From: Ceratobasidium sp. AG-K
Lineage: Eukaryota; Basidiomycota; Agaricomycetes; Cantharellales; Ceratobasidiaceae
Reading direction: 5' to 3'
Assembly: GCA_037039685.1 (NCBI GenBank)
Contig: JAWNGF010000007.1
Location: 2,604,001-2,668,000 of the forward strand
Length of the DNA: 64,000 nucleotides
The notes below the pieces were generated by a model, which saw only the letters and a list, made by a program, of their open reading frames with translations, did not search any database and was not told the DNA's origin. The position numbers and the translations under genes were made by a program. Of the stretch, positions 1-64,000 are shown piece by piece. Position 1 is the first letter of the stretch. Each line of letters starts with the position of its first letter.

Positions 1-260
1 GATTTGGTAGCCTTTGGTACCAAGTGGTATGCCTGTATCGAATTTGGGGGCGAGGTCTCACAGGTAATCAAACAGCGTCTGGCATGCAGAGCGGCTCGAT
101 TGAGACTATCCTTCACCCAACATCCACCGTCCTGAGATTGACAAACAGCGCATTTTTCCACCGGCTGGCAGATCTGGTTACGGACTCGTCGGCACCTAAA
201 TCGCTATTGGGAGGAGGTGCCATACGTGTTGGGGAAAAGGTTATTAGGACTAATATTGGT
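1..260 (+). repeat. Left arm of the long inverted repeat
   Basis: Starts GATTTGGTAGCCTTTGGTAC. The first 81 bases are identical to the right arm in reverse complement; the inner part is diverged. May extend left of the window. Confidence 0.8.
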
Positions 261-375
261 AACCCACGTGTGGCACGTAGGATGACTAGTACAAGCTGAT
301 GCACTTACGCAGCCACGTCGTAGGCGTTGATGATCCCGATGCATGGGTGAGCGTAGGATTTCAAAATCCGAATGT

Positions 376-600
376 CTAGATATGGAGCGTAAATTTAGTG
401 GCCGACACGGACTTGAGAACCTGCCCGCCAAAATCGTTACGACGTGTGATTACCAGGGAGGTCTCATGGCATTTCAGCGGAACAAAGCGGTATCTGTACC
501 CCGGGTTTGCTATACCGGAAACCCACTGAGACAGTCCCAGCAAGGCATTGAGTCTCAACGTCCGCTCTTTCTTGACAGGCAGTCAGCGGCGACGCCATCT
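376..600 (-). pseudogene. Relic of the gene at 2.9-4.0 kb, inverted
   Basis: Read on the minus strand, 558 to 376 gives a frame aligning with the start of exon 2 of the gene at 2902-4048: a QW pair, then FVxLK and VITRR at the same spacing. Further upstream (about 600-560) a PLT...R(S/A)D match corresponds to the end of the neighbour's first visible exon. The segment between them is shortened and there is no long frame, so it is a degraded copy, not a gene. Its orientation is opposite to the intact copy. Confidence 0.55.
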
Positions 601-2509
601 CCGACAAATGAGATCTGACAGTATACCTGGCCCCACCGCTTATTAGATGTGAACTTGCTTTCCCAAGCGTACTGCAACCTGCGGAACTAGGGGTTTCCTG
701 TAGATTGAAGCAGTGGACACCATAAACCTACCTCTCCCGATCCGATGCCCTTGATACCACATAATTGTGCCGAGCCCCCCAGTGAGGTCTCGGAGGAAAT
801 CAGGCACCGACTACTGTGCAGAACCACGAGATCGAGACGAGTCCTCACCTATGCATCAACTACGTTGAAGTTGTCTGATTCAGCCTTTGCCCACCAATTG
901 TCAGATCCCTCGGCTGATGCATCAGAGCTGGAATCGCCCTGGATGTTATTTCCGGAGGTCCCATGCTTGTTAGAGACGACAGGCTAGCCCACGCCAAATG
1001 CAAAGAGCCCTACCTAAGCGATCATCGACCCCTGAATAGATCGCAATTATGGTACCATCCCCGAGTGAATGAACACGAGTCAATTCAAATAATCCTGTCT
1101 GTCGGACAAAATTCTGGAGTAAAAGGAGAGCGCCGCAACTTGAGATCAAGGATCTAAACGAGGGGATATAGTAGCATCATACAGGGGCTGTTTTGAAGTA
1201 AGGATTGTGAGAATCACACGTACTTGGGATAGATTCCCTCAACGTAAAGTACGCATATAGCCGGGTCCTACGGCGCTCGCTTCCGTTGGACCTATAATAA
1301 GCACATTAGTGAACCCGGTCACTAGCGTAACCTAAACAATGGCATAGTTTTCAACTCAATGAGGCAAGTATCAGCGCTACCAGCGTATATGGGTCCCGGT
1401 TTCAGCCCGAGCCGTCCTGTTGGCCTCATCTCACGGCGTTACCTATACCCCAAATATCTGGGACCTGCGGCCAGACTCAGACCTCACTATCAGACTATAG
1501 TTTGCAAACACCTCGGTTCTAGGATGCTTGAGCTTATCTCAAGTTCCTGATTAGACCCATTAGCCCTATTTCCAAGCGTCACTTCTACCCAAAGATTAAG
1601 TTCTTCAGCCAGGCCCGAGCCAAGATCTTTACTATGGTAACCTCGGCCGAAATTTGCCATTCCATTGTCTGATTGCGCTCCTGCGTGTGCATTCGATGAA
1701 TCACCCGAACGGAGCAACTGCCTCGAGTCACCATGTGCTGTCAGGTTCTCGGCTCATGGTCTCGAGTACCACCTCCATTTTTCTCGAGTCTTCTTGGTAG
1801 GTTCTGGGTTCCCATCCTCACTAACACATGTCGTACTGGACAAGACTGTACGCCCATGTCCAGGTCATGCCTCGCCCTGGACCACCAGCTCCTTACAGCA
1901 ATCAACCAAGCTCGATCATATACAACGAAATTAGCTGCTGCTATCATACACACATAGGTGAGGCACGCGATTTGGCCGAGCGAGTGCTTGGGCATCGACA
2001 TTCCAAGCCGGAAGTTTCCGTGGGCAAACCGGAACGCTTGGTTTTGCGTATACTTAAATGATAACCCACGTGATCATTGTACAGTAGGGGACATCCGTTG
2101 TCATTCATCGACCCAGCACGTGGTAAATTCTTACCTTAAAATGACTTTTTTGAGATTTTCTTGGAGCGACAAGGGTTTGGATTGTTTTTTGAACACAGAA
2201 ATTCAGAAATGAGGCTACGTAACCCGTGTGTGTATGAGCTATGAATTGAAGTGAATCCGAATCCGCAGCAGGTCTACGCGTGATCTGCTGAATCGCAGAT
2301 TGGTTCTCAAGCAAATCCGTCGGTTCTCTTTTGGGCTCGTGAGCACCGATTTGCTTGTGCGTGCTCGCTTAGGTATAGGAGCACCAATTGCACAGCCACT
2401 CGGGTGTTCCTGAGTGCTCCTTTACCCAAGCGAGTACGTATGAGCAAACTGGCGCTTGTTAGTGTCAGAGGATTTTGGTGACGTTCTCCGCCACGTGATG
2501 TAGACGCGC

Positions 2510-2770
2510 CACAGAGAGTTGCCAACCCACGATCCTTCCCCCACACGCATGTCGTCTCCTCCCAATAGCGATTCAGGCGCTGATATACCCATGACCAGGC
2601 CCGCCAACTGGTGGAGAACCGCTCACTCCGTCAACCTCACGACGGTGGATAGTCGGGTGAAGGAAAGTCTCGATCGCATCGCTCCGCACGGCAGACGCTG
2701 TTTGATTACCTGTGAGACCTCGCCCCCAAATTCGATACAGGCATACCACTTGGTACCAAAGGCTACCAAA
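2510..2770 (-). repeat. Right arm of the long inverted repeat
   Basis: Reverse complement of the left arm; the 81 outermost bases are identical, the inner ones diverged with small indels. The uneven identity (perfect outside, poor inside) suggests the ends are under selection or were recently converted. Confidence 0.8.
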
Positions 2771-2901
2771 TCTCCAGAGGTGAGAGCCCAGCCGCCACTC
2801 CAATCTCGTTACCTTACAAGCAATCTTTAGCTATGCATGTTGCAGTATGCGTGGGGGCGGAAGTTTACACCCGACAATCGATGGAATCTACTGTATTGTG
2901 A

Positions 2902-4048
2902 GCCATTTGTGACGGAATTGCGCTTCCTCTGACTTTCCTAGTGAGATCGGACATATATAATGGGTTTGACGACGGAGCGTGGGCCTTAATACCGGAACAT
3001 GAACTAGTTATCAGGATCCGCGCGAAAATCACCGCTGAAATAGCCCGCCGACTCGCTGAGAAAATCACAGGCGCGTGGCCTGACTTTAGGAGCCAAGAAG
3101 TAAGTTTCCACAGATGATTTGACACAGTTCTGAATATCGAACCAGTGGTTTCCTAGCAAAACAAACACGCGGCACAACTACCATTTTGTTGCTTTGAAAC
3201 ACTACGAATTTCCTCCAGTGATTACGCGCCGCAAATTGCCTGAAGAGCAAACCCCTTCTGCCACGGTTTATTACGCGCCATATTCCAATTTTCCCGTTGT
3301 GGTGTCCCACATTCACCCGTACATGGCCATCATGAACGCCTACCCTAAGCTGCGGGTTAGCTTTGAACAGCTCCCCGATGAAATCCGTGCAATGATGGCC
3401 GACTTGGGGATTATCTACAGCAGTTGGCAAACGGCCTTCACAGACGCTGGCTCGGTTACTTCTGCTGCCTCCTCGCAACCAAGTATACACACCGGCGGAT
3501 CGGGGTCCAATCGGTCTGGTCTCAGAAGTCAAGCCCGTACTCGACCCGGCACGAATAACGCGGGTGCAACAACGCACTCGGCCGGTAGCTCTGGACCACA
3601 CCTCGAGCATGGCGGATCTTTCGATGCGATACACGAAGACGTGCATTCCATTCTGTCCAATTCGACCCCCGACGACTCACAGTCTTGTCAAGACCCTATT
3701 CTCTGGCCTCCCATTTCCACTTGTTCCGCACTTGGCCAGGCAGGCGATCCCTTGGAGGCCAGTCGAGTCTCATCGACTCGGGTTGCAAACCGTGTGGTTG
3801 AGTGGATTCAGGAGGTGGCGGCTGCACGCATCTGCGGTGAACTGGAGACCGTTGCAGATCGCCCTGCGCTGGATCCCGTCGAGGAAAAGGCTCGAGTTCC
3901 GCCCACTGATGATTGGCACAGTTGGAGGTCCGAGTATGCGCCTTGGTACGTGTTGTTACCGAAAAACCGGGGCTTGCTTTCGAGCAACGACTGGGTCGAG
4001 GTCAAAAATTATCTACCATTGACTCGGTCGCTCGATGATACCTCGTAG
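2902..4048 (+). CDS. Unknown protein, at least two exons
   Basis: Exons at about 2902-3099 and 3146-4048 join in phase 0 across a 46-nt GTAAGT...CAG intron. The first exon is open from a stop at 2899 and has no in-frame ATG, so an upstream exon or start is missing from this model. The protein has a folded N-terminal half of about 160 residues (ALPLTFLVRSD, GFDDGAWALIPEHE, YHFVALKHYEFPPVITRR, VVVSHIHPYMAIMNAYPKL), then an S/T/G-rich linker, then a C-terminal segment ending KNYLPLTRSLDDTS before the stop. I recognise no family. The diverged relic at 376-600 preserves the same reading frame, which supports this strand. The long open frame on the opposite strand (3646-3086) is a shadow. Confidence 0.55.
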
Positions 4049-5107
4049 TTGCGGCCGATTATGTGTATCTAAATTATGGGTCAAATGTATGAGAACCGTA
4101 TCTCGTTTTAGAAGTGTATCACCGGACATCACTCCAAAATATCTGGCTGTATCTACTGGTAGATGCGCTCGGATGCGGTCAGATATGGTCGTACACAGTG
4201 TAGATTAGATGAAATGAATTCGACCTATTTTCGATGACACAGGAACTCGTAGGTAGGTAAAACTTGGGGAATTGAGCAATTTTTTTATCTATAATAGCGT
4301 ACTGGGCGAGGAATGAAGCACACTTGATGAAATCATAAACTAAGATCGGGAATATTTCGGGGATACATATCTGGATCTATGTTGAAGTTTGTATCTGGGT
4401 GTAATATGTTACCGCTTTCGAGAGATTGTGGAGGAGCCACGCGCAGCGTGGCTCATCTTTAAAACCCAAAATTTCTCCCCAAAAGTGTGATGAGGAAGGA
4501 GCGCTCCTGTAGCAGCACGCGACTCCTCCCAAGCTCCTCGGGAGAAGTTATAGGCTCACGTAGGATGAGCTAGGATTGTCGGACGGAGACCATCGATCCT
4601 TGGACATCCTGAGGTGAGGTGCATCACGTGATGTCAGCTGGTCTAAAATGGTGGATCAATGGAGACCCATACGGCGTATGACTCAACAGGGATGCAGCAG
4701 CCAACGGAATAAGGGTGAGCGCGGGCATTCATGGCCTCAAACCACGTACGACTGCGCGAGGCCTGAATCGTCATACGGGTGTGCCCATGTGCATGTAGTT
4801 GTAGCCTGTGAGGCAGGAGTCCGGGCTCGGCCAGATGGTGGTTGACAGCCGAGAGTGAAGTATGCTGAGCCTTCATACTCGGTTTGACCAATCTTGCAGT
4901 GAATATTGCGAGCCTGCTGTGCACACAAACAATTGTGCTCACTTTGACGGGGCTAATGAAGGTGCGTAGCTACTTCGAAAGTCTGAAACGGAATCGAACT
5001 GTTCAAAATTTAACTAATGTAACTAATGTACAATTTTTATATATATCGACAGGCATACATACAGGTCGCAAGGCCATTGATCACTCAAACAAACTGCTCG
5101 ATAGTTA
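4049..5107. other. AT-richer intergenic stretch
   Basis: No convincing gene. It holds many short TATCTR-like words at 4060-4420, a hairpin GAGCCACGCGCAGCGTGGCTC at about 4434-4454, and a TCACGTGA site at about 4625. Short open frames at 4640-5100 have no supporting features. Confidence 0.4.
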
Positions 5108-5137
5108 GTCACCAAGTATCGCGTGAATAGAAGTAAC

Positions 5138-6339
5138 TTACGATTGAATCACAAGCACGCGCTCAATGTGATCGGCGAGCAGTGTGTTCCACTCGGCGTC
5201 AAGTGAAAGATGCGGAATAAACCCGCGGCGAGTGAAAAGGTCGGCAATGGCGTAGGCGTGGCGTCGACCTTCATCAGAGAGCGCGGCCGAGAGATCGGGC
5301 CAGATTGCCCGCGCGTGGGCAAAGTCCTCGCCAATGACCGAGCTTGAAATCCATGAGCGGGGCGAAGCGGAAGGGGACGGGGAGTCGGAGGCTGAGCTCG
5401 GGCCCGGGAATGAGATACGAGAAGACCTGGGATGGTCTGAGAGCCGAGTGCCGAGGGAGGACGAACTCCGGAGCGAGGTCGATGCCGCGACCGACTCAAG
5501 AGAGGACGAGTGGACGGGGTTGGCTATAGGCTGACCGAGGGAGCGCGAGTCGGAAGTCGATACAGACCCCCCGTCGGCGGAGGACAGCAGCAGTGAGGAC
5601 GGGGGTAGCTCGGTAAACGCCGAGTTCGTGCCGTTCGCGGGAACCCAGTCGGTCGTCCAGCCGCCAAGAGAAACCGAGCTCGCAGCGGAGGGAGCAGAGG
5701 CGTACGATGGCGACGGGGAGGACGACGGGAGCCGCGATGGGGGGGGTAGCTCCGTAAGCGTCGAGTGGGTGTTGATCGCGGAGGCCGAGTCGGACATCCA
5801 GATGCCGAGGGAAACCGAGCTCGCCAGAGAGGTATCAGCGGCGTACGACGGCGACAGGGCAGACGAGTTGCCGGTCGGGGGGTTCAGGTCGTGCGGGGGC
5901 GGGGAATCGGGGATTCAAGCCCCGAGGGAAACCGAGGTAGGAGGCGAGGGGGAAGATGGCGGGGAACCATGGAAAAGAGAGTCACGCGGCATGACTGCCC
6001 GCCGAGTCAGCGCCAGCGCCGAAACCGACCGGCGTGAGAAAGTCAAAGTACTCACGTGAGAGGAAAAAACGGAACAATCCAAACGGGGAGTACGGCCAGA
6101 TGCAGAACAGGTCGGACGTCGTGCGATTGAGTAGCGGCGGAGACTGGGGAGCTCGAACCCAGAAAGAGACTGGGTGGGGGTGAGCGGAGTGAAACGGCGT
6201 CCGACAATATCAGGCGAGGGCCGGGGTTACAGTGAGATAACGGGTGGGTGAGCAGACCGGAGGAGTCGGACGGCGTGAGATGCGGCGACCGGCGGCGTAA
6301 GCTTACCGCTGGACACGTGCTCTCGTGACTCGCTGGCAA
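5138..6339 (-). CDS. S/P-rich repeat-bearing locus, coding status uncertain
   Basis: On the minus strand a frame from about 5797 to 5138 starts in S/P-rich tandem units and ends in a more ordinary segment (RRHAYAIADLFTRRGF, then HLSLDAEWNTLLADHIERV) directly followed by a perfect donor, TC|GTAAGT, at 5140-5135. This suggests a real exon that continues to the left. Upstream, further (A/S)VSL-type units run to about 6339, with another donor, CAC|GTGAGT, near 6057. In one unit the Trp codon after SVSLG is TGA, so either an intron skips it or the locus is broken. The product is not recognised. Positions are outer limits, not a resolved model. Confidence 0.3.
5560..5965 (-). repeat. Tandem units of about 120-140 bp with SVSLG motif
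   Basis: Three units on the minus strand each begin with codons for SVSLG followed by a Trp or stop codon, and contain TELPP-like or S/P-rich text. Spacing is about 141 nt between two units and about 117 nt between the others. The period is a multiple of three, so the repeat expands in frame. Confidence 0.6.
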
Positions 6340-6939
6340 CTCGTGAGTGTTTGCATCTTGTTCGGATCAGCGGTTGGCTTAGTCACGGCTCGTAAGCAAT
6401 GGAAGCGAGTGGCGGCGGTCTAGACCGCACTAATGATCCCGCGGAACCCGCGTCACGCGGTCGAGACCTAGCTCCGGGACGCGTGCAATCATACGGCGGA
6501 CGAGTGGGCCGCAGCACCGCCGGCGCGCCATTCGCCGCCTCTGGACGATCGTACCGCGGCCGACCCATGCAGAGCCAAAGCGAGAGTACGGTTCCGCCCG
6601 GTCCGCTGAGGGCCATCGATGAAAAGGTTGCGGTCTCCGGGGCCGCATGTGCGATAAGTGCTAACGCGTGAGACGAAATACAGTGCAACCACCATTCAAA
6701 CATAAAACGATAAAACGATAAAACGATAATGATAACAATAAATGCATCTCATTAAATGTATTCGGGACTATGCACAGGCGTCTGAGAGGCGTGCCGGGAC
6801 CCTGGGAATTACGTCACCGGGCCACGGGTCAGTTTGCCAGTGGCACCCGAAAGAGAAGGTCGGTGTGACCTGACTCACCCTTTTTGTTCCCCCCCCCCCC
6901 CTCCCGTTTCCCCCACATCCTGTTACCGAGCTCGACGAC
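6340..6939. other. Intergenic region upstream of the first SNF2 gene
   Basis: A fourfold AAAACGATA-like run lies at about 6702-6730, then an AT stretch, and a C-tract of about 12 at 6891-6902, 40 bases before the start codon of the next gene. Pyrimidine tracts next to the start are common in fungal promoters. The open frames at 6383-6703 overlap on both strands and have no features. Confidence 0.35.
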
Positions 6940-9900
6940 ATGCCCGCCGTCAACGTGCCCTTCGCTATACTTGTCCACCGCTACTCCGAAGGTCCGCCGC
7001 CCAAGCCCCACCAGTCGGTCTGGGACTTTTTCCCGCTGACAAGCCCCGAGTTTCGCGACCTCGCGGGCATAGAGTCCTCCGAAGTTGGACTTTCCCGACC
7101 TCCCGTCGGGCGCGCACGAGACGGGCTCCCGCAAAGGATCATTGACGAGTGGCCCGAGCACGTCGCGGGGGCCGAGCGCTATCTCCGCGCCTGCGACGAT
7201 CATTGGCGACGGTCCTCGGGCGGCTCGACCGCTTTCGACGTCTTCCAGTCGAGCGTCCTGCTCACCGTTGAGGATGGTCGCGAGGACTGGTATTGGATCG
7301 CGAAGAATTTTTTCGGCACACGTGCGGGCCTTCGATACAAGCTCAAGGCCCTCATGAAGGACATCGGGTGCAGCGAGGAGGCTGCCTATCGGCGATTGCG
7401 AGAGAAGACGGTGAGCGGGGTGTTCTGGTGAGCAGAAAGATCGAGCTGATTACATACCGGGGTGTAGATCAAGAAGTGCGCCGCTCTCGAGATCGACTTC
7501 AAAGAGTCGATGGTGACCGGCGGGACAAAGTACGACGACGTCTGGCCGGACTGCCGTGAGCCATTCGCTCGAGCGGTCTTCGGTAACTCGTGCTGCCTGT
7601 TGGATGGACGTGCCGATCCCGACTACTACCCACTCTTGCGCGCTCTCACCTACCGGCTGTTCGAGAACGGCGCTAAAACCCTAAGCAACAACGTGAAGAA
7701 GCTTAGGTCGACCGAGGTGGAGCTGTCGGAAGCACTGGACGGTGAGTAACAGGAGTAGTCATTCCCAAGACAAGAACATACTGACTTACCCGCGTTCTTG
7801 CGGTTCCCGTCGCCAGTTGCTACGGCCGGCGGGAAGGGTTCTGCCAGAGCCTTGCAGAAAGGCATCCGTCTCGCCAAAAAGGTTGTCGAGACCTATCGAG
7901 CGATGGGCGCAACGGAGCGTGACGAGGAGCAGATGCCGGTGCGCAAACGGATCGACGAGCTGATGCTCACGGTCGGCAAGGGTGTGCGGGAAGCAAACGG
8001 TAGAAGTGAGTACGATTTGCCAGGAGACACATCCAGAACTCACCCGTTGCAGTTGTCCGGGAAAAGTCGCGCGCTGCGCACATCGTTGAGGAGCCCGATC
8101 TTGTCGCCGCTTGGTTCGAATACCAAAGCATGATCTGGCGGCCAAGCCAAGCGGAGGACAATCCCCTGGGTGAGGACGACAGCGAGGGGGAGGAAGGGTC
8201 GAAAGAGCTGGGGGCGGAGATGATGAAGGAATTCACCGTCGACGCCGGGGTTGCTCAACACGGGAAGCTGACCGTCGAGGAGGTCTGGCAGCGCCTCGGA
8301 ATCCGAGACGGTGTGTTACCTGGACGGAAAGTCGACGTGGACGGCAAATCCCTCGAGCTCGCCTGGCACCAGTGGATCAGCGTCATGGAGATGGTCGATC
8401 GGTCCTTTACGGTGGAGTTGGGCCAGCCCGGTCAGCCAACGCTGCTTGCTGACGACGTCGGCTTCGGAAAAACGGCCCAGGTCATCGGCTACCTGCAGGT
8501 CATCTGGCACCTGAAGACGCTCCAGGATTCGAATCCCGCCTGGCCAACGACGAAATCCACGCGTGAGTGGCCGACCATGCTGGGTGAGTACGGGTCCTCC
8601 TTGGTCATGACGTCCCGCTGATAGTTGTTTCCTTCGCAACGTCGTACGAACACTCTGCAACCGCCAATGCTCGAACGCGGTTCGACCAACCTGATGCCCG
8701 GGTCCCGCCAGGCCGCCGGAAGTGCTTCATGGGTCATGCGACAATCCCCGATCAGCCGACCATTATCATCTGCTCGACATCCTTGATCGGTCAATGGCGT
8801 TCCGAAATCTCGCGTTGGATCGACCCGAACAACTGTCACGTCCTGGTCTACAGGGGTGGTGAAGCAGAGCGAGAGCGCTGGTTTCAGGGCGAGGCGAGTG
8901 GTTACGCGGCCGCCATGAGGTCGTCCCACCCAATTCGCACGATCATACTGGTGGAGGCCCCGGTAAGCCGTGATCCCGCTGCGGGTCCAACGATCGGCTC
9001 TTTGCTTACTTGTCCCGTAGTCGCTCATCAAGGAAGGTGTCGTCGCAATGAAGAAACAAGGTTACACTGCCGAGGAGACGAACCGCGCCGTCGTGCCCAC
9101 CGTGAGGCCCCGTTACAAGCAGCAAGAGCGAATTTTCAGTCGCAACTTTCTGCTCGGCATACTCGAGGAGGCGCATACCTACCGGAATGTCGGCTTCAAC
9201 TATCGCGTGATGCTCACGTTGCTCTCGCGTTGCACTCAGCGCATTGCTCTTACCGCAACTCCGGTGTTCACGCACCCACGGGTCAGTACGGTCTAGCGCA
9301 CGAGTGCGTGAGATGCTGATCACGCCAGTTTTGCAGAATTTGCTCGTTCTTGGCCGCCTACTCCGGGCAAGGCTCTTCGTCGATGGTCGGGGAGTCAAGC
9401 TGACAAAGGGAATCACATCTGCGCTGAGCGCGGGTGCAAGAGAATGGGAAAGCGAGGTGACGCAGGAGGAGCTGCGGGAGTTCCTCGCGCAGTCGGGTGA
9501 GGCGGGTTCTCAGGCGAGCAGCCAGGAGCGTCTGCGAATCTCGGACTTTGTGGCAAACCAGGACAGCGAAAACGAGTTCCGCGCCTTCTGGGTGTCCCGA
9601 AGGATTCTCAAGCCACTTCGGTCGTCCTTGCATGGAGTAATCATACGGCGTGACCATCGTTCGCTCGACAACAACGGCGTGCGGGTTCTCGATCTCAAGC
9701 CCAAGGTCGAGAGTATGTCTTGGATCAAGCTCGACGACAAGACGAATGAGCTTCTGGGCGCGGAAACTGCGCAAGGACGCCGCCGGTGAGTTGTTCAGCT
9801 ATTATCGGATGGATTGACGGACGAGTGACCCTCTCCGCACAGTGGCAAATCAGTCAATCTGGAGGTGTGCATGCGAGTTCTCAATTTGCATGGCATGATG

Positions 9901-12900
9901 CTGACTGACTACGAATTTCAGGGATTTTTCACGAGAATGAAGAAGATTCTCGTGCATCCGATACTAAAGGAGAAGCCTCCTAAGAATGCGTCGATGCGGG
10001 AATGGTGGGAGAAAAACTTCCCGGACAGGGAGGCGTACAAGAAGAATCCCTCGGCCAAGCTCGATCGTCTGATCCGAATCATCGGGCATCACCGAGGAGA
10101 GGAGAATGCCGAAAAGGGGCCGCTCTACTGGAACGAGGATGGCGAAGAAATCCCCGCGCCGGAGGAGTTTCCTTCCCCCAAAAAGACAGCAGGTGTAAAG
10201 ACTCCGAAACGCAAAATCATCGTCTATTGCCACTTGTCCGTGAGCTGGACTCTGGCTGCTCATGTGAGTGTGTGCTTCCGGCGAGATAGCCATAACTGAC
10301 CGGATGCAACGCGCACAGGTTCTTGATCTGCACGGCATCAAAACCGCGCAAATCAACGGCCAAATGGAACCGGAGGATCGCGACGTGGTAGTGAAGGAGT
10401 TCCAGACGGACGACGATACCGACGTCCTTTTGCTGAGCGACGTCGGTGGCCAGGGACTAAACCTCCAACGAGGTTCAGTTGTAATCTTCTTGGTGAGCGG
10501 CGTCATACACCTCGACATCCAGAGCACCATCTGATTAAACGGTCTATACTCTATGCTATATCACATATGTATGCCATATGCCATTAACACAACTAACACA
10601 ACGGCACATGATAACATTGCCCTCAACACGCTGACCGCGCCCCATCACATGCTCGGTGCTTTCGCATCATCCGGCGTTCAACACAACCGGTTTGACGGCC
10701 CGATTGTCGGCTGATCACTCGCCGTGGTACGGGCCCCCCTGCGCGTCAAATCGTCATACGGGGTCCGACCTCGGACGAACCGAACGCTCCGGCCGTGCAC
10801 TCTTGGGCTGCACGTGGGATTCATTCAACGCGACGAACCATCCCGTCGCAGGATCATCCCTGGTCGGACTCTGAGGTGCAGCAAATCGAAGGTCGGGCGC
10901 AACGTCGCGGTCAGACTCGTCGGGTTTTTGTCTACAGGATTATTACCCGGAACACCTGCGACCAATATCTACTCACCTACGCCAGCGGGAAGAAACTTAT
11001 GATGCAGTGTTTCACGCTCGAGTGCGTCACGAGGGGTCTGCCCGGCTTTGACGACGACGACTGGGGTAACTCGGATGACTCGGGTGGCACGGATGACGAC
11101 GGCGTTGACGGCGGCGACGACGACGACGACCAGAGCGGCAGGCCGGCACGCAAGTCGAAAGCGAAACCCCGGGCGGGTGGAGATGGCAAGGCGAAGACCG
11201 AGCCCAAATCCAAGGCCAAGGCCAAGTCGAGATCCAAGCCAAAAATCGAGGATGCCGACGTCGCTCAGACCACTGCCGACAAGCCGGCCAAGAGAGCAAC
11301 TGCGGTCCGCATACCTCCTGCCCACTCCCGCACCTTGACGAGCAAGGGTACAGCCAAGACGAATACATCCACTGGTCGAGAGCCATCGAACGGCGGTCAG
11401 CAGCCGACAGCGTCGTCGACGACCGAGTCCAGACCGAAGAAGTCGCGCAAACGCCAGCTCGAGGCCCAGGACCAGACCGATGATCCCGAGGCCGAAGACG
11501 AAGACCAGGCTCCCGCTGCCCCGCCCGTCAAAAAGCGTCGCAAGGGTAGAAAGACCCCCTCGGACCAACAGACCGATGATGCAGGCCCCTCGGACCAGCA
11601 CGGCCCGTCGGCACCGAAACATCGCAGGTCCGCCAAACAGGCCGCCTCAGAGAAAGCACGGGCCGAGTACCAGGACAGTGTCCGGACGAACGAGGAGCGG
11701 CACGCGAAGCAAGCGGCAATCATGGTTCGGCTTAAGGCTCGGGACGAGCAGGCAACTCGCCCTCTGGTGCCATCACCCCAGGTCACCCACATTCTCGAGA
11801 ACTGGGAGGACGAGCCCGAGGAGGCAGACAAGGCAAAGGGTAGAGGTAAGGGCGCCACCACGGGCAAAGGCAAGGGCAAGGCGACCGAGCTGCCGATCGA
11901 AGACGATTCTGGCTCGGAACCCGAGCCTGAGTCGATGGATATTGACACCCAGCCGGACATGCTGTCCCCAATCCAAGCGACTGTTCTCGGGCGGATCGGG
12001 ACGGGGGAGGGCGAGATTACCTGGGAGGCAGCCCAAGGGATGCTCGTGGCCCTCAACGAGCGCCCTTTGCCTGACTACCTTAACCCAAGCTCTACGGGTG
12101 GCGCGCCGTCTGGGTCAGGCACTGGTGAGTTGTCCGTCCCACCTTGGGTGCTCAGTCGCTGAGAGACCACTCTTCGCTCCCGGTAGCTCCCGCGGTCCAA
12201 GCGGCTACTGCATCTTCCACTCCGGCCAAGCCGTCACCCAAGAAACGTCCACAGCCGTACATCGATCTGCCAGCGGCGGGTGGCAAGACATCGACGCCGC
12301 CTTCGGAGTCCAAGCCGAAGTCCAAACCGAAGGCTAGGCCGAGGCCCAGCACCGGCCTCCGGTTGTCCGAGCACGATCGCACCGGGAGGGCTGCATCGGC
12401 AGTCCAAGCGCCAACCGTCCCACGATCCGAGGATGACGCTCGCACTGCGCCACCTGCGAAGCCTCCCGCTGCCAGTGTCGCTGACGCAGCCGGTGCTCCT
12501 CCGACACCCATCTCCCGAATCCAAGGCTCGCCTCACTCCTCCGGCCTGATGCCCCCTCCAGCCCCTCCAAAGCCGGCGGGAGCACGCCGTTCCTCGGCTG
12601 CTCTTCGTATCCCGCCCACTCAGGACAGCGGCTCGACTTACATACCAAGGAGTTCCCCCAGCCCTGGTGAGCCACAGACGATGCCGCCTCTCGGTGTACC
12701 TGTGCTAGACGTCATTGCAGCGCAGGCAGACCACCAGATGGGGGATACGACATCCAGTCAACTCGAGCACGAAGTACTGGTCCGTGACACCCAGTCGAAC
12801 GAGGAGACGGGCAGGCGTGTTGACTCGTGGCGTGGCGAGATCCCGTTTGGTACCGGCGCGTCACAGGCAACGACCAGCGCTCAAACGACGGAGCATTCGC

Positions 12901-13424
12901 AGTACAACCCAAGTGCCTATGCTCAGGAACGGCTGTCCCAAGAGCTTGATGATCTCGGCCTCGCAGATCGGACTAGCGATGCGGTTGTCCCGTCGTTTAC
13001 CCAGCGCCCAGAAGACGTCGGCAGGAAGCGAGAGCGGCCCGAAAGCAGGTCGCCCGAGACGCAGCGGGCTTCGACTCGTCAGCGCCGCGATTCCGCGGGG
13101 ACCAATGAGCAGATGGATAACTCGAGCGACGAGGGCAGCACACGCGGCGTGAGCCAAGTGATGCGGTTTGCACCTCCTTCATCCAGTGCTGCAAATACTT
13201 TGGCGCTTCGGGACCGGCTTGCTAATGCGTCGCGTCGCAGTCGTGAATCCGGCGCTCCGTCGGTTGGGGGCTTTCGTGCATTGCCCGCGGGCGCTCTTTT
13301 ATCTGCCAGCTCACGTCTAGCCCCGCGGCCCTCGCGTGCAGCGTCGTCGAACGCCAGCACCGTTGATGTTGAGTATTCCGAACCGGGTCCGGATGATGAA
13401 CCGATTGACGAAGGATCGAAGTGA
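6940..13424 (+). CDS. SNF2-family helicase-like ATPase, 11 exons
   Basis: Exons: 6940-7410, 7468-7741, 7817-8005, 8053-8583, 8712-8962, 9021-9281, 9337-9785, 9843-10263, 10319-10492, 10852-12124, 12187-13424. They sum to 5532 nt, a 1843-residue protein with all phases matching. Domains in order: an alpha-helical N-terminal region (1-300), motif I LADDVGFGKT (about 445), motif II EEAH (about 621, normally DEAH), motif III TATP, a long insertion with acidic/basic stretches, motif V SDVGGQGLNLQRG, motif VI QIEGRAQRRGQ (about 1020), then about 800 disordered K/S/P/D-rich residues with short basic NLS-like patches. SNF2 proteins use ATP to move or evict nucleosomes or DNA-bound proteins. The same N-terminal region and motif order occur in the gene at 31.6-36.0 kb, so both belong to one lineage. 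ATG 6940 is the first ATG after the C-tract. Intron 9 is unusually long (359 nt). Confidence 0.85.
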
Positions 13425-13703
13425 TTGCATCTTGAGTCGACCGCGATCGGACAGAGTGTATCTTGTTTATCTTGTTATCTTGTTCTTGTTGTTTATGCCT
13501 TTTTCCGATTGCGTCGATCTTGTTCATTGCCCAGTTTTGTACCTTGCCCTACATGTGTATATTTTTATTCCTTTTTCTTACGTCTACAGTCGGATTGCCT
13601 TGGCACATAAACTTATGCATCGTCATTATCCTCACATCCCAGAGTGTGCGCCAAGACTCAACAATCACTGTTCGTGGTTTGCTTACATCATGAAGCGAAA
13701 AGC
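13425..13703. other. 3' flank of the SNF2 gene up to the LTR element
   Basis: T-rich pyrimidine sequence consistent with a 3' untranslated region, ending in AAAGC (13699-13703), the left copy of the target-site duplication of the neighbouring LTR element. Confidence 0.5.
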
Positions 13704-13933
13704 TGTAAGGTTCTCGTAACCGATGTATCTTAGTTAGCCTAAGCGACGTAGTCGCCGTGAATGACAAGCCTTAACACAATCGATTTGGTAGTAAAAACGA
13801 GAACAGGGGAATAGGCGGAAACCCGGGTCCTTTAAAGGACACCGGTCCGATACATGCGCATACAAGGAACCAAGTCGCCACGCCACGCGTGGCACCTCCG
13901 CTCCATCACGTAAGCGTTACCGTAACCGTTACA
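13704..13933 (-). repeat. 3' LTR of the Ty3/gypsy element
   Basis: Because the element lies on the minus strand, this left LTR is the 3' LTR. It contains the inverted pair GTAAGCGTTAC/GTAACCGTTAC near its 5' end and a GCCACGCGTGGC palindrome. Confidence 0.95.
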
Positions 13934-13995
13934 CTCGCCCTCCAGGTGGCTCCCAGCCACCTAACATCCCTGTGGTACGTTCACTCACTTCTTCT

Positions 13996-15412
13996 TTACA
14001 TTTGTTCTCTTTCCTTTCCCACTTGCTCCTTCCCCACCGTCTCCGTCGCCTCCCTTTCTGTCCGCTGGCTTGATGACGAGGTCCTTGGGTGCGACGCACG
14101 GCCCGACAGGCGGTTTGACCGTCTCGGGCTGTCGAGCGACGGGGGCGGAATCCCCAATGATTCGATCGGGTTGTTGAGCGCCTCTGTCGGAATGTTGTTC
14201 GGGTTGTTCGGGTTGTTCTTCTCGCATTTCAACGTCGCCTGAACCGCCGTCGTAGTCAATGAAGGTTCGCTCGAGGTGCTGAGCGAGTTCGTTATCGGGA
14301 CCGGAGGGCCGGGTTGTTGTTCCAGGAGTATGAGCCGGATGGCTTCCTCCATCTCCCTCGACGCCTCGTGTGCCATTAACGGGGCCCTCACGTTCGGTAT
14401 CGGAGCTGCTGGGCGACTCGATGGATTCGTTGTCGGTCCCGACAGAGCTCGAGTCAAGAGTGTCGCGTAGTAGGTGAGTAGCTCTCGTAGTTGGCGGAAT
14501 CGTGCGGCCCCTGGCAGCCCCGGTACGTTCTCCGGCACCTCCAACGACTCTGTCTCCCTGAGTTGACGCCTGATTGTCGATAACAGCTCCTCGGTCACTT
14601 GGGTCGGCGTTCGCTCGTCCTCCGGGGTCGCCTCTGGTTCGGTCCCTGCTGAGCTTGATTCGATCGTTGACTCGGTTTCGGCCTGGTTCGTCATCGTCGG
14701 TCGAAGGCTGTTGCCTATCGCGAGTCTCGCCATCGCTGCGATCAGGTTCCTCTCCTCGCCCTCGATCCGTTCCCGAGAGGTCCGAATCCGATCCCTCAAG
14801 GTTGTCGCCGCTTCCGTGACGGTATCGACGATGTTCCTGGCCTCCTCCATGCGACGGACGAGGTTCTGGGCTGCGGTTTCGGGTCCGTTTACTGGGGCGG
14901 CTACGCTCGGTACCTGGGGGACTGCGGCGTCCATCGGCGGTGGAGGAGCTCGGGCTCCGTTCGCGTTTACGCGGTACCCCGGGGGGAAATCCTGGTTGAG
15001 GTCGGTGAGCGTCCGCGCGTATAACCACCACCTCGCTTTCCATCTGCTTACTAACAGGAAAGTCGCCGTTTGCGGGCGCGTTGTGACGTGCGGCGCGGGC
15101 CATGCGGACCTGCCAGCCGCCGCGACGTCCCCTGTGGAAGGGTTGATGCTGCGCTGGAGGCGGCTGAGGACGCTGGCTGTCGAGGAGAGCGGCGCGGGCA
15201 CGGTCACGATCAGCCTCTGCGTGTATGCGGGTGACGGCGACGATATCGCCCACCCAGCTCGGTACTTGTTCGCGAGCAGGTGGAGGCCGGTCCCGGCGAC
15301 GTTCTTCGCGACGTAAGTCGGCCATGTTGCGGTGGCCACGTCGGTACGCCGGGGGGTCATGGTGATAGTCGATGTCGCGCTCGCTATAGCTGTCGCGACG
15401 ATAGTTCGACAT
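13996..15412 (-). CDS. Third ORF of the gypsy element, probably spliced
   Basis: Between pol and the 3' LTR two long overlapping frames lie on the minus strand (15412-13985 and 15564-13996). A 64-nt GTTAGT...CAG intron (15055-14992) joins the N-terminal part of the first (MSNYRRDSYSERD, then helical SWVGDIVAVTRIHAEADRDR) in phase 0 to the C-terminal part of the second, which is rich in predicted helix (NLVRRMEEARNIVDTVTE and AIRLILLEQQPG). The alternative is that the first frame is translated alone, giving an RS/RD-rich protein of 475 residues. The position corresponds to env in other elements, but I see no signal peptide or membrane segment, so it is not env-like. Function unknown. Confidence 0.55.
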
Positions 15413-15770
15413 GTCGATGGGGTGTTTGTACGATAGAGTAGGATGCGTAGTGAATGGATGTGATTAGTGAACCAATGACCTGAAGCCGAGTGCGATGGGC
15501 AAGCGACTTGAGGGGGTTCGTGCGTTTCCTCTGGCTTAAGTATGGTGAGCGATGCGATCTCCAAATTTTCAGATTCGCTATCGCTTGTTTGGTCACTCTG
15601 ATCACCAGTTTCACTTCCCCAAGGTAAATCTCTTGCCTTACGGATCCCCAGCGCTTCGAAGTATTGTTTCAGCGCTTCTAGTTGCCTTATTACTCGATAC
15701 GGCTCCCATGTGCGGTCCCCGCTCTTCCATTCTATTTCAAACGTCGCATTATTCCCCTTTCCCCTATGGT

Positions 15771-18700
15771 TTATGACTCTCTCAATTCCCAGTCGTCCTC
15801 CTCGCCCTCCAGGCTGATCATTTGTTTGTAGGTCCTGCCCGGGAACCGGCGGTCTTCTTGAGGCGCGTGGGGTTTCAGCAGCGACGCATGAAATGTGGGT
15901 CTTATACCCCGTCGCCTCATCTCGTGAGGTAGATCAATTCGGTAGGTAGCTCCAGCCTTTACTTCCTCCTCTATCTTGTATGGTCCTACGTACTTCGGGG
16001 CTAACTTCCTTGCTTTTCCTTCAGGTATGCTCATATTCTTCGTTGATACAAATACCAGGTCACCTGACTTAAATGGCGCTAAGCGACGGCGCTTGTTAGC
16101 CTGCATTGACTGGCTTGGCCGCGCTGCGATTATTGCGTCGTGTGCCAGGCTCTGGGTATACTTGATCTGGCGGGCTGCCTCACGTACTCCCAGAAGGTCT
16201 GTTTTTGTCCTTACTAACATTGGCCGAGGGATTTGGCCGTAGTTAAGTGCGAACGGGCTAAATCCGGTGGTCTCCGATCGTGCTGAATTGATTGCAAATT
16301 CCACGCCGGGTAACTTTGAGGCCCAGTCGCGCTGAGCCGGGTTTACTATCGTCCGGACGAGGCTCATTATTGTTCGATTCGCCCTTTCCGTCATCCCATC
16401 GGTTTGGGGGTGGTAGGCTGACGAAAACTTCAGCTCTGTCCCCATTAGGCAGTGGAGTTCTCGGTAGAATTGAGCTGTAAATAACTTGTCCCGATCGCTT
16501 ACGATTACGTCGGGTAAGCCGTGTAAGCGATAGACGTTTATATATAATACTTCTGCTATGTCCTTAGCCGTGTATTCCTGTCGGGTTGGTATAATATGCA
16601 CCATAAGTGTGAGGTGATCTATTACCACGCAGATCATGTCAAACTGCCCCATTACAGTCTTTGAAAGCGGCAAAGGTCCCATGAAATCAATCCCAATTTG
16701 CGACCACGGGTATATTGGTACCGGTAGTGGTTTCAGGAGTCCATATGGTGACTGAGTGGGCGTTTTAGCCGAGGCGCAGAGGACGCATGACGAGCAGAAT
16801 TTGTCAACGTCCTTGGCCATATTGCGCCACCACATGCTCTCCCGCATGTATGCGTACGTCTTTCGGTTCCCCAGGTGCGATAAGATCGAATGTGCATGGG
16901 ATATTAGTAGAGTCCTCACGTTATACTCGCCAATCGACGAGTCTGGCACACACAGGTACGATCTTCCATGCTCTGTCATATAGAGTAGTCCGTCCTGTAA
17001 TTTGTAGCTCAGGAATTGATCGATTTCCTTGTATATGCTACCAAACTGCGTGTCTTGTTCGTAGCCCTTGCGAATCGCATTGAGTACATCGATTTCCGTG
17101 ACTAAACTCGTAAGATTTAGTGGGTTTGACGCATCGTTCGTTATCATTGTCGTTTCAGGTCCCATCTCGCCCTCCAGCTCAACGCTTGCCGGTGGAGCTT
17201 TATTGTTAGGGCCTGTGGCGATCCCCGCTGAATGGTCACTCTCGAACCCATTCTGCCGCTGTTTAGCTGGTCTGGGCCCTCGCTTAGAGTCGCGTTTTGT
17301 TTTGCTCCCGCTGGGCGCAACCCCCAGAATCTCCGGATCGTATCTTCTTGGTGCGACTCTGTTGCGTGTGGGGTTTCTTCTCACACCCCCCAAATTCATT
17401 TCGCTTTCGGTTGCCACTGTCGCCGCGAGTCCAGAGAGGATCGGTCGGGTGAATTCTCCACGGGATATCTCCCTCCCTTCCTCGTTCTCGCTTCCTATCT
17501 CTTGTACATACTCGCTGTTCGCCCTCAGCGTTCCTTTCTCTTCGTTGCTGTATATACGCAATAATGCATCGGCTAATACATTGGTCGATCCCTCAATGTA
17601 ACGAATATTAAAGTCGAATTGACTCAGTCGATCTAACCAACGGGCCTGTCTCGCCGACAGGTTCTTTTGCGTCATGAGGTGCTCTAGCGCCCGGTGGTCG
17701 GTGAGTATTTCGAACCTCACACCATGTAGCATCGTCTGGAATTTCTCTAACGATGATATTATGGCCAGAGCCTCGCGATCGCTCACTGAGTAGTTCTGTT
17801 GAGCCGGGTTAAACTTCCCAGACCAGAAGGCGGCAACCGGTGCGCTTCTCCATTCTTTCCCTTGACTCACAAACCCGCTTGCCCCGGTCAAGCTTGCATC
17901 GGTTATAAGGTATATTGGCTCTCTATTGTCGCCGTAGTTTAAGGCGATCCTGTGGTGGTCCCGGTACTCCTCTACGATCCTTTGTGTCTCCCGGAACGCT
18001 CGTTCTTCGGTCCCCTCCCATCTGAATATCACCTTACCACCAGTACACTTGGTGAGTACTCCCATTGGTATCCTTATGCCAGGGCAGTTCGGTGCCAGGT
18101 ACCCCAGGGCGCCAAGGTAACTTGCTAACTGTTCTTTCGTTGTAGGTGTCTTCCATTTGCTCACGCTGTCTACCTTATTTGGGTCCATCCGGATCCCTTT
18201 CTCATCGATTATATGCCCCAGTATCGCCAGTTCTCGGGCGAAGAACTGCATCTTTTTCGGACTTAGGTAAAGTTTTTCATGTTTCAAGATCGCGAATACC
18301 TTCCTTATGTCTCTAACATGGTCCTCTAGCGTATCAGAGAAGATGATAATGTCGTCCAGGTATACGTAGACAGACACGCCGATTAATTCGGCGAACAACA
18401 TATTCATTAGGCCTTGGTACGTTGCCCCTGCATTACAATCCCCTTGTTGCATCACCAAGCTAACCATCGTACCCATTGGCGTGTGGAAGAGTGTCTTCGG
18501 TACATCTTCCTTTATCACCCTGATTTGCTCGTAAGCATCCTTTCCGTCTAACACAGTCCGGTACTTATGACGACATACCGTCGATAGAATTTCCTCAATG
18601 TTTGGTAGGGGGGACGATAATTTCCGGGTGTTTGCGTTTTGTTCCCTCTTGTCGAGTACCGTCCTCAGTTGTACAGTACCGTCCTTTGTCTTCTTAGGTA

Positions 18701-21700
18701 GAAATAGCATTGGTATCGCGTTAGTGCCTGTGGCGAGTTCCCAACGGCCCGATTTCAAGTACTCGCGGGCCTTCTCCTCAAACTGAGGTTTTAGGGCTTC
18801 GGGGCATCGCGAGGGTCTGAAATGATATGACTTATCCTCATCAATGAGTGGTATTGAGTGATTGATTCGGCGGAACGGTGGCAAAGGTGTCTCGCCGACC
18901 GTTTTACACAGGTCCTCCGCCTCTTCACGTAGTAATTCACGCAAGTTATTCATTCGATTCTCAAAGACCTCCGTCGTGAGGCTGTTGATTGTGATAACGC
19001 CACTCCCCTCAAGCGGCAGGGCTCCCACCGATCCTATGAATACGCTGCTCGGGTTGAACGACAGGCGGACGCTGTGCTGGTACAGGAACGGCGTCCCTAG
19101 GATAATGTCGTAGCTCTCTAGGTTACCTACGTCGAAGTCTCTGTACTCGTCGACTGTCTGGTACCTTAGTTTCGCGCGCACATTGTAAGTGAGTGTTCCT
19201 CGCGAACCAGACATTGCCATCTGCAACTGAAGAGGCTTTGTTAACGCGACTCTCTCCAATTTCAACTGATCGACTAGGGTGGTTGAAACCAGGTCGGCCT
19301 GACTACCTGAGTCTAGTAGTACTCGTACTGACTCGCCCTCCAGTTCAGCTTGCACCACCAATGTACTCGGAACGCGCCTCGCTACGTCCTTCACTCGCAT
19401 AGCGTTCCGCTCTATGTGGCTCTGCTTGACGATGCCTCTCAGCTTCTTAGTCGACAAGGCCGCGTTGGTGCCAACATTCATTGAGCTAACTTCGATCGAC
19501 TCCTTTATGTCCGCCAACCGCTGTAGCTCTTGTATTAGCACCGATGAGGCTCGGACCTTGTCCTCTGGGGTTAACTTTGCCGCCCGTACTTCCACGCGAC
19601 TCAGTCGCGTCTTGTTTCTCCTTGGGCAGTCCTTGACCATATGTCCGACTTCGCCACACTCGAAGCACTTGTTGGCTGCACGGTACTCGTCTCGTTGCTT
19701 GGCGTCTTTGGCTCCGTTCGTATTACGACTTTCCTTCTTTGCTTTGCGCCAGTTCTCAGCGCGCTCGCGTCCGTGTCTATTGCCTTGGGCATTACCCAAC
19801 GACCCCTTTTGTCCGTTGGAGCTCTTCTTGCAACGTCCTTGCTCCCTTTGGTAACCAGACTTTTGGCGGTCACGTTTGCGGCCGCTCCTACTGTCGGGCG
19901 ATCTGGACCTCTCGCGCTTACTGTGCCAACGGTTATCGTCAAGTTGTTCGATCGACCTTCGGATCTTATGCGCTCGCTCTATGTCTAGAGCTGTGGTTCT
20001 CAACTCGTCGAGCGACGTGTCCTCGGGAGTTATTCCCCTGATTGCCCATTCACCCTTGATGTATCGGGCAGCCCCGTCCCAAACTCGATGAATGTGTTGT
20101 TGCTCGGAGATCTTGAGACAACGGCGCATAATGTCTAGCTTAGCAAAGTAATCCTGCACGTTTTGGTCGCCTTGTCGCTCGCGCATATAGTCGCGACGCA
20201 TCTTCTCCTTGAAGTCAGGCGGAAAGCAGTAATCAAACATTCCCTGATACACCGCGCTCATGTCATACGAGTTCAGGTGAGGGGCGACACTGGACATGTA
20301 CCAGGTTGATGCCTTGCCTTCCAGGAACCTCCCGACGTTTCTAACCTTCTGTTTGCGACTCAGTTTTGTATCTACACACCAGCTGTCAAAATTGAATATA
20401 AATAGCTCAAATTTGTCGTAGTTGGCTTGACCGTCATACATCTGAGGGGCCTGAGCTTTATACCCCGATCTGGCTTGGGCTGCCACCTTCTTTTTCAGCT
20501 TTTTCTGGGCGGCTTTCATCCGTTTCAGTTTCTTCTTGAGCTTACGGCGGTCCTGGTTGTCATCCTCACTGGAACTGGGGTCACTCTCTTCGTCATCTGA
20601 TTCCGTTTCAGACGACCGGTCCCCGTCGTCACTCTCATCGGATGGATCGCTCGGCTCGCCGGGTGTGTCTCGGCCTCCATTTGTATTTGCCCGATCGGTC
20701 TGGATTGGTCCCGCCCGGTCCTGTCTACTTGCCGACTGGCGGATGGATCGAACAGATCCATCTCCTCGCGAGGGACCCCTGCCTGTAGGCGTGCTCGCCC
20801 GTCGAGCATTCTCCCCATGCATCAGCTCGAGGTATCCGCCGCTCCTAAACCCCTGCGGCGTTTGCTCGAGTCTCGACGCATCAAATCGTCCGCTCTGGCG
20901 TCTGCCAGCCTGCATGGGCTGTTCGGAGCCTCGGAGCTCGTCGAGCTCGGTTCCCAGCTCGATGATCTTGCGGGCGCTTTTCTTCTTTTTCTTCGACGCC
21001 TTGCCCTTGCCCTTGTCTCTCGGGTTTACGCTCCTTTCCGTTTCAGACGACTCTTGAGGCGCAATCCAGTCCTCGTCGTCCTCGTCGTCGATTTCCTCAA
21101 CGGTTACTCGCGGGGTTCTCCTGCGAGCGGATGGGCCAGCTCCTGACGTCTGGCTTTGGCGTTCCTGACCAGATGTATCGTCCCGTAAGTGCCTTATTAC
21201 TTCCCCGTATTGGTCGTCGCTGAACACGTAGTTCGCATCGACCTCGTAGATCAGTGCGTTCAGCTCGACGCTCTCAGACTCTTGGGTTTGCGCGCGTTCA
21301 GTCTCAGAATCTGGGCCGGACAGGTAGTCGCTGCGCGACCAGTCCGGGTTGATCCAGCTAGGGTCAACGTCGGGGAGCGACATCGCTCTACCAGGTGAGC
21401 CTTCTGCTCTAATAACTTCATCGGCCCAACTTAATGTATGGCTGACTCGACTAATCCTCGCCGGGCTGTCATGAGACGATGCCCTGGGTCGTTTCTTAGG
21501 TTGTGCCTTACATACGGACGGGCTAGGTGGGTCACCGCTGGTGTTTTCAACTATGTACTGAGCGAAGCTAGCTATGCTCTCGTCGTCACTTCGTACCCGA
21601 CTCGTACGGGCGGTTACAAACGGGGGATCGCTGTCTTCTGAGTCCCCACGTCCCCTTCGGGTTTGTCCTTGAGGTGTCGACGTGGGTTGGGGCGCACTTA

Positions 21701-22178
21701 TTGCAGCCGGCGCACTGTCGGCAGCAACTGAGTCGGGAGCTTTTCCCGACCCTAGCGCACGGTAGGCAGCCTCTTCGTTCCGAGTCGACTCTTCGCTGGC
21801 TTCAGCGGCATCTCGCCTGGCGTAGGTAGGAGCGATGGTCTTGATGCTCGCGCTCGTGAGCCGCACGGGGGCTCGAATCGGCGGCGGCCGTCCGTATACC
21901 TTCTGATACATGGACGGGGTCAATCTGACCCTGACCGCGGCGCCTTGGACCTTGCCTGGCCCCGTCCCGACTACGTCAACAGTCGGGGAAAGTTCCGGAA
22001 ATTTTTCAGACGGGTCAACGGACCCGAAGGTAAGTGTATTCTTCCTCGACACCACCGCTAGCTCACCCTCAATTAGTTCCTCGGTGTCCTTGTCCTTGCT
22101 CTTGCGGGCACGACGTTTAGGGACGCTCGGTATCTTGAGGGGGTCATATTGACGACCGCTACGGAGTTCACGACTCAT
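15771..22178 (-). CDS. Gag-Pol polyprotein of the Ty3/gypsy element
   Basis: One 2135-codon frame from ATG 22178 to 15771. The upstream codons open to 22256 lack an ATG. Domains in order: a long charged N-terminal region, a Gag capsid-like region (motifs WCVDTKLSRKQK, YCFPPDFKEKMRRDY), a CCHC zinc knuckle CFECGEVGHMVKDC, an aspartic protease with LLDSGSQ, a reverse transcriptase with QQGDCNAGATYQ and YLDDII, RNase H (ITDASLTGASG), an integrase with an HHCC-type zinc motif (HAHSILSHLGN...CSSCVLC), the catalytic core (GIDFMGP, VSDRDKLFT, YHPQTDGMTERANR), and a short C-terminal tail. All catalytic motifs look intact. Gag and Pol are fused in one frame, as in Tf1/sushi-type elements, so separation must be proteolytic. 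Confidence 0.95.
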   Translation of the reverse strand: MSRELRSGRQYDPLKIPSVPKRRARKSKDKDTEELIEGELAVVSRKNTLTFGSVDPSEKFPELSPTVDVVGTGPGKVQGAAVRVRLTPSMYQKVYGRPPPIRAPVRLTSASIKTIAPTYARRDAAEASEESTRNEEAAYRALGSGKAPDSVAADSAPAAISAPQPTSTPQGQTRRGRGDSEDSDPPFVTARTSRVRSDDESIASFAQYIVENTSGDPPSPSVCKAQPKKRPRASSHDSPARISRVSHTLSWADEVIRAEGSPGRAMSLPDVDPSWINPDWSRSDYLSGPDSETERAQTQESESVELNALIYEVDANYVFSDDQYGEVIRHLRDDTSGQERQSQTSGAGPSARRRTPRVTVEEIDDEDDEDWIAPQESSETERSVNPRDKGKGKASKKKKKSARKIIELGTELDELRGSEQPMQAGRRQSGRFDASRLEQTPQGFRSGGYLELMHGENARRASTPTGRGPSRGDGSVRSIRQSASRQDRAGPIQTDRANTNGGRDTPGEPSDPSDESDDGDRSSETESDDEESDPSSSEDDNQDRRKLKKKLKRMKAAQKKLKKKVAAQARSGYKAQAPQMYDGQANYDKFELFIFNFDSWCVDTKLSRKQKVRNVGRFLEGKASTWYMSSVAPHLNSYDMSAVYQGMFDYCFPPDFKEKMRRDYMRERQGDQNVQDYFAKLDIMRRCLKISEQQHIHRVWDGAARYIKGEWAIRGITPEDTSLDELRTTALDIERAHKIRRSIEQLDDNRWHSKRERSRSPDSRSGRKRDRQKSGYQREQGRCKKSSNGQKGSLGNAQGNRHGRERAENWRKAKKESRNTNGAKDAKQRDEYRAANKCFECGEVGHMVKDCPRRNKTRLSRVEVRAAKLTPEDKVRASSVLIQELQRLADIKESIEVSSMNVGTNAALSTKKLRGIVKQSHIERNAMRVKDVARRVPSTLVVQAELEGESVRVLLDSGSQADLVSTTLVDQLKLERVALTKPLQLQMAMSGSRGTLTYNVRAKLRYQTVDEYRDFDVGNLESYDIILGTPFLYQHSVRLSFNPSSVFIGSVGALPLEGSGVITINSLTTEVFENRMNNLRELLREEAEDLCKTVGETPLPPFRRINHSIPLIDEDKSYHFRPSRCPEALKPQFEEKAREYLKSGRWELATGTNAIPMLFLPKKTKDGTVQLRTVLDKREQNANTRKLSSPLPNIEEILSTVCRHKYRTVLDGKDAYEQIRVIKEDVPKTLFHTPMGTMVSLVMQQGDCNAGATYQGLMNMLFAELIGVSVYVYLDDIIIFSDTLEDHVRDIRKVFAILKHEKLYLSPKKMQFFARELAILGHIIDEKGIRMDPNKVDSVSKWKTPTTKEQLASYLGALGYLAPNCPGIRIPMGVLTKCTGGKVIFRWEGTEERAFRETQRIVEEYRDHHRIALNYGDNREPIYLITDASLTGASGFVSQGKEWRSAPVAAFWSGKFNPAQQNYSVSDREALAIISSLEKFQTMLHGVRFEILTDHRALEHLMTQKNLSARQARWLDRLSQFDFNIRYIEGSTNVLADALLRIYSNEEKGTLRANSEYVQEIGSENEEGREISRGEFTRPILSGLAATVATESEMNLGGVRRNPTRNRVAPRRYDPEILGVAPSGSKTKRDSKRGPRPAKQRQNGFESDHSAGIATGPNNKAPPASVELEGEMGPETTMITNDASNPLNLTSLVTEIDVLNAIRKGYEQDTQFGSIYKEIDQFLSYKLQDGLLYMTEHGRSYLCVPDSSIGEYNVRTLLISHAHSILSHLGNRKTYAYMRESMWWRNMAKDVDKFCSSCVLCASAKTPTQSPYGLLKPLPVPIYPWSQIGIDFMGPLPLSKTVMGQFDMICVVIDHLTLMVHIIPTRQEYTAKDIAEVLYINVYRLHGLPDVIVSDRDKLFTAQFYRELHCLMGTELKFSSAYHPQTDGMTERANRTIMSLVRTIVNPAQRDWASKLPGVEFAINSARSETTGFSPFALNYGQIPRPMLVRTKTDLLGVREAARQIKYTQSLAHDAIIAARPSQSMQANKRRRLAPFKSGDLVFVSTKNMSIPEGKARKLAPKYVGPYKIEEEVKAGATYRIDLPHEMRRRGIRPTFHASLLKPHAPQEDRRFPGRTYKQMISLEGEEDDWELRES

Positions 22179-22334
22179 GATGTGTATGTAGAGGGGATAA
22201 AACAAACGATCGTTAACAGTCAAAAGGATGTGCGAACGGAGGCCAACCCGTTGCACGAGGTGTTCGGAGGATTAAAACGATAAAATTTAGCGAGTTTGAC
22301 TCACTAACGGTAGGTGTATGGGGATGTCAAAAAA

Positions 22335-22564
22335 TGTAAGGTTCTCGTAACCGATGTATCTTAGTTAGCCTAAGCGACGTAGTCGCCGTGAATGACAAGC
22401 CTTAACACAATCGATTTGGTAGTAAAAACGAGAACAGGGGAATAGGCGGAAACCCGGGTCCTTTAAGGGACACCGGTCCGATACATGCGCATACAAGGAA
22501 CCAAGTCGCCACGCCACGCGTGGCACCTCCGCTCCATCACGTAAGCGTTACCGTAACCGTTACA
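22335..22564 (-). repeat. 5' LTR of the Ty3/gypsy element
   Basis: Identical to the other LTR except for one base. It lies about 155 nt upstream of the gag-pol start codon. Confidence 0.95.
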
Positions 22565-22569
22565 AAAGC

Positions 22570-23344
22570 CTGCACGGGTTCTAACCAGGCAGTGAATAGC
22601 TGCGGGGTGAAGAGACTGGGGCGACTTTAGCTCAGACGGCGTATGACTTGCGCCGCGGGAGAGGCTTGCCCGTCAGCTGAGCAGAGGATGTATAACTTGT
22701 GCCCCCGCGAGGCTTGCCTGCGAGCCGCTCAGACGGCGTATGAGTTGTACGATGTGGGAGAGGCTCAGCCGGTGTATGACCACCTTGCGGGAGAGGCTTG
22801 CCCGCCAGCGGCTCCGACGTCGTATGACTAATTGAGTAGGAAGGGCCTGCCGGCCAGCGGTTTAGCTAGCCGATATCTTCGGGTGGTTGTGGGAGGTTAA
22901 CATACCTCCACTGCTACTCTTGTGCCGGCGGGAGTCAGACGTTGTACGACCCGGGATGGGTGAAGAGCCAGTTCTGCCCGTGGTTGAATGTTGTCGGCGT
23001 TGCTTAGCAGCTCGTATTCGCGTCCGCTGGGCGCAACACGTGTTACCTGGTCCACCCCTTCTCACACAGGCCATTCCACTTGTAGAATGCGCCGCCCCGC
23101 TTACAGTACCGCGGTCATACACCGTATGATGCTCGCATGCGGAAGCGGATTTGCCCAAACACTCATCCACTGGTAGACCGGTTTGCTGCGGGCTTTTCCC
23201 ACAATGACGCTGAAAGAGCTGCCCACTGTTTGTAAACTAGATACAATCACCGTATTTGATTATTGGCCACACGCTACAGGAAAATGACAAAGACCAGCCC
23301 AGAAAAGATTACACAACTGCAAACACTTGACAAAACACAAATGA
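22570..23344. other. Intergenic region with a degenerate minisatellite
   Basis: Between about 22630 and 22860 a unit of roughly 50-60 bp recurs imperfectly, with the words CAGACGGCGTATGA and GAGAGGCTTGCCCG. Downstream, to 23344, I see no gene. Confidence 0.5.
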
Positions 23345-23725
23345 TCAATGTCCCCCTGGCTTCTTCATGTCATTTGCAAACTTGGGGTTGAGCACCACAA
23401 CCATCCCGAGCTTGCCTGCCATGGCTTGCCCAAAGATTGTCAAGCCTCTGGGCCCTTTATCTGTCCACATCCTATCAGCAGCCCCAAGTGGCAACCACTG
23501 TGCCTCTTCCCTCATCTTCCTTCGAGCAAACTCAACAATCATCCGCCTGTCAGCTTTTGTCCAGCTTGGAATGGCAAGTAGCTGCTCCCATCTTATCCAG
23601 AAAGGAGATTGCTTCCACCCTTGCAACCCCTTGGACTTCAGGGCAGCTTGTTCCTCTTGGGTCGGGAAGATCCTTTTCACCACCCCTTCCCATTGCTCTT
23701 GGCTGGTTAGGTTATTAAGAGGGAG
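23345..23725 (-). pseudogene. 3' fragment of a paralogue of the unknown gene at 37.6-40.5 kb
   Basis: About 125 codons read right to left to a stop at 23345. They align with the last 130 residues of the gene at 37624-40502: W(D/E)xVV, then a helical stretch, then WLP(L/Y)GxA followed by W(T/V)T, and finally (V/I)VLNP. Upstream the frame runs into a PYLxP pentapeptide repeat produced by a minisatellite, and no other part of the parent protein is present. It is best read as a truncated copy. Confidence 0.55.
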
Positions 23726-23729
23726 TAGG

Positions 23730-23925
23730 GTGGGGTAGGGTGGGTCCCAACCTAGGTAGGGAGGCACCAGGTAGGGAGAGGCCAGGGAGGGAGAGGCAAG
23801 GTAGGGAGGTACCAGGTAGGGAGGCACCAGGTAGGGAGGGGCCAGGTAGGGAGGGGCCAGGTAGGGAGGGGACAGGTAGGGAGGGGACAGGTAAGGAGAG
23901 GCAAGGTAGGGAGGGGACAGGTAAA
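23730..23925 (+). repeat. 15-bp-type GC-rich minisatellite
   Basis: About a dozen copies of a GGTAGGGAGGGGCCA-like unit with variants. The unit length is a multiple of three, so the minus strand stays open and encodes a PYLAPPYLSP-like repeat; this is probably fortuitous. Confidence 0.85.
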
Positions 23926-24674
23926 GTGCAGTTGAGTGAAGCAATATAATCTGCATACTATGTATGCACAAGCTGCAGTGTTGGACCATTCAGGTTAGGG
24001 TGAGTGCATGCGACCAGCATTCCTGCACTTGTACAAGTCAAAGTGTTGGACCATTCAAGTTAGGGTGAGTGCAGACACATGAGTCACATGCACTCACCCT
24101 GACCTGAGTGGGTTGCTGTGAATGCTTGTGCATACATTGTACACACATAGTGGAGCTTCACTCTACTGACTGACTAGGAAACTGGCTGAAAAGTGCACCA
24201 CTTGTGTGTGCGTACATAGTACACACTCATAGTAGCAGCAGCCCACTCAGGTCAGGGTGAGTGCACATGATTAGTTGGCTCCATACCACAGGTGCATACA
24301 AAGTACACACCAGCTACAGGCAGCGTCTGCACACCACTTGTGTTCAGGCCCAGCCACTAGTTAACCACAATGTGCAGCCCAGGTGCATACATTGTACATA
24401 CTTATCAAGTACAGACACATGAGTCACGTGCACTCACCCTGACCTGAGTGGGTTGCTGCTAATGCTTGTGCATACTATGTACGCACATAGTGGAGCTTCA
24501 CTCTACTGACTGACTGGGAAACTAGCTGGAAAGTGCACCACTTGCATGTGTGTACATAGTATGCACTCATAGTAGCGGCAGCCCACTCAGGTCAGGGTGA
24601 GTGCACATGATTAGTTGGCTCCATACCACAGGTGCATACAAAGTATGCACCAGCTACAGGCCACGTCTGCACAC

Positions 24675-24941
24675 TGTTGAATATACAGTCTTATACGTAG
24701 ATATATGCGCATCACGTGATTGTGTTCACATGGACGCACACTTTGCGGAAATTTTATCCTCAGTTCTCTACTCTTAGTAGCACGAGCTGAGGTAGGATTT
24801 AGTTTTATATTTTCATTTTTTCCTATTGCTTATATTACCTGTAGTTACATTGATTCTCAGGTATATACATGCACAGTTCTCTACTCTTAGTAGCACGAGC
24901 TGAGTTACATTGATTCTCAGCCCGACACTGTGCATATCCCA
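24675..24941 (+). repeat. 5' LTR of the Ty1/copia element
   Basis: 267 bp, TGTTG...CCCA, with a CATCACGTGATT site near its start and an internal tandem repeat of TTCTCTACTCTTAGTAGCAC. Confidence 0.93.
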
Positions 24942-24948
24942 AGAGGTT

Positions 24949-27180
24949 ATGAGCCCTGGTAGCGTCAAAAGTGAAGAAGAAGAGGACCCAGTTAATGCTG
25001 TAAACATTACTACTCCAATGATGCGATCGGATGCCAACTTACCCAACAAATATTGGGGATTTGCGATTATGCACACCGCATATATCTGGAATGTCACGCC
25101 GAAACGGTCACTTGATGGCAAAACCCCGGACGAAGTTTTCACAGGCAAGTTACCCGATGTTTCCCGACTTCGGACTTTTGGCTGCAAGGCATGGGCTCGA
25201 GTACCCGACAGTCAACGTACCAAGCTTCAACTGCGATTGTTCAAGTGTACTTACCTTGGATTCGCCCCGAATCGCAAAGTGCACATCCTGATTCAGCAAT
25301 CAATTGGTTGCATAACCACCCCACGTGACGTTGTATTTGAGGAGGGAGGCAAGACACAGCAGCAAGTTATTATCGAAGACTTTGAGGACGAGTTCCCAGA
25401 GCAAGTGGGCAATCAGGAACACCCCGAGCCGACGCCTGAAACTGCCGCCGAGCCAGAGCAAGAATGCCAAGAGCCAGTAAGCCAGCAAGAATCCGAGCCA
25501 GAGCCAGTAGTCGAGCCAGAGCCGCCGTGTCAATCAGGTCGAGTTACGAGACTGCCAGTACGATACGGAGCTGAAGTGGGCAAGCAGAATGAAACTGCCA
25601 TGCGAGCCAATAAGCCACCGACTGAGAATGCCCTGAATGCATTAATTGAGCATCCACCCGATACCTATGCCGAGGCAATGGCACGTCCAGACGCCAATTT
25701 ATGGCTTGAAGCTATGATCGAAGAAATTAAATCAATCACTGAGCACAAAGTTTGGAAACCGGCTGATTGACCTACTCACAAAAAGGTTATCAAATGCTGC
25801 TGGGTATATGCATACAAGCGCAACGTTGATGGCGAGATCCTCAAGTACAAGGCCCGACTCATCGCCAAGGGCTTCTGGCAGGCTCTGGGTGTCGATTACG
25901 TCGAAATTTCGTCGCCAGTAGCTGCATCAGACGCATATAGGGTGCTTTTCAGCATTGTCGCAAGCGAAGACCTCGAGCTCCTTCAGCTCGACATCAAAAC
26001 GGCGTTCCTACACGGCGTCGTCGAGGAAGAGCTCTAGATGGAGCAACCAGAGGGATTCACCAAAGGCAATTACGTCTGGCAACTCGTTAAGGCATTATAC
26101 GGTCTGAAACAAGCCGCCCAAGCGTTCTACCTTCGACTTAAGGAAGTACTTGAATCAATCAGATTCATGAGGACCAAGAGTGATCACGCCGTGTTCATTC
26201 AGAGGGATGGTGATAATTTGGCGATAATCTTAGCTCATGTCAACGATATGCTCCTAGCTGGCAAACCTCTCTCGTTTCTAGAGGAAATCAAGTCGAAAAT
26301 GCGAAAATCGTTCAATATTGTCGATCTAGGCGAGGCACGCATATTTGTTGGAGTCGAAATCGAGCGTAATCGTGGTGCAGGCACACTCAAAATTTGTCAA
26401 ATGCGTTATATTAGCGACATACTAGCTTGATTCAGTATGAGCGAGTCCAAATCATGGGACACACCAATGGCCGAATCGCCAAACCTGCCCAAACTCGATA
26501 CTCCTACCGTCAATCGAATGCTTTATCAGCGTGGAGTCGGATCGCTCATGTATGCCATGATTTCGACCCGCCCCGACATCACTTTCGCGACCGGACTGCT
26601 TGCCCAACATGCCGCTAATCCTGGCGACAAGCATTGGTCAGCATTCAAGCGGGTTCTACGGTACCTACAAGGCACAAAAGCAATCGGGATCGTATTTGAA
26701 CGATCAAAATTGTCAAAGCCAATCGGATATGTCGACTCAGACCACGCTGGCGATCCTAATACGAGTCGATCAACTACTGGTTGGATCTTCCAACGAGCCG
26801 GAGGAAACGTCGCTTGGTCGTCATGTAAGCAGCCAACGATTTCACTATCGAGTACCGAGGCCGAATATGTTGCCGCCGCGAGCGCCGCCCGCCAATTGAT
26901 TTGGCTTTGTCAATTCCTTGACGAGCTCGGGTACTTATCGGAAGGTCCGACAACCTTGCTTACCGACAATCAATTGAGTATCGCATTAGCCAAGAATCCC
27001 GTAAATCATCAAAATACGAAGCACATTCGAGTAAAACATCACTTTATTCGAGAAGTAGTTGCACTTTGCAAAGTCGACCTTCAATTTATTCCGACCGACC
27101 AACAGGTCACCGATGCGCTTACCAAACCACTCGGACGCGTCAAATTCCCTGGTTTCGTTACTGGGATGCGAATGTTTTGA
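24949..27180 (+). pseudogene. Copia Pol remnant: integrase C-terminus, RT, RNase H
   Basis: One frame runs from 24949 to a terminal TGA at 27178 but carries three in-frame stops at about 25768, 26036 and 26428. Visible domains are the integrase C-terminal part (TPDEVFTGKLPDVSRLRTFG), reverse transcriptase (KARLIAKGF, LLQLDIKTAFLHG, YGLKQAAQAFY) and RNase H with STEAEYVAAA and the ADALTK-like end. The catalytic (Y/H)VDD box reads HVND, so the enzyme is dead. Each stop can be explained by one G-to-A or C-to-T change. Confidence 0.9.
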
Positions 27181-27218
27181 AGCTTTCTTTTCATTTTTCG
27201 TCTAATCCTGAGTGGGCG

Positions 27219-27485
27219 TGTTGAATATACAGTCTTATACGTAGATATATGCGCATCACGTGATTGTGTTCACATGGACGCATGCTTTGCGGAAATTTTA
27301 CCCTCAGTTCTCTACTCTTAGTAGCATGAGCTGAGGTATGATTTAGTTTTATATTTTCATTTTTTCCTATTGCTTATATTACCTGTAGTTACATGGATTC
27401 CCAGGTATATACATGCACAGTTCTCTACTCTTAGTAGGACGAGCTGAGTTACATTGATTCTCAGCCCGACACTGCGCATATCCCA
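27219..27485 (+). repeat. 3' LTR of the Ty1/copia element
   Basis: 267 bp, colinear with the 5' LTR with only scattered substitutions, mostly transitions. Confidence 0.93.
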
Positions 27486-29870
27486 AAACGCACCACTTGT
27501 GTTCAGGCTCATCGACTAGTTAACCACAACGCACAGTGCATGTGCATACAATGTACGAACTTATCCAGTACAGACACATGAGTCCCATGCACTCACCCTG
27601 ACCTGAGTAGGTTGCCGCTAATGCTTGTGCGTACTATGTACGCACATAGTGGAGCTTCACTCTACTGACTGACTAGGAAACTAGCTGGAAAGTGCACCAC
27701 TTGCATGTGCGTACATAGTATGCACTCATAGTAGTGGCAGCCCACTCAGGTCAGGGTGAGCGCACATGATTAGTTGGCTCCATACCACAGGTGCATACAA
27801 AGCATGCATCAGCTACAGGCAGCATCTGCGCACCACTTGTGTTCAGGCCCATCCACTAGTTAACCTCATCACACAGCGCATGTGCATACATTGTATGCAC
27901 TTATCCAGTACAGACACATGAGTCACGTGCACTCACCCTGACCTGGGTGGGTTGCTGCTATTGCTTGTGCATACATTGTACACACTTAGTGGAGCTTCAC
28001 TCTACTGATTGACTAGGAAACTAGCTGAAAAGTGCACCACTTGCATGTGCGTACATAGTATGCACTCATAGTAGCGGCAGCCCACTCAGGTCAGGGTGAG
28101 TGCACATGATTAGTTGGCTCCATACCACAGGTGCATACAAAGTACGCACCAGCTACAGGCAGCGTCTGTGCACTGCTTGTGTTCAGGCCCATCAACTAGT
28201 TAACCACAACGCGCAATGCATGTGCATACAATGTACGCACTTATCAAGTACAGACACATGGGTCACATGCACTCACCCTGACCTGAGTGGGTTGCCGCTA
28301 ATGCTTGTGCGTACTATGTATGCACATAGTGGAGCTTCACTTTACTGACTGACTGGGAAACTAGCTGGAAAGTGCACCACTTGCATGTGCATACATAGTA
28401 CGCACTCATAGTAGCAGCAGCCCACTCAGGTCAGGGTGAGTGCACATGATTAGTTGGCTCCATACCACAGGTGCATACAAAGTACGCACCAGCTACAGGC
28501 AGCGTCTGCGCACCACTTGTGTTCAGGCCCATCAACTAGTTAACCACAACATGCAGCGCATGTGCATACATTGTACGCACTTATCCAGTACAGACACCTG
28601 AGTCACGCGCACCCACCCTGACCTGAGTGGGTTGCCGCTAATGCTTGTGCGTACATAGTATGCACATAGTGGAACTTCACTCTACTGACTGATTAGGAAA
28701 CTAGCGGAAAAGTGCACCACTTGTGTGTGCGTACATAGTATGCACTCATAGTAGTGGCAGCCCACTCAGGTCAGGGTGAGCGCACATGATTAGTTGGCTC
28801 CATACCACAGGTGCATACAAAGCATGCATCAGCTACAGGCAGCATCTGCGCACCACTTGTGTTCAGGCCCATCCACTAGTTAACCTCATCACACAGCGCA
28901 TGTGCATACATTGTATGCACTTATCCAGTACAGACACATGAGTCACGTGCACTCACCCTGACCTGGGTGGGTTGCTGCTATTGCTTGTGCATACATTGTA
29001 CACACTTAGTGGAGCTTCACTCTACTGATTGACTAGGAAACTAGCTGAAAAGTGCACCACTTGCATGTGCGTACATAGTATGCACTCATAGTAGCGGCAG
29101 CCCACTCAGGTCAGGGTGAGCGCACATGATTAGTTGGCTCCATACCACAGGTGCATACAAAGTACGCACCAGCTACAGGCAGTGTCTGCGCACTCCTTGT
29201 GTTCAGGCCCATCAACTAGTTAACCGCAACGCGCAGCGCATGTGCATACAATGTACGCACTTATCAAGTACAGACACATGGGTCACATGCACTCACCTGG
29301 ACCTGAGTGGGTGGCTGCTAATGCTTGTGCGTACTATGTATGCACATAGTGGAACTTCACTCTACTGATTGACCAGGAAACTAGCTGAAAAGTGCACCAC
29401 TTGTGTGTGCGTACATAGTACGCACTCATAGTAGTGGCAGCCCACTCAGGTCAGGGTGAGTGCACATGATTAGTTGGCTCCATACCACAGGTGCATACAA
29501 AGTACGCACCAGCTACAGGCAGCGTCTGCGCACCACTTGTGTTCAGGCCCATCAACTAGTTAACCACAACACGCAGCGCATGTGCATACATTGTACGCAC
29601 TTATCCAGTACAGACACATGAGTCACGTGCACCCACCCTGACCTGAGTGGGTTGCCGCTAATGCTTGTGCATACATAGTACGCACATAGTGGAGCTTCAC
29701 TTTACTGACTGACTGGGAAACTAGCTGGAAAGTGCACCACTTGCATGTGCATACATGGTACGCACTCATAGTAGCGGCAGCCCACTCCAGCCAGGGTGAG
29801 CAAACATTGTCAGTAGGCTCTGTACCACAGGCACATGCAATGTATGCACTAACTTTACATGGAGTCCACA

Positions 29871-30650
29871 CACTGGTTCTGCTGCTGTCTATCCGCTGCT
29901 TAGTCACCATGTGCTGCCCATGCGCTTATGTTGTTTGCATGTACCAGTACCAATTGCATGCACATGTCCAATGAAGAGCTTGCCTTTGACTTCCTGTATT
30001 TGGCACTTATTTTCAGTTCTTAGGCGCAGCAACCTGCCCCTTTTATGTCAGAGAAATGAGCATTGGAAAGCCAGGGACTTAGCCAATTCTCATTCATGCC
30101 ACAGTGAAAGGCGCCCCACCTCAAACTAGGTGAGTGGGCTGGGTGCAAATTACATGGCACGCACACGTAATTTCAGTGAGTGACACAACTATTTTAGCTG
30201 GGTGCACACAGAGTCACCCTTCTGGTGCGTTTTGCATGTAGATAAACGTATGTAAAATCAAAGGTGGGTCTGCCGGGCTCCAGCTGTGCTCACCTATTTT
30301 CAGTGCCGCACTTAGTAGTTTGTGCCAATGAGACACTCAAGTGCAGGCTAAGAATACATGGGTAAGAAATTTTCATTTTCATGATGTGGGTGAAATTACA
30401 TGGTGGCATTGACTAATAATCCATACAAAGACAACAACAACAACCCGTCAGTCCTAACAATCCATCCTAGCAGGACATTCATCATGTGCACCTTAGTTCA
30501 TGGGAGGTGCATGTGAGAGTGTACATAGCGGACTGGGGCACATGTGCTTGAGAACCATACACCATCACTTGTTGGATAACTTATTGGTCTAAGCTTGCTT
30601 TAAGTGAAACATAACGTCTGACTGCCTATTGGAGATACATGTAGGCTTAT
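29871..30650. other. Unique intergenic sequence right of the satellite
   Basis: No gene, repeat or RNA feature seen. Satellite-like words fade out by about 29870. Confidence 0.4.
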
Positions 30651-31622
30651 TCAGCCAGACCAAGAACCCCCATTCATTGTGTCCTTGCCCTTGGAACTCA
30701 ATGTGGCAGGCAATCGCAATGCCTTCTTTGGAAACTGAGAGCTCTCATCCTCCAAAAAAAGCATAGTTGCATCCACATGATTCTGAGACGAAGTCCCAGT
30801 GGCCAACAACCCTTGCTTAGCTTTGCCTGCTGCTCCTGCTGCCCACTTCCGTGCACTTGGCAAAGCAAACCCTGATCGCTTCCTCGAGCTCCCACCTACC
30901 TTTGAAGCCACAGGGGCATTGAGCAGCATAGTCAGGTCCTCCTCGCAAGCCACGTTTCCGCCTCCCTGTCCAAGCCCTGGGCCCCTTTGCTGGTGTGACA
31001 GGTCAAACAGATCGTGCTCTGGGCTGTTGGTCATGACTACCTGATGAGGAACAATCCTGGGCTTCGGCTTTACTGATGCACCTTGCTCCTGCAGTGGTGC
31101 TTGGCTCAATTCATAGGATGACTGCGGCATTGTTGGTCCAGGAAGTATGCTGCTTGAAGCTTGGGCTGTCGTGTTAAGCTGGGATGCGTCCAGCACACTG
31201 GTAAGCTTATCAATGTCCATAGGGTTTGTTGCCTTCTGGGCGTGCTGGTCAGATGGTACCATTTTTGGTAGGTGGCAGTATCCTTACCTTCCAACCTATA
31301 CCAGCTGCTGCTGCCTGCGCAACCTTCTGCTTTGGGCGCCCTGTGCTTTGTGTGACGCTATCAGTCTGAAGTTGGGACAAGCGAGGGATCACGGCATCCC
31401 CTTGCATTGTGGAAGGCTCTTTGCGCTGCTGGAATGGGCAGTTAGACACTGGGGGTGGGTAAAGGGAATAGCCTTTACCTTACTGCCCGACTCGTCAAAT
31501 GCTGGATCCACCTTGTGCTTTCTGGAAGCATTGCTGTGTACCCTGCTCTTGGGTGCAGGGGTATTACTTGAAACAGTCGCAGGTTGCTTGGCAGTTGTTG
31601 TCCCCTGGGCCTTCTGAATCAC
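30651..31622 (-). CDS. Possible disordered C-terminal extension of the second SNF2 protein
   Basis: Directly after the TAG at 31625-31623, the same frame continues (VIQKAQGTTTAKQ...) to a GTAAAG donor near 31481. A 50-nt intron with a CTAAC branch site, an exon to a GTAAGG donor near 31290, a 43-nt intron and a last exon ending 30651 follow. The product is S/Q/K-rich and unstructured, like the tail of the first SNF2 protein. The TAG sits in CTGACTAG|GTG, which is also a plausible branch site plus intron acceptor, so the extension may be joined by splicing. It could instead be a 3' UTR. Confidence 0.4.
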
Positions 31623-34600
31623 CTAGTCAGATTCCAACACTTGATCAAGAAATAACAGACTTGCCTGTTGACTTGCTTGCCCTGTGTTCTTCCTGGATGC
31701 CCCCTTCTTTTCTACTTCCTCACGGGCTTTCTTGCTTGTCTTGGCCCGCTTGGTCGGATTTGAGGGTCCAGCCAAATCCTCATCCGAGCCCTGCATCTCA
31801 ATCCCTCCGCCTTCATCCATCTTCCTGTCACTCTGCTCTGTTTGATTGCGGTTCTTGCTATCATTCTTGCGCTTCCGGCTGCTTGTGGTAGCGCACTTGG
31901 GAGGTTGGTTGACAAAAGCCTCTGGGGCATCGATCTCCTGCCCATCGTCTTCATCAGGAGTGGTGATCTGCAAGTATGCCTGGCGCAGTTGGGCCTCTGA
32001 CAGCAAGAACATATCTGCCATGGAAGTCTTTCCGTCCGCGTAGCCCTGCAAGGCAAGGTCAATGCCACCTGGTGCAACCAGCTCCATGATTACCACGTCC
32101 CGTTGTTGACCATAACGCCAAAGCCGGCCAATGATTTGCCATTTCTCCTGCCCCGACCACACACCGCTCTGATTGAAAACATCAGCCACCAGCAATACCA
32201 ATAAAGCATGTACAATTAATTACCACGAAGATGACGACTGATGCCGCGGTCAGGTTTAGTCCAGCAGAACCCACATTACTTATGATCATGATGCGGCAGT
32301 GCAGGTCGTTGTTGAATCTGTTGACGCTATCTGTGCGTTGTTTGAGTGTCATCGAGCCGTCATAAGTCACAAAGTCGCGCGCTTTGATTTGAAGCATCTG
32401 TGAGGGACAGACGATCTGTCAGTGACGCGCGCATTACCCCAAGGGCCATGAGTTACACACCTTTGCTATTAGGTCCCTATGATAGCGGTATGCAACGTAA
32501 ATTAAGAACTTCCGGTTGGTTTTGCTTGGCAGAGGGTCGTTCACGACCGCCTTGTGGTCTCGCGTCCCATCCTCCTTGAACATAGGGGGTTTTGGGTTCC
32601 CCACCCAGAAATGGCAAAGGACTTCATCGATCTTGAGCAATCGAGTCGATGCCTTCTGTTCGAAGTTAGTTTCATCCCAGTCTACTGCCAACTTGCTCAG
32701 GAGTGTGCCTTCCTTCAAGCCCTGATCTTTCTCGCGTTGCCTCAAAGTCAAAATCAAGGGGTGGAGGCCTGCGTGCTTCTGGTCAAGCAGGAAGTTCTGT
32801 AGTGGACGTTGATCAACACTTTTGCTCTACAACAAAGCCTTATAAAAAGTACATACCGTCCATTTGATATGGCTCTGTGCGACCTTCTTCTCGGATGGGC
32901 TGATGAACGGGGTGGGCAGGAGAAAGGTGGTCAATGCGCCACTCATATGCAACTTGAAAGTAGCTAAGGGAAATAAAATTGATGGGCAGAGTAGCTAACT
33001 ACCTTAGTCTAGACATCCTGTGTTGTTCATTGACCCGACACAACGCCTCTTGCTCCACATTGGACAGCGGGCACCAGGTAGTGACGATCGTGTAGGGTTT
33101 CAACTCTAGGACCAGATTGCCGCTTGGGTCCCGCGAACCAGCAGTCCGGCGAACAAGGATTGGGCGCATTGTTCGTCCCATGATATCTACGGTTCGTTGT
33201 GATACGTACTTCATCCTTTGAATGCTAATTTGGTCCTCGCTTTGATACTTCAGCTCCATCTCCTTGAGTAGTTGAGCAAACTGGTTGTCGGTGATACCAA
33301 AGCCAGCAGCTGACGCCGCCTGACGAGCCTCCCGCTGGATCACCCCCTTCATGATTGTTTGGGTGTTGGCAACCCACTCCTTAGCGCGCTCATGCATGGA
33401 ATGGAGCATCTCCTTGCATAGAGCCTGCCCCCTCTCCCCAATCATTGGGGGGAAGCGGAGAATTCTGCCCTGCGCAGCAAGGTCCTGGAAGCAAAGGGTT
33501 AACATTGGCTGCTACTGGGCAATCCTTGGAATCAGCCTGGAGACATAGGAGCTCATACCTTGGGACCCGTGAAAAGCGGTGTCGCTGTTGCTCCAATGAT
33601 AAGGTGTGAGTTTGACGTAATCTTGAGAATGCCCTGATGGGCGTGGCCGCAGTTACGGAGGTTATGAGCCTCATCTATCGCTACAACACGAAAGCACATG
33701 CTCAACAGAGAACCCTCGGGCCTGATACCTGGCCTGAACGCTGCTGGCTCCCCCTTTGCTTCTTGAAATTGTGCAGCCTTGCCTCTCAAGAAAGCAGGCG
33801 GGGGAACCAAGCACCTTTTGGCTTCCGTTGCTACAGCCTGTATCACTATAAGGTCAGGCTCTGTTTTATGCTTTTCAAAGGTAGCCAACACACCGATTGG
33901 TCAGCAAGGATGATCACCTTGTGGCACCGCTCTAGTTTCAAACCAGCAGCTACCCTGTACAAGCCTCCTGGATCGCTGCTAAAGTTTTCCAGAGAGCCGT
34001 TTTCGCTTGAGTATCGTACAATAGCAAAGCTGCCCCGCTGTGTGAACAAGATCAACTGGTCAAGCCACTGCGCACTCAGGCTCCGCGGTAATATGATCAA
34101 GGAGGGTAGTTTGGGTACACTTTTCAGCCCGTCGAAGTATGGAGTTTTGTTTGCTATGAAAGCATCATTCAGTCAAAGGATCACAATTGACACGTAATAG
34201 AGCCTGATCTCACCAATGGTAAACGGGGGTGGTGGGAGCCTATGGTCCTTATCCAGCGCCTGTTGCTCGTAGAGGTGCGCAAGCCAACTGAACAGCCCGA
34301 TGATCTGCATAGTCTTACCGAGCCCCACGTCGTCGCACAACATTGTCGGAAGCCCCCGCTCTCCAAGAGTCTTGGTGAAGGCGCGTTCCAGGATGGCGTG
34401 GACGCCAACGACTTGGTGCCACCTGGGTTCGGCCTTGACCTTTGAAAGGTGGGAAAGCCCCTCTGGGAGTTCCTTACCTGGCTCGGCAAAAGGGAATTGA
34501 GTCGCACCAGGTAGACCCAAGCTCTCCCAGACTTGCTCGGTAGTCCAGTCCTTGAGGTGATCGACCCCTATGTCTATCTGTCCCTCGGCCAAATCGTGCA

Positions 34601-35951
34601 TGCCAAGCGGTCGCTCGCTAGGAACTACAACGTCGTCGTTGGCCTCGATGGCGTTGCAATAGTCCTCAAGGTAGTATTGGAATGCGGCTTGCATCTCAGC
34701 ATCGCTGGCAATCCCAAGTGTGGACTTTGTCTTGCTGGGGCCTTTGCTTCGTTCTGTTTGCAAGTCAACGCAACTTCACAGGATAATCAGTATGTTGATT
34801 GCTTACTCTTCACCTCCACCTCCACCTCCTCCTCAAATCCCAACTCGGCCCAGAGCTCTTTCAGATGCTTTTCCCGCTCCATAAATGGTGGATCCTCAAA
34901 CTGGAGGGACTCTTGTGCGGTTTTGCGCCATACCACCAGTGCCTGAGAGACGGCCCCCAGCGCCGCCGGCGTATGCTCCTCACAAGCCTCTGAAAGCCAG
35001 AAATCTAGTGAGCGTCATGCTAACAAGAACACCGCTGATGGCTCACCCTTCAGGCTAGTGTCAAATTGAGCTTGTTGTTTCTTCGACCTCTTGATCAGAT
35101 TTTTGAGCCTTCGATACAGGCCTTCGTATTTTCGGTATAGGAGGAGCAGTACAGTCTTCTGAAACTCAGGAAGTAAATCGCCTCCGCGGTCGACGGCTCC
35201 ACCCCCAAATAAACCTAGGCCCGTAGCCGCCAAAACATCCGGCCTATCACACACTGACTTCCCGGTTGGTAGCGGCACATCGTATTCGTCCCGGTACATA
35301 CGGCGGTCTCCTCGCTTCTGTTGTTCACGGGATAAATGCGTTTAAATAACTGAGAAAAAGAATAATAAAAAAAGAATAAAAGTCCACTCTTACCCTATCA
35401 GCATCCCGAAGATCCTTCCACTTCTCTGCCGGGGTAGCACGAAGCCGGACCATCACCTCCTCCACTAGTGACAATATGCCGCCTCGCCTATTAAGCATCG
35501 TCAGGACCACCTCACGGTACTGCTCGTAACCCTTCTCTCTCATCAACGGGGATTCGCCAGGGTCTCGCGGCAATGACGCCACGGTAAATGTAATTGGCTT
35601 GCAGCTTGTGGCATCTTCACGCCTCATCTTCCAGAAGAAATCAGTGAATTTCTCGGCTCGCATGCGTGTGATGTCTGTGAGCAGCGTAGCCTTGGATTCG
35701 GTGAGAGTGGTGAGAGCCTGCTTCGAAAATACAAAGCCGTCCTCCGCGCGAGCGTATTCCTGGGTGCCAAACTCGCTATCAACGTCTACCAGCTCATCAG
35801 GCTCCACATCGTCAGGACGCAGAGGGGCGAGGCCAAAGTTCTCCCGCCATACAGGGTACGTCCAAGGTGGGCATTGAAACGGCGAGGTGTCGCTTGGGGA
35901 AGCGGCACCAAAGAGAAACAGGAGCGACTTGGCTAAAGCGGCAACTGGCAT
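31623..35951 (-). CDS. SNF2-family helicase-like ATPase, second copy
   Basis: Exons (right to left): 35951-35394, 35317-35047, 34989-34807, 34753-34214, 34153-33559 (with a probable 47-nt intron GTGATC...AAAAG at about 33920-33874), 33484-33003, 32941-32857, 32796-32461, 32397-32224, 32168-31623. With that intron removed they sum to 3723 nt, 1240 residues. Motifs: I LCDDVGLGKTMQ, II DEAH (VVAIDEAHNLRN), III GATATPLFTGP, V SNVGSAGLNLTAASVV, VI QIIGRLWRYGQQ; all catalytic residues are present, unlike the EEAH copy at 6.9 kb. Between II and V lies a long family-specific insertion. The C-terminus is charged and disordered. It reads in the same direction as the unknown gene at 37.6-40.5 kb. Two exon joins (near 33.9 and 32.97 kb) use weaker splice signals. 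Confidence 0.82.
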
Positions 35952-37623
35952 TGGTTGATCTGCAAGCTTGATGAGTCACTCAATTTGTACATGAGCAAAG
36001 CTCACCGACCAGATGGTAAGTACTGTCTCGATACTATTCAGGGTGAAATATAGGAATAAGATCCTCCTTGTTTCTACGTGGCGGAATGACCCCGGTTATA
36101 AGGGGAGTACCTGCTAATCTCTTTGGTTGAACGGCCTTCCGAACAATGCGACTTGTAGTGTTCACTGCTGGAGCATCCCGATGCTAACGGAGGTTCAGTG
36201 TTGAATTGGCCTCCAAAGAGGGAATGGCAGGCTTCATACGCTTGTTCCTGCTTCGTGTATTTCTCAAAGCCGTGTTCCGCGCCGATGAATAGAGAAACTC
36301 AAGAACCTGGGATGAGTTCAATTATCGGTCATGGTTGTGACAGCCTTTCATGTCCGTTTCTTCTTTCTGTCACTGCGGGGTTACTGGGGATTTGACATCT
36401 TGAATTTTTCGATAAAGGAAGTTCTCAATGTTCAATCAGAAAACCGTTGTCTGGGTTCTGGGTGCGCTTCCATTGTGCTGAATAGGCAGTTGATTTGGTG
36501 ACCCCGGACACCGTCAAAATCCCCTTACCTTAAATTCGCCGGCCGCAGTGGCGCTTTTCCGCTACTTAACCGAAAGGGGCAGTCCGGGAAAACAATTGCG
36601 GCCGCCGGTCTGCCGTGATCGGAGTTGTTTCGCCACTCCCTTCAATTAACCTGCATGTGTTGAATTCCGGCGTGCATCCTTTAGACTTCCAGCATTGTCC
36701 GCGTGCTCTAAGTCCCGTCATTGCATGCTGAGAAGTGTGATATAATTTTCCCTGAGGCCCACAAGGCAGAGGGTCTTCCCATAGATCCTGGAGTTCGTAC
36801 TAGTACTATATCTCTTGTAGTTAGGCGAGTGATATAGCGGAGCGCGGGTGCGGAAATAGCCGTAGGCAACGGGAGAGAGCAACCGCATGAGGAACAAAAC
36901 AGTCCAACCGCTATCAGCTCGCAATGAAACTATTTCGCTTCCTACTGTGGGCGCGCATTTGCCAAGGCTTGATTCGTCCATCTGCGTTTCATCTTTGGGA
37001 GGCCGCCTTGCATATCTCACCGTAATTAACCGAGAGATAGTCAGAAATCAGACACGATTTAGCTGTTACCTGGGTTGCTGCCTGCACCTTGGCTTTGTTG
37101 GCGCATGATGTCAGCGAGAAGAGACATCATGCAGCGTTATTGAGCCCTCTGGTAATATGCTGCGCATGCATGCTATTTGTCCTGGGACTTGTGGAATGGT
37201 GTATAGGTTGCTGTGAAATTGGTTTCAATCATAAGTAAATGAGGTAGGAGTAGTCAGGGATTCAAAGCTGGAACCCTACCCCATGGAGCCTTCTGGGTTG
37301 CGTGCATAAATTAGTATCGGGCCCCCAAGATTAATGGCTGGTTGGGCGCAGCGAGGAAAGTGCCAAGCGGTTACTGCTTGGGTGCGCTGGTGAGCTCTCG
37401 GAATATCTGATCACATGAGGAGGAGATCAGACTCATGCAGCCCCCCCAGGCTTATGAGAGTTGGTGAGGATATGACAGAGCTCAAAGTAAACCATATTCT
37501 CCAGAGGTAAGGGAAACACGATACGTTAAATTTACGGGAAGGATAAGGCATTAGACATGCGTGTGAAAATGTCGAGAGGCCCCAATAATACAAGTAATAC
37601 AAAACGCAGTGTGAAAGCGAGGC
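35952..37623. other. 1.7-kb gap between two minus-strand genes
   Basis: No convincing coding frame on either strand; GC content drops and there is no internal repeat. It must hold the promoter of the SNF2 gene to the left and the 3' end of the unknown gene to the right. Confidence 0.4.
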
Positions 37624-40502
37624 TCATCTGAAGGTGCCTACCGGGTTTAGCACTATCCACGGTCCTCCCTGGTGCTGTCCGCGCTGCTTTGAATCTTTGG
37701 GGTAACCAGCTTTTCCTGTTACCCAGAGATGCTTTTTCGCACGGCCGTAGGGCAGCCATAGCCAGTGTTTGGAGACATACTCGCGAGCCTGCTGGACGAC
37801 AAAAGAGCGATCCCTCTCACCCAGAGTTTGCAGGATCTGGACAAATTTCTCTCGCACTGTTAGGGTCGGCAGTCCCTGGTACTTCTTAGTCGCATTGTAA
37901 TGGTCGATAGCTGGCAACAGGTCCTCGACGACATTGTCCCACTTGTCTTGGTCCAACGGAAGGAGTACGTAAGACTCAAACGCTTCCTCAAGTTTCTCCA
38001 TGCTGGAGAAAAGATCGAACGTGACCTTCGCCCGTTGCTGCCCAGTCAGGCGGCACCACGAGTCCGTTCCTGCCCGATTTGGAGCCTTGGCAATTATTTG
38101 GAGCGGATAGCTGTGGATCAATCGAGTGAGGTTCTGGCTGCGCGAGGTTGATTTCTCTCGCTCCTCTGGGTCCTCATCTTCCGAAGCGTACTCTTCCCGT
38201 TCAACCTCAGGCATGGCATCGGCAAACTGATCATCAAGGGCCTCAGTGGTCAGAATCTTGACCTGCCTCTGCTTGTTGCCCAACCGAGGGGCAGGTTCAC
38301 TTTGAGGCAGGTGTTTCTTGACCGACCATGGGTCACCTTCTGGACGCCGTTTGAGTTGACCCCCGGTCCGGGTGATTATGGAAAACAGTTCCATTTCATC
38401 GACTGGTTCGTCCCCACCTCCCAGCAGGTAGCAGATCACATTGATGGATGCCGCCCGTTGACTTGTGCCCCTTGGCTGCTTATTTATCTTGTAACGGAGG
38501 GCCGGAATAAACAAAGCGCCAAGTGGGCGTATTGGAACAAGCCGACCGCCAGCCATGGCATGAACACAGGCGGCATCATGAATTTGGTCCCAGGTTCCTC
38601 CGGAGTCCGGTCGGTTCACCAACGCGTTCATCATCCAAGTGAGTGTGATGAGTAATGTCCCTGACTCTGGAAGCTCGTCCGATGTGAACTTGGCCCGGGC
38701 ACTCATCCAATCCAGGAGGACACTGCGAATCGAGATAAGACGTGACACCTTCCACCCCCTGGTCAAACCTCAGTCAACCGCTAAGCGTTATGAAAAGGCG
38801 AGATCACTTACCAGAAGGTAAAGTTATCGATCCGGTATATGCAGCGCCGGAGTAGTCCTTCGGGAATTTTCAGATGGCAGTTGGGGTAGTGGAAGAACTC
38901 GACCCTAGACTCTATGCGAAGCGCCACGCCATGGGTTTTCGCTGAGTTTTGGAATGCGCTGAGGAGAGGGTCGATGTGATCCTTGAGTTCGCGATCCCAT
39001 GAGTTGAGCAGTAGGCCTGCGGAAGTCCTTTGTGCGTTATGCTGCGCACTCAGGTTATATGTCACGCTTTTCTCAGAGGTGTAGACCTGTATATAGCATG
39101 TGCCGCTGTCTTGTGACTTTGGGTTGGTGAAGCGGAATCCGGCTAGGTCATTGAGCTGCGCTACTTCATCCTTCTGGTAGTGATTCCCCTGGCCTTCAAC
39201 ATAGCGGACACAATCATCCCATTCGAGGTCGGTAAAATGGCAAAGAAGGTGGGCATGCATCTCAGCTGCGGCAAAGGTGCTCGCAGAGGGAATCCCAATG
39301 TCGTCAGAGGTGGTAACGGTAGTTGCAATGTCAAGGAACCAGCATCCGGGCTCAAATGAAGCGCTGTCAAAGTCCTTGAGGATGGAGTCCACGGCCTGGG
39401 TTCTTGGGTTATCCTCCTCAATCTCACCCTCTGTATTAGGAAAAGTATAAAATAAAAATAAATAAAAAACACTGATTAGGTTGACCATGCTCGGGGAAGG
39501 GTAGGGGACACGCACCATCGTTCACCAGGTATTCCTCGGGAGGGAGGTGTAGGCTATCCTCCCAGTTCTTCATCCCTCTCATCTCTACGGCAAAGAAGAA
39601 AGACCGGGCCCACTTGAGCTCGGAAATACTATCAATGATCTCCCGAAACCGCTGCACCCAAGCATTGAGGTATACGGCGTGGATGTCCCTGCCGGTCTGC
39701 TCCATAGTCCGCCCCTGCGCGCGTTCCTGTGGTGCGTGCGCCGACCTTCCAGAGGTTTTTGCCCTAAACATTTCGTTACGTACTCTGGTGGCCACGGACG
39801 AACGAGTTCCTCGGGCAAGGTCTCCAACGCCGCAGGGTGAATGGCACGGTTGTACAGCATGCGCAGGCGGTCTTCTTCCACGCAGACATATTTTCCCTTA
39901 GCTGTCGAAATGCGGGGAAAGAAGATCCTAATGAGGGCTCTTGGTTCTAATTCCATAAAACGGGCGTTGGCCACGTGATGCAAGTGCATGAGCTGTGGAT
40001 GATTGAGTCAGTCAGTCGGTCAGATAGGGCCTACAGCATAGCATAGGTACAGCTTCCCCGCGCTTACCATGTTTGAACCGTCCTCGGCTTTGACCGTGAC
40101 GGGCGGAATGTGGAGGTTGGAGCTCAACGTGTGCTTGACGCTTTGAAGCGGAAAGTATTTGAGAATGGCGCCTGGCAATATTGGAAAGTCGTGCAACACA
40201 ATGCCGATCACCGAGTCAATATCGCAGGTCTGATGCAAGACGTGATCATCCCTTGGCCTAGCTGACGAAAGGTCGATCCGTGCGCGACGCCTCTGGCCTG
40301 TCGCAGCGTCGGTGTAATGACCGGTCAACACGAAAACGTCTCGGTCGCGGGTGCTTTGTGGAAGACATAGACTTTTCCATATTTTAAGCCAGTCCCCCAG
40401 CGAGACCGTATGAATAGGAGGAAGATTTTTGTCAATAGGCTTGCGCTCGTCGACGAAGTCACTGCCCAGATTTGACTCGGGGGTGGAAGCTCGGGATGAC
40501 AT
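37624..40502 (-). CDS. Large unknown protein, five exons
   Basis: Exons (right to left): 40502-40068, 39992-39780, 39726-39516, 39430-38812, 38758-37624, summing to 2613 nt, 870 residues, all phases consistent. The second intron uses a weak GTAACG donor and could end 12 nt later. The N-terminus (MSSRASTPESNL) is disordered; residues 30-140 and 150-470 look globular (SLGDWLKIWKSLC; LEPRALIRIFFPRISTAKGK; WVQRFREIIDSISELKWARS). A charged linker with EEREKSTSRSQN follows, and the last 180 residues end in WLWLPYGRAKKHLW and PWIVLNPVG. I know no domain for it. A related C-terminus survives as a fragment at 23.3 kb, so it belongs to a multicopy family. Its placement upstream of, and collinear with, the SNF2 gene suggests a shared role but proves none. 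Confidence 0.7.
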
Positions 40503-41747
40503 GGCGGAAGACGGCTAGCGAGGGTGATCAGCTTGCTTGCAACGTCACACAGACCTCGTTCACTCACCGTGACACCGGCCAGGGGTAGACGCGTATTCGG
40601 CTTGTTGGCACTTGTGGCTGTTTACCACTAATTGATTCATGGCTTCCTTCCGTGATCGACATTGGCGTTCTGCCCCTCTGACGGACCGCCCCAAGTTTCT
40701 CTCCGAAGTTGATCATCGATCGTTTCAGATAGCCAGTCGACGTCAGGTGGGAGTTACCCTTTTGGACGGCATCGGAGACAGGGGGCCTCAGAGAATCCCC
40801 CGATCTCGGATGTTGGCACATTCTGGGAGTGGCACACGATGGTCCGAACGGAGCCAAGCGATCGGTGCACCCTGCTTGGTTGATTAGTTGATTGAACACT
40901 TGTGGCACATTCGTGAGGCTTGTTCACATCTGAATAGACTGAGCTGCCAGCAGAGGCGCTCGGCCAGGAGCGTTTTGGTGCTTCAACGTTGCCTGTTTTG
41001 TTGCCCTGGAAACACGCGACCACAGCACCAGCTGTTGCAAATACCCACCCTGATCACATGGCTCTGTCTGCTTCGCCTGGGACATGGTATAATTCTGACG
41101 CATACTCTAAGATGCGACTTACAAGAGCCACACAGGAAGGTTTTTACACCTAATCGAGGTCAGCACCTCTTGTCCATGAGAGTTGGCAACAACCAGGATG
41201 GGCGTTCGGTTGTTGACACAATGACCTCGGTCACCCTAACGCCAGCCAAGTCTCGTGATCATGATTTTTGCAAGTTTGCACCAATTTGAATAACACTTCT
41301 CTCCGTGATCGGCACTACCATCGGACAGTGGTAACTCTCCAAAATACTTCGAGGTGCAATCATCAACCAAATTGTGCGACTAATCAGCATCAGGTTAGGC
41401 GAGGATGATGTAACATTCTCTGGGAAGACAATAGTAGACAGTGGATAAGAATTAGATTCCTCTGTCGGACCTGAGCTTTGAGTGGGCGCGCACATGAATT
41501 GGAACTGTCTCAATAGACCCACGCGACTGGTGTATCTAGCCGGTTTAGCTCGGAGTATACACATCACAATGTTTGCCTTGTCTTTCCTCCGACGGACGGC
41601 CTTTCAGTGACGTACCAGGGGCGATTGTAAAACCAGGAAGAAGGCGCGGGCGGACCAACAACTAGGCCATTCCCCTAGATCTGCTCATCGGGGAAACCTC
41701 TTTTTGCTTTTACCTTGCAAGCTCGTGCCTCAGAATTGAAAACAACC
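40503..41747. other. Divergent intergenic region
   Basis: Lies between the start codons of the unknown gene (-) and the Sir2 gene (+). It contains several overlapping short frames on both strands, none with recognisable features. Confidence 0.4.
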
Positions 41748-44246
41748 ATGCGCCCCGTGCAGCACACTAGCAGTCACCGTAGGTTCCATGTGCCCTGTGA
41801 CAGCGGCCACCGCACCATCAATGTGGTCCAGCCCAACCAGCCCGGGGATCAAGATCGGTACAGGGAGGTTCAGCTCGCGTTAGCTACGGCCGCTCGTATC
41901 ACCATCGTCTGTGGTGCTGGTATATCTACTAGGGCTGGGATTCCGGTGAGACAAGTCTCAATTGTCTCCGTACTCGTACCCCGCGCTGACGGCATGCTAG
42001 GACTTTCGTTCAGCGAGCGGGTTATACAACTGCAAGCTACCAGGACTGGACAGCACTATCTTAGGCACAGAGCTTTTCGATTCGCGCGCCCTTTTGGATA
42101 GGCAGAAACTGCTCGCTAGCGGTCGCGCCATGGGGGCCCTGAGGACATTGGCCCGCAAAGCTCAGCCAACGGCTTGCCACGAGTATATAGTGAAGCTACA
42201 CCATGCCGGGCGCTTGCTTCGCTGTTACACCCAAAACGTCGACGGTTTACAAACACGTGGTCGCTCGGACATGGACAAAGTCGTTTTAGAACTTCATGGA
42301 AGTCTCGAGCGGCTCAAGTGTAGTCGATGTGGCCAATCAACCGATCGAAACGCGGAAGATATAGACGAGCTAATGCTTAGGGATGGGTTCGTTGAGTGTC
42401 AGAAATGCGGAAAACGAGGTGAGACATACTTCCATAGTTCCTTACTCGACCATTGAACGGCTCGGGGATACAAGGCACAGCGAATGGTCCGAACGTCAAG
42501 TGGGATCTACGCCCTCTCCCTCCAGGAATCCTCCTGCCCCAAGTACTACACAACGAGAGTTCTCGCGAGATCGAATGCAATGGGATGGGCTTGGACGAGT
42601 TGGAGCGGGCTGACGGGCGTGCAAACCTCCTGCTGGTCATTGGTACATCACTCAAAACGAACGGGGCGGCGACATTGGTAAAATCCTTAGCAAGAAAGGT
42701 CCGCGGGTCGGGCGGCATGGTTGCTTACGTTAATAGAGAGAAACTACCCGATCGCCCATGGGCAGACTACTTTGATGTCCACCTCATGACCGAGATAGAC
42801 CCCTGGGCGCTAGACGCATCTTATAATCTCGATACAGTAAGCTTTACATCTCTGTTCCACTCAACCTCGGTCGGCCCCACTAACGTGAAGGTTAGGTCAG
42901 TGCGTGCGACTCAAACAGAGGACAGGTTGAGGTTGAGTAGACCCAAGAGCGAACGCTTACATTATGTTGATGCAACATTACATACTCCTTTAGGCGTTGA
43001 CCAATATGAAGGGATTCCATGTGCAGAAGAACCAGCCCCTCCTGGACAGCAATCAATCTTCCTATTTGGCCATACAAGCACAGCGAGTTCGCGGTCCCGA
43101 GCAAACAGAAGCAAGGGTGACTACTACAGCAGGTCCACATGCCCGCGTGAGCAAACTATTGTTCCTAGTGTGTCACTCTGGTGCGCTGTCGTCGCTCGCG
43201 CGAAGTATCGCCCTCCAGCTCGTTAATCAGGGCCAGGATCGCGGTTGCATTGTGAGTAACAATATCAGCCGGGATGCTATACTTATTCATATTCGGCAAA
43301 TTAGTGCCGGGGCTACGTAATCTCAATCTCAGGACCGGACGAAATTTCACCAAAACTGCTCAAATGGTAAGTAATCCTAGTATTTTCTTTCCTCTGCATG
43401 TGACAAAACACAAGCAGGACACAGTATCATTTAGTGGTCCTTCACTTGTCCGATTATCTGCTTCGCTTGTACAGCCCGTGGAGGTGCATAGAACCCGGTC
43501 AAGGAACGGGGGAGGTCAGTTTCAGCATCGCTTCCAGTGGAATTTCCCTCATTCACATCTTAGCTCCTGAATCGAGCAGTATACATGATCCGTGGAATGT
43601 TAGCACAAAGTCAGAGATCCTTGCTGGTTGTGCTTTGTGCAGAAGATGAGCTGCTTGATGAGGGACAAACATCAAGTTTGGAGGAATCGTTTCGAAAGTA
43701 CGTTTCGAGACTAAACTCCCCGTACAACCATTTGACCACCAAAACAGGCAGTCCGCATTCGATATCATGGTAACAAATCTCAATCTCTGCCGTTTCAGGC
43801 CCGGAAGTTGGGCCAAATTGGTGGTAGACATTATGGTCCCCCATGACGAGAGTGAACCGGATGTCGTAGAACAAGTCTGCGCCGAGTGGATGCTCAGTGA
43901 GGAACTATTTACGACCTCCGATCTCGTTATTCTCTCGCGCCATGCTCCTACTACTATGCTCCTAGCTTCGATATTTCCTGAGCGACCGATGGGAAAGCCA
44001 CTACCAGGGATTGAAGATACCTGCTGTTGTAGTAGCCCAAACCCAGAAATGGTTCGCAAGGTATGGGAGGTGCACCATAACGCCGCAAACGGCTGTGCCG
44101 CCAAAGACGTTAAAATAACTTTGCGGTGCTCATTGTGTCAACAAGCATGGGACCTTGAGACCGCGAGCTTGCTGGGAATTATTCGATTCGTCGGGGACCG
44201 ATCTTGCGTCCAGGTCAAATACACTATGGACCAAGGTTGGGTTTAA
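41748..44246 (+). CDS. Sir2 domain fused to caspase-like domain (type I gene, copy 1)
   Basis: Exons: 41748-41945, 42001-42418, 42475-42836, 42994-43251, 43305-43366, 43418-43514, 43564-43697, 43748-44246 (2028 nt, 675 residues, phases consistent). Residues 50-300 are a sirtuin with NAD-binding GAGIS (56-60), DFR after intron 1, TQNVD (143-147), catalytic His in ELHGSL (about 165), a zinc ribbon CSRC...CQKC, and VIGTSL. Active sirtuins consume NAD+ to deacylate proteins; bacterial relatives can act as NADases. After a linker comes an alpha/beta region aligning with the caspase-like part of the copy-2 gene at 57.0 kb: strand KLLFLVC, strand HLVVLHLSDY, strand LLVVLC (Cys about 490). The His-bearing THG of the relative reads SDY here, so a protease is unlikely. 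The C-terminal domain has ERPMGKPLP and CSLCQQAW. Unlike copy 2 it lacks the PHD-like finger. Confidence 0.78.
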
Positions 44247-46274
44247 TGCGTTTCTGGAGGAAGCCACACCCGTCAACGGGTATTTCTGTGCTATGCAGGG
44301 AGTGTGTAGGATGGACGACTTGAGAGCTATGATGTATATTAGAGGCTTCTATATTACAATAGGGATTAACAACCAGCTCACATAAAACTGGGCCGGATCC
44401 CGTTAACACAATAAGCAAGGAATACCAAGGCAAGAGTCATGCAATTGGTGCGATTGTCTTGACAAGCGTCAAGGTAAGTGTCACATAGCGGCTCCAATCC
44501 TGCTTTGAGATGGAGGTAAGTGCTAGAACGTTGACGTACTCTTCGCAGACAAGGCGTCACCAGCGTGTATCTTTGATTGTGAAAACTTACATCTGGGAAG
44601 AGGTGTGAAGCATTACTGTGGCCAACGAGATATATGGAAACGGATAAGTAGCCAAGTGCGAGGATAAGTGAACGTAACAAAGTAACCAACTCTGAATAGT
44701 CGACGTCCTTCGCGCGCGCGAGAGCACAAAACGACACATACAAAAGAGTATTCAATTGAGCATGGCCTGACTAACAGGAATGGTAGGCTGTGCTTCGTGC
44801 CATGATCTGGTGGGTGAAACACACATTTACCGGAAATGCTGCTAGTTCACGTACCTTGCAATGCAATTTGAGCAAGGCGCAGTGCACGGTAACGGCCGCT
44901 TCATTCAATACAATAGTGGCAAATATTTATTACGGAAATCAAGTGTACAAACGGTAGTCAATTAATCTAAGTTGACGACGATTGGGGCTACAGGGTAGAC
45001 ACGTCTCGACGAGACCCAATTTTGCGGTTCGAGTTGTAGGACGCATGGTTTTCCGGTCCAGCTTGGGGTCCACTCCGCAACGATTGGGACGGCGCTCGCA
45101 GCATATCAGAAGGTGGAGACCAAAGTTATCCAGGGAACACGTTTCAGTCACACCAGTGGGTAACACAACGCGTGAAAGGCAGTGCCTGAGCCTTGAAGGG
45201 AGATCCATGCCGATGGCCACAATTCTCAACAGGATGACCACGAACCCAGCCGAATCCACCCGTGGTCGGGCATAGCGGACAGGCAGAGCCTACGGGGCTG
45301 GGTATGCGGGATTGCATTCATCATGGGCCCTGAGTTGCTAAGAAAGAGAGACATGGGGAGTCCTAGCCAGATCCACGTCCAGCCAGGTCCACCCGTGATC
45401 AGGTATAGCGGACAGGCAGTGCCTGCAGAGGCTGGACGGGATGTGCGATCGGTAGGGCCATTGACCAAGGGAGAGCCACCTCGAGCTACACTCGACCAAG
45501 CCCACCGGTGAGGGCATAATGGACAGGCAGCGCCTACAGCGGCCGAGTGAGCCAGATATCAGGCACAGTGATTGATGTTCGTTCCGCCAGATCGCAATGG
45601 GCCCACTTAGCTTGGTCCACCCGGAGTCGGGTATAACGGACAGGCAATGCCTACAGCAGCTAAGTGAGCCCAAACATTTGAGAGGATCACCGTAGTCTAT
45701 GGCCAGACGGCCCAAATAGTTGAACACAGGCAGCGCCTAATCGATCGAGTGGGGAACGGACGCGAGGATGAGGCCGAGTGGGTTGTGGTTGTTGTTGGAA
45801 TCAAGACGCCCAGCATCACGTGATGTTTTTAATCTCCCGGGGCACGTGCACAGGGTTGGGACATGACAGCAGACACCACGTGATGCCTCTTCCCTCCTGC
45901 GTTTTGATGTACCATTTCAATAACGCCCCAGCGGGCAGGGCTTGAGTACCTCACTGGTTTCAAGTCCAATACCTATAATTTACTCCTGCTCTCGTTTGTT
46001 GGGGCAAATTGCTATGCTTCCAAGCAGGGCGACCAGAATGAGCCTAGCAGGCGCCTGGCCCCAGCGGATCAGTAGTTGGTTGATCGTTCGATTACTGTAA
46101 AAATGCGTGTATTCGGAACAGCTTCTGGCATCAAATCGTATGCTCACGTGACCATGCACCCTGAGCCCTAGTGTATTTGTGCTGATGGGAAGTGTGGTTG
46201 GGACAACCGGATACAAATACGTTGCCAACTCCAAGAGTAACAACCACCCAAACAAATTCACTCCCCTGTGAATC
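44247..46274. other. Intergenic region with a minisatellite
   Basis: No gene supported. It carries the ~115-bp repeat at 45.25-45.74 kb and CACGTG sites at about 45.81, 45.88 and 46.14 kb. Confidence 0.4.
45250..45740 (+). repeat. Degenerate ~115-bp tandem repeat
   Basis: Four to five units, each with CCACCCGTGRTCRGGYATA-like text followed by GCGGACAGGCAGYGCCTACAG. Starts at about 45258, 45388, 45501 and 45618, so spacing varies from 113 to 130 bp. A last half unit ends near 45740. Confidence 0.75.
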
Positions 46275-46660
46275 ATGCCAAAATACAATACAGGAAACAA
46301 ATCCACCTCACGAAAATCTACTGGAGGTAAAGCCCGATTGATGATACGTATGCTCACCCCGTGCTGTGCTATCAGAATCACATTGACGGTATTCAAGTTC
46401 CAGACGTTGTTGACTGGGAAAATGAGTTCCAGCGCCTCGGTATGTCTCTTGTGACAGTCTAGTGTGTGATGTAAAGCTTATCTAGGTCGCCCCTCAGACC
46501 AATGCCACTCCAACGCGGAGAGAACTTCTCAGGATGAGAGGCAAGTTGACCTGTGCGGTGCGTCCCATTGGTTAGTTGGACATGTTAGCTAGCACTCCTA
46601 CTTAGCCGGCTATACCTCTTCCAGAGTCCTGGCTGGTCACCGAGAGTGCACACCATAGAT
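46275..46660 (+). CDS. Histone H3 tail mimic, copy 1
   Basis: Exon 1 (46275-46347) starts MPKYNTGNKSTS and continues RKSTGGKAR, matching residues 8-17 of the histone H3 tail around K9, S10 and K14, then LMI. The donor C|GTATGC leaves phase 1. Exon 2 (46398-46439) gives LPDVVDWENEFQRL, and at least one more exon starts near 46496. The right-edge gene has the same RKSTGGKA core, the same (K/R)xMI end, the same phase-1 split after Ile and an exon 2 beginning LP followed by acidic residues, which argues that both are real genes. The rest is too short and acidic for a histone fold. The 3' end is not resolved; it is too short to be found by length-based ORF calling. Confidence 0.62.
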
Positions 46661-47125
46661 AAGCTTTGCACGATATACATTAGTTGGTCCGGAATGTGTA
46701 TCAAATTCTTTCACACCGTGTAACGCTACATAATATTCCACGGTTGTATGCTCTAACTCAGTCATGTGCGATCAGCGACCATGCAGTATGTCTGGCTGCG
46801 GGGACATCTGTTCACAGGAATGTAACGGTCTTTCTACAAAGGTAAAAGATGTCAGTACAATAATTGGTAGGAGTTCAACAAGTGGGTACCAAAGGCACAG
46901 CAAGGGGGCACAACAACCGCGCCATTTGGCCAACCATTGGATGAGGTGATCAAACGGCTAAGAGCCAGAAGATCCCCACGCGCCCGGGTACAGGTTCGTG
47001 ACATCGGGAGCACCTTACATGCGGTGATACCTTGTTGGTACAAGTATGCTCAGTCAAACTGGTTTGTGAGCGCGTCAATGTATACATAGCAATCGTAGGG
47101 GTACATGTATTTATATATTGGGCGG

Positions 47126-48813
47126 CTACGGCTTGGCTGCGAGTGTCTCCAGGGCCTTTTCCGCTTTTCGCCCGGATCTTGTCCACACATGACTGAGATC
47201 CACAGGTTTCCGTGGGCCCTCAGACGTCGGAGGCTGAACCGAGTCGACGCATAGCACAGTTAGTAGTACACTTCGCTGGATTAGACCTTGATGTGCTTAC
47301 AATTACTCTCATGCAAACGTTGGAAGATTCATTGAACAAAAAGGACTGTGTAGACGCGTCCCATTCCTCCTCCGTAAACTCGGCATCATGAATGGTCGCA
47401 TACCGGCGTTGGGCGGGGTGGATGCCTACTTGTAACTGGACGTTACAGCAGGAGGACCGATATAAAAAAACCACTTCGGAGCGATTCTCTCTCTCGGCCT
47501 GATAGATCCAGTTCCCGCTGTCATCGCAGCCACATATGGTATCCACCATCGGGAGCAGCACACCGAAAGGGCAACTTGCTTTGGGTGAATAGCAAATATT
47601 CTTGACGCTAAATTCGACCCCGGTTGTAGACCGCTGCATGATCATGAGTCCAGTGTGCGTCCGGACCTCCGATGATGTTCCCCAGATGCGCATAAGTGAG
47701 GGCTCCAGCGCCGCGCCAAAGTAGTAGAGGTTAACAAACAGTTCGGGAAGAATCGTGACGTACTCGCAAACCAGCAAGGAACAAGTGTTTGGCATCACAA
47801 GTGAGGTGAACGCAGTGCTGCGAGGATAGGATCAACAAATTTGCCATCTCTCGAATCGACTTACCCCCGCAGATAATTCTCCACGCTTGCTATAGATCCT
47901 TTAACGCGCAGATTAAATCCGCAGGCTATCCCAAACACGCGAGCCGTTGTGGCGTTACGCGCAATACCGCCAAGGTTGTGCAAACAGGACTCCAGAAATT
48001 GCTTCTCGCTTACTCGACCATCTTTTTGATTGCCATGGAGGGATGTATGCCACCAACCTCCCTGGGGATCGCCTTCCGTTAGAAAAAGGACGACGAGGTG
48101 ATAAGGGAACCCTTCTGGGAGCCTAAAGAATGAATTGTCAGTGTGTAACAAAAGGTAAGAGATGGCACTTACTGCTCGAAGAGAGCTTTGGCGTCTGCCG
48201 GCTCGATTCGATGGTGAAGCAATCGAATTTGCCAAGCGACGTTCACATAGAATACTTGCAGAGCAGACATCAGCTGATCAGCCAGAGTTCTTGCTGCGGT
48301 GGAGTGCGAGTGCGAGTGCAGGTGATATATCACAATCGCGACCGAGGATCTCGATGCTGTTCTCATCGTGGTGCGGGCCCCTCGGTTGATGAAGTACTTA
48401 GCGCCGATTTAGTAAAGCAAAACCAGTACTGGAATACAGGACGTACACCGATCGAGCGCGGTCGATGTTTGGAGACGCAATCTGGGCAAGGGAATGTGAT
48501 ATCCGCGCCAACTGCCATGCTGGCTGGAATGCTAACGCATGCTTCGGGCTCATGGGTCGGGTTAGACCCTGTTTGGCCAATGATGTCGTAGCAGCACGCC
48601 TTGGTGCACATGCAGCACTCTATGATATTTCCACCATCTTCGCATATGTAACAGTACTACCTCAACGACTCAGCCAGTCATCACGAAGCTACTCACTGTA
48701 ACGTACCTGATCTTTGCGGCTCTCTTCGGTAATAGCCTCTGAGAAGGCTTAGAACGTAGACCCCGGAAGTTCAAGGATTAATACGTACCGAGCTGCGTTG
48801 TGGGCTCTGACAT
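47126..48813 (-). CDS. PHD-like finger plus caspase-like protein (type II gene, copy 1)
   Basis: Exons (right to left): 48813-48789, 48738-48707, 48656-48447, 48396-48173, 48122-47865, 47817-47301, 47233-47126 (1374 nt, 457 residues). Exons 3, 5 and 7 have exactly the same lengths as in the paralogue at 57.4 kb (210, 258, 108 nt), and exons 1+2 also sum to 57 nt. The N-terminal Cys cluster CYICEDGGNIIECCMC with later FPCPDC resembles a PHD/treble-clef zinc finger. Residues 90-250 hold the caspase-like core: strand SVAIVIYHL, helix ARTLADQLMSALQVFY, strand HLVVLFLTEG, strand FGIACGFN. The Cys is kept, but Glu replaces the His of a caspase-type dyad. A C-terminal domain follows (VNLYYFGAALEPSL, GNWIYQAERENRSE), then a tail VDLSHVWTRSGRKA. 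Probably a non-catalytic partner; the function is inferred only from fold-like patterns. Confidence 0.8.
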
Positions 48814-49255
48814 GACGCGTGGAGAAGGTCGACTGCGCTGGCAAGGCACGTCGGACCAAACAGCCTGACGCGAGACAAACACAAAGGGTTTTCAGCACGT
48901 GACTGATCGATCAGCCTATCCGGAAGATGTAATCCGAGAAAATAATGCCTTGGGAGGTATTCGACAGTTATCGTCATAGCTAGGCCTCGGTAATTCTTAG
49001 GCCTCTGTGCATCAGCGCCACAACTATGAAGACTCTGGAGGATCGATGCGTGTATCAGTCTGCGCATGTATCTAGTAGTAGGCTGTAGGCGAGTGCACAC
49101 AGGTCCTGGGTGAAACTGCGACTTTGTATTTTTACGGGATGGATTTCATAAGTGTATTCGAATACGCCAATCGCGGAATCATCATTGGCGGTTCAGTAAT
49201 CCAAGGTCCCGAGCCAAATCTTCAACTACAATTTGTTGTGTATGAAATAAGCCAA
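48814..49255. other. Upstream region of the type II gene, copy 1
   Basis: Contains a GCACGTGACT site at about 48896, 80 bp upstream of the start codon, like those in the divergent promoters of copy 2. No gene. Confidence 0.4.
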
Positions 49256-51280
49256 TCACCGGCGTGCGCGAAACTGATTGTATCGCTTAGAGCTTCGATT
49301 ATCCAAGTCGAGCTCTGTGCTTCCAACAGCTTCAGCAGAGTAACGCCTGGCAGGCGAACCAACTCCAGAACCGGGAGGAACAGTTGAGGCCCGAACACCT
49401 CGCACAGGGCGCAAAGCTGATATGTCTGCCATCAGGACATCAACCGAGTCTGAGGCACGCATTTTGTGACCATTGCCAGGAGAGGCCGGGGTCGGCGTAG
49501 AAAGCAGCTGCGACAGAGGACAATGGTACCGTTGGCTCTGCTGTATGAACCAGTTGTGTAGGTCATAACCCAGTGACCGTCAGACGTACGGGACTGTATC
49601 ACAAAGGACCTACCGAGAGAGAGCCCAAGGAATTGCTCAGTGGGCTGTGAACCCGAGATCGATTGCACAACCGCTGGTTCAATGTCTGGGCGTTATGAGA
49701 CGTAAATCATTTGTGCAGTTTGGAATTGAGTGGTGGTATACCTGCACTGTGACCCGAACTTGTCTGCGCCTGCATCGGCTGTGCCAGCGTGCTCGGTGCT
49801 GAGGAAAGCTCGATCTTGTTGCTGGGAAGCGGAGCTGGATCTTCGGTAATCTGGCAGTACACCCATAAGCTTCTCAAATAGAAAGCTCGAAAGCATGAAT
49901 TGTACCTTGCGAGTGGATGCCGTATGTGGCGTTGGCGCCCCTTCAACCACATCTCTCTCTCCTTTCTCGCCCAAAGCTTTGTTTTGAGCATGACCGGCAG
50001 ACGGGGATGGTAGGCGAGAAGGCATGGCGCTGGCTTCCTGCGTAGCTGGCCTAGGCTTCTCGCCTCGCGCCTCCTTCTGTATTCTCAACTTAGACGCCTG
50101 TCGCTTCGAACTGGACCCGTTCTTGGAGTTTGAATCGGCTAATCGCCCATCCGTCCGACTGCTGGCACGGTCAGCCTCCTCAGCAGAGAGCTTGGCAAGG
50201 TGTTTGCCCTTCCCTTTCGAAGGGTTGCGTAGTCCAGAGCTCGAAGCGCTTGGTTTTGTGGTTGGCGGAGGGCTGGTTTCCTTGGATTTCGATGTACCAG
50301 GTTCCTCTGGCTCCGAAGAGGAGGATATTACGGTTGCACCAAGAGATGGGGAAGAAGGGGGCACCTCGTAATGAGCCTTCTTGGGCTGCTGAATACTTGG
50401 TCCATCGGATACGCTGACGTCTGATGGCCGCCTACGTTTCTGCCTGGGACTGTGACTGGTGCGATCACTGCTCTTGCCTGTGTCCATCGGAATGGTTTCC
50501 TTGCTTTTGCTCGGTCCGTTCTTTCGAGCCTCAATCATTCCTCGAGTAGGTTTCGCCTCCTTTGCTCGTATCCCTGTCTTAGGCTTCTGACCATTTGATA
50601 GCTTCTGAACACGTTTCCATTGCTTGTCACCGGCCTTAGGCCACCAGGCCGGTCGCTGCTTCAGGTCGGTGCGCTGGAAGTACGCAGAGCCTTCTTCCAA
50701 CTCGCGTGCGTTTGTCCACGAATCCACGACTAGTTTCCATTCAAGTGGGTCATACTCGTCGGCGGGCTCCAGCAAAGCGTAGGCTATTTTATGTTTGGTT
50801 TCTAGCCATAGAATTGGTTCGCTCCTGTTGGTGACCGGTTATTTGGAAGCCCGCCGACGGAAGATTGGGTGGTGCTTACTTGGCGCGCCAATGTACGCTA
50901 TATTCCTTGGACATACCCTCAATGTTTTCGAGCTTCACCACTTCCAAGTGTCTTCCGGGAGTTTCCTCCTCTTCCCAGTAACCGGACCAGATAAGATATT
51001 TGTAATCACCGGTCAAAGCGGCCATATATCCGTAGGCCTCCACCCCGGTCCACCACTGTTCAGATTTGGTAGCCTCGTACGTTGGGAACACAAACTTTCC
51101 GTTTTTTATAAACAAGAAGCCGTTCAACGCTCGTAGCTGCACTTTGGTTTTGGATTTTAGTACTTGCGTTAAGTTTGATACATGCCACGTACAGGTTCCA
51201 GCTTTTGGCCGACTTTTTGGTTCCGTAAGCAAACGATATTTTTCTGTTCGCGCTGGGTTGGGGGCGTAAATTGACGCCAT
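49256..51280 (-). CDS. Trp-rich protein with DLDNRSSK tail (type III gene, copy 1)
   Basis: Exon 1 51280-51193 (MASIYAPNPARTEK), exon 2 51141-50880, exon 3 50824-49907, then smaller exons to a stop at 49256; the last joins are approximate. The conserved N-terminal 150 residues read FLFIKNGKFVFPT, WWTGVEAYGYMAALTGDYKY, HLEVVKLENIEGM, ILWLETKHKIAYALLEP and RPAWWPKAG, each with a match in the gene at 61.6 kb. A long K/S/P/E-rich disordered middle with several basic NLS-like patches ends in LDLDNRSSKRY, also matched in the paralogue. Intron 1 splits the same place in both genes. Not recognised as a known domain; the small Trp/Tyr-rich fold could bind a peptide or nucleic acid, but that is a guess. 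Confidence 0.7.
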
Positions 51281-51694
51281 GGGTTCTGCCAGAGTGGTAT
51301 GCATTTGGAGCGTGGCGTTGGGAGCGATGAGCACTTGGGCGTCGAAGTGGAATCAACAGGGTGCTGTTGAAGTAATGAATACCCCAACCCTAGCCACGTG
51401 GCAAGTCATGCATTTCTTCGCACGTGACTGCGCGTACTCTGGGAGGCACGCGATGAGACGATGGAAGTGCGACAAGCGAAAAAGCGAGTATAATATATGC
51501 CAGCTCACCCTACCCTACTGGGAAGCATTGGTTGCATCTCTCGCAAAGGTAAACATGAGCTAATATAAGTCAATAATGACAAAACCGCCTTGAGACTACA
51601 ACACTGTCAATAATCCAATAACCAGTTGTGCAAGACCAGACGCTGGCATGGAAGCCTGATTGTCGTTAGTTCCAGCAGAACCAGAGCCTAATGC
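51281..51694. other. Gap between type III gene and TET/JBP gene
   Basis: Holds GCCACGTGGC (about 51395) and GCACGTGACT (about 51422) within 150 bp of the type III start codon. Confidence 0.45.
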
Positions 51695-53565
51695 TTAAAC
51701 TTTGCGTCTTTTTCTCCCTTTGAAACCCTCCGTTTTTGGTTCGGGGAAGTTTGGTGCGCAGGCTTGCCCAGCCAAGCAACTTCCTCGCCGCGCATAGTCA
51801 TGCTCATCGAGCAGCTTCGCAAGTTGCGGGTTTTCCTTTGCTCTTCGATTTCCTAACTTTGTTCCCAGGTTCGAAAGCTCATCCTGCTGGTCCGCTTTGA
51901 TAGCTACGGTCCTCCGTTTTTCGGAAGCAGATAAATGCTCCAAACATTCTTCGCTAGTAGGACGTATCAAGCTTGAGTCAAGCCTCAGCGCGGCCCATGT
52001 CGATTGTCGGCAAAAGGAGATCAAAGTGATTCGTGATCCTCCCGACCACTCGTGCACTTTGTGGCGAAAGTCATAACCATCAAACGCGCAGAGACACCCT
52101 GGGGTCCATTCCAGTCTCAGATTAAGGTCCGGAAACTCCAGGTCTCCACCTTGTGTGAATGTGCCGAGAACGCCAATGATATCGAGACCACCTCTGATCC
52201 CGCGCGTATCTCGATGAATGGCCGTCGTTCGGTTCACCCCCACACCAAAGCACGGGAACGCGCTGGTCCAGCCATTGATAACCGCGGTCTGGGTCGCTCC
52301 CTTCACCGCTGACATGTGGGCTCTCAATTGGCGCATAGCGTTGCTGAGGTAAGGATGGATAATGTCGGTGAGGAAGGCAACCTTTTTATCGAAAAGACGC
52401 TTTGACTCTAGGAAATGGATCATCTCTCGCTGACAGTGGGGTGCTAGCGCATTGCGAAAGTGCAGTGACATCTCCATGGGCCTCAGCTGCAGAGGAAATG
52501 AGTCCGGTGCGACAGCTGATGGTGGATCGCTATCCACTCACGTATTGCATCCCTGTTTGACACCACCCAGGACTAAAGTAGTAAGCAAACGGAGCCAGAT
52601 TGGCAAGGTCCTCAAAATCTTTTCCCTTGTCGCGCTGTGGAACACTTCTGGGTTCCTTGGTAGGTCCTGGTTGGATATCCAGCCCAACCAAGCGAACCTC
52701 CCCTTCGGTTTCTACGTAAACCTCTGGTCGCAGTTGTCTACATATGAAGTTCGCTGTGTCTTCCAAAACACCAGAGGTCTCATCCAATGGTTCCTCTGCG
52801 TCGTCTTGCATATCCAACAGTCCTTTGGCTGCTGCAGCCGCACGAGCCGCTTGGCTTCGTGTCGAAACGCCCTGAGCGTTCAACGTGTGTGAGCGTGGAC
52901 AAACAACCTGATCCGCGGCCCGGCGGTCTCTGATCTGCGAGTCTGCAGGTGGCTGGTACACCTTGGCTAGGTCCTCGAGCCTTCCGAGCAGGTTTTTCTG
53001 TAGATTAAGGTCAACCTTTTGCATGGAGCGCAATAGCCCGGCATTCACACACCCTTAGGCCCGTTCCAAGGAAAGCAGGGAAGTACCATAGGATTACTAT
53101 GTCGTCCATATCAACGAGTACAGCAGATCGCCCTCCGACTTCGAGGCGTCTCGGCTCCTGAGCGAGGCCTTCGAAAGCACCACCACCGATGGGGATACCG
53201 TTCTTTTTTCTTTTTTCCACAAAGTCTGATACCCGGAACGGCAACTTTACTAGCACCACCAAGAGTATTGAATTAGTGGGAAGTCAGTGAATCGCAATTA
53301 AAAGTAGTCCCTTACTGGGATTTGCGAGCGCCTCTGCAGCATGGTGGAGTACCTGTCTGTACATATCATGCTCAGTTTTTCTAAGCGTCTCCCGCGCTCT
53401 CTTCTGCCTTTGCTTGTATGGCTTGCCGTCCGGGAGAGGAACATTACGTGTCGTTGGCTCTGAACCGTTGGAGTCGACGTTCAAGCCCACGAAAGTAGTT
53501 GGTGTGACTGTGGGGGGAGCTGAAGAAATGCGTCTCTTGTTGCGCGACTTCTTTGGTTTCCCCAT
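51695..53565 (-). CDS. TET/JBP-type 2-oxoglutarate/Fe(II) dioxygenase
   Basis: Exons (right to left): 53565-53316, 53249-53053, 52997-52542, 52486-51695 (1695 nt, 564 residues; the 55-nt GTGTGT...CAG second intron removes an apparent frameshift). Residues 1-80 are basic (MGKPKKSRNKRR). Residues 95-150 include GGRSAVLVDMDDIVILWYFP. Residues 370-460 carry the double-stranded beta-helix signature: AIHRD (His392, Asp394), GGDLEFPDLNLRL, GCLCAFDGYDFRHKVHEW (His443), then SRITLISF with the Arg that salt-bridges 2-oxoglutarate. This spacing fits the TET/JBP superfamily, which oxidises 5-methylcytosine or thymine in DNA and has large expansions in basidiomycetes. The tail (KGRKRRKV) resembles a nuclear signal. 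It lies between the two cassette copies. A more distant DSBH oxygenase is the main alternative. Confidence 0.75.
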
Positions 53566-53963
53566 GTTAGGACAACGAGGAATGGGGAGAAGGCGCAAAG
53601 TCGGGAGAGTTGCTATGACAAGCAAGTCCTGAAATATGTCAACATAGGGTTCACTGTTTGCTAATTGAGGGACCAGTTGACACCAAAAGCTTGACATATG
53701 TCAAAACCCCTGGACGTTGGGATGTCCCCGAGCGACAAATGCTGTCGAGACACACAACATTCTTTGAAGTTTTGGCGGGTCTGTTCCATACTTTGCTCTG
53801 CTGACAATCTAAACAGTGCCTTCGGCCATAGAGCATGGTTCTGTATGCATTCGTCCAGTTGCACCTGTCTAGGTTCAAAACTAATCAACATAATTTCGGG
53901 AATAAAATCATTTGCTATTGTACAAACTTGTATAAACTTGACAAAAAACTTGGGAGCACAAAC

Positions 53964-56900
53964 TCATTCCTCATCTGGATCGTAAAAATATGGCACAACG
54001 GCACCATAAACCCCATCAACCTTTATCAAAGTGCCCGCCAATGACTCGTATGGAAGAGGCCAGGCTTGTCGGCACGCCTGGCATTTCGCCTGTACGCTGA
54101 CATCGCGCAGTCTGGACCCAGGTTTAATCTTCCCGTGCTCTACTTTCCAAATCTTCCTGCCACGACGCTGGTCGCTGATGGGCTTGCCCTGCTCGTCAAG
54201 TTGAGGGCTGCACGGGCAAACGCTCAGGAGACTAGGTAACGGCCTCCCCAATGGTCGACTCTGGAACGGCGCATACAGCCATATCTCCGGGCGACGACCA
54301 GGAGCCAGGCACAGGAGATCAGAGTGGCTGCAACCAATGGTGTCTCGGAGCCAGTAGTTGAGGAGCGTCGCGCACGCCTGATCGGTTTGGTCGACTAGCG
54401 CTTTGCTCCATTTTGCCATCACGTTGACCATAAAGGCCGGGGAGAACTTTTTGTTCATGCATCCGACCAAGGTATCGAATGTATTACGGCTGCAGTAGGC
54501 AGTGCTCAGCTAGTATAGTCAAACGTATACGATGGATCAAAACTCACCTATCGATCCACTCGCGCAACTCGTTAACAAGACCTGGATGATGCAACGGGTG
54601 ACCGCAACAGAGCAGAAACCCCCTTTTCGTCTTCGCGCCCTCGAGCGTACCCTGAGCAATAGACAACGTAGCCTGGAAGAACTATAAGCCGGATTAGCTG
54701 CTGCTACCTCTTTAGCCGCGTAAAAGAGCTGTGCTTCTCACCTCCACAGGACGGTACGATTCTTTGTTCGTCAGCTGGTAGCCTTGTTCTCCGGTTAGTC
54801 CGTGAGTGATGTAGACGACCATCATCTCGTATGTGCCTTGCTCCCAGTCTCTGAATCAAACCGATCAATATCCGAGAAGTGGACCGGAACGGTACCGCAA
54901 ATGCGATAGTATACTCACAAGTCTGGAAAGAGGCTCGTCTTCTCCCGCAGGTGTTGCAATTTGACCGGCTCAACCATGCACTAAGTGTGTGTACATTGAA
55001 TCCAATAGTTTCGAAGACTGCATCAAACTGGAACCCACCTGCCATCCCATTTGTTTCCATATGCTCGCGACGAGCGCACAGAGATGCTTCGTTTGGGGCC
55101 AGAACTGCTCAACGTAATACACCAGCAAGGCAAGGCGAGGCCAGGGCTTAGTCGACGATTCAGGCGTCTCCCGCGCCACCGGTCGCACAAAGTGCTTAAT
55201 TACCAGTGAGCATGGACACTTGAAAATAAAGTGCTTGAGGACTCACTGGATATAGACCCCGTTTTTCAGCATGCCAACACTCGGGGCAGACAAAGTCCCG
55301 TTTCGCATCTTCAAGAGATGGCCGAAGAAGCTCGTGCGAAAACATATTAAAGACGATGCAAGCCTCATCAAACGTAAACGTGTCTTCTTCTTCCTCCTCC
55401 GTTACGGATCCCTCGAAGGAATTAGCTTCGCCTTCCCCGTGCTGCTCAGCGTTCCGTGTGCCTAGTACTGGCTTCGGCCGCGTGGTGTCTAAGCGATCGG
55501 TCGAAGGTTCCTCGTCGCTGTCTCCCGAATCTTCGTCCTCTGTGCGCCGATAACAGTAGCTTGCCGAACATTTGCCACATTGGACTAGATATTCGGTGAT
55601 GCCGCAGCAGCAGTGACTGCAAACTTGACCAAGGTACGGCGCTTCAAGGGGAACTGTATGTCGCGGCAATTGATTGTTGATCGTCTGACCAGGAGCTAAG
55701 CCGCACGACAGGACAACTACCATTGCTCACAGAACTTACCTCGAACCAAAAGTCCCCGTCATCCAAGTCATCCTCAACTTCGCCTCCGACAAAAAGCTAC
55801 AGACGTTCTTTGTTCAGCGAAAGAGTGTGCAAATTGTCAGTCTGGGATTAAATGACTTACCCGATCCATTTCCCGCATCACCAGTCCAAGGGCTTCTGAA
55901 ACGTCCGACTGGATCTGCACATCGATGTACTGATGCACATTTTGATGTTGTACGGCCTCAGGGCCAATGTAAGCGACCGCACCGTAATGTTCGTGGACGA
56001 CTTCGGCCAGGTCACTGATCAGCCCCGTCAATTCCTTCGACTTCGGGGGGGCGCCTAGTATCAAGAGGAGGTGCGATGTTCCCGCGACTTTTTGCAGCGC
56101 CTCCCCACCCTCTCCTGTTACCATAGAAGCCGCGAGCGAATGTTGAACCATCGGCCGAAGGAGTCGCATAGCATCGCTGCCAGTTCGACGAGCCTTTGAG
56201 GTTTTCGTATCTGCGGGTAGAGGCGCGCCCAGAAAGGGGGTGCGAAAGGGTGTGCATGATGGTTTCCGAGAGGATAAGGGACAGAAAATGGATGAGCGAG
56301 CCATAAATAACTGGAGAAGAGCTAACTCACAAATTTGCGTGCACCGGCGGCAGGCAACAAGGCCCTTCGAGAGCATTTCCGTGTCCAGCGCCCTGGTCTC
56401 CTCTTCCGATGTGGTCTGGCACTTCCTAGTGCAACAGCCAAGCGTTCCGTTATCTCCATATAGCATTGTAACTTTGTCCGAGAGACCTTCGGCCGACCGC
56501 GCTTCAATTCCGTCGAAGCTCGAAGTCATACAGGTCGTGAGCCGATCCTCCTGGAATATCCTGACCAAATAATCCAGGAAAACATTCCGTTCGAAGTGGC
56601 GGATGGCGATTCGACGTTGCGTCATCGCAGAGTTATACGCGGCTAGTTTGTTGGGGGACAGCTCCTCCGGTCGGACGTCTCGCGAGGTGCACTCCTTAAG
56701 GAGACTTTGTAGACTCTGCCGCCGCACTTCCCTGTCGTATCTTACATCGACCGACATGTCCAACGACTATTCAACGCGGTTATACAGTCAGCTTGTTAAC
56801 GGGCCTGAAAGCACTAAGCTGTTCGGAGCGGAGAGTTAACATACCTGATAACCAGTTCCGCTCAGTACTGAAGCGCCGCTCAGGATCATGATCCTCTTGG

Positions 56901-57027
56901 TACGAGCGATTGCCGTGATGAGGTCCGCAAAACGGGATGGGTATTTGTCCGCGCTGATGGGCGATAGATGCTCATTGGAGCGGGAAGCAGATGTGACGAT
57001 TACTTTAGCCGGTTTTGACTGCTCCAT
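53964..57027 (-). CDS. Degenerate Sir2, PHD-like finger and caspase-like domain (type I gene, copy 2)
   Basis: Ten exons (right to left): 57027-56845, 56766-56331, 56210-55861, 55796-55740, 55684-55247, 55194-55039, 54980-54919, 54850-54742, 54672-54548, 54489-53964 (2442 nt, 813 residues, phases consistent). Residues 40-320 follow a sirtuin layout, but GAGIS reads GASVL, TQNxD reads TSSFD (142-146), the catalytic His-Gly reads Tyr-Gly (164) and GTSL reads GAPP. NAD chemistry is therefore unlikely. Residues 364-485 form a PHD-like Cys cluster (CSHCCC...CGKC...YC...CPEC) split by an acidic insert. Residues 495-640 are caspase-like: strand PRLALLVYYV, strand MMVVYITHG (His about 578), strand GFLLCCGH (Cys about 619), giving a His/Cys pair in the right order. 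The C-terminal domain has SRPLGRPLP, CPC and CQACRQAW. The divergent neighbour at 57401 shares its promoter region. Confidence 0.78.
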
Positions 57028-57400
57028 AGCTGTGTGCTAAATAAAAAGTCGACGCGAGGTGGACAAGAACAGGTTGTTGCGCGGTCACGTGACCCGTGCC
57101 CTCCGATGTTCCTGGATCCTTCCTGCTCCGGATCCTGCAACGCCTCGATGTAGACACGTGTTTGGTACGAGACCTCTATTGACCGGGCCCTGAGAGTGCG
57201 CGGCTGTCGAATTGACTGCACAAGGGTACTCCACACGCTCCGGACCTGGCTTGGACCATTGAATAAGGCAATGGAGGATGAAAGGCCACAAGGATCACGT
57301 GGCATCGCGTGACGCTTCTGTGCCCTTGGACTGACTCACGTCGTGTAAGTTGGTTGTCGAGCTATTCTCCCCCACGCTCCTCTCGTGATTCATAGTCGTG
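57028..57400. promoter_or_regulatory. 373-bp bidirectional promoter with CACGTG palindromes
   Basis: Separates the start codons of the type I (-) and type II (+) genes of copy 2. It contains the perfect 12-bp palindrome GGTCACGTGACC at 57083-57094 and ATCACGTGGC at about 57295. CACGTG is the core bound by bHLH and Cbf1-type factors. Confidence 0.6.
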
Positions 57401-59089
57401 ATGTCCGAACGTCCCGTGCAAGGTATGTACACATGCTTTTCATCACACTTGTATACTAAGGTCTTTCTGCTTAGACCCTACCGCGAACAGCTCAAATCAA
57501 AAGGATCAGGTATGTTTCCTTCTAGGCAATACGGACGCGCCACTGAGATCCCACGCTAGTATTGTTACATATGTGAGGACGGTGGGAACATTATAGAATG
57601 TTCGATGTGCTCCAATGTATGTTGTTACGACATCATTGGGGCAAAGGAATCGAATCCTCCCGGAGAGGTCGAGGCGTGCGTTACTATCCCGTCTAGTATG
57701 GTCACCAGCGTGGATGCTGTATTTCCCTGCCCAAGTTGCGTCGCTACGCATCGCCCACGTACAATCGGGGTAAGATATGATTTACCTGTTCTAACCGCGG
57801 TTCGCTAACACGAGCCTTAAGTATTTTATTAATCGTGGAGCGCGAACTACCATGCGAGTAGCGTCGCAGTCATCTGTCGCCCTGGTTATCTATCATCTGA
57901 AGTCGCATGTCGCCATGGCCAGAACGCTCGCTGACCAGCTGATGTCCGCGCTGCAAGTTTTTTACATCAATGTGGCCTGGCAGACTCGACTCTTGCATCA
58001 TGGTATTCAATCGCATGAAGCAGATGCTTTATTTGCCCAGTGAGTCTCGTATATTCTCTTCAATTCCGTAGTACTAAGCATGGGGGGTCCTCAGGCTTCC
58101 TCAGGGAATGCCTTACCACTTGGTGGTAATTTTTCTGACGGAAGGCGACCCACAAGGGGGTTGGTGGCACACATCGATACATGGGAATCAAAAGGACGGC
58201 CGAGTAGACGAAGACCAGTTCCTCGAATCTTGTTTACACAGCTTGGACCGAATCGCTCGCCAAGCGTTAACCGCGCGTGTTTTCGGCTTGGCATGCGGGT
58301 TTAATTTACGCGTCAAAGGATCCCTGGCGCGCATCGAGCGTTACCTTCAGCGGTATGTGAGTGAGCAGCTTCGGATGAACTTCATTGACGCTGGCCCCGC
58401 TCATTAGAACATCATTTATTTCCCTGATCATGCCAAACACGTGCTCGCTGTTAGTTTGCGACTACGCATCAATTATGCCGGAGCTTTTCGTCAACCTTTA
58501 CTACTTTGGTGCCGGATTGCAACCTTCGCTCATGCATGTGTGGGGGAAAGCTTCAGACGTGCGTACTCACACCGGACTGCTGATTATGGAGCGGTCGGCC
58601 CCGGGGTTCGATTTCGACGTCAAGACTATCGTGAGCTCGCCAGTGGATAGCCGCCCTCTCGGCGTTCAGCTTCCACTCACGTTTAGCGTTTGTGGGTGTC
58701 CCGAAGGCAGTGGGAACTGGGTTTACAGAAGGGAGATCCCGAATCGGCTCGAGGTGGTATTTGTGTATCATTCCTCTTGTTGCCAGGTTGAGCTACAAGT
58801 AGGAATTTACCCCGCCCAACGTCGCACGATCAAGGTGCACGATCTCACATTCACCGAGGAAAGGATGGACAGAACCACGCAAATGTTTCTGTTTACAGAA
58901 TCCCGGAACGTTTGTATGAAGATTTTTGTAAGTTAGGCTGCCTTAGCTCGTTTATTCACCTGACAATCTATCGTATCTCAGCCCCCCCGGCTCAAAAACG
59001 AAGCAAGACAGCTAGATTTAACCAACCATTGGACCGCCTCCGGGAGACGGGCAGCGAGAGGACAAGTTGGACAGCGCGTGGGGAGTTGA
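57401..59089 (+). CDS. PHD-like finger plus caspase-like protein (type II gene, copy 2)
   Basis: Exons: 57401-57422, 57475-57509, 57560-57769, 57822-58039, 58095-58352, 58408-58927, 58982-59089 (1371 nt, 456 residues, phases consistent). Exon 1 codes only MSERPVQ plus one base. Cys21, Cys24, Cys33, Cys36 and Cys40/41, with FPCPSC later, make a PHD-like finger starting CYICEDGGNIIEC. The caspase-like core holds ALVIYHL, ARTLADQLMSALQVFY, HLVVIFLTEG (Glu178 in place of His) and FGLACGFN (Cys229). The C-terminal domain has SRPLGVQLP and VCGCPEGSGNW, which aligns with SRPLGRPLP...VCPC in the adjacent type I protein, so types I and II share both the middle and C-terminal domains. The last exon, LDLTNHWTASGRRA, matches copy 1. 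Likely a catalytically dead partner of the divergent type I protein; this is inference. Confidence 0.82.
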
Positions 59090-60372
59090 CTAATTGATAG
59101 GATATGCGTCTGTTTGGAAGGATAGTTGTGTTCTATGAGAATTGGAGTAAAGATAGCGAGCTCCCCAATACAATGTGCTTTCCAATGCTTTGCTTCATCT
59201 CCACCGTTCCTGTGGTATCTCAGTTTGGCGTTCCAGTTCAACGAGCATAGGTCGTACCCCTTGCCTCATTCATTCAATTTATATCCCTCAACCCTGCAGC
59301 ATCCACTCCGTGAGCCAAGGAGCCACGTCGCGCGTGAACGAGAGGACATGTACGCCAGGGCAGGCCGAGCGCGGCCACACGCGTGTTGTATCACACTCTG
59401 CTTTGTGTTCTATGTGCTTCGAGACAAACATGACAACCTACTGAGCCCACGGCCCTACGAACAAGGGTGAAAGGTGTGACGCCACCTATATGCTCGCAAT
59501 ATACAATCCTATCCTGGCCTGTTCATATGAGGGAGGATGCAAAACAGAGCCATGCGGCGAAACCTTAATTCAATGAAAGCAAGCGGGGCTCAATCGCGTC
59601 ATGCACAGCTTGTTCCCAACAACGCACAACAGCTTCGCTAAAGGTAACCCCTTGCGACGACGGGCGAGACTCGCAAATCGATGCAGCCCTTCATTCTCAC
59701 CAGCCTGCTCTCAGCGACCCTTCCGAACGTTGTGCACTATCTCGAGGGAGCCGAGCTCCCGAACGATCTCCCGAAATCGCGAAGGTCGCTCAGTTGAACC
59801 GATACAGGGTCGAGCAATGTGAGATTTTGAGGTCTTTGACGAATGGACTGCAATTGTTTTTTTGGAGCCTGCTTTGCGGGATGCGGTTACTAAGATTATA
59901 TCGGTTCCACCCATTCCGGCGGATTGCGATACATTTCCAAAGGACTGTTTCATTAGCCAGGCGTTACCACAGGAGCCAGCGCGGTCAAAAAGGCTATACC
60001 ACAAATCTGCGCGCACAATCGCTCAATCGTAAGCCAGTTGATTAAAGTACTTCGACATAATTACGCCCAGTAAGATGCGCTTTCGCATTGAATCCTAACT
60101 AAGGAAGAAGCCCGCCATTAAGTCAACGACATGTGGGATACGTGTATAAGGAGTTGCACTGAGGTATAACATAGGGGGATCGTTCTATTATCTACAAAGT
60201 ACACTCTATCATGCTTAGTTGGCTCTATATGTATCGTCCCTCCTCTTCTATTTTCAAATCTTCCTCCATATAGAAGTTGTACACAAGGTGCGGCCTCGAT
60301 TGAACTTAATTTACTAGACTTTTTTTTTTACAAAAAACAACACGGCATCGATTATGTACATGCACGCCATCC
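59090..60372. other. Intergenic region
   Basis: No gene with support. A 101-codon open frame at 60016-59711 (-) has no recognisable features. A T-tract and poly-A-like words near 60300-60350 probably belong to the 3' end of the next gene. Confidence 0.4.
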
Positions 60373-61461
60373 CTAACCACTCCTCTTGAGCACCCTCTCG
60401 CCGTGGTCGGTTCCCTCCATTTTTCGCTTTGCTGGCCCACTCCGCCGGACCACCGCCCCCCCCCGACCACCCTCCACATCCGGATCGATACTTTGCGGCT
60501 TACGCACATCGGAACCGATGTTTTCCGGCTCGCGCACATCCAGCTCGACATCTTTCGGCTGGCGTGTCACCTTCAACCCTGCGTTGTGTGCAACCTTCCA
60601 TTCTTCTAGCTGACCCAAGTGATGCATGGGGTGGCCTGGGTATCGTTTGTCCCCCTTGGGACCGAGCCGGCGCCAGATCACACCGGAGGAGCATGGCTGC
60701 ATCGAGAGCTGCTCGGTAAGCTGCCGGAGCTCGACCTCGGCGGAGACCACAGCAGCTGGCTCCCCAGGGCCCAGGTCACCCGGCCATTGCCCGCTGCTTT
60801 GAAGCGGCCACCAATGTGGACGGGTTCCTCGCCTCGGCCACTCATCGCAAGGATCGACCTTGAAAAAGTCGAGCACGTTCTCCCACTCGTTGACAAAAGT
60901 GGAGTGGGGGCAGGTTAGGGCGTACTCTGCGATGGGTGTGATCAGCCACAGACATGGTGTACTACCGTCCGTTGGCACACAGTGTCAGTACTTCGCAACG
61001 TCCAATCCACCGGCGATTGACACTCACCTTCCACGAAATCGTGGGTCAGCGCGGAGCTCAATCACTGTTACGTTTGTGATTTCGACCCAGAACCAGTCGA
61101 ACTGGTCGTGTCGGTACCAAAGGCACTGCGAGTGGAGGCCCTCTTGCCCATGCAAGGTGGAAACGGCGCCTATGAAGGAAACACCTCCGAACTCCTGGTT
61201 CTGAAGCCACTGGTAGGGAATCGACCCGGGGACTCCGTCTACTAAAACGTGGAACATGCCTAAGACACGAGCGCGACCTAAAAGCAAAATACACAAGACC
61301 ACACAAGGCACTTTCAGGAAACAGTGATCCGTGGAGAGTCTCATGGACTTACGTTTCGCGGAGAGATGTCCTAGTCTCCTCTCCGTTTCGAGAAGCTCCC
61401 CTTCGCACGCAGGGTTGCCTCGCTTGTTTAATTCTCTCCACTCAGCTGGGTGGTCGTTCAT
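60373..61461 (-). CDS. Unknown Trp-rich protein, three exons, related to type III
   Basis: Exons (right to left): 61461-61353, 61277-61028, 60961-60373 (948 nt, 315 residues). The core reads LGMFHVLVDGVPGSIPYQWL, FGGVSFIGAVSTLHGQEG, DQFDWFWVEITNVTVIELR and RPHWWPLQSSGQW. It aligns loosely with type III (GFFFVKDG..., WTGVEAYGYTATLTGD, WEVVRIKNLT, PDWWPKAG), suggesting a shared small domain. The C-terminal part has three imperfect decapeptides (VELDVREPEN, IGSDVRKPQS, IDPDVEGG) and a basic end (KRKMEG...KRSG). Its ATG is 143 bp from that of the type III gene, in the opposite direction. No counterpart was found in cassette copy 1. Function unknown. Confidence 0.68.
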
Positions 61462-61604
61462 GTCGGTGTTCGCGATTTGTGCCTGACGCGGTCACGTGGG
61501 ATGAGGGAAAGGCATCCTCACTCACGTGATTTCGGTTGCAAACCTTGAACACTACCACGGTTCCTTCGCTTCAAACCGACTTTACACACAACCTTTGATC
61601 GAAT
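61462..61604. promoter_or_regulatory. 143-bp bidirectional promoter with two CACGTG sites
   Basis: GTCACGTGGG (core 61493-61498) and CTCACGTGAT (core 61523-61528) lie 30 bp apart between divergent start codons. Confidence 0.6.
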
Positions 61605-63118
61605 ATGGTGGCCCTCAAAGTTGACCCCCGTATCCAGAACCTTTTCGACGACAACCCGATTTATCCCGACTCGATCACTTTGGATCCGGAGGATGGGGAG
61701 CAACCGAAGAGAGGTAGATGTAAGTACGGCTCGGGTATTACTCAATCGCTGGTGTATATTGAAAAAATTTAGCTCTACTACGCGCACTGGATGGGTTTTT
61801 CTTCGTCAAGGACGGTCACTTCGTGTACCCGACGGCCGACAAAGCGGATGACTGGTGGACGGGAGTCGAGGCTTATGGATACACGGCAACACTGACCGGC
61901 GATTTTAAGTATTTTATTTGGGCCGGCCAATGGGACTACGATTACGAGGGAAAACACTGGGAAGTGGTGAGGATCAAGAACCTCACCGGCCTCGAGAAGA
62001 ACTTCGACCGCCATTGGCGCGGTGGGTGAGTAGCAATCCGTTCCCTTGTTCTCGAACGCGTGAACGACTAATCAATCCGTTCTCTACAGCCATGAAATGA
62101 TACTGTGGCTCGAGACCAAAGACTCCAAGTCTTACGCGCTGCTGCAGCCCGACGAGGTCTACGACTCAGACGTGAAAGAGGCCGGGGACGAGCGCGGGAA
62201 TTGGAGGATAGTCACCAACTCATGGACGAGTGCGAGCGGGTGCTATCCAGGTGACCCTGCCTTCGTGAAAGTCGAACACGGTGATGAGCAACCGGATTGG
62301 TGGCCCAAGGCGGGCAAAAAGGCGTGGAATTTCCATGTCAGGGAAGGCAAGAGGGTGCAGAAACGCCGTGCCGATTCTCCCAAGATCACTTTGGGGCGCT
62401 CGCGGGCACTGGCGGCTATGAAAACGCAGGAAGAGCACGGTGCAAAAATCAAGGACGCAGAACGAAAAAGGCAAAAGCGTAAGGAGAATCAGTTCCCTGC
62501 CGGGAGGAAGACAGGCGCGAATAAGCGTAAGCGGGAGTCGGAGGCTGGCGACTATGGCCGGCCCACACTCAGGAAGCGCAAGGCTGTCAACTATGCCGAG
62601 GTTCCCTCGTCCCCACCCCCCAAAGGTAGCTCCTCAGATAGCTCAGATAGCACGGGCGGGAGCGATGGCGAGGATGATAGCGGCGATTCATCCACTATCG
62701 GACAAGAGGGCCAGGAAAGCCCGCAAGGTACGTGATGCGTTGTCTCAAACAGATCCTATCATTGATGGAAGGTCATGCGGGCTACTGAGTAGCCTCCACC
62801 GCGATTCCACACGGTCCTACCCTTATGTCGGACGCGCCCGGGAATACCTCGAAATCTCCGGTCAGCGCTGAGAGCACACCGGTCGCGTCCCCCGAGGTTG
62901 CTGCATTGGCCCGCGCCTCTACCCCACTAGGAGCGCCAGGCTTCGCTGCTCCCGCCCTCGCCGCGAGTGACACCGTCCCCACGCCAGGCGGGTCTGTTCG
63001 CGACGCAGCGCCTCCCGTCACCTCTAAGAGCACGCAGGTCGAGCCCTCCTCGGGCGCGCAAGAAGCGGACCTCGACAACCGGTCCTCCAAGGCTTACTCA
63101 GGTATCTCGTCCGGCTAG
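61605..63118 (+). CDS. Trp-rich protein with DLDNRSSK tail (type III gene, copy 2)
   Basis: Exons: 61605-61719, 61773-62025, 62090-62727, 62793-63118 (1332 nt, 443 residues, phases consistent). It starts MVALKVDPRIQNLFDDN. Residues 39-170 form the conserved part: LDGFFFVKDGHFVYPT, WWTGVEAYGYTATLTGDFKY, WEVVRIKNLTGLEKNFDRHW, MILWLETKDSKSYALLQP and PDWWPKAG. A K/R-rich then S/D/E-rich stretch follows, and the C-terminal exon (A/P/S-rich) ends in ADLDNRSSKAY. The paralogue at 49.3-51.3 kb shares intron positions and the tail motif, which is the strongest evidence that this otherwise unremarkable disordered tail is functional. Charged runs suggest a nuclear protein. Confidence 0.75.
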
Positions 63119-63485
63119 AATCCCACCGCGCTCCGAAGTACTATTCCTTGACGGTGATCGGGACTGTGTCGTATCCCGTCGCGCTAATCTCGTTCCGTTG
63201 TTTGTTTGTATATTCTGTACGTTATAATAACAAATTTATATGTCCTACGATTAGAAGGCCCCCGCCGCCATGCTTTCTCGTGATTATCGTGATAGTTTTG
63301 GTATAAGCTGTTTCAACTATCCATTACCCGCCACTTGCCAGACGCGGTAACGTTGAAACTCTCGAATTTCGAATTTTTCTCCCCATTATGGTATTTATCT
63401 CATCGTTAACATTCTAAACGGTACACTATCACGCTTTGCACTGCGCAACCAATGATATTCTGCTCGAACCCCAGCAGGGGGATGC
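63119..63485. other. AT-rich gap
   Basis: No gene seen; consistent with the 3' end of the type III gene and the unresolved 3' part of the next minus-strand gene. Confidence 0.4.
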
Positions 63486-63922
63486 TTAAATTATAATCGT
63501 ACACATCCAACAGACTGCCACACGACCAGCCGCAATCCCGAGTATTTCCTTACTCACGTTCCGTAGTCGCTGGTATCGGCTGCCAAACCTCCTTCGCGCA
63601 GAATCGATAATATGAGCGATGTGTATACTCATGCGCACCGTACTCACCTCGCGTGCAGGGGTATCAGCCTCGTCACCGCCAGAAGGGACTGTCACCGGCT
63701 TGAAGGTTCCTGCATTCAAAAATTAGCGCTAGATTCGTGAGTCGCGCATAGACGGGTGAGAGACTCGCCGCTAGTCTGAGTGTCGTCGTCGTGATTGATG
63801 GGTGGTGGAACTAGATCGGACTCAGTCGAGCGCGCGGTATATTTGGGAACGGGTAACTCACGAATCATTTTCTTGGCTTTACCACCTGTGCTCTTGCGAT
63901 TAGTCGCCTTGGTTCTTGCCAT
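63486..63922 (-). CDS. Histone H3 tail mimic, copy 2
   Basis: Exon 1 (63922-63862) encodes MARTKATNRKSTGGKAKKMI. After the initiator Met, 13 of the first 15 residues equal the histone H3 tail, keeping K4, R8, K9, S10, T11 and K14; differences are A for Q5 and N for A7. The donor C|GTGAGT leaves phase 1. After a 51-nt intron, exon 2 from 63810 reads LPPPINHDDDTQ, then probably a further exon TFKPVTVPSGGDEADTPARE and a short one near 63.57 kb. Similarity to H3 stops after about 16 residues, so there is no histone fold. Copy 1 at 46.3 kb shares the core and the intron phase. Start and exon 1 are firm; the rest is approximate and may continue left of 63486. It likely offers, or competes for, H3-tail readers or modifiers. 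Confidence 0.68.
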
Positions 63923-64000
63923 GATTGAGGGATGAGAGGTAGTCGTGAGAGGGACGGTGTTTCGTTTCCGTTGGCTAGAACAACGAGATGGAACACAGTC

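Follow-up and report, generated by a model that had tools for sequence, protein, structure and literature searches.

We identified a family of three genes that encode the N-terminal tail of histone H3 on a separate first exon, with no histone fold behind it, inside a duplicated fungal block of at least 47 kb. Our preferred but tentative reading, which we hold with somewhat less than even confidence, is that these tail genes are cargo of a recently dispersed, telomere-associated block and most likely encode soluble histone mimics, or decoys, for writers or readers of the H3 tail. The window analyzed is a stretch of 64,000 nucleotides (C7:2604001-2668000) from a 53.6-Mb genome in 17 contigs, labelled C1, C3, C4, C7 and so on. 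Positions without a contig label are those of the window, extended past its end where they exceed 64000.

The H3-tail exons and their predicted genes

The minus-strand ORF from 63922 translates as MARTKATNRKSTGGKAKKMIRE..., and the exon at its start, that of paralogue A, matches H3 residues 1-15 at 13 of 15 positions (Q5 is replaced by A, and A7 by N). Paralogue B starts at C7:2669902, 1.9 kb past the window end; its tail peptide is MARTKQTSRKSTGGKAQRMI, with 14 of the 15 residues matching. Paralogue C, on the plus strand from 46275, has the tail only in part. In the 96 kb of C7 examined, A scored 61, B 70 and C 49 against H3 1-15 (ungapped BLOSUM62); the highest score at any other real site was 37. 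The best scores in five mononucleotide shuffles of the same 96 kb were 30-33, and a chance origin of the tail match is excluded by this comparison. A tblastn search with H3, run locally on these 96 kb, aligned tail residues 1-18 (B), 1-16 (A) and 5-16 (C); the other seven rows had E values of 1.3 or worse, with no histone fold after A, B or C. When full H3 was searched against the whole genome, the only part matched in the block, among the matches listed, was residues 1-19 at the B sites (L020/L021, E 0.186), and the real H3 genes on C1 matched this query far more than the block sites did. The preliminary description of this DNA had reported an H3 N-terminal tail without a histone fold at 63862..63922, and both the ORF match and the tail-only H3 alignments bear this out. 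That description covered neither paralogue C within the window nor B just beyond it, nor the recent duplication of the region.

In all three genes, a phase-1 splice donor directly follows the tail, one base past the codon for I19 (codon 20 in A). With splicing assigned by eye, the predicted proteins have about 73 (A), 84 or 86 (B) and 71 (C) amino acids; alternative splice choices in A, whose second donor is weak, give 51 or 113. A 1-nt indel between the C7 and C4 copies, at 63848, sits within the predicted intron 1 of A. Across exon 1 and the GTGAGT donor, A and B have the same base at 55 of 67 nt, as against 17 of 60 immediately upstream and 24 of 60 immediately downstream. Their alignment is limited to the stretch from the ATG to the donor, and the predicted C-terminal exons are not conserved between them. 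The likeness drops on both sides, so what is conserved is the tail exon together with its donor. Paralogue C has no DNA alignment to A and one of only 19 nt to B; we count it as kin by its peptide, its MI end and the position of its donor. The predicted products of the tail genes form a family of about 71-86 aa, each with an H3-tail N-terminus followed by an unrelated short remainder.

The first intron of the intact-start real H3 genes in this genome falls after about residue 33, as opposed to residue 19-20 in the tail genes, so that the tail exon is not an H3 exon in the usual frame. The intron position, the absent fold and the existence of three paralogues rule out an ordinary H3 pseudogene. 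Exon 1 had been presented initially as something other than the 5' piece of such a pseudogene, and that view is upheld by the three-member family, by the end of the conserved unit at the exon-1 donor and by the intron position.

Residues 8-15 of H3 (RKSTGGKA) are identical in A, B and C. The codons of these residues differ at five nucleotides between A and B, seven between A and C and four between B and C, all of them synonymous, and the peptide therefore looks constrained. Under random substitution it stayed unchanged with a frequency of 3e-4 (A/B), 0 of 200,000 draws (A/C) and 3e-3 (B/C), in a uniform substitution model and over three pairs that are not independent. The differences most likely post-date a common origin, given the shared non-H3 MI end and intron position; had the tails been captured separately from different H3 genes, the argument for constraint would be weaker. 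With only synonymous changes over 8-15, the predicted products would be non-histone proteins with a constrained tail-like motif, as expected of histone mimics. The least probable of the readings that we weighed is a passive remnant, in which a captured 5' piece of H3 or an untranslated exon persists without function. The unconserved C-terminal parts and the differing remainders of A and B would suit it. The synonymous-only changes over 8-15 argue against it, as do the donor that immediately follows each of the three tails, at a position unlike that of real H3, and the lack of other H3 sequence nearby (tblastn, 96 kb).

Outside the core, residue 7 differs from the A of H3 in all three paralogues (N in A, S in B and C), residue 16 is K, Q and R in A, B and C as opposed to P in H3, and residues 16-17 are KK, QR and RL in place of PR. 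HP1 chromodomains bury A7 of H3, and Gcn5 recognizes a motif that includes P16. These changes would fit a peptide that is open to K9 enzymes yet poorly read by HP1 or Gcn5. Paralogue C is without A1-R2-T3 (MPKYNTGNK), and the residues common to all three are 8-15, with K4 and T6 at the corresponding distance.

SNAG-domain proteins such as GFI1 use an H3-like N-terminus with LSD1, as pseudosubstrates. The N-terminal ARTK of A and B is exactly that of H3, and docking of this kind is an alternative to titration of H3K9 enzymes: the free A-R-T-K would enter the pocket of an LSD1-type demethylase or an H3K4 reader and recruit a complex. We think this unlikely, though worth serious consideration, as C has lost A1-R2-T3 yet keeps 8-15 intact, which places the common constraint around K9-K14 and not at the N-terminus.

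Table 1. Coordinates of the predicted features in the window
Feature	Position	Strand	Remarks
Duplicated block, left boundary to window end	23706..64000		Goes on to C7:2674924 (70924 extended), 6.9 kb past the window
Left terminus of block (GGTTATTAAGAGGG...), including 15-bp minisatellite	23706..24066		Joined to different flanks
340-bp tandem repeats split by copia insertion (24675-27486)	24068..29850		RVT_2, E 4.2e-28
SNF2-like ATPase gene pieces	30654..34775	-	SNF2-rel_dom (34176-34775), E 1.9e-4, 21 bits against a curated cut-off of 24.9
Sir2 deacetylase-like gene	41679..43223	+	Pfam SIR2, E 8.6e-19 on 42001-42453; best PDB sirtuins 3e-9
Paralogue C exon 1, MPKYNTGNKSTSRKSTGGKARLMI	46275..46347	+	Phase-1 donor GTATGC next; same peptide on C4 and C9
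Paralogue C exon 2 (predicted)	46404..46439	+	By eye
Paralogue C exon 3 (predicted; stop at end; total 71 aa)	46486..46592	+	By eye
TET/JBP dioxygenase-like gene, HRD motif	51698..53054	-	Tet_JBP, E 6.9e-7 (51698-52537), below curated cut-off
Cysteine-rich exon (earlier "PHD-like") and upstream exon	55199..56766	-	Cysteine-rich exon unmatched in Pfam and PDB; upstream exon unmatched in Pfam
Paralogue A exon 4 (predicted; ends ...ATTERE stop; total 73 aa)	63550..63591	-	By eye, low confidence
Paralogue A exon 3 (predicted; weak GTCTAT donor before)	63648..63709	-	By eye, low confidence
Paralogue A exon 2 (predicted), peptide LPPPINHDDDTQTSGESLTR	63754..63810	-	Splice model by eye
Paralogue A exon 1, H3-tail module MARTKATNRKSTGGKAKKMI	63862..63922	-	First 61 nt of ORF, then phase-1 donor GTGAGT

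The duplicated block, its copies and its ends

The C7 copy of the block, with A, B and C all inside it, aligns in inverted orientation with C4:4198764-4151345, over 46,868 columns at 99.72% identity, followed by an indel of ~185 bp and a further 386 columns at 98.7%. In the cargo the two copies differ by 16 SNPs in 40.7 kb of the long alignment; their flanks differ and their orientation is opposite, all of which points to recent spread. A 3.8-kb probe from the SNF2 part (31000-34800) found five nearly identical copies, on C7, C9, C1, C4 and C8; on C3 it has a single short match that is older. Paralogue C is present in three of the five copies (C7, C4 and C9) and A and B in two (C7 and C4), while the C1 and C8 copies are without tail genes in their assembled extent. 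The C1 copy departs after the equivalent of 36657, and runs of N occur at about 38062 in the C8 copy and soon after 50608 in the C9 copy; C7 has two N just past 70924. A genome search with the tail of B, at E up to 10, gave ten places among the matches listed, seven being A, B or C in block copies and three being real H3. The copies are not limited to contig ends, those on C4 and C9 lying far inside.

Other features of the block were observed in passing. In the copia insertion (24675-27486), 41 of 170 CpG sites show transitions between C7 and C4, compared with 8 of 2499 in the cargo (29851-70542). Transversions are also higher in the copia (8 in 2.8 kb, compared with 4 in 40.7 kb), so that gene conversion with other copies, and not methylation alone, may explain the CpG excess. 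Two paralogous pairs in opposite orientation lie in the block, one (47223-48277 and 58108-58933) with about 66% DNA identity and the other (49696-51352 and 61605-63118) recognized by eye. In the left flank of the C7 copy, the ORF 23345-23989 has an end similar, by eye, to that of the block protein at 37627-38769, and may be part of an older related block.

The left end falls at the same place, within about 5 nt, in the six copies viewed. TTAGG-like repeats are present at five of these six left junctions (C9, C1 at 7.64 Mb, C8, C7 and C4), as one unit only on C7 and on C1 (7.64 Mb), and are absent from the junction at C1:56.9 kb. The telomere repeat itself appears to be the 5-bp TTAGG, as at the right end of C1 (L053, C1:9906184). 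Coprina-type sequence occurs at the left junction on C4, on C9 and, by eye, on C8; on C9 a broken RT (residues 701-1123) stops 12 bp before the block. On C4, to the right of the block, a terminal-repeat DNA transposon is followed by a Coprina-type unit and then by an interstitial (TTAGG)n array. This separate unit holds an RVT_1 ORF of 1123 aa, 4.1-7.5 kb past the shared block, which in Pfam matches RVT_1 only (E 7e-7, 0.1 bit under the cut-off) and has no PDB match. We take the RT unit to be of the Coprina (Penelope-like) family from its RT, telomere repeats and layout. The C4 RT was considered as a part of the block and dropped, since it lies within a separate unit that bears its own terminal repeats. 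The intact 1123-aa ORF (L028:3835-7203) has three identical copies, two on C1 and one on C4, one of them about 300 bp from a contig end; besides C4, copies of the Coprina-type RT occur on C1, C12, C3 and C9. Interstitial TTAGG arrays were seen at the 5' ends of Coprina-type units (L052, 8070 onward), one of them far inside C4 near 4143300.

A 98-bp terminal repeat at 70825-70924 was likewise rejected as the block end, as it belongs to a separate terminal-repeat DNA transposon. The full copy of this element (C3:3870594-3875042, L051) is 4.4 kb long, with terminal repeats of about 98 bp and a second repeat-rich gene; by eye, we read its transposase-like ORFs as Tc1/IS630-like. Terminal-repeat relatives of the C3 element are found on C5, C10 and C4, and the C4 copy of the block runs into such an element.

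Within the block, Pfam searches of 70 hand-picked ORFs (86 ORFs of at least 110 aa being listed) recognized only the inserted copia as an RT or transposase; split genes can hide a transposase. Rfam gave no hammerhead ribozyme match at E up to 1 in window positions 23600-30000, L052, L053 and L028. Of the features of a telomere-attaching Penelope-like element, the block has a telomeric-repeat terminus at varied sites, and neither an RT inside it nor a 3' hammerhead was recognized in these searches. Recombination between telomere-like repeats would explain the spread of the block just as well as Terminon-like attachment. The telomere-like repeats at the junctions, the nearby Coprina sequence and, besides the inserted copia, the lack of an RT or transposase family among the 70 ORFs would also suit a different origin, in which the block is a segmental duplication made by chromosome-end recombination and the tail genes are subtelomeric host genes with a pro-silencing or scaffold function, for example in nucleating HP1-type readers. 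This seems to us rather improbable, given that the left boundary is constant in all six copies, including the one without a telomere-like repeat, and that the replacement of A7 in every tail makes HP1 nucleation less likely.

Companion genes and a possible anti-silencing role

The tail gene was described at first as a neighbor of Sir2, PHD-like and TET/JBP genes. The Sir2 and TET/JBP assignments stand on both Pfam and PDB matches, and the PHD identity at 55.2 kb was dropped for lack of either. The GAG, NVD and catalytic-H motifs of the block Sir2 look intact; the neighboring pieces at 41679-42098 and 42438-43223 have no family of their own. The TET/JBP protein matches Coprinopsis CcTET (PDB) at E 2.7e-11, with the HRD motif and the distal H and R aligned, and the block in this respect resembles transposons that carry a TET/JBP dioxygenase, with a Pfam score below the curated cut-off. 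Tet_JBP occurs at six places in the genome, four of them outside the block, and at these four no H3-tail exon was found among the matches listed in the tail search (E up to 10). Assignment of the proteins at 60.4-61.5, 61.6-63.1 and 49.7-51.3 kb to DNMT1-RFD (RFTS) was abandoned, since the match of one exon (E 0.085) was not borne out by three spliced models, searched at E up to 1. No other ORF among the 70 scanned had a convincing Pfam family. The meaning of the co-located tail genes likely moves from a host regulatory cluster to the cargo of a mobile or subtelomeric element.

The presence of Sir2 in the same block, with its gene about 3 kb from that of paralogue C, raises the alternative that the tail is a dedicated substrate or partner of this Sir2, or of another block protein, in an internal regulatory circuit. 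The tie between Sir2 and the tail is one of co-location, and Sir2 enzymes have broad substrates; we judge such a circuit improbable.

For the preferred reading of the tail proteins as mimics or decoys, the relevant background is that H3K9 methylation is linked to the silencing of transposable elements and of repeats in subtelomeres and that the H3-like motifs of G9a/GLP are automethylated and HP1-bound, both as given in the portion of PMC9768651 that was available. Given the former association, a multi-copy subtelomeric block would gain from weaker H3K9 silencing. Short proteins with H3 8-15, two of which (A and B) also have the exact ARTK start, could act as competitive substrates or docking peptides. 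The core, which includes K9, S10 and K14, would tie up the host's H3-tail enzymes or readers, chiefly the H3K9 writers, and with these engaged, silencing of the repetitive subtelomeric block would weaken. The TET/JBP protein would act on DNA methylation alongside the tail mimics. The expression of the tail proteins, their nuclear location, a binding partner and the anti-silencing effect are inferred. A yet more tentative suggestion is that counterfeit H3 tails, an eraser of DNA methylation and a sirtuin together make up an anti-silencing toolkit of the block, which would be mimicry by a selfish element and not by a virus or a host regulator.

Several observations count against a decoy: paralogue C is without residues 1-3, the C-terminal parts of A and B are unlike each other, and two copies of the block (C1 and C8), as assembled, have no tail genes. 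The cargo may also be unmethylated by default. A genome search for a host H3K9 methyltransferase gave no match, and was uninformative in that control genomes also gave none.

A protein database search with B, of a kind that can hardly score a 20-residue match, found nothing at E 0.01; at E up to 10, it returned one 84-aa fragment (E 7.8) that is H3-like for about 28 residues and then departs. Among the papers listed in the literature searches, no title or opening of an abstract describes an H3-tail protein encoded by a transposable element. At the level of sequence, it is confirmed that a mobile or subtelomeric block carries H3-tail genes, an unusual feature whose novelty rests on limited searches. 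If the mimic reading is true, a selfish DNA element would be fighting heterochromatin by copying the substrate of its enzymes, with a DNA-demethylation enzyme beside it. The block would then offer a compact testable system for the contacts of subtelomere silencing, with three natural H3-tail variants that have different substitutions around K9, and the known cargo of giant fungal mobile DNA would grow wider.

Comparison with known systems

As far as the accessible text of PMC6431247 describes them, the Terminons, giant Penelope-like elements of rotifer telomeres, are like the block in that they join telomeric repeats at one end, carry accessory genes, occur also as truncated copies and have host genes caught between neighboring elements. 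The block differs from them in having no recognized RT of its own and no Rfam hammerhead, in that the Coprina-type RT on C4 lies past it, and in belonging to another kingdom.

The transposons of Kojima 2025 (PMC12730594, known to us in part) are, like the block, selfish elements associated with a TET/JBP dioxygenase, which is proposed there to help fungal DNA transposons escape methylation-based silencing. They are DNA transposons (Kyakuja, Zisupton, Plavaka and others), whereas no such transposase was recognized among the 70 ORFs of the block, which has a terminus of the telomere-repeat type and carries H3-tail genes. By a word search of the text at hand, PMC12730594 has no mention of sirtuin, Sir2, PHD or cargo; it uses "histone" four times, including for SET methyltransferase genes in oomycete transposons, and mentions no H3-tail protein.

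SNAG-domain proteins likewise have an N-terminal peptide that resembles the H3 tail. Here the match, known from sequence, is to H3 itself through K14, and C is without the first residues. Viral proteins reportedly act as histone mimics. With these and with the host enzymes G9a/GLP, so far as the available part of PMC9768651 covers them, the predicted tail proteins share a non-histone setting for an H3-tail-like motif around K9. They differ in that the motif forms a separate N-terminal exon, is nearly full over residues 1-15 in A and B, and belongs to a three-gene family in a fungal mobile or subtelomeric block.
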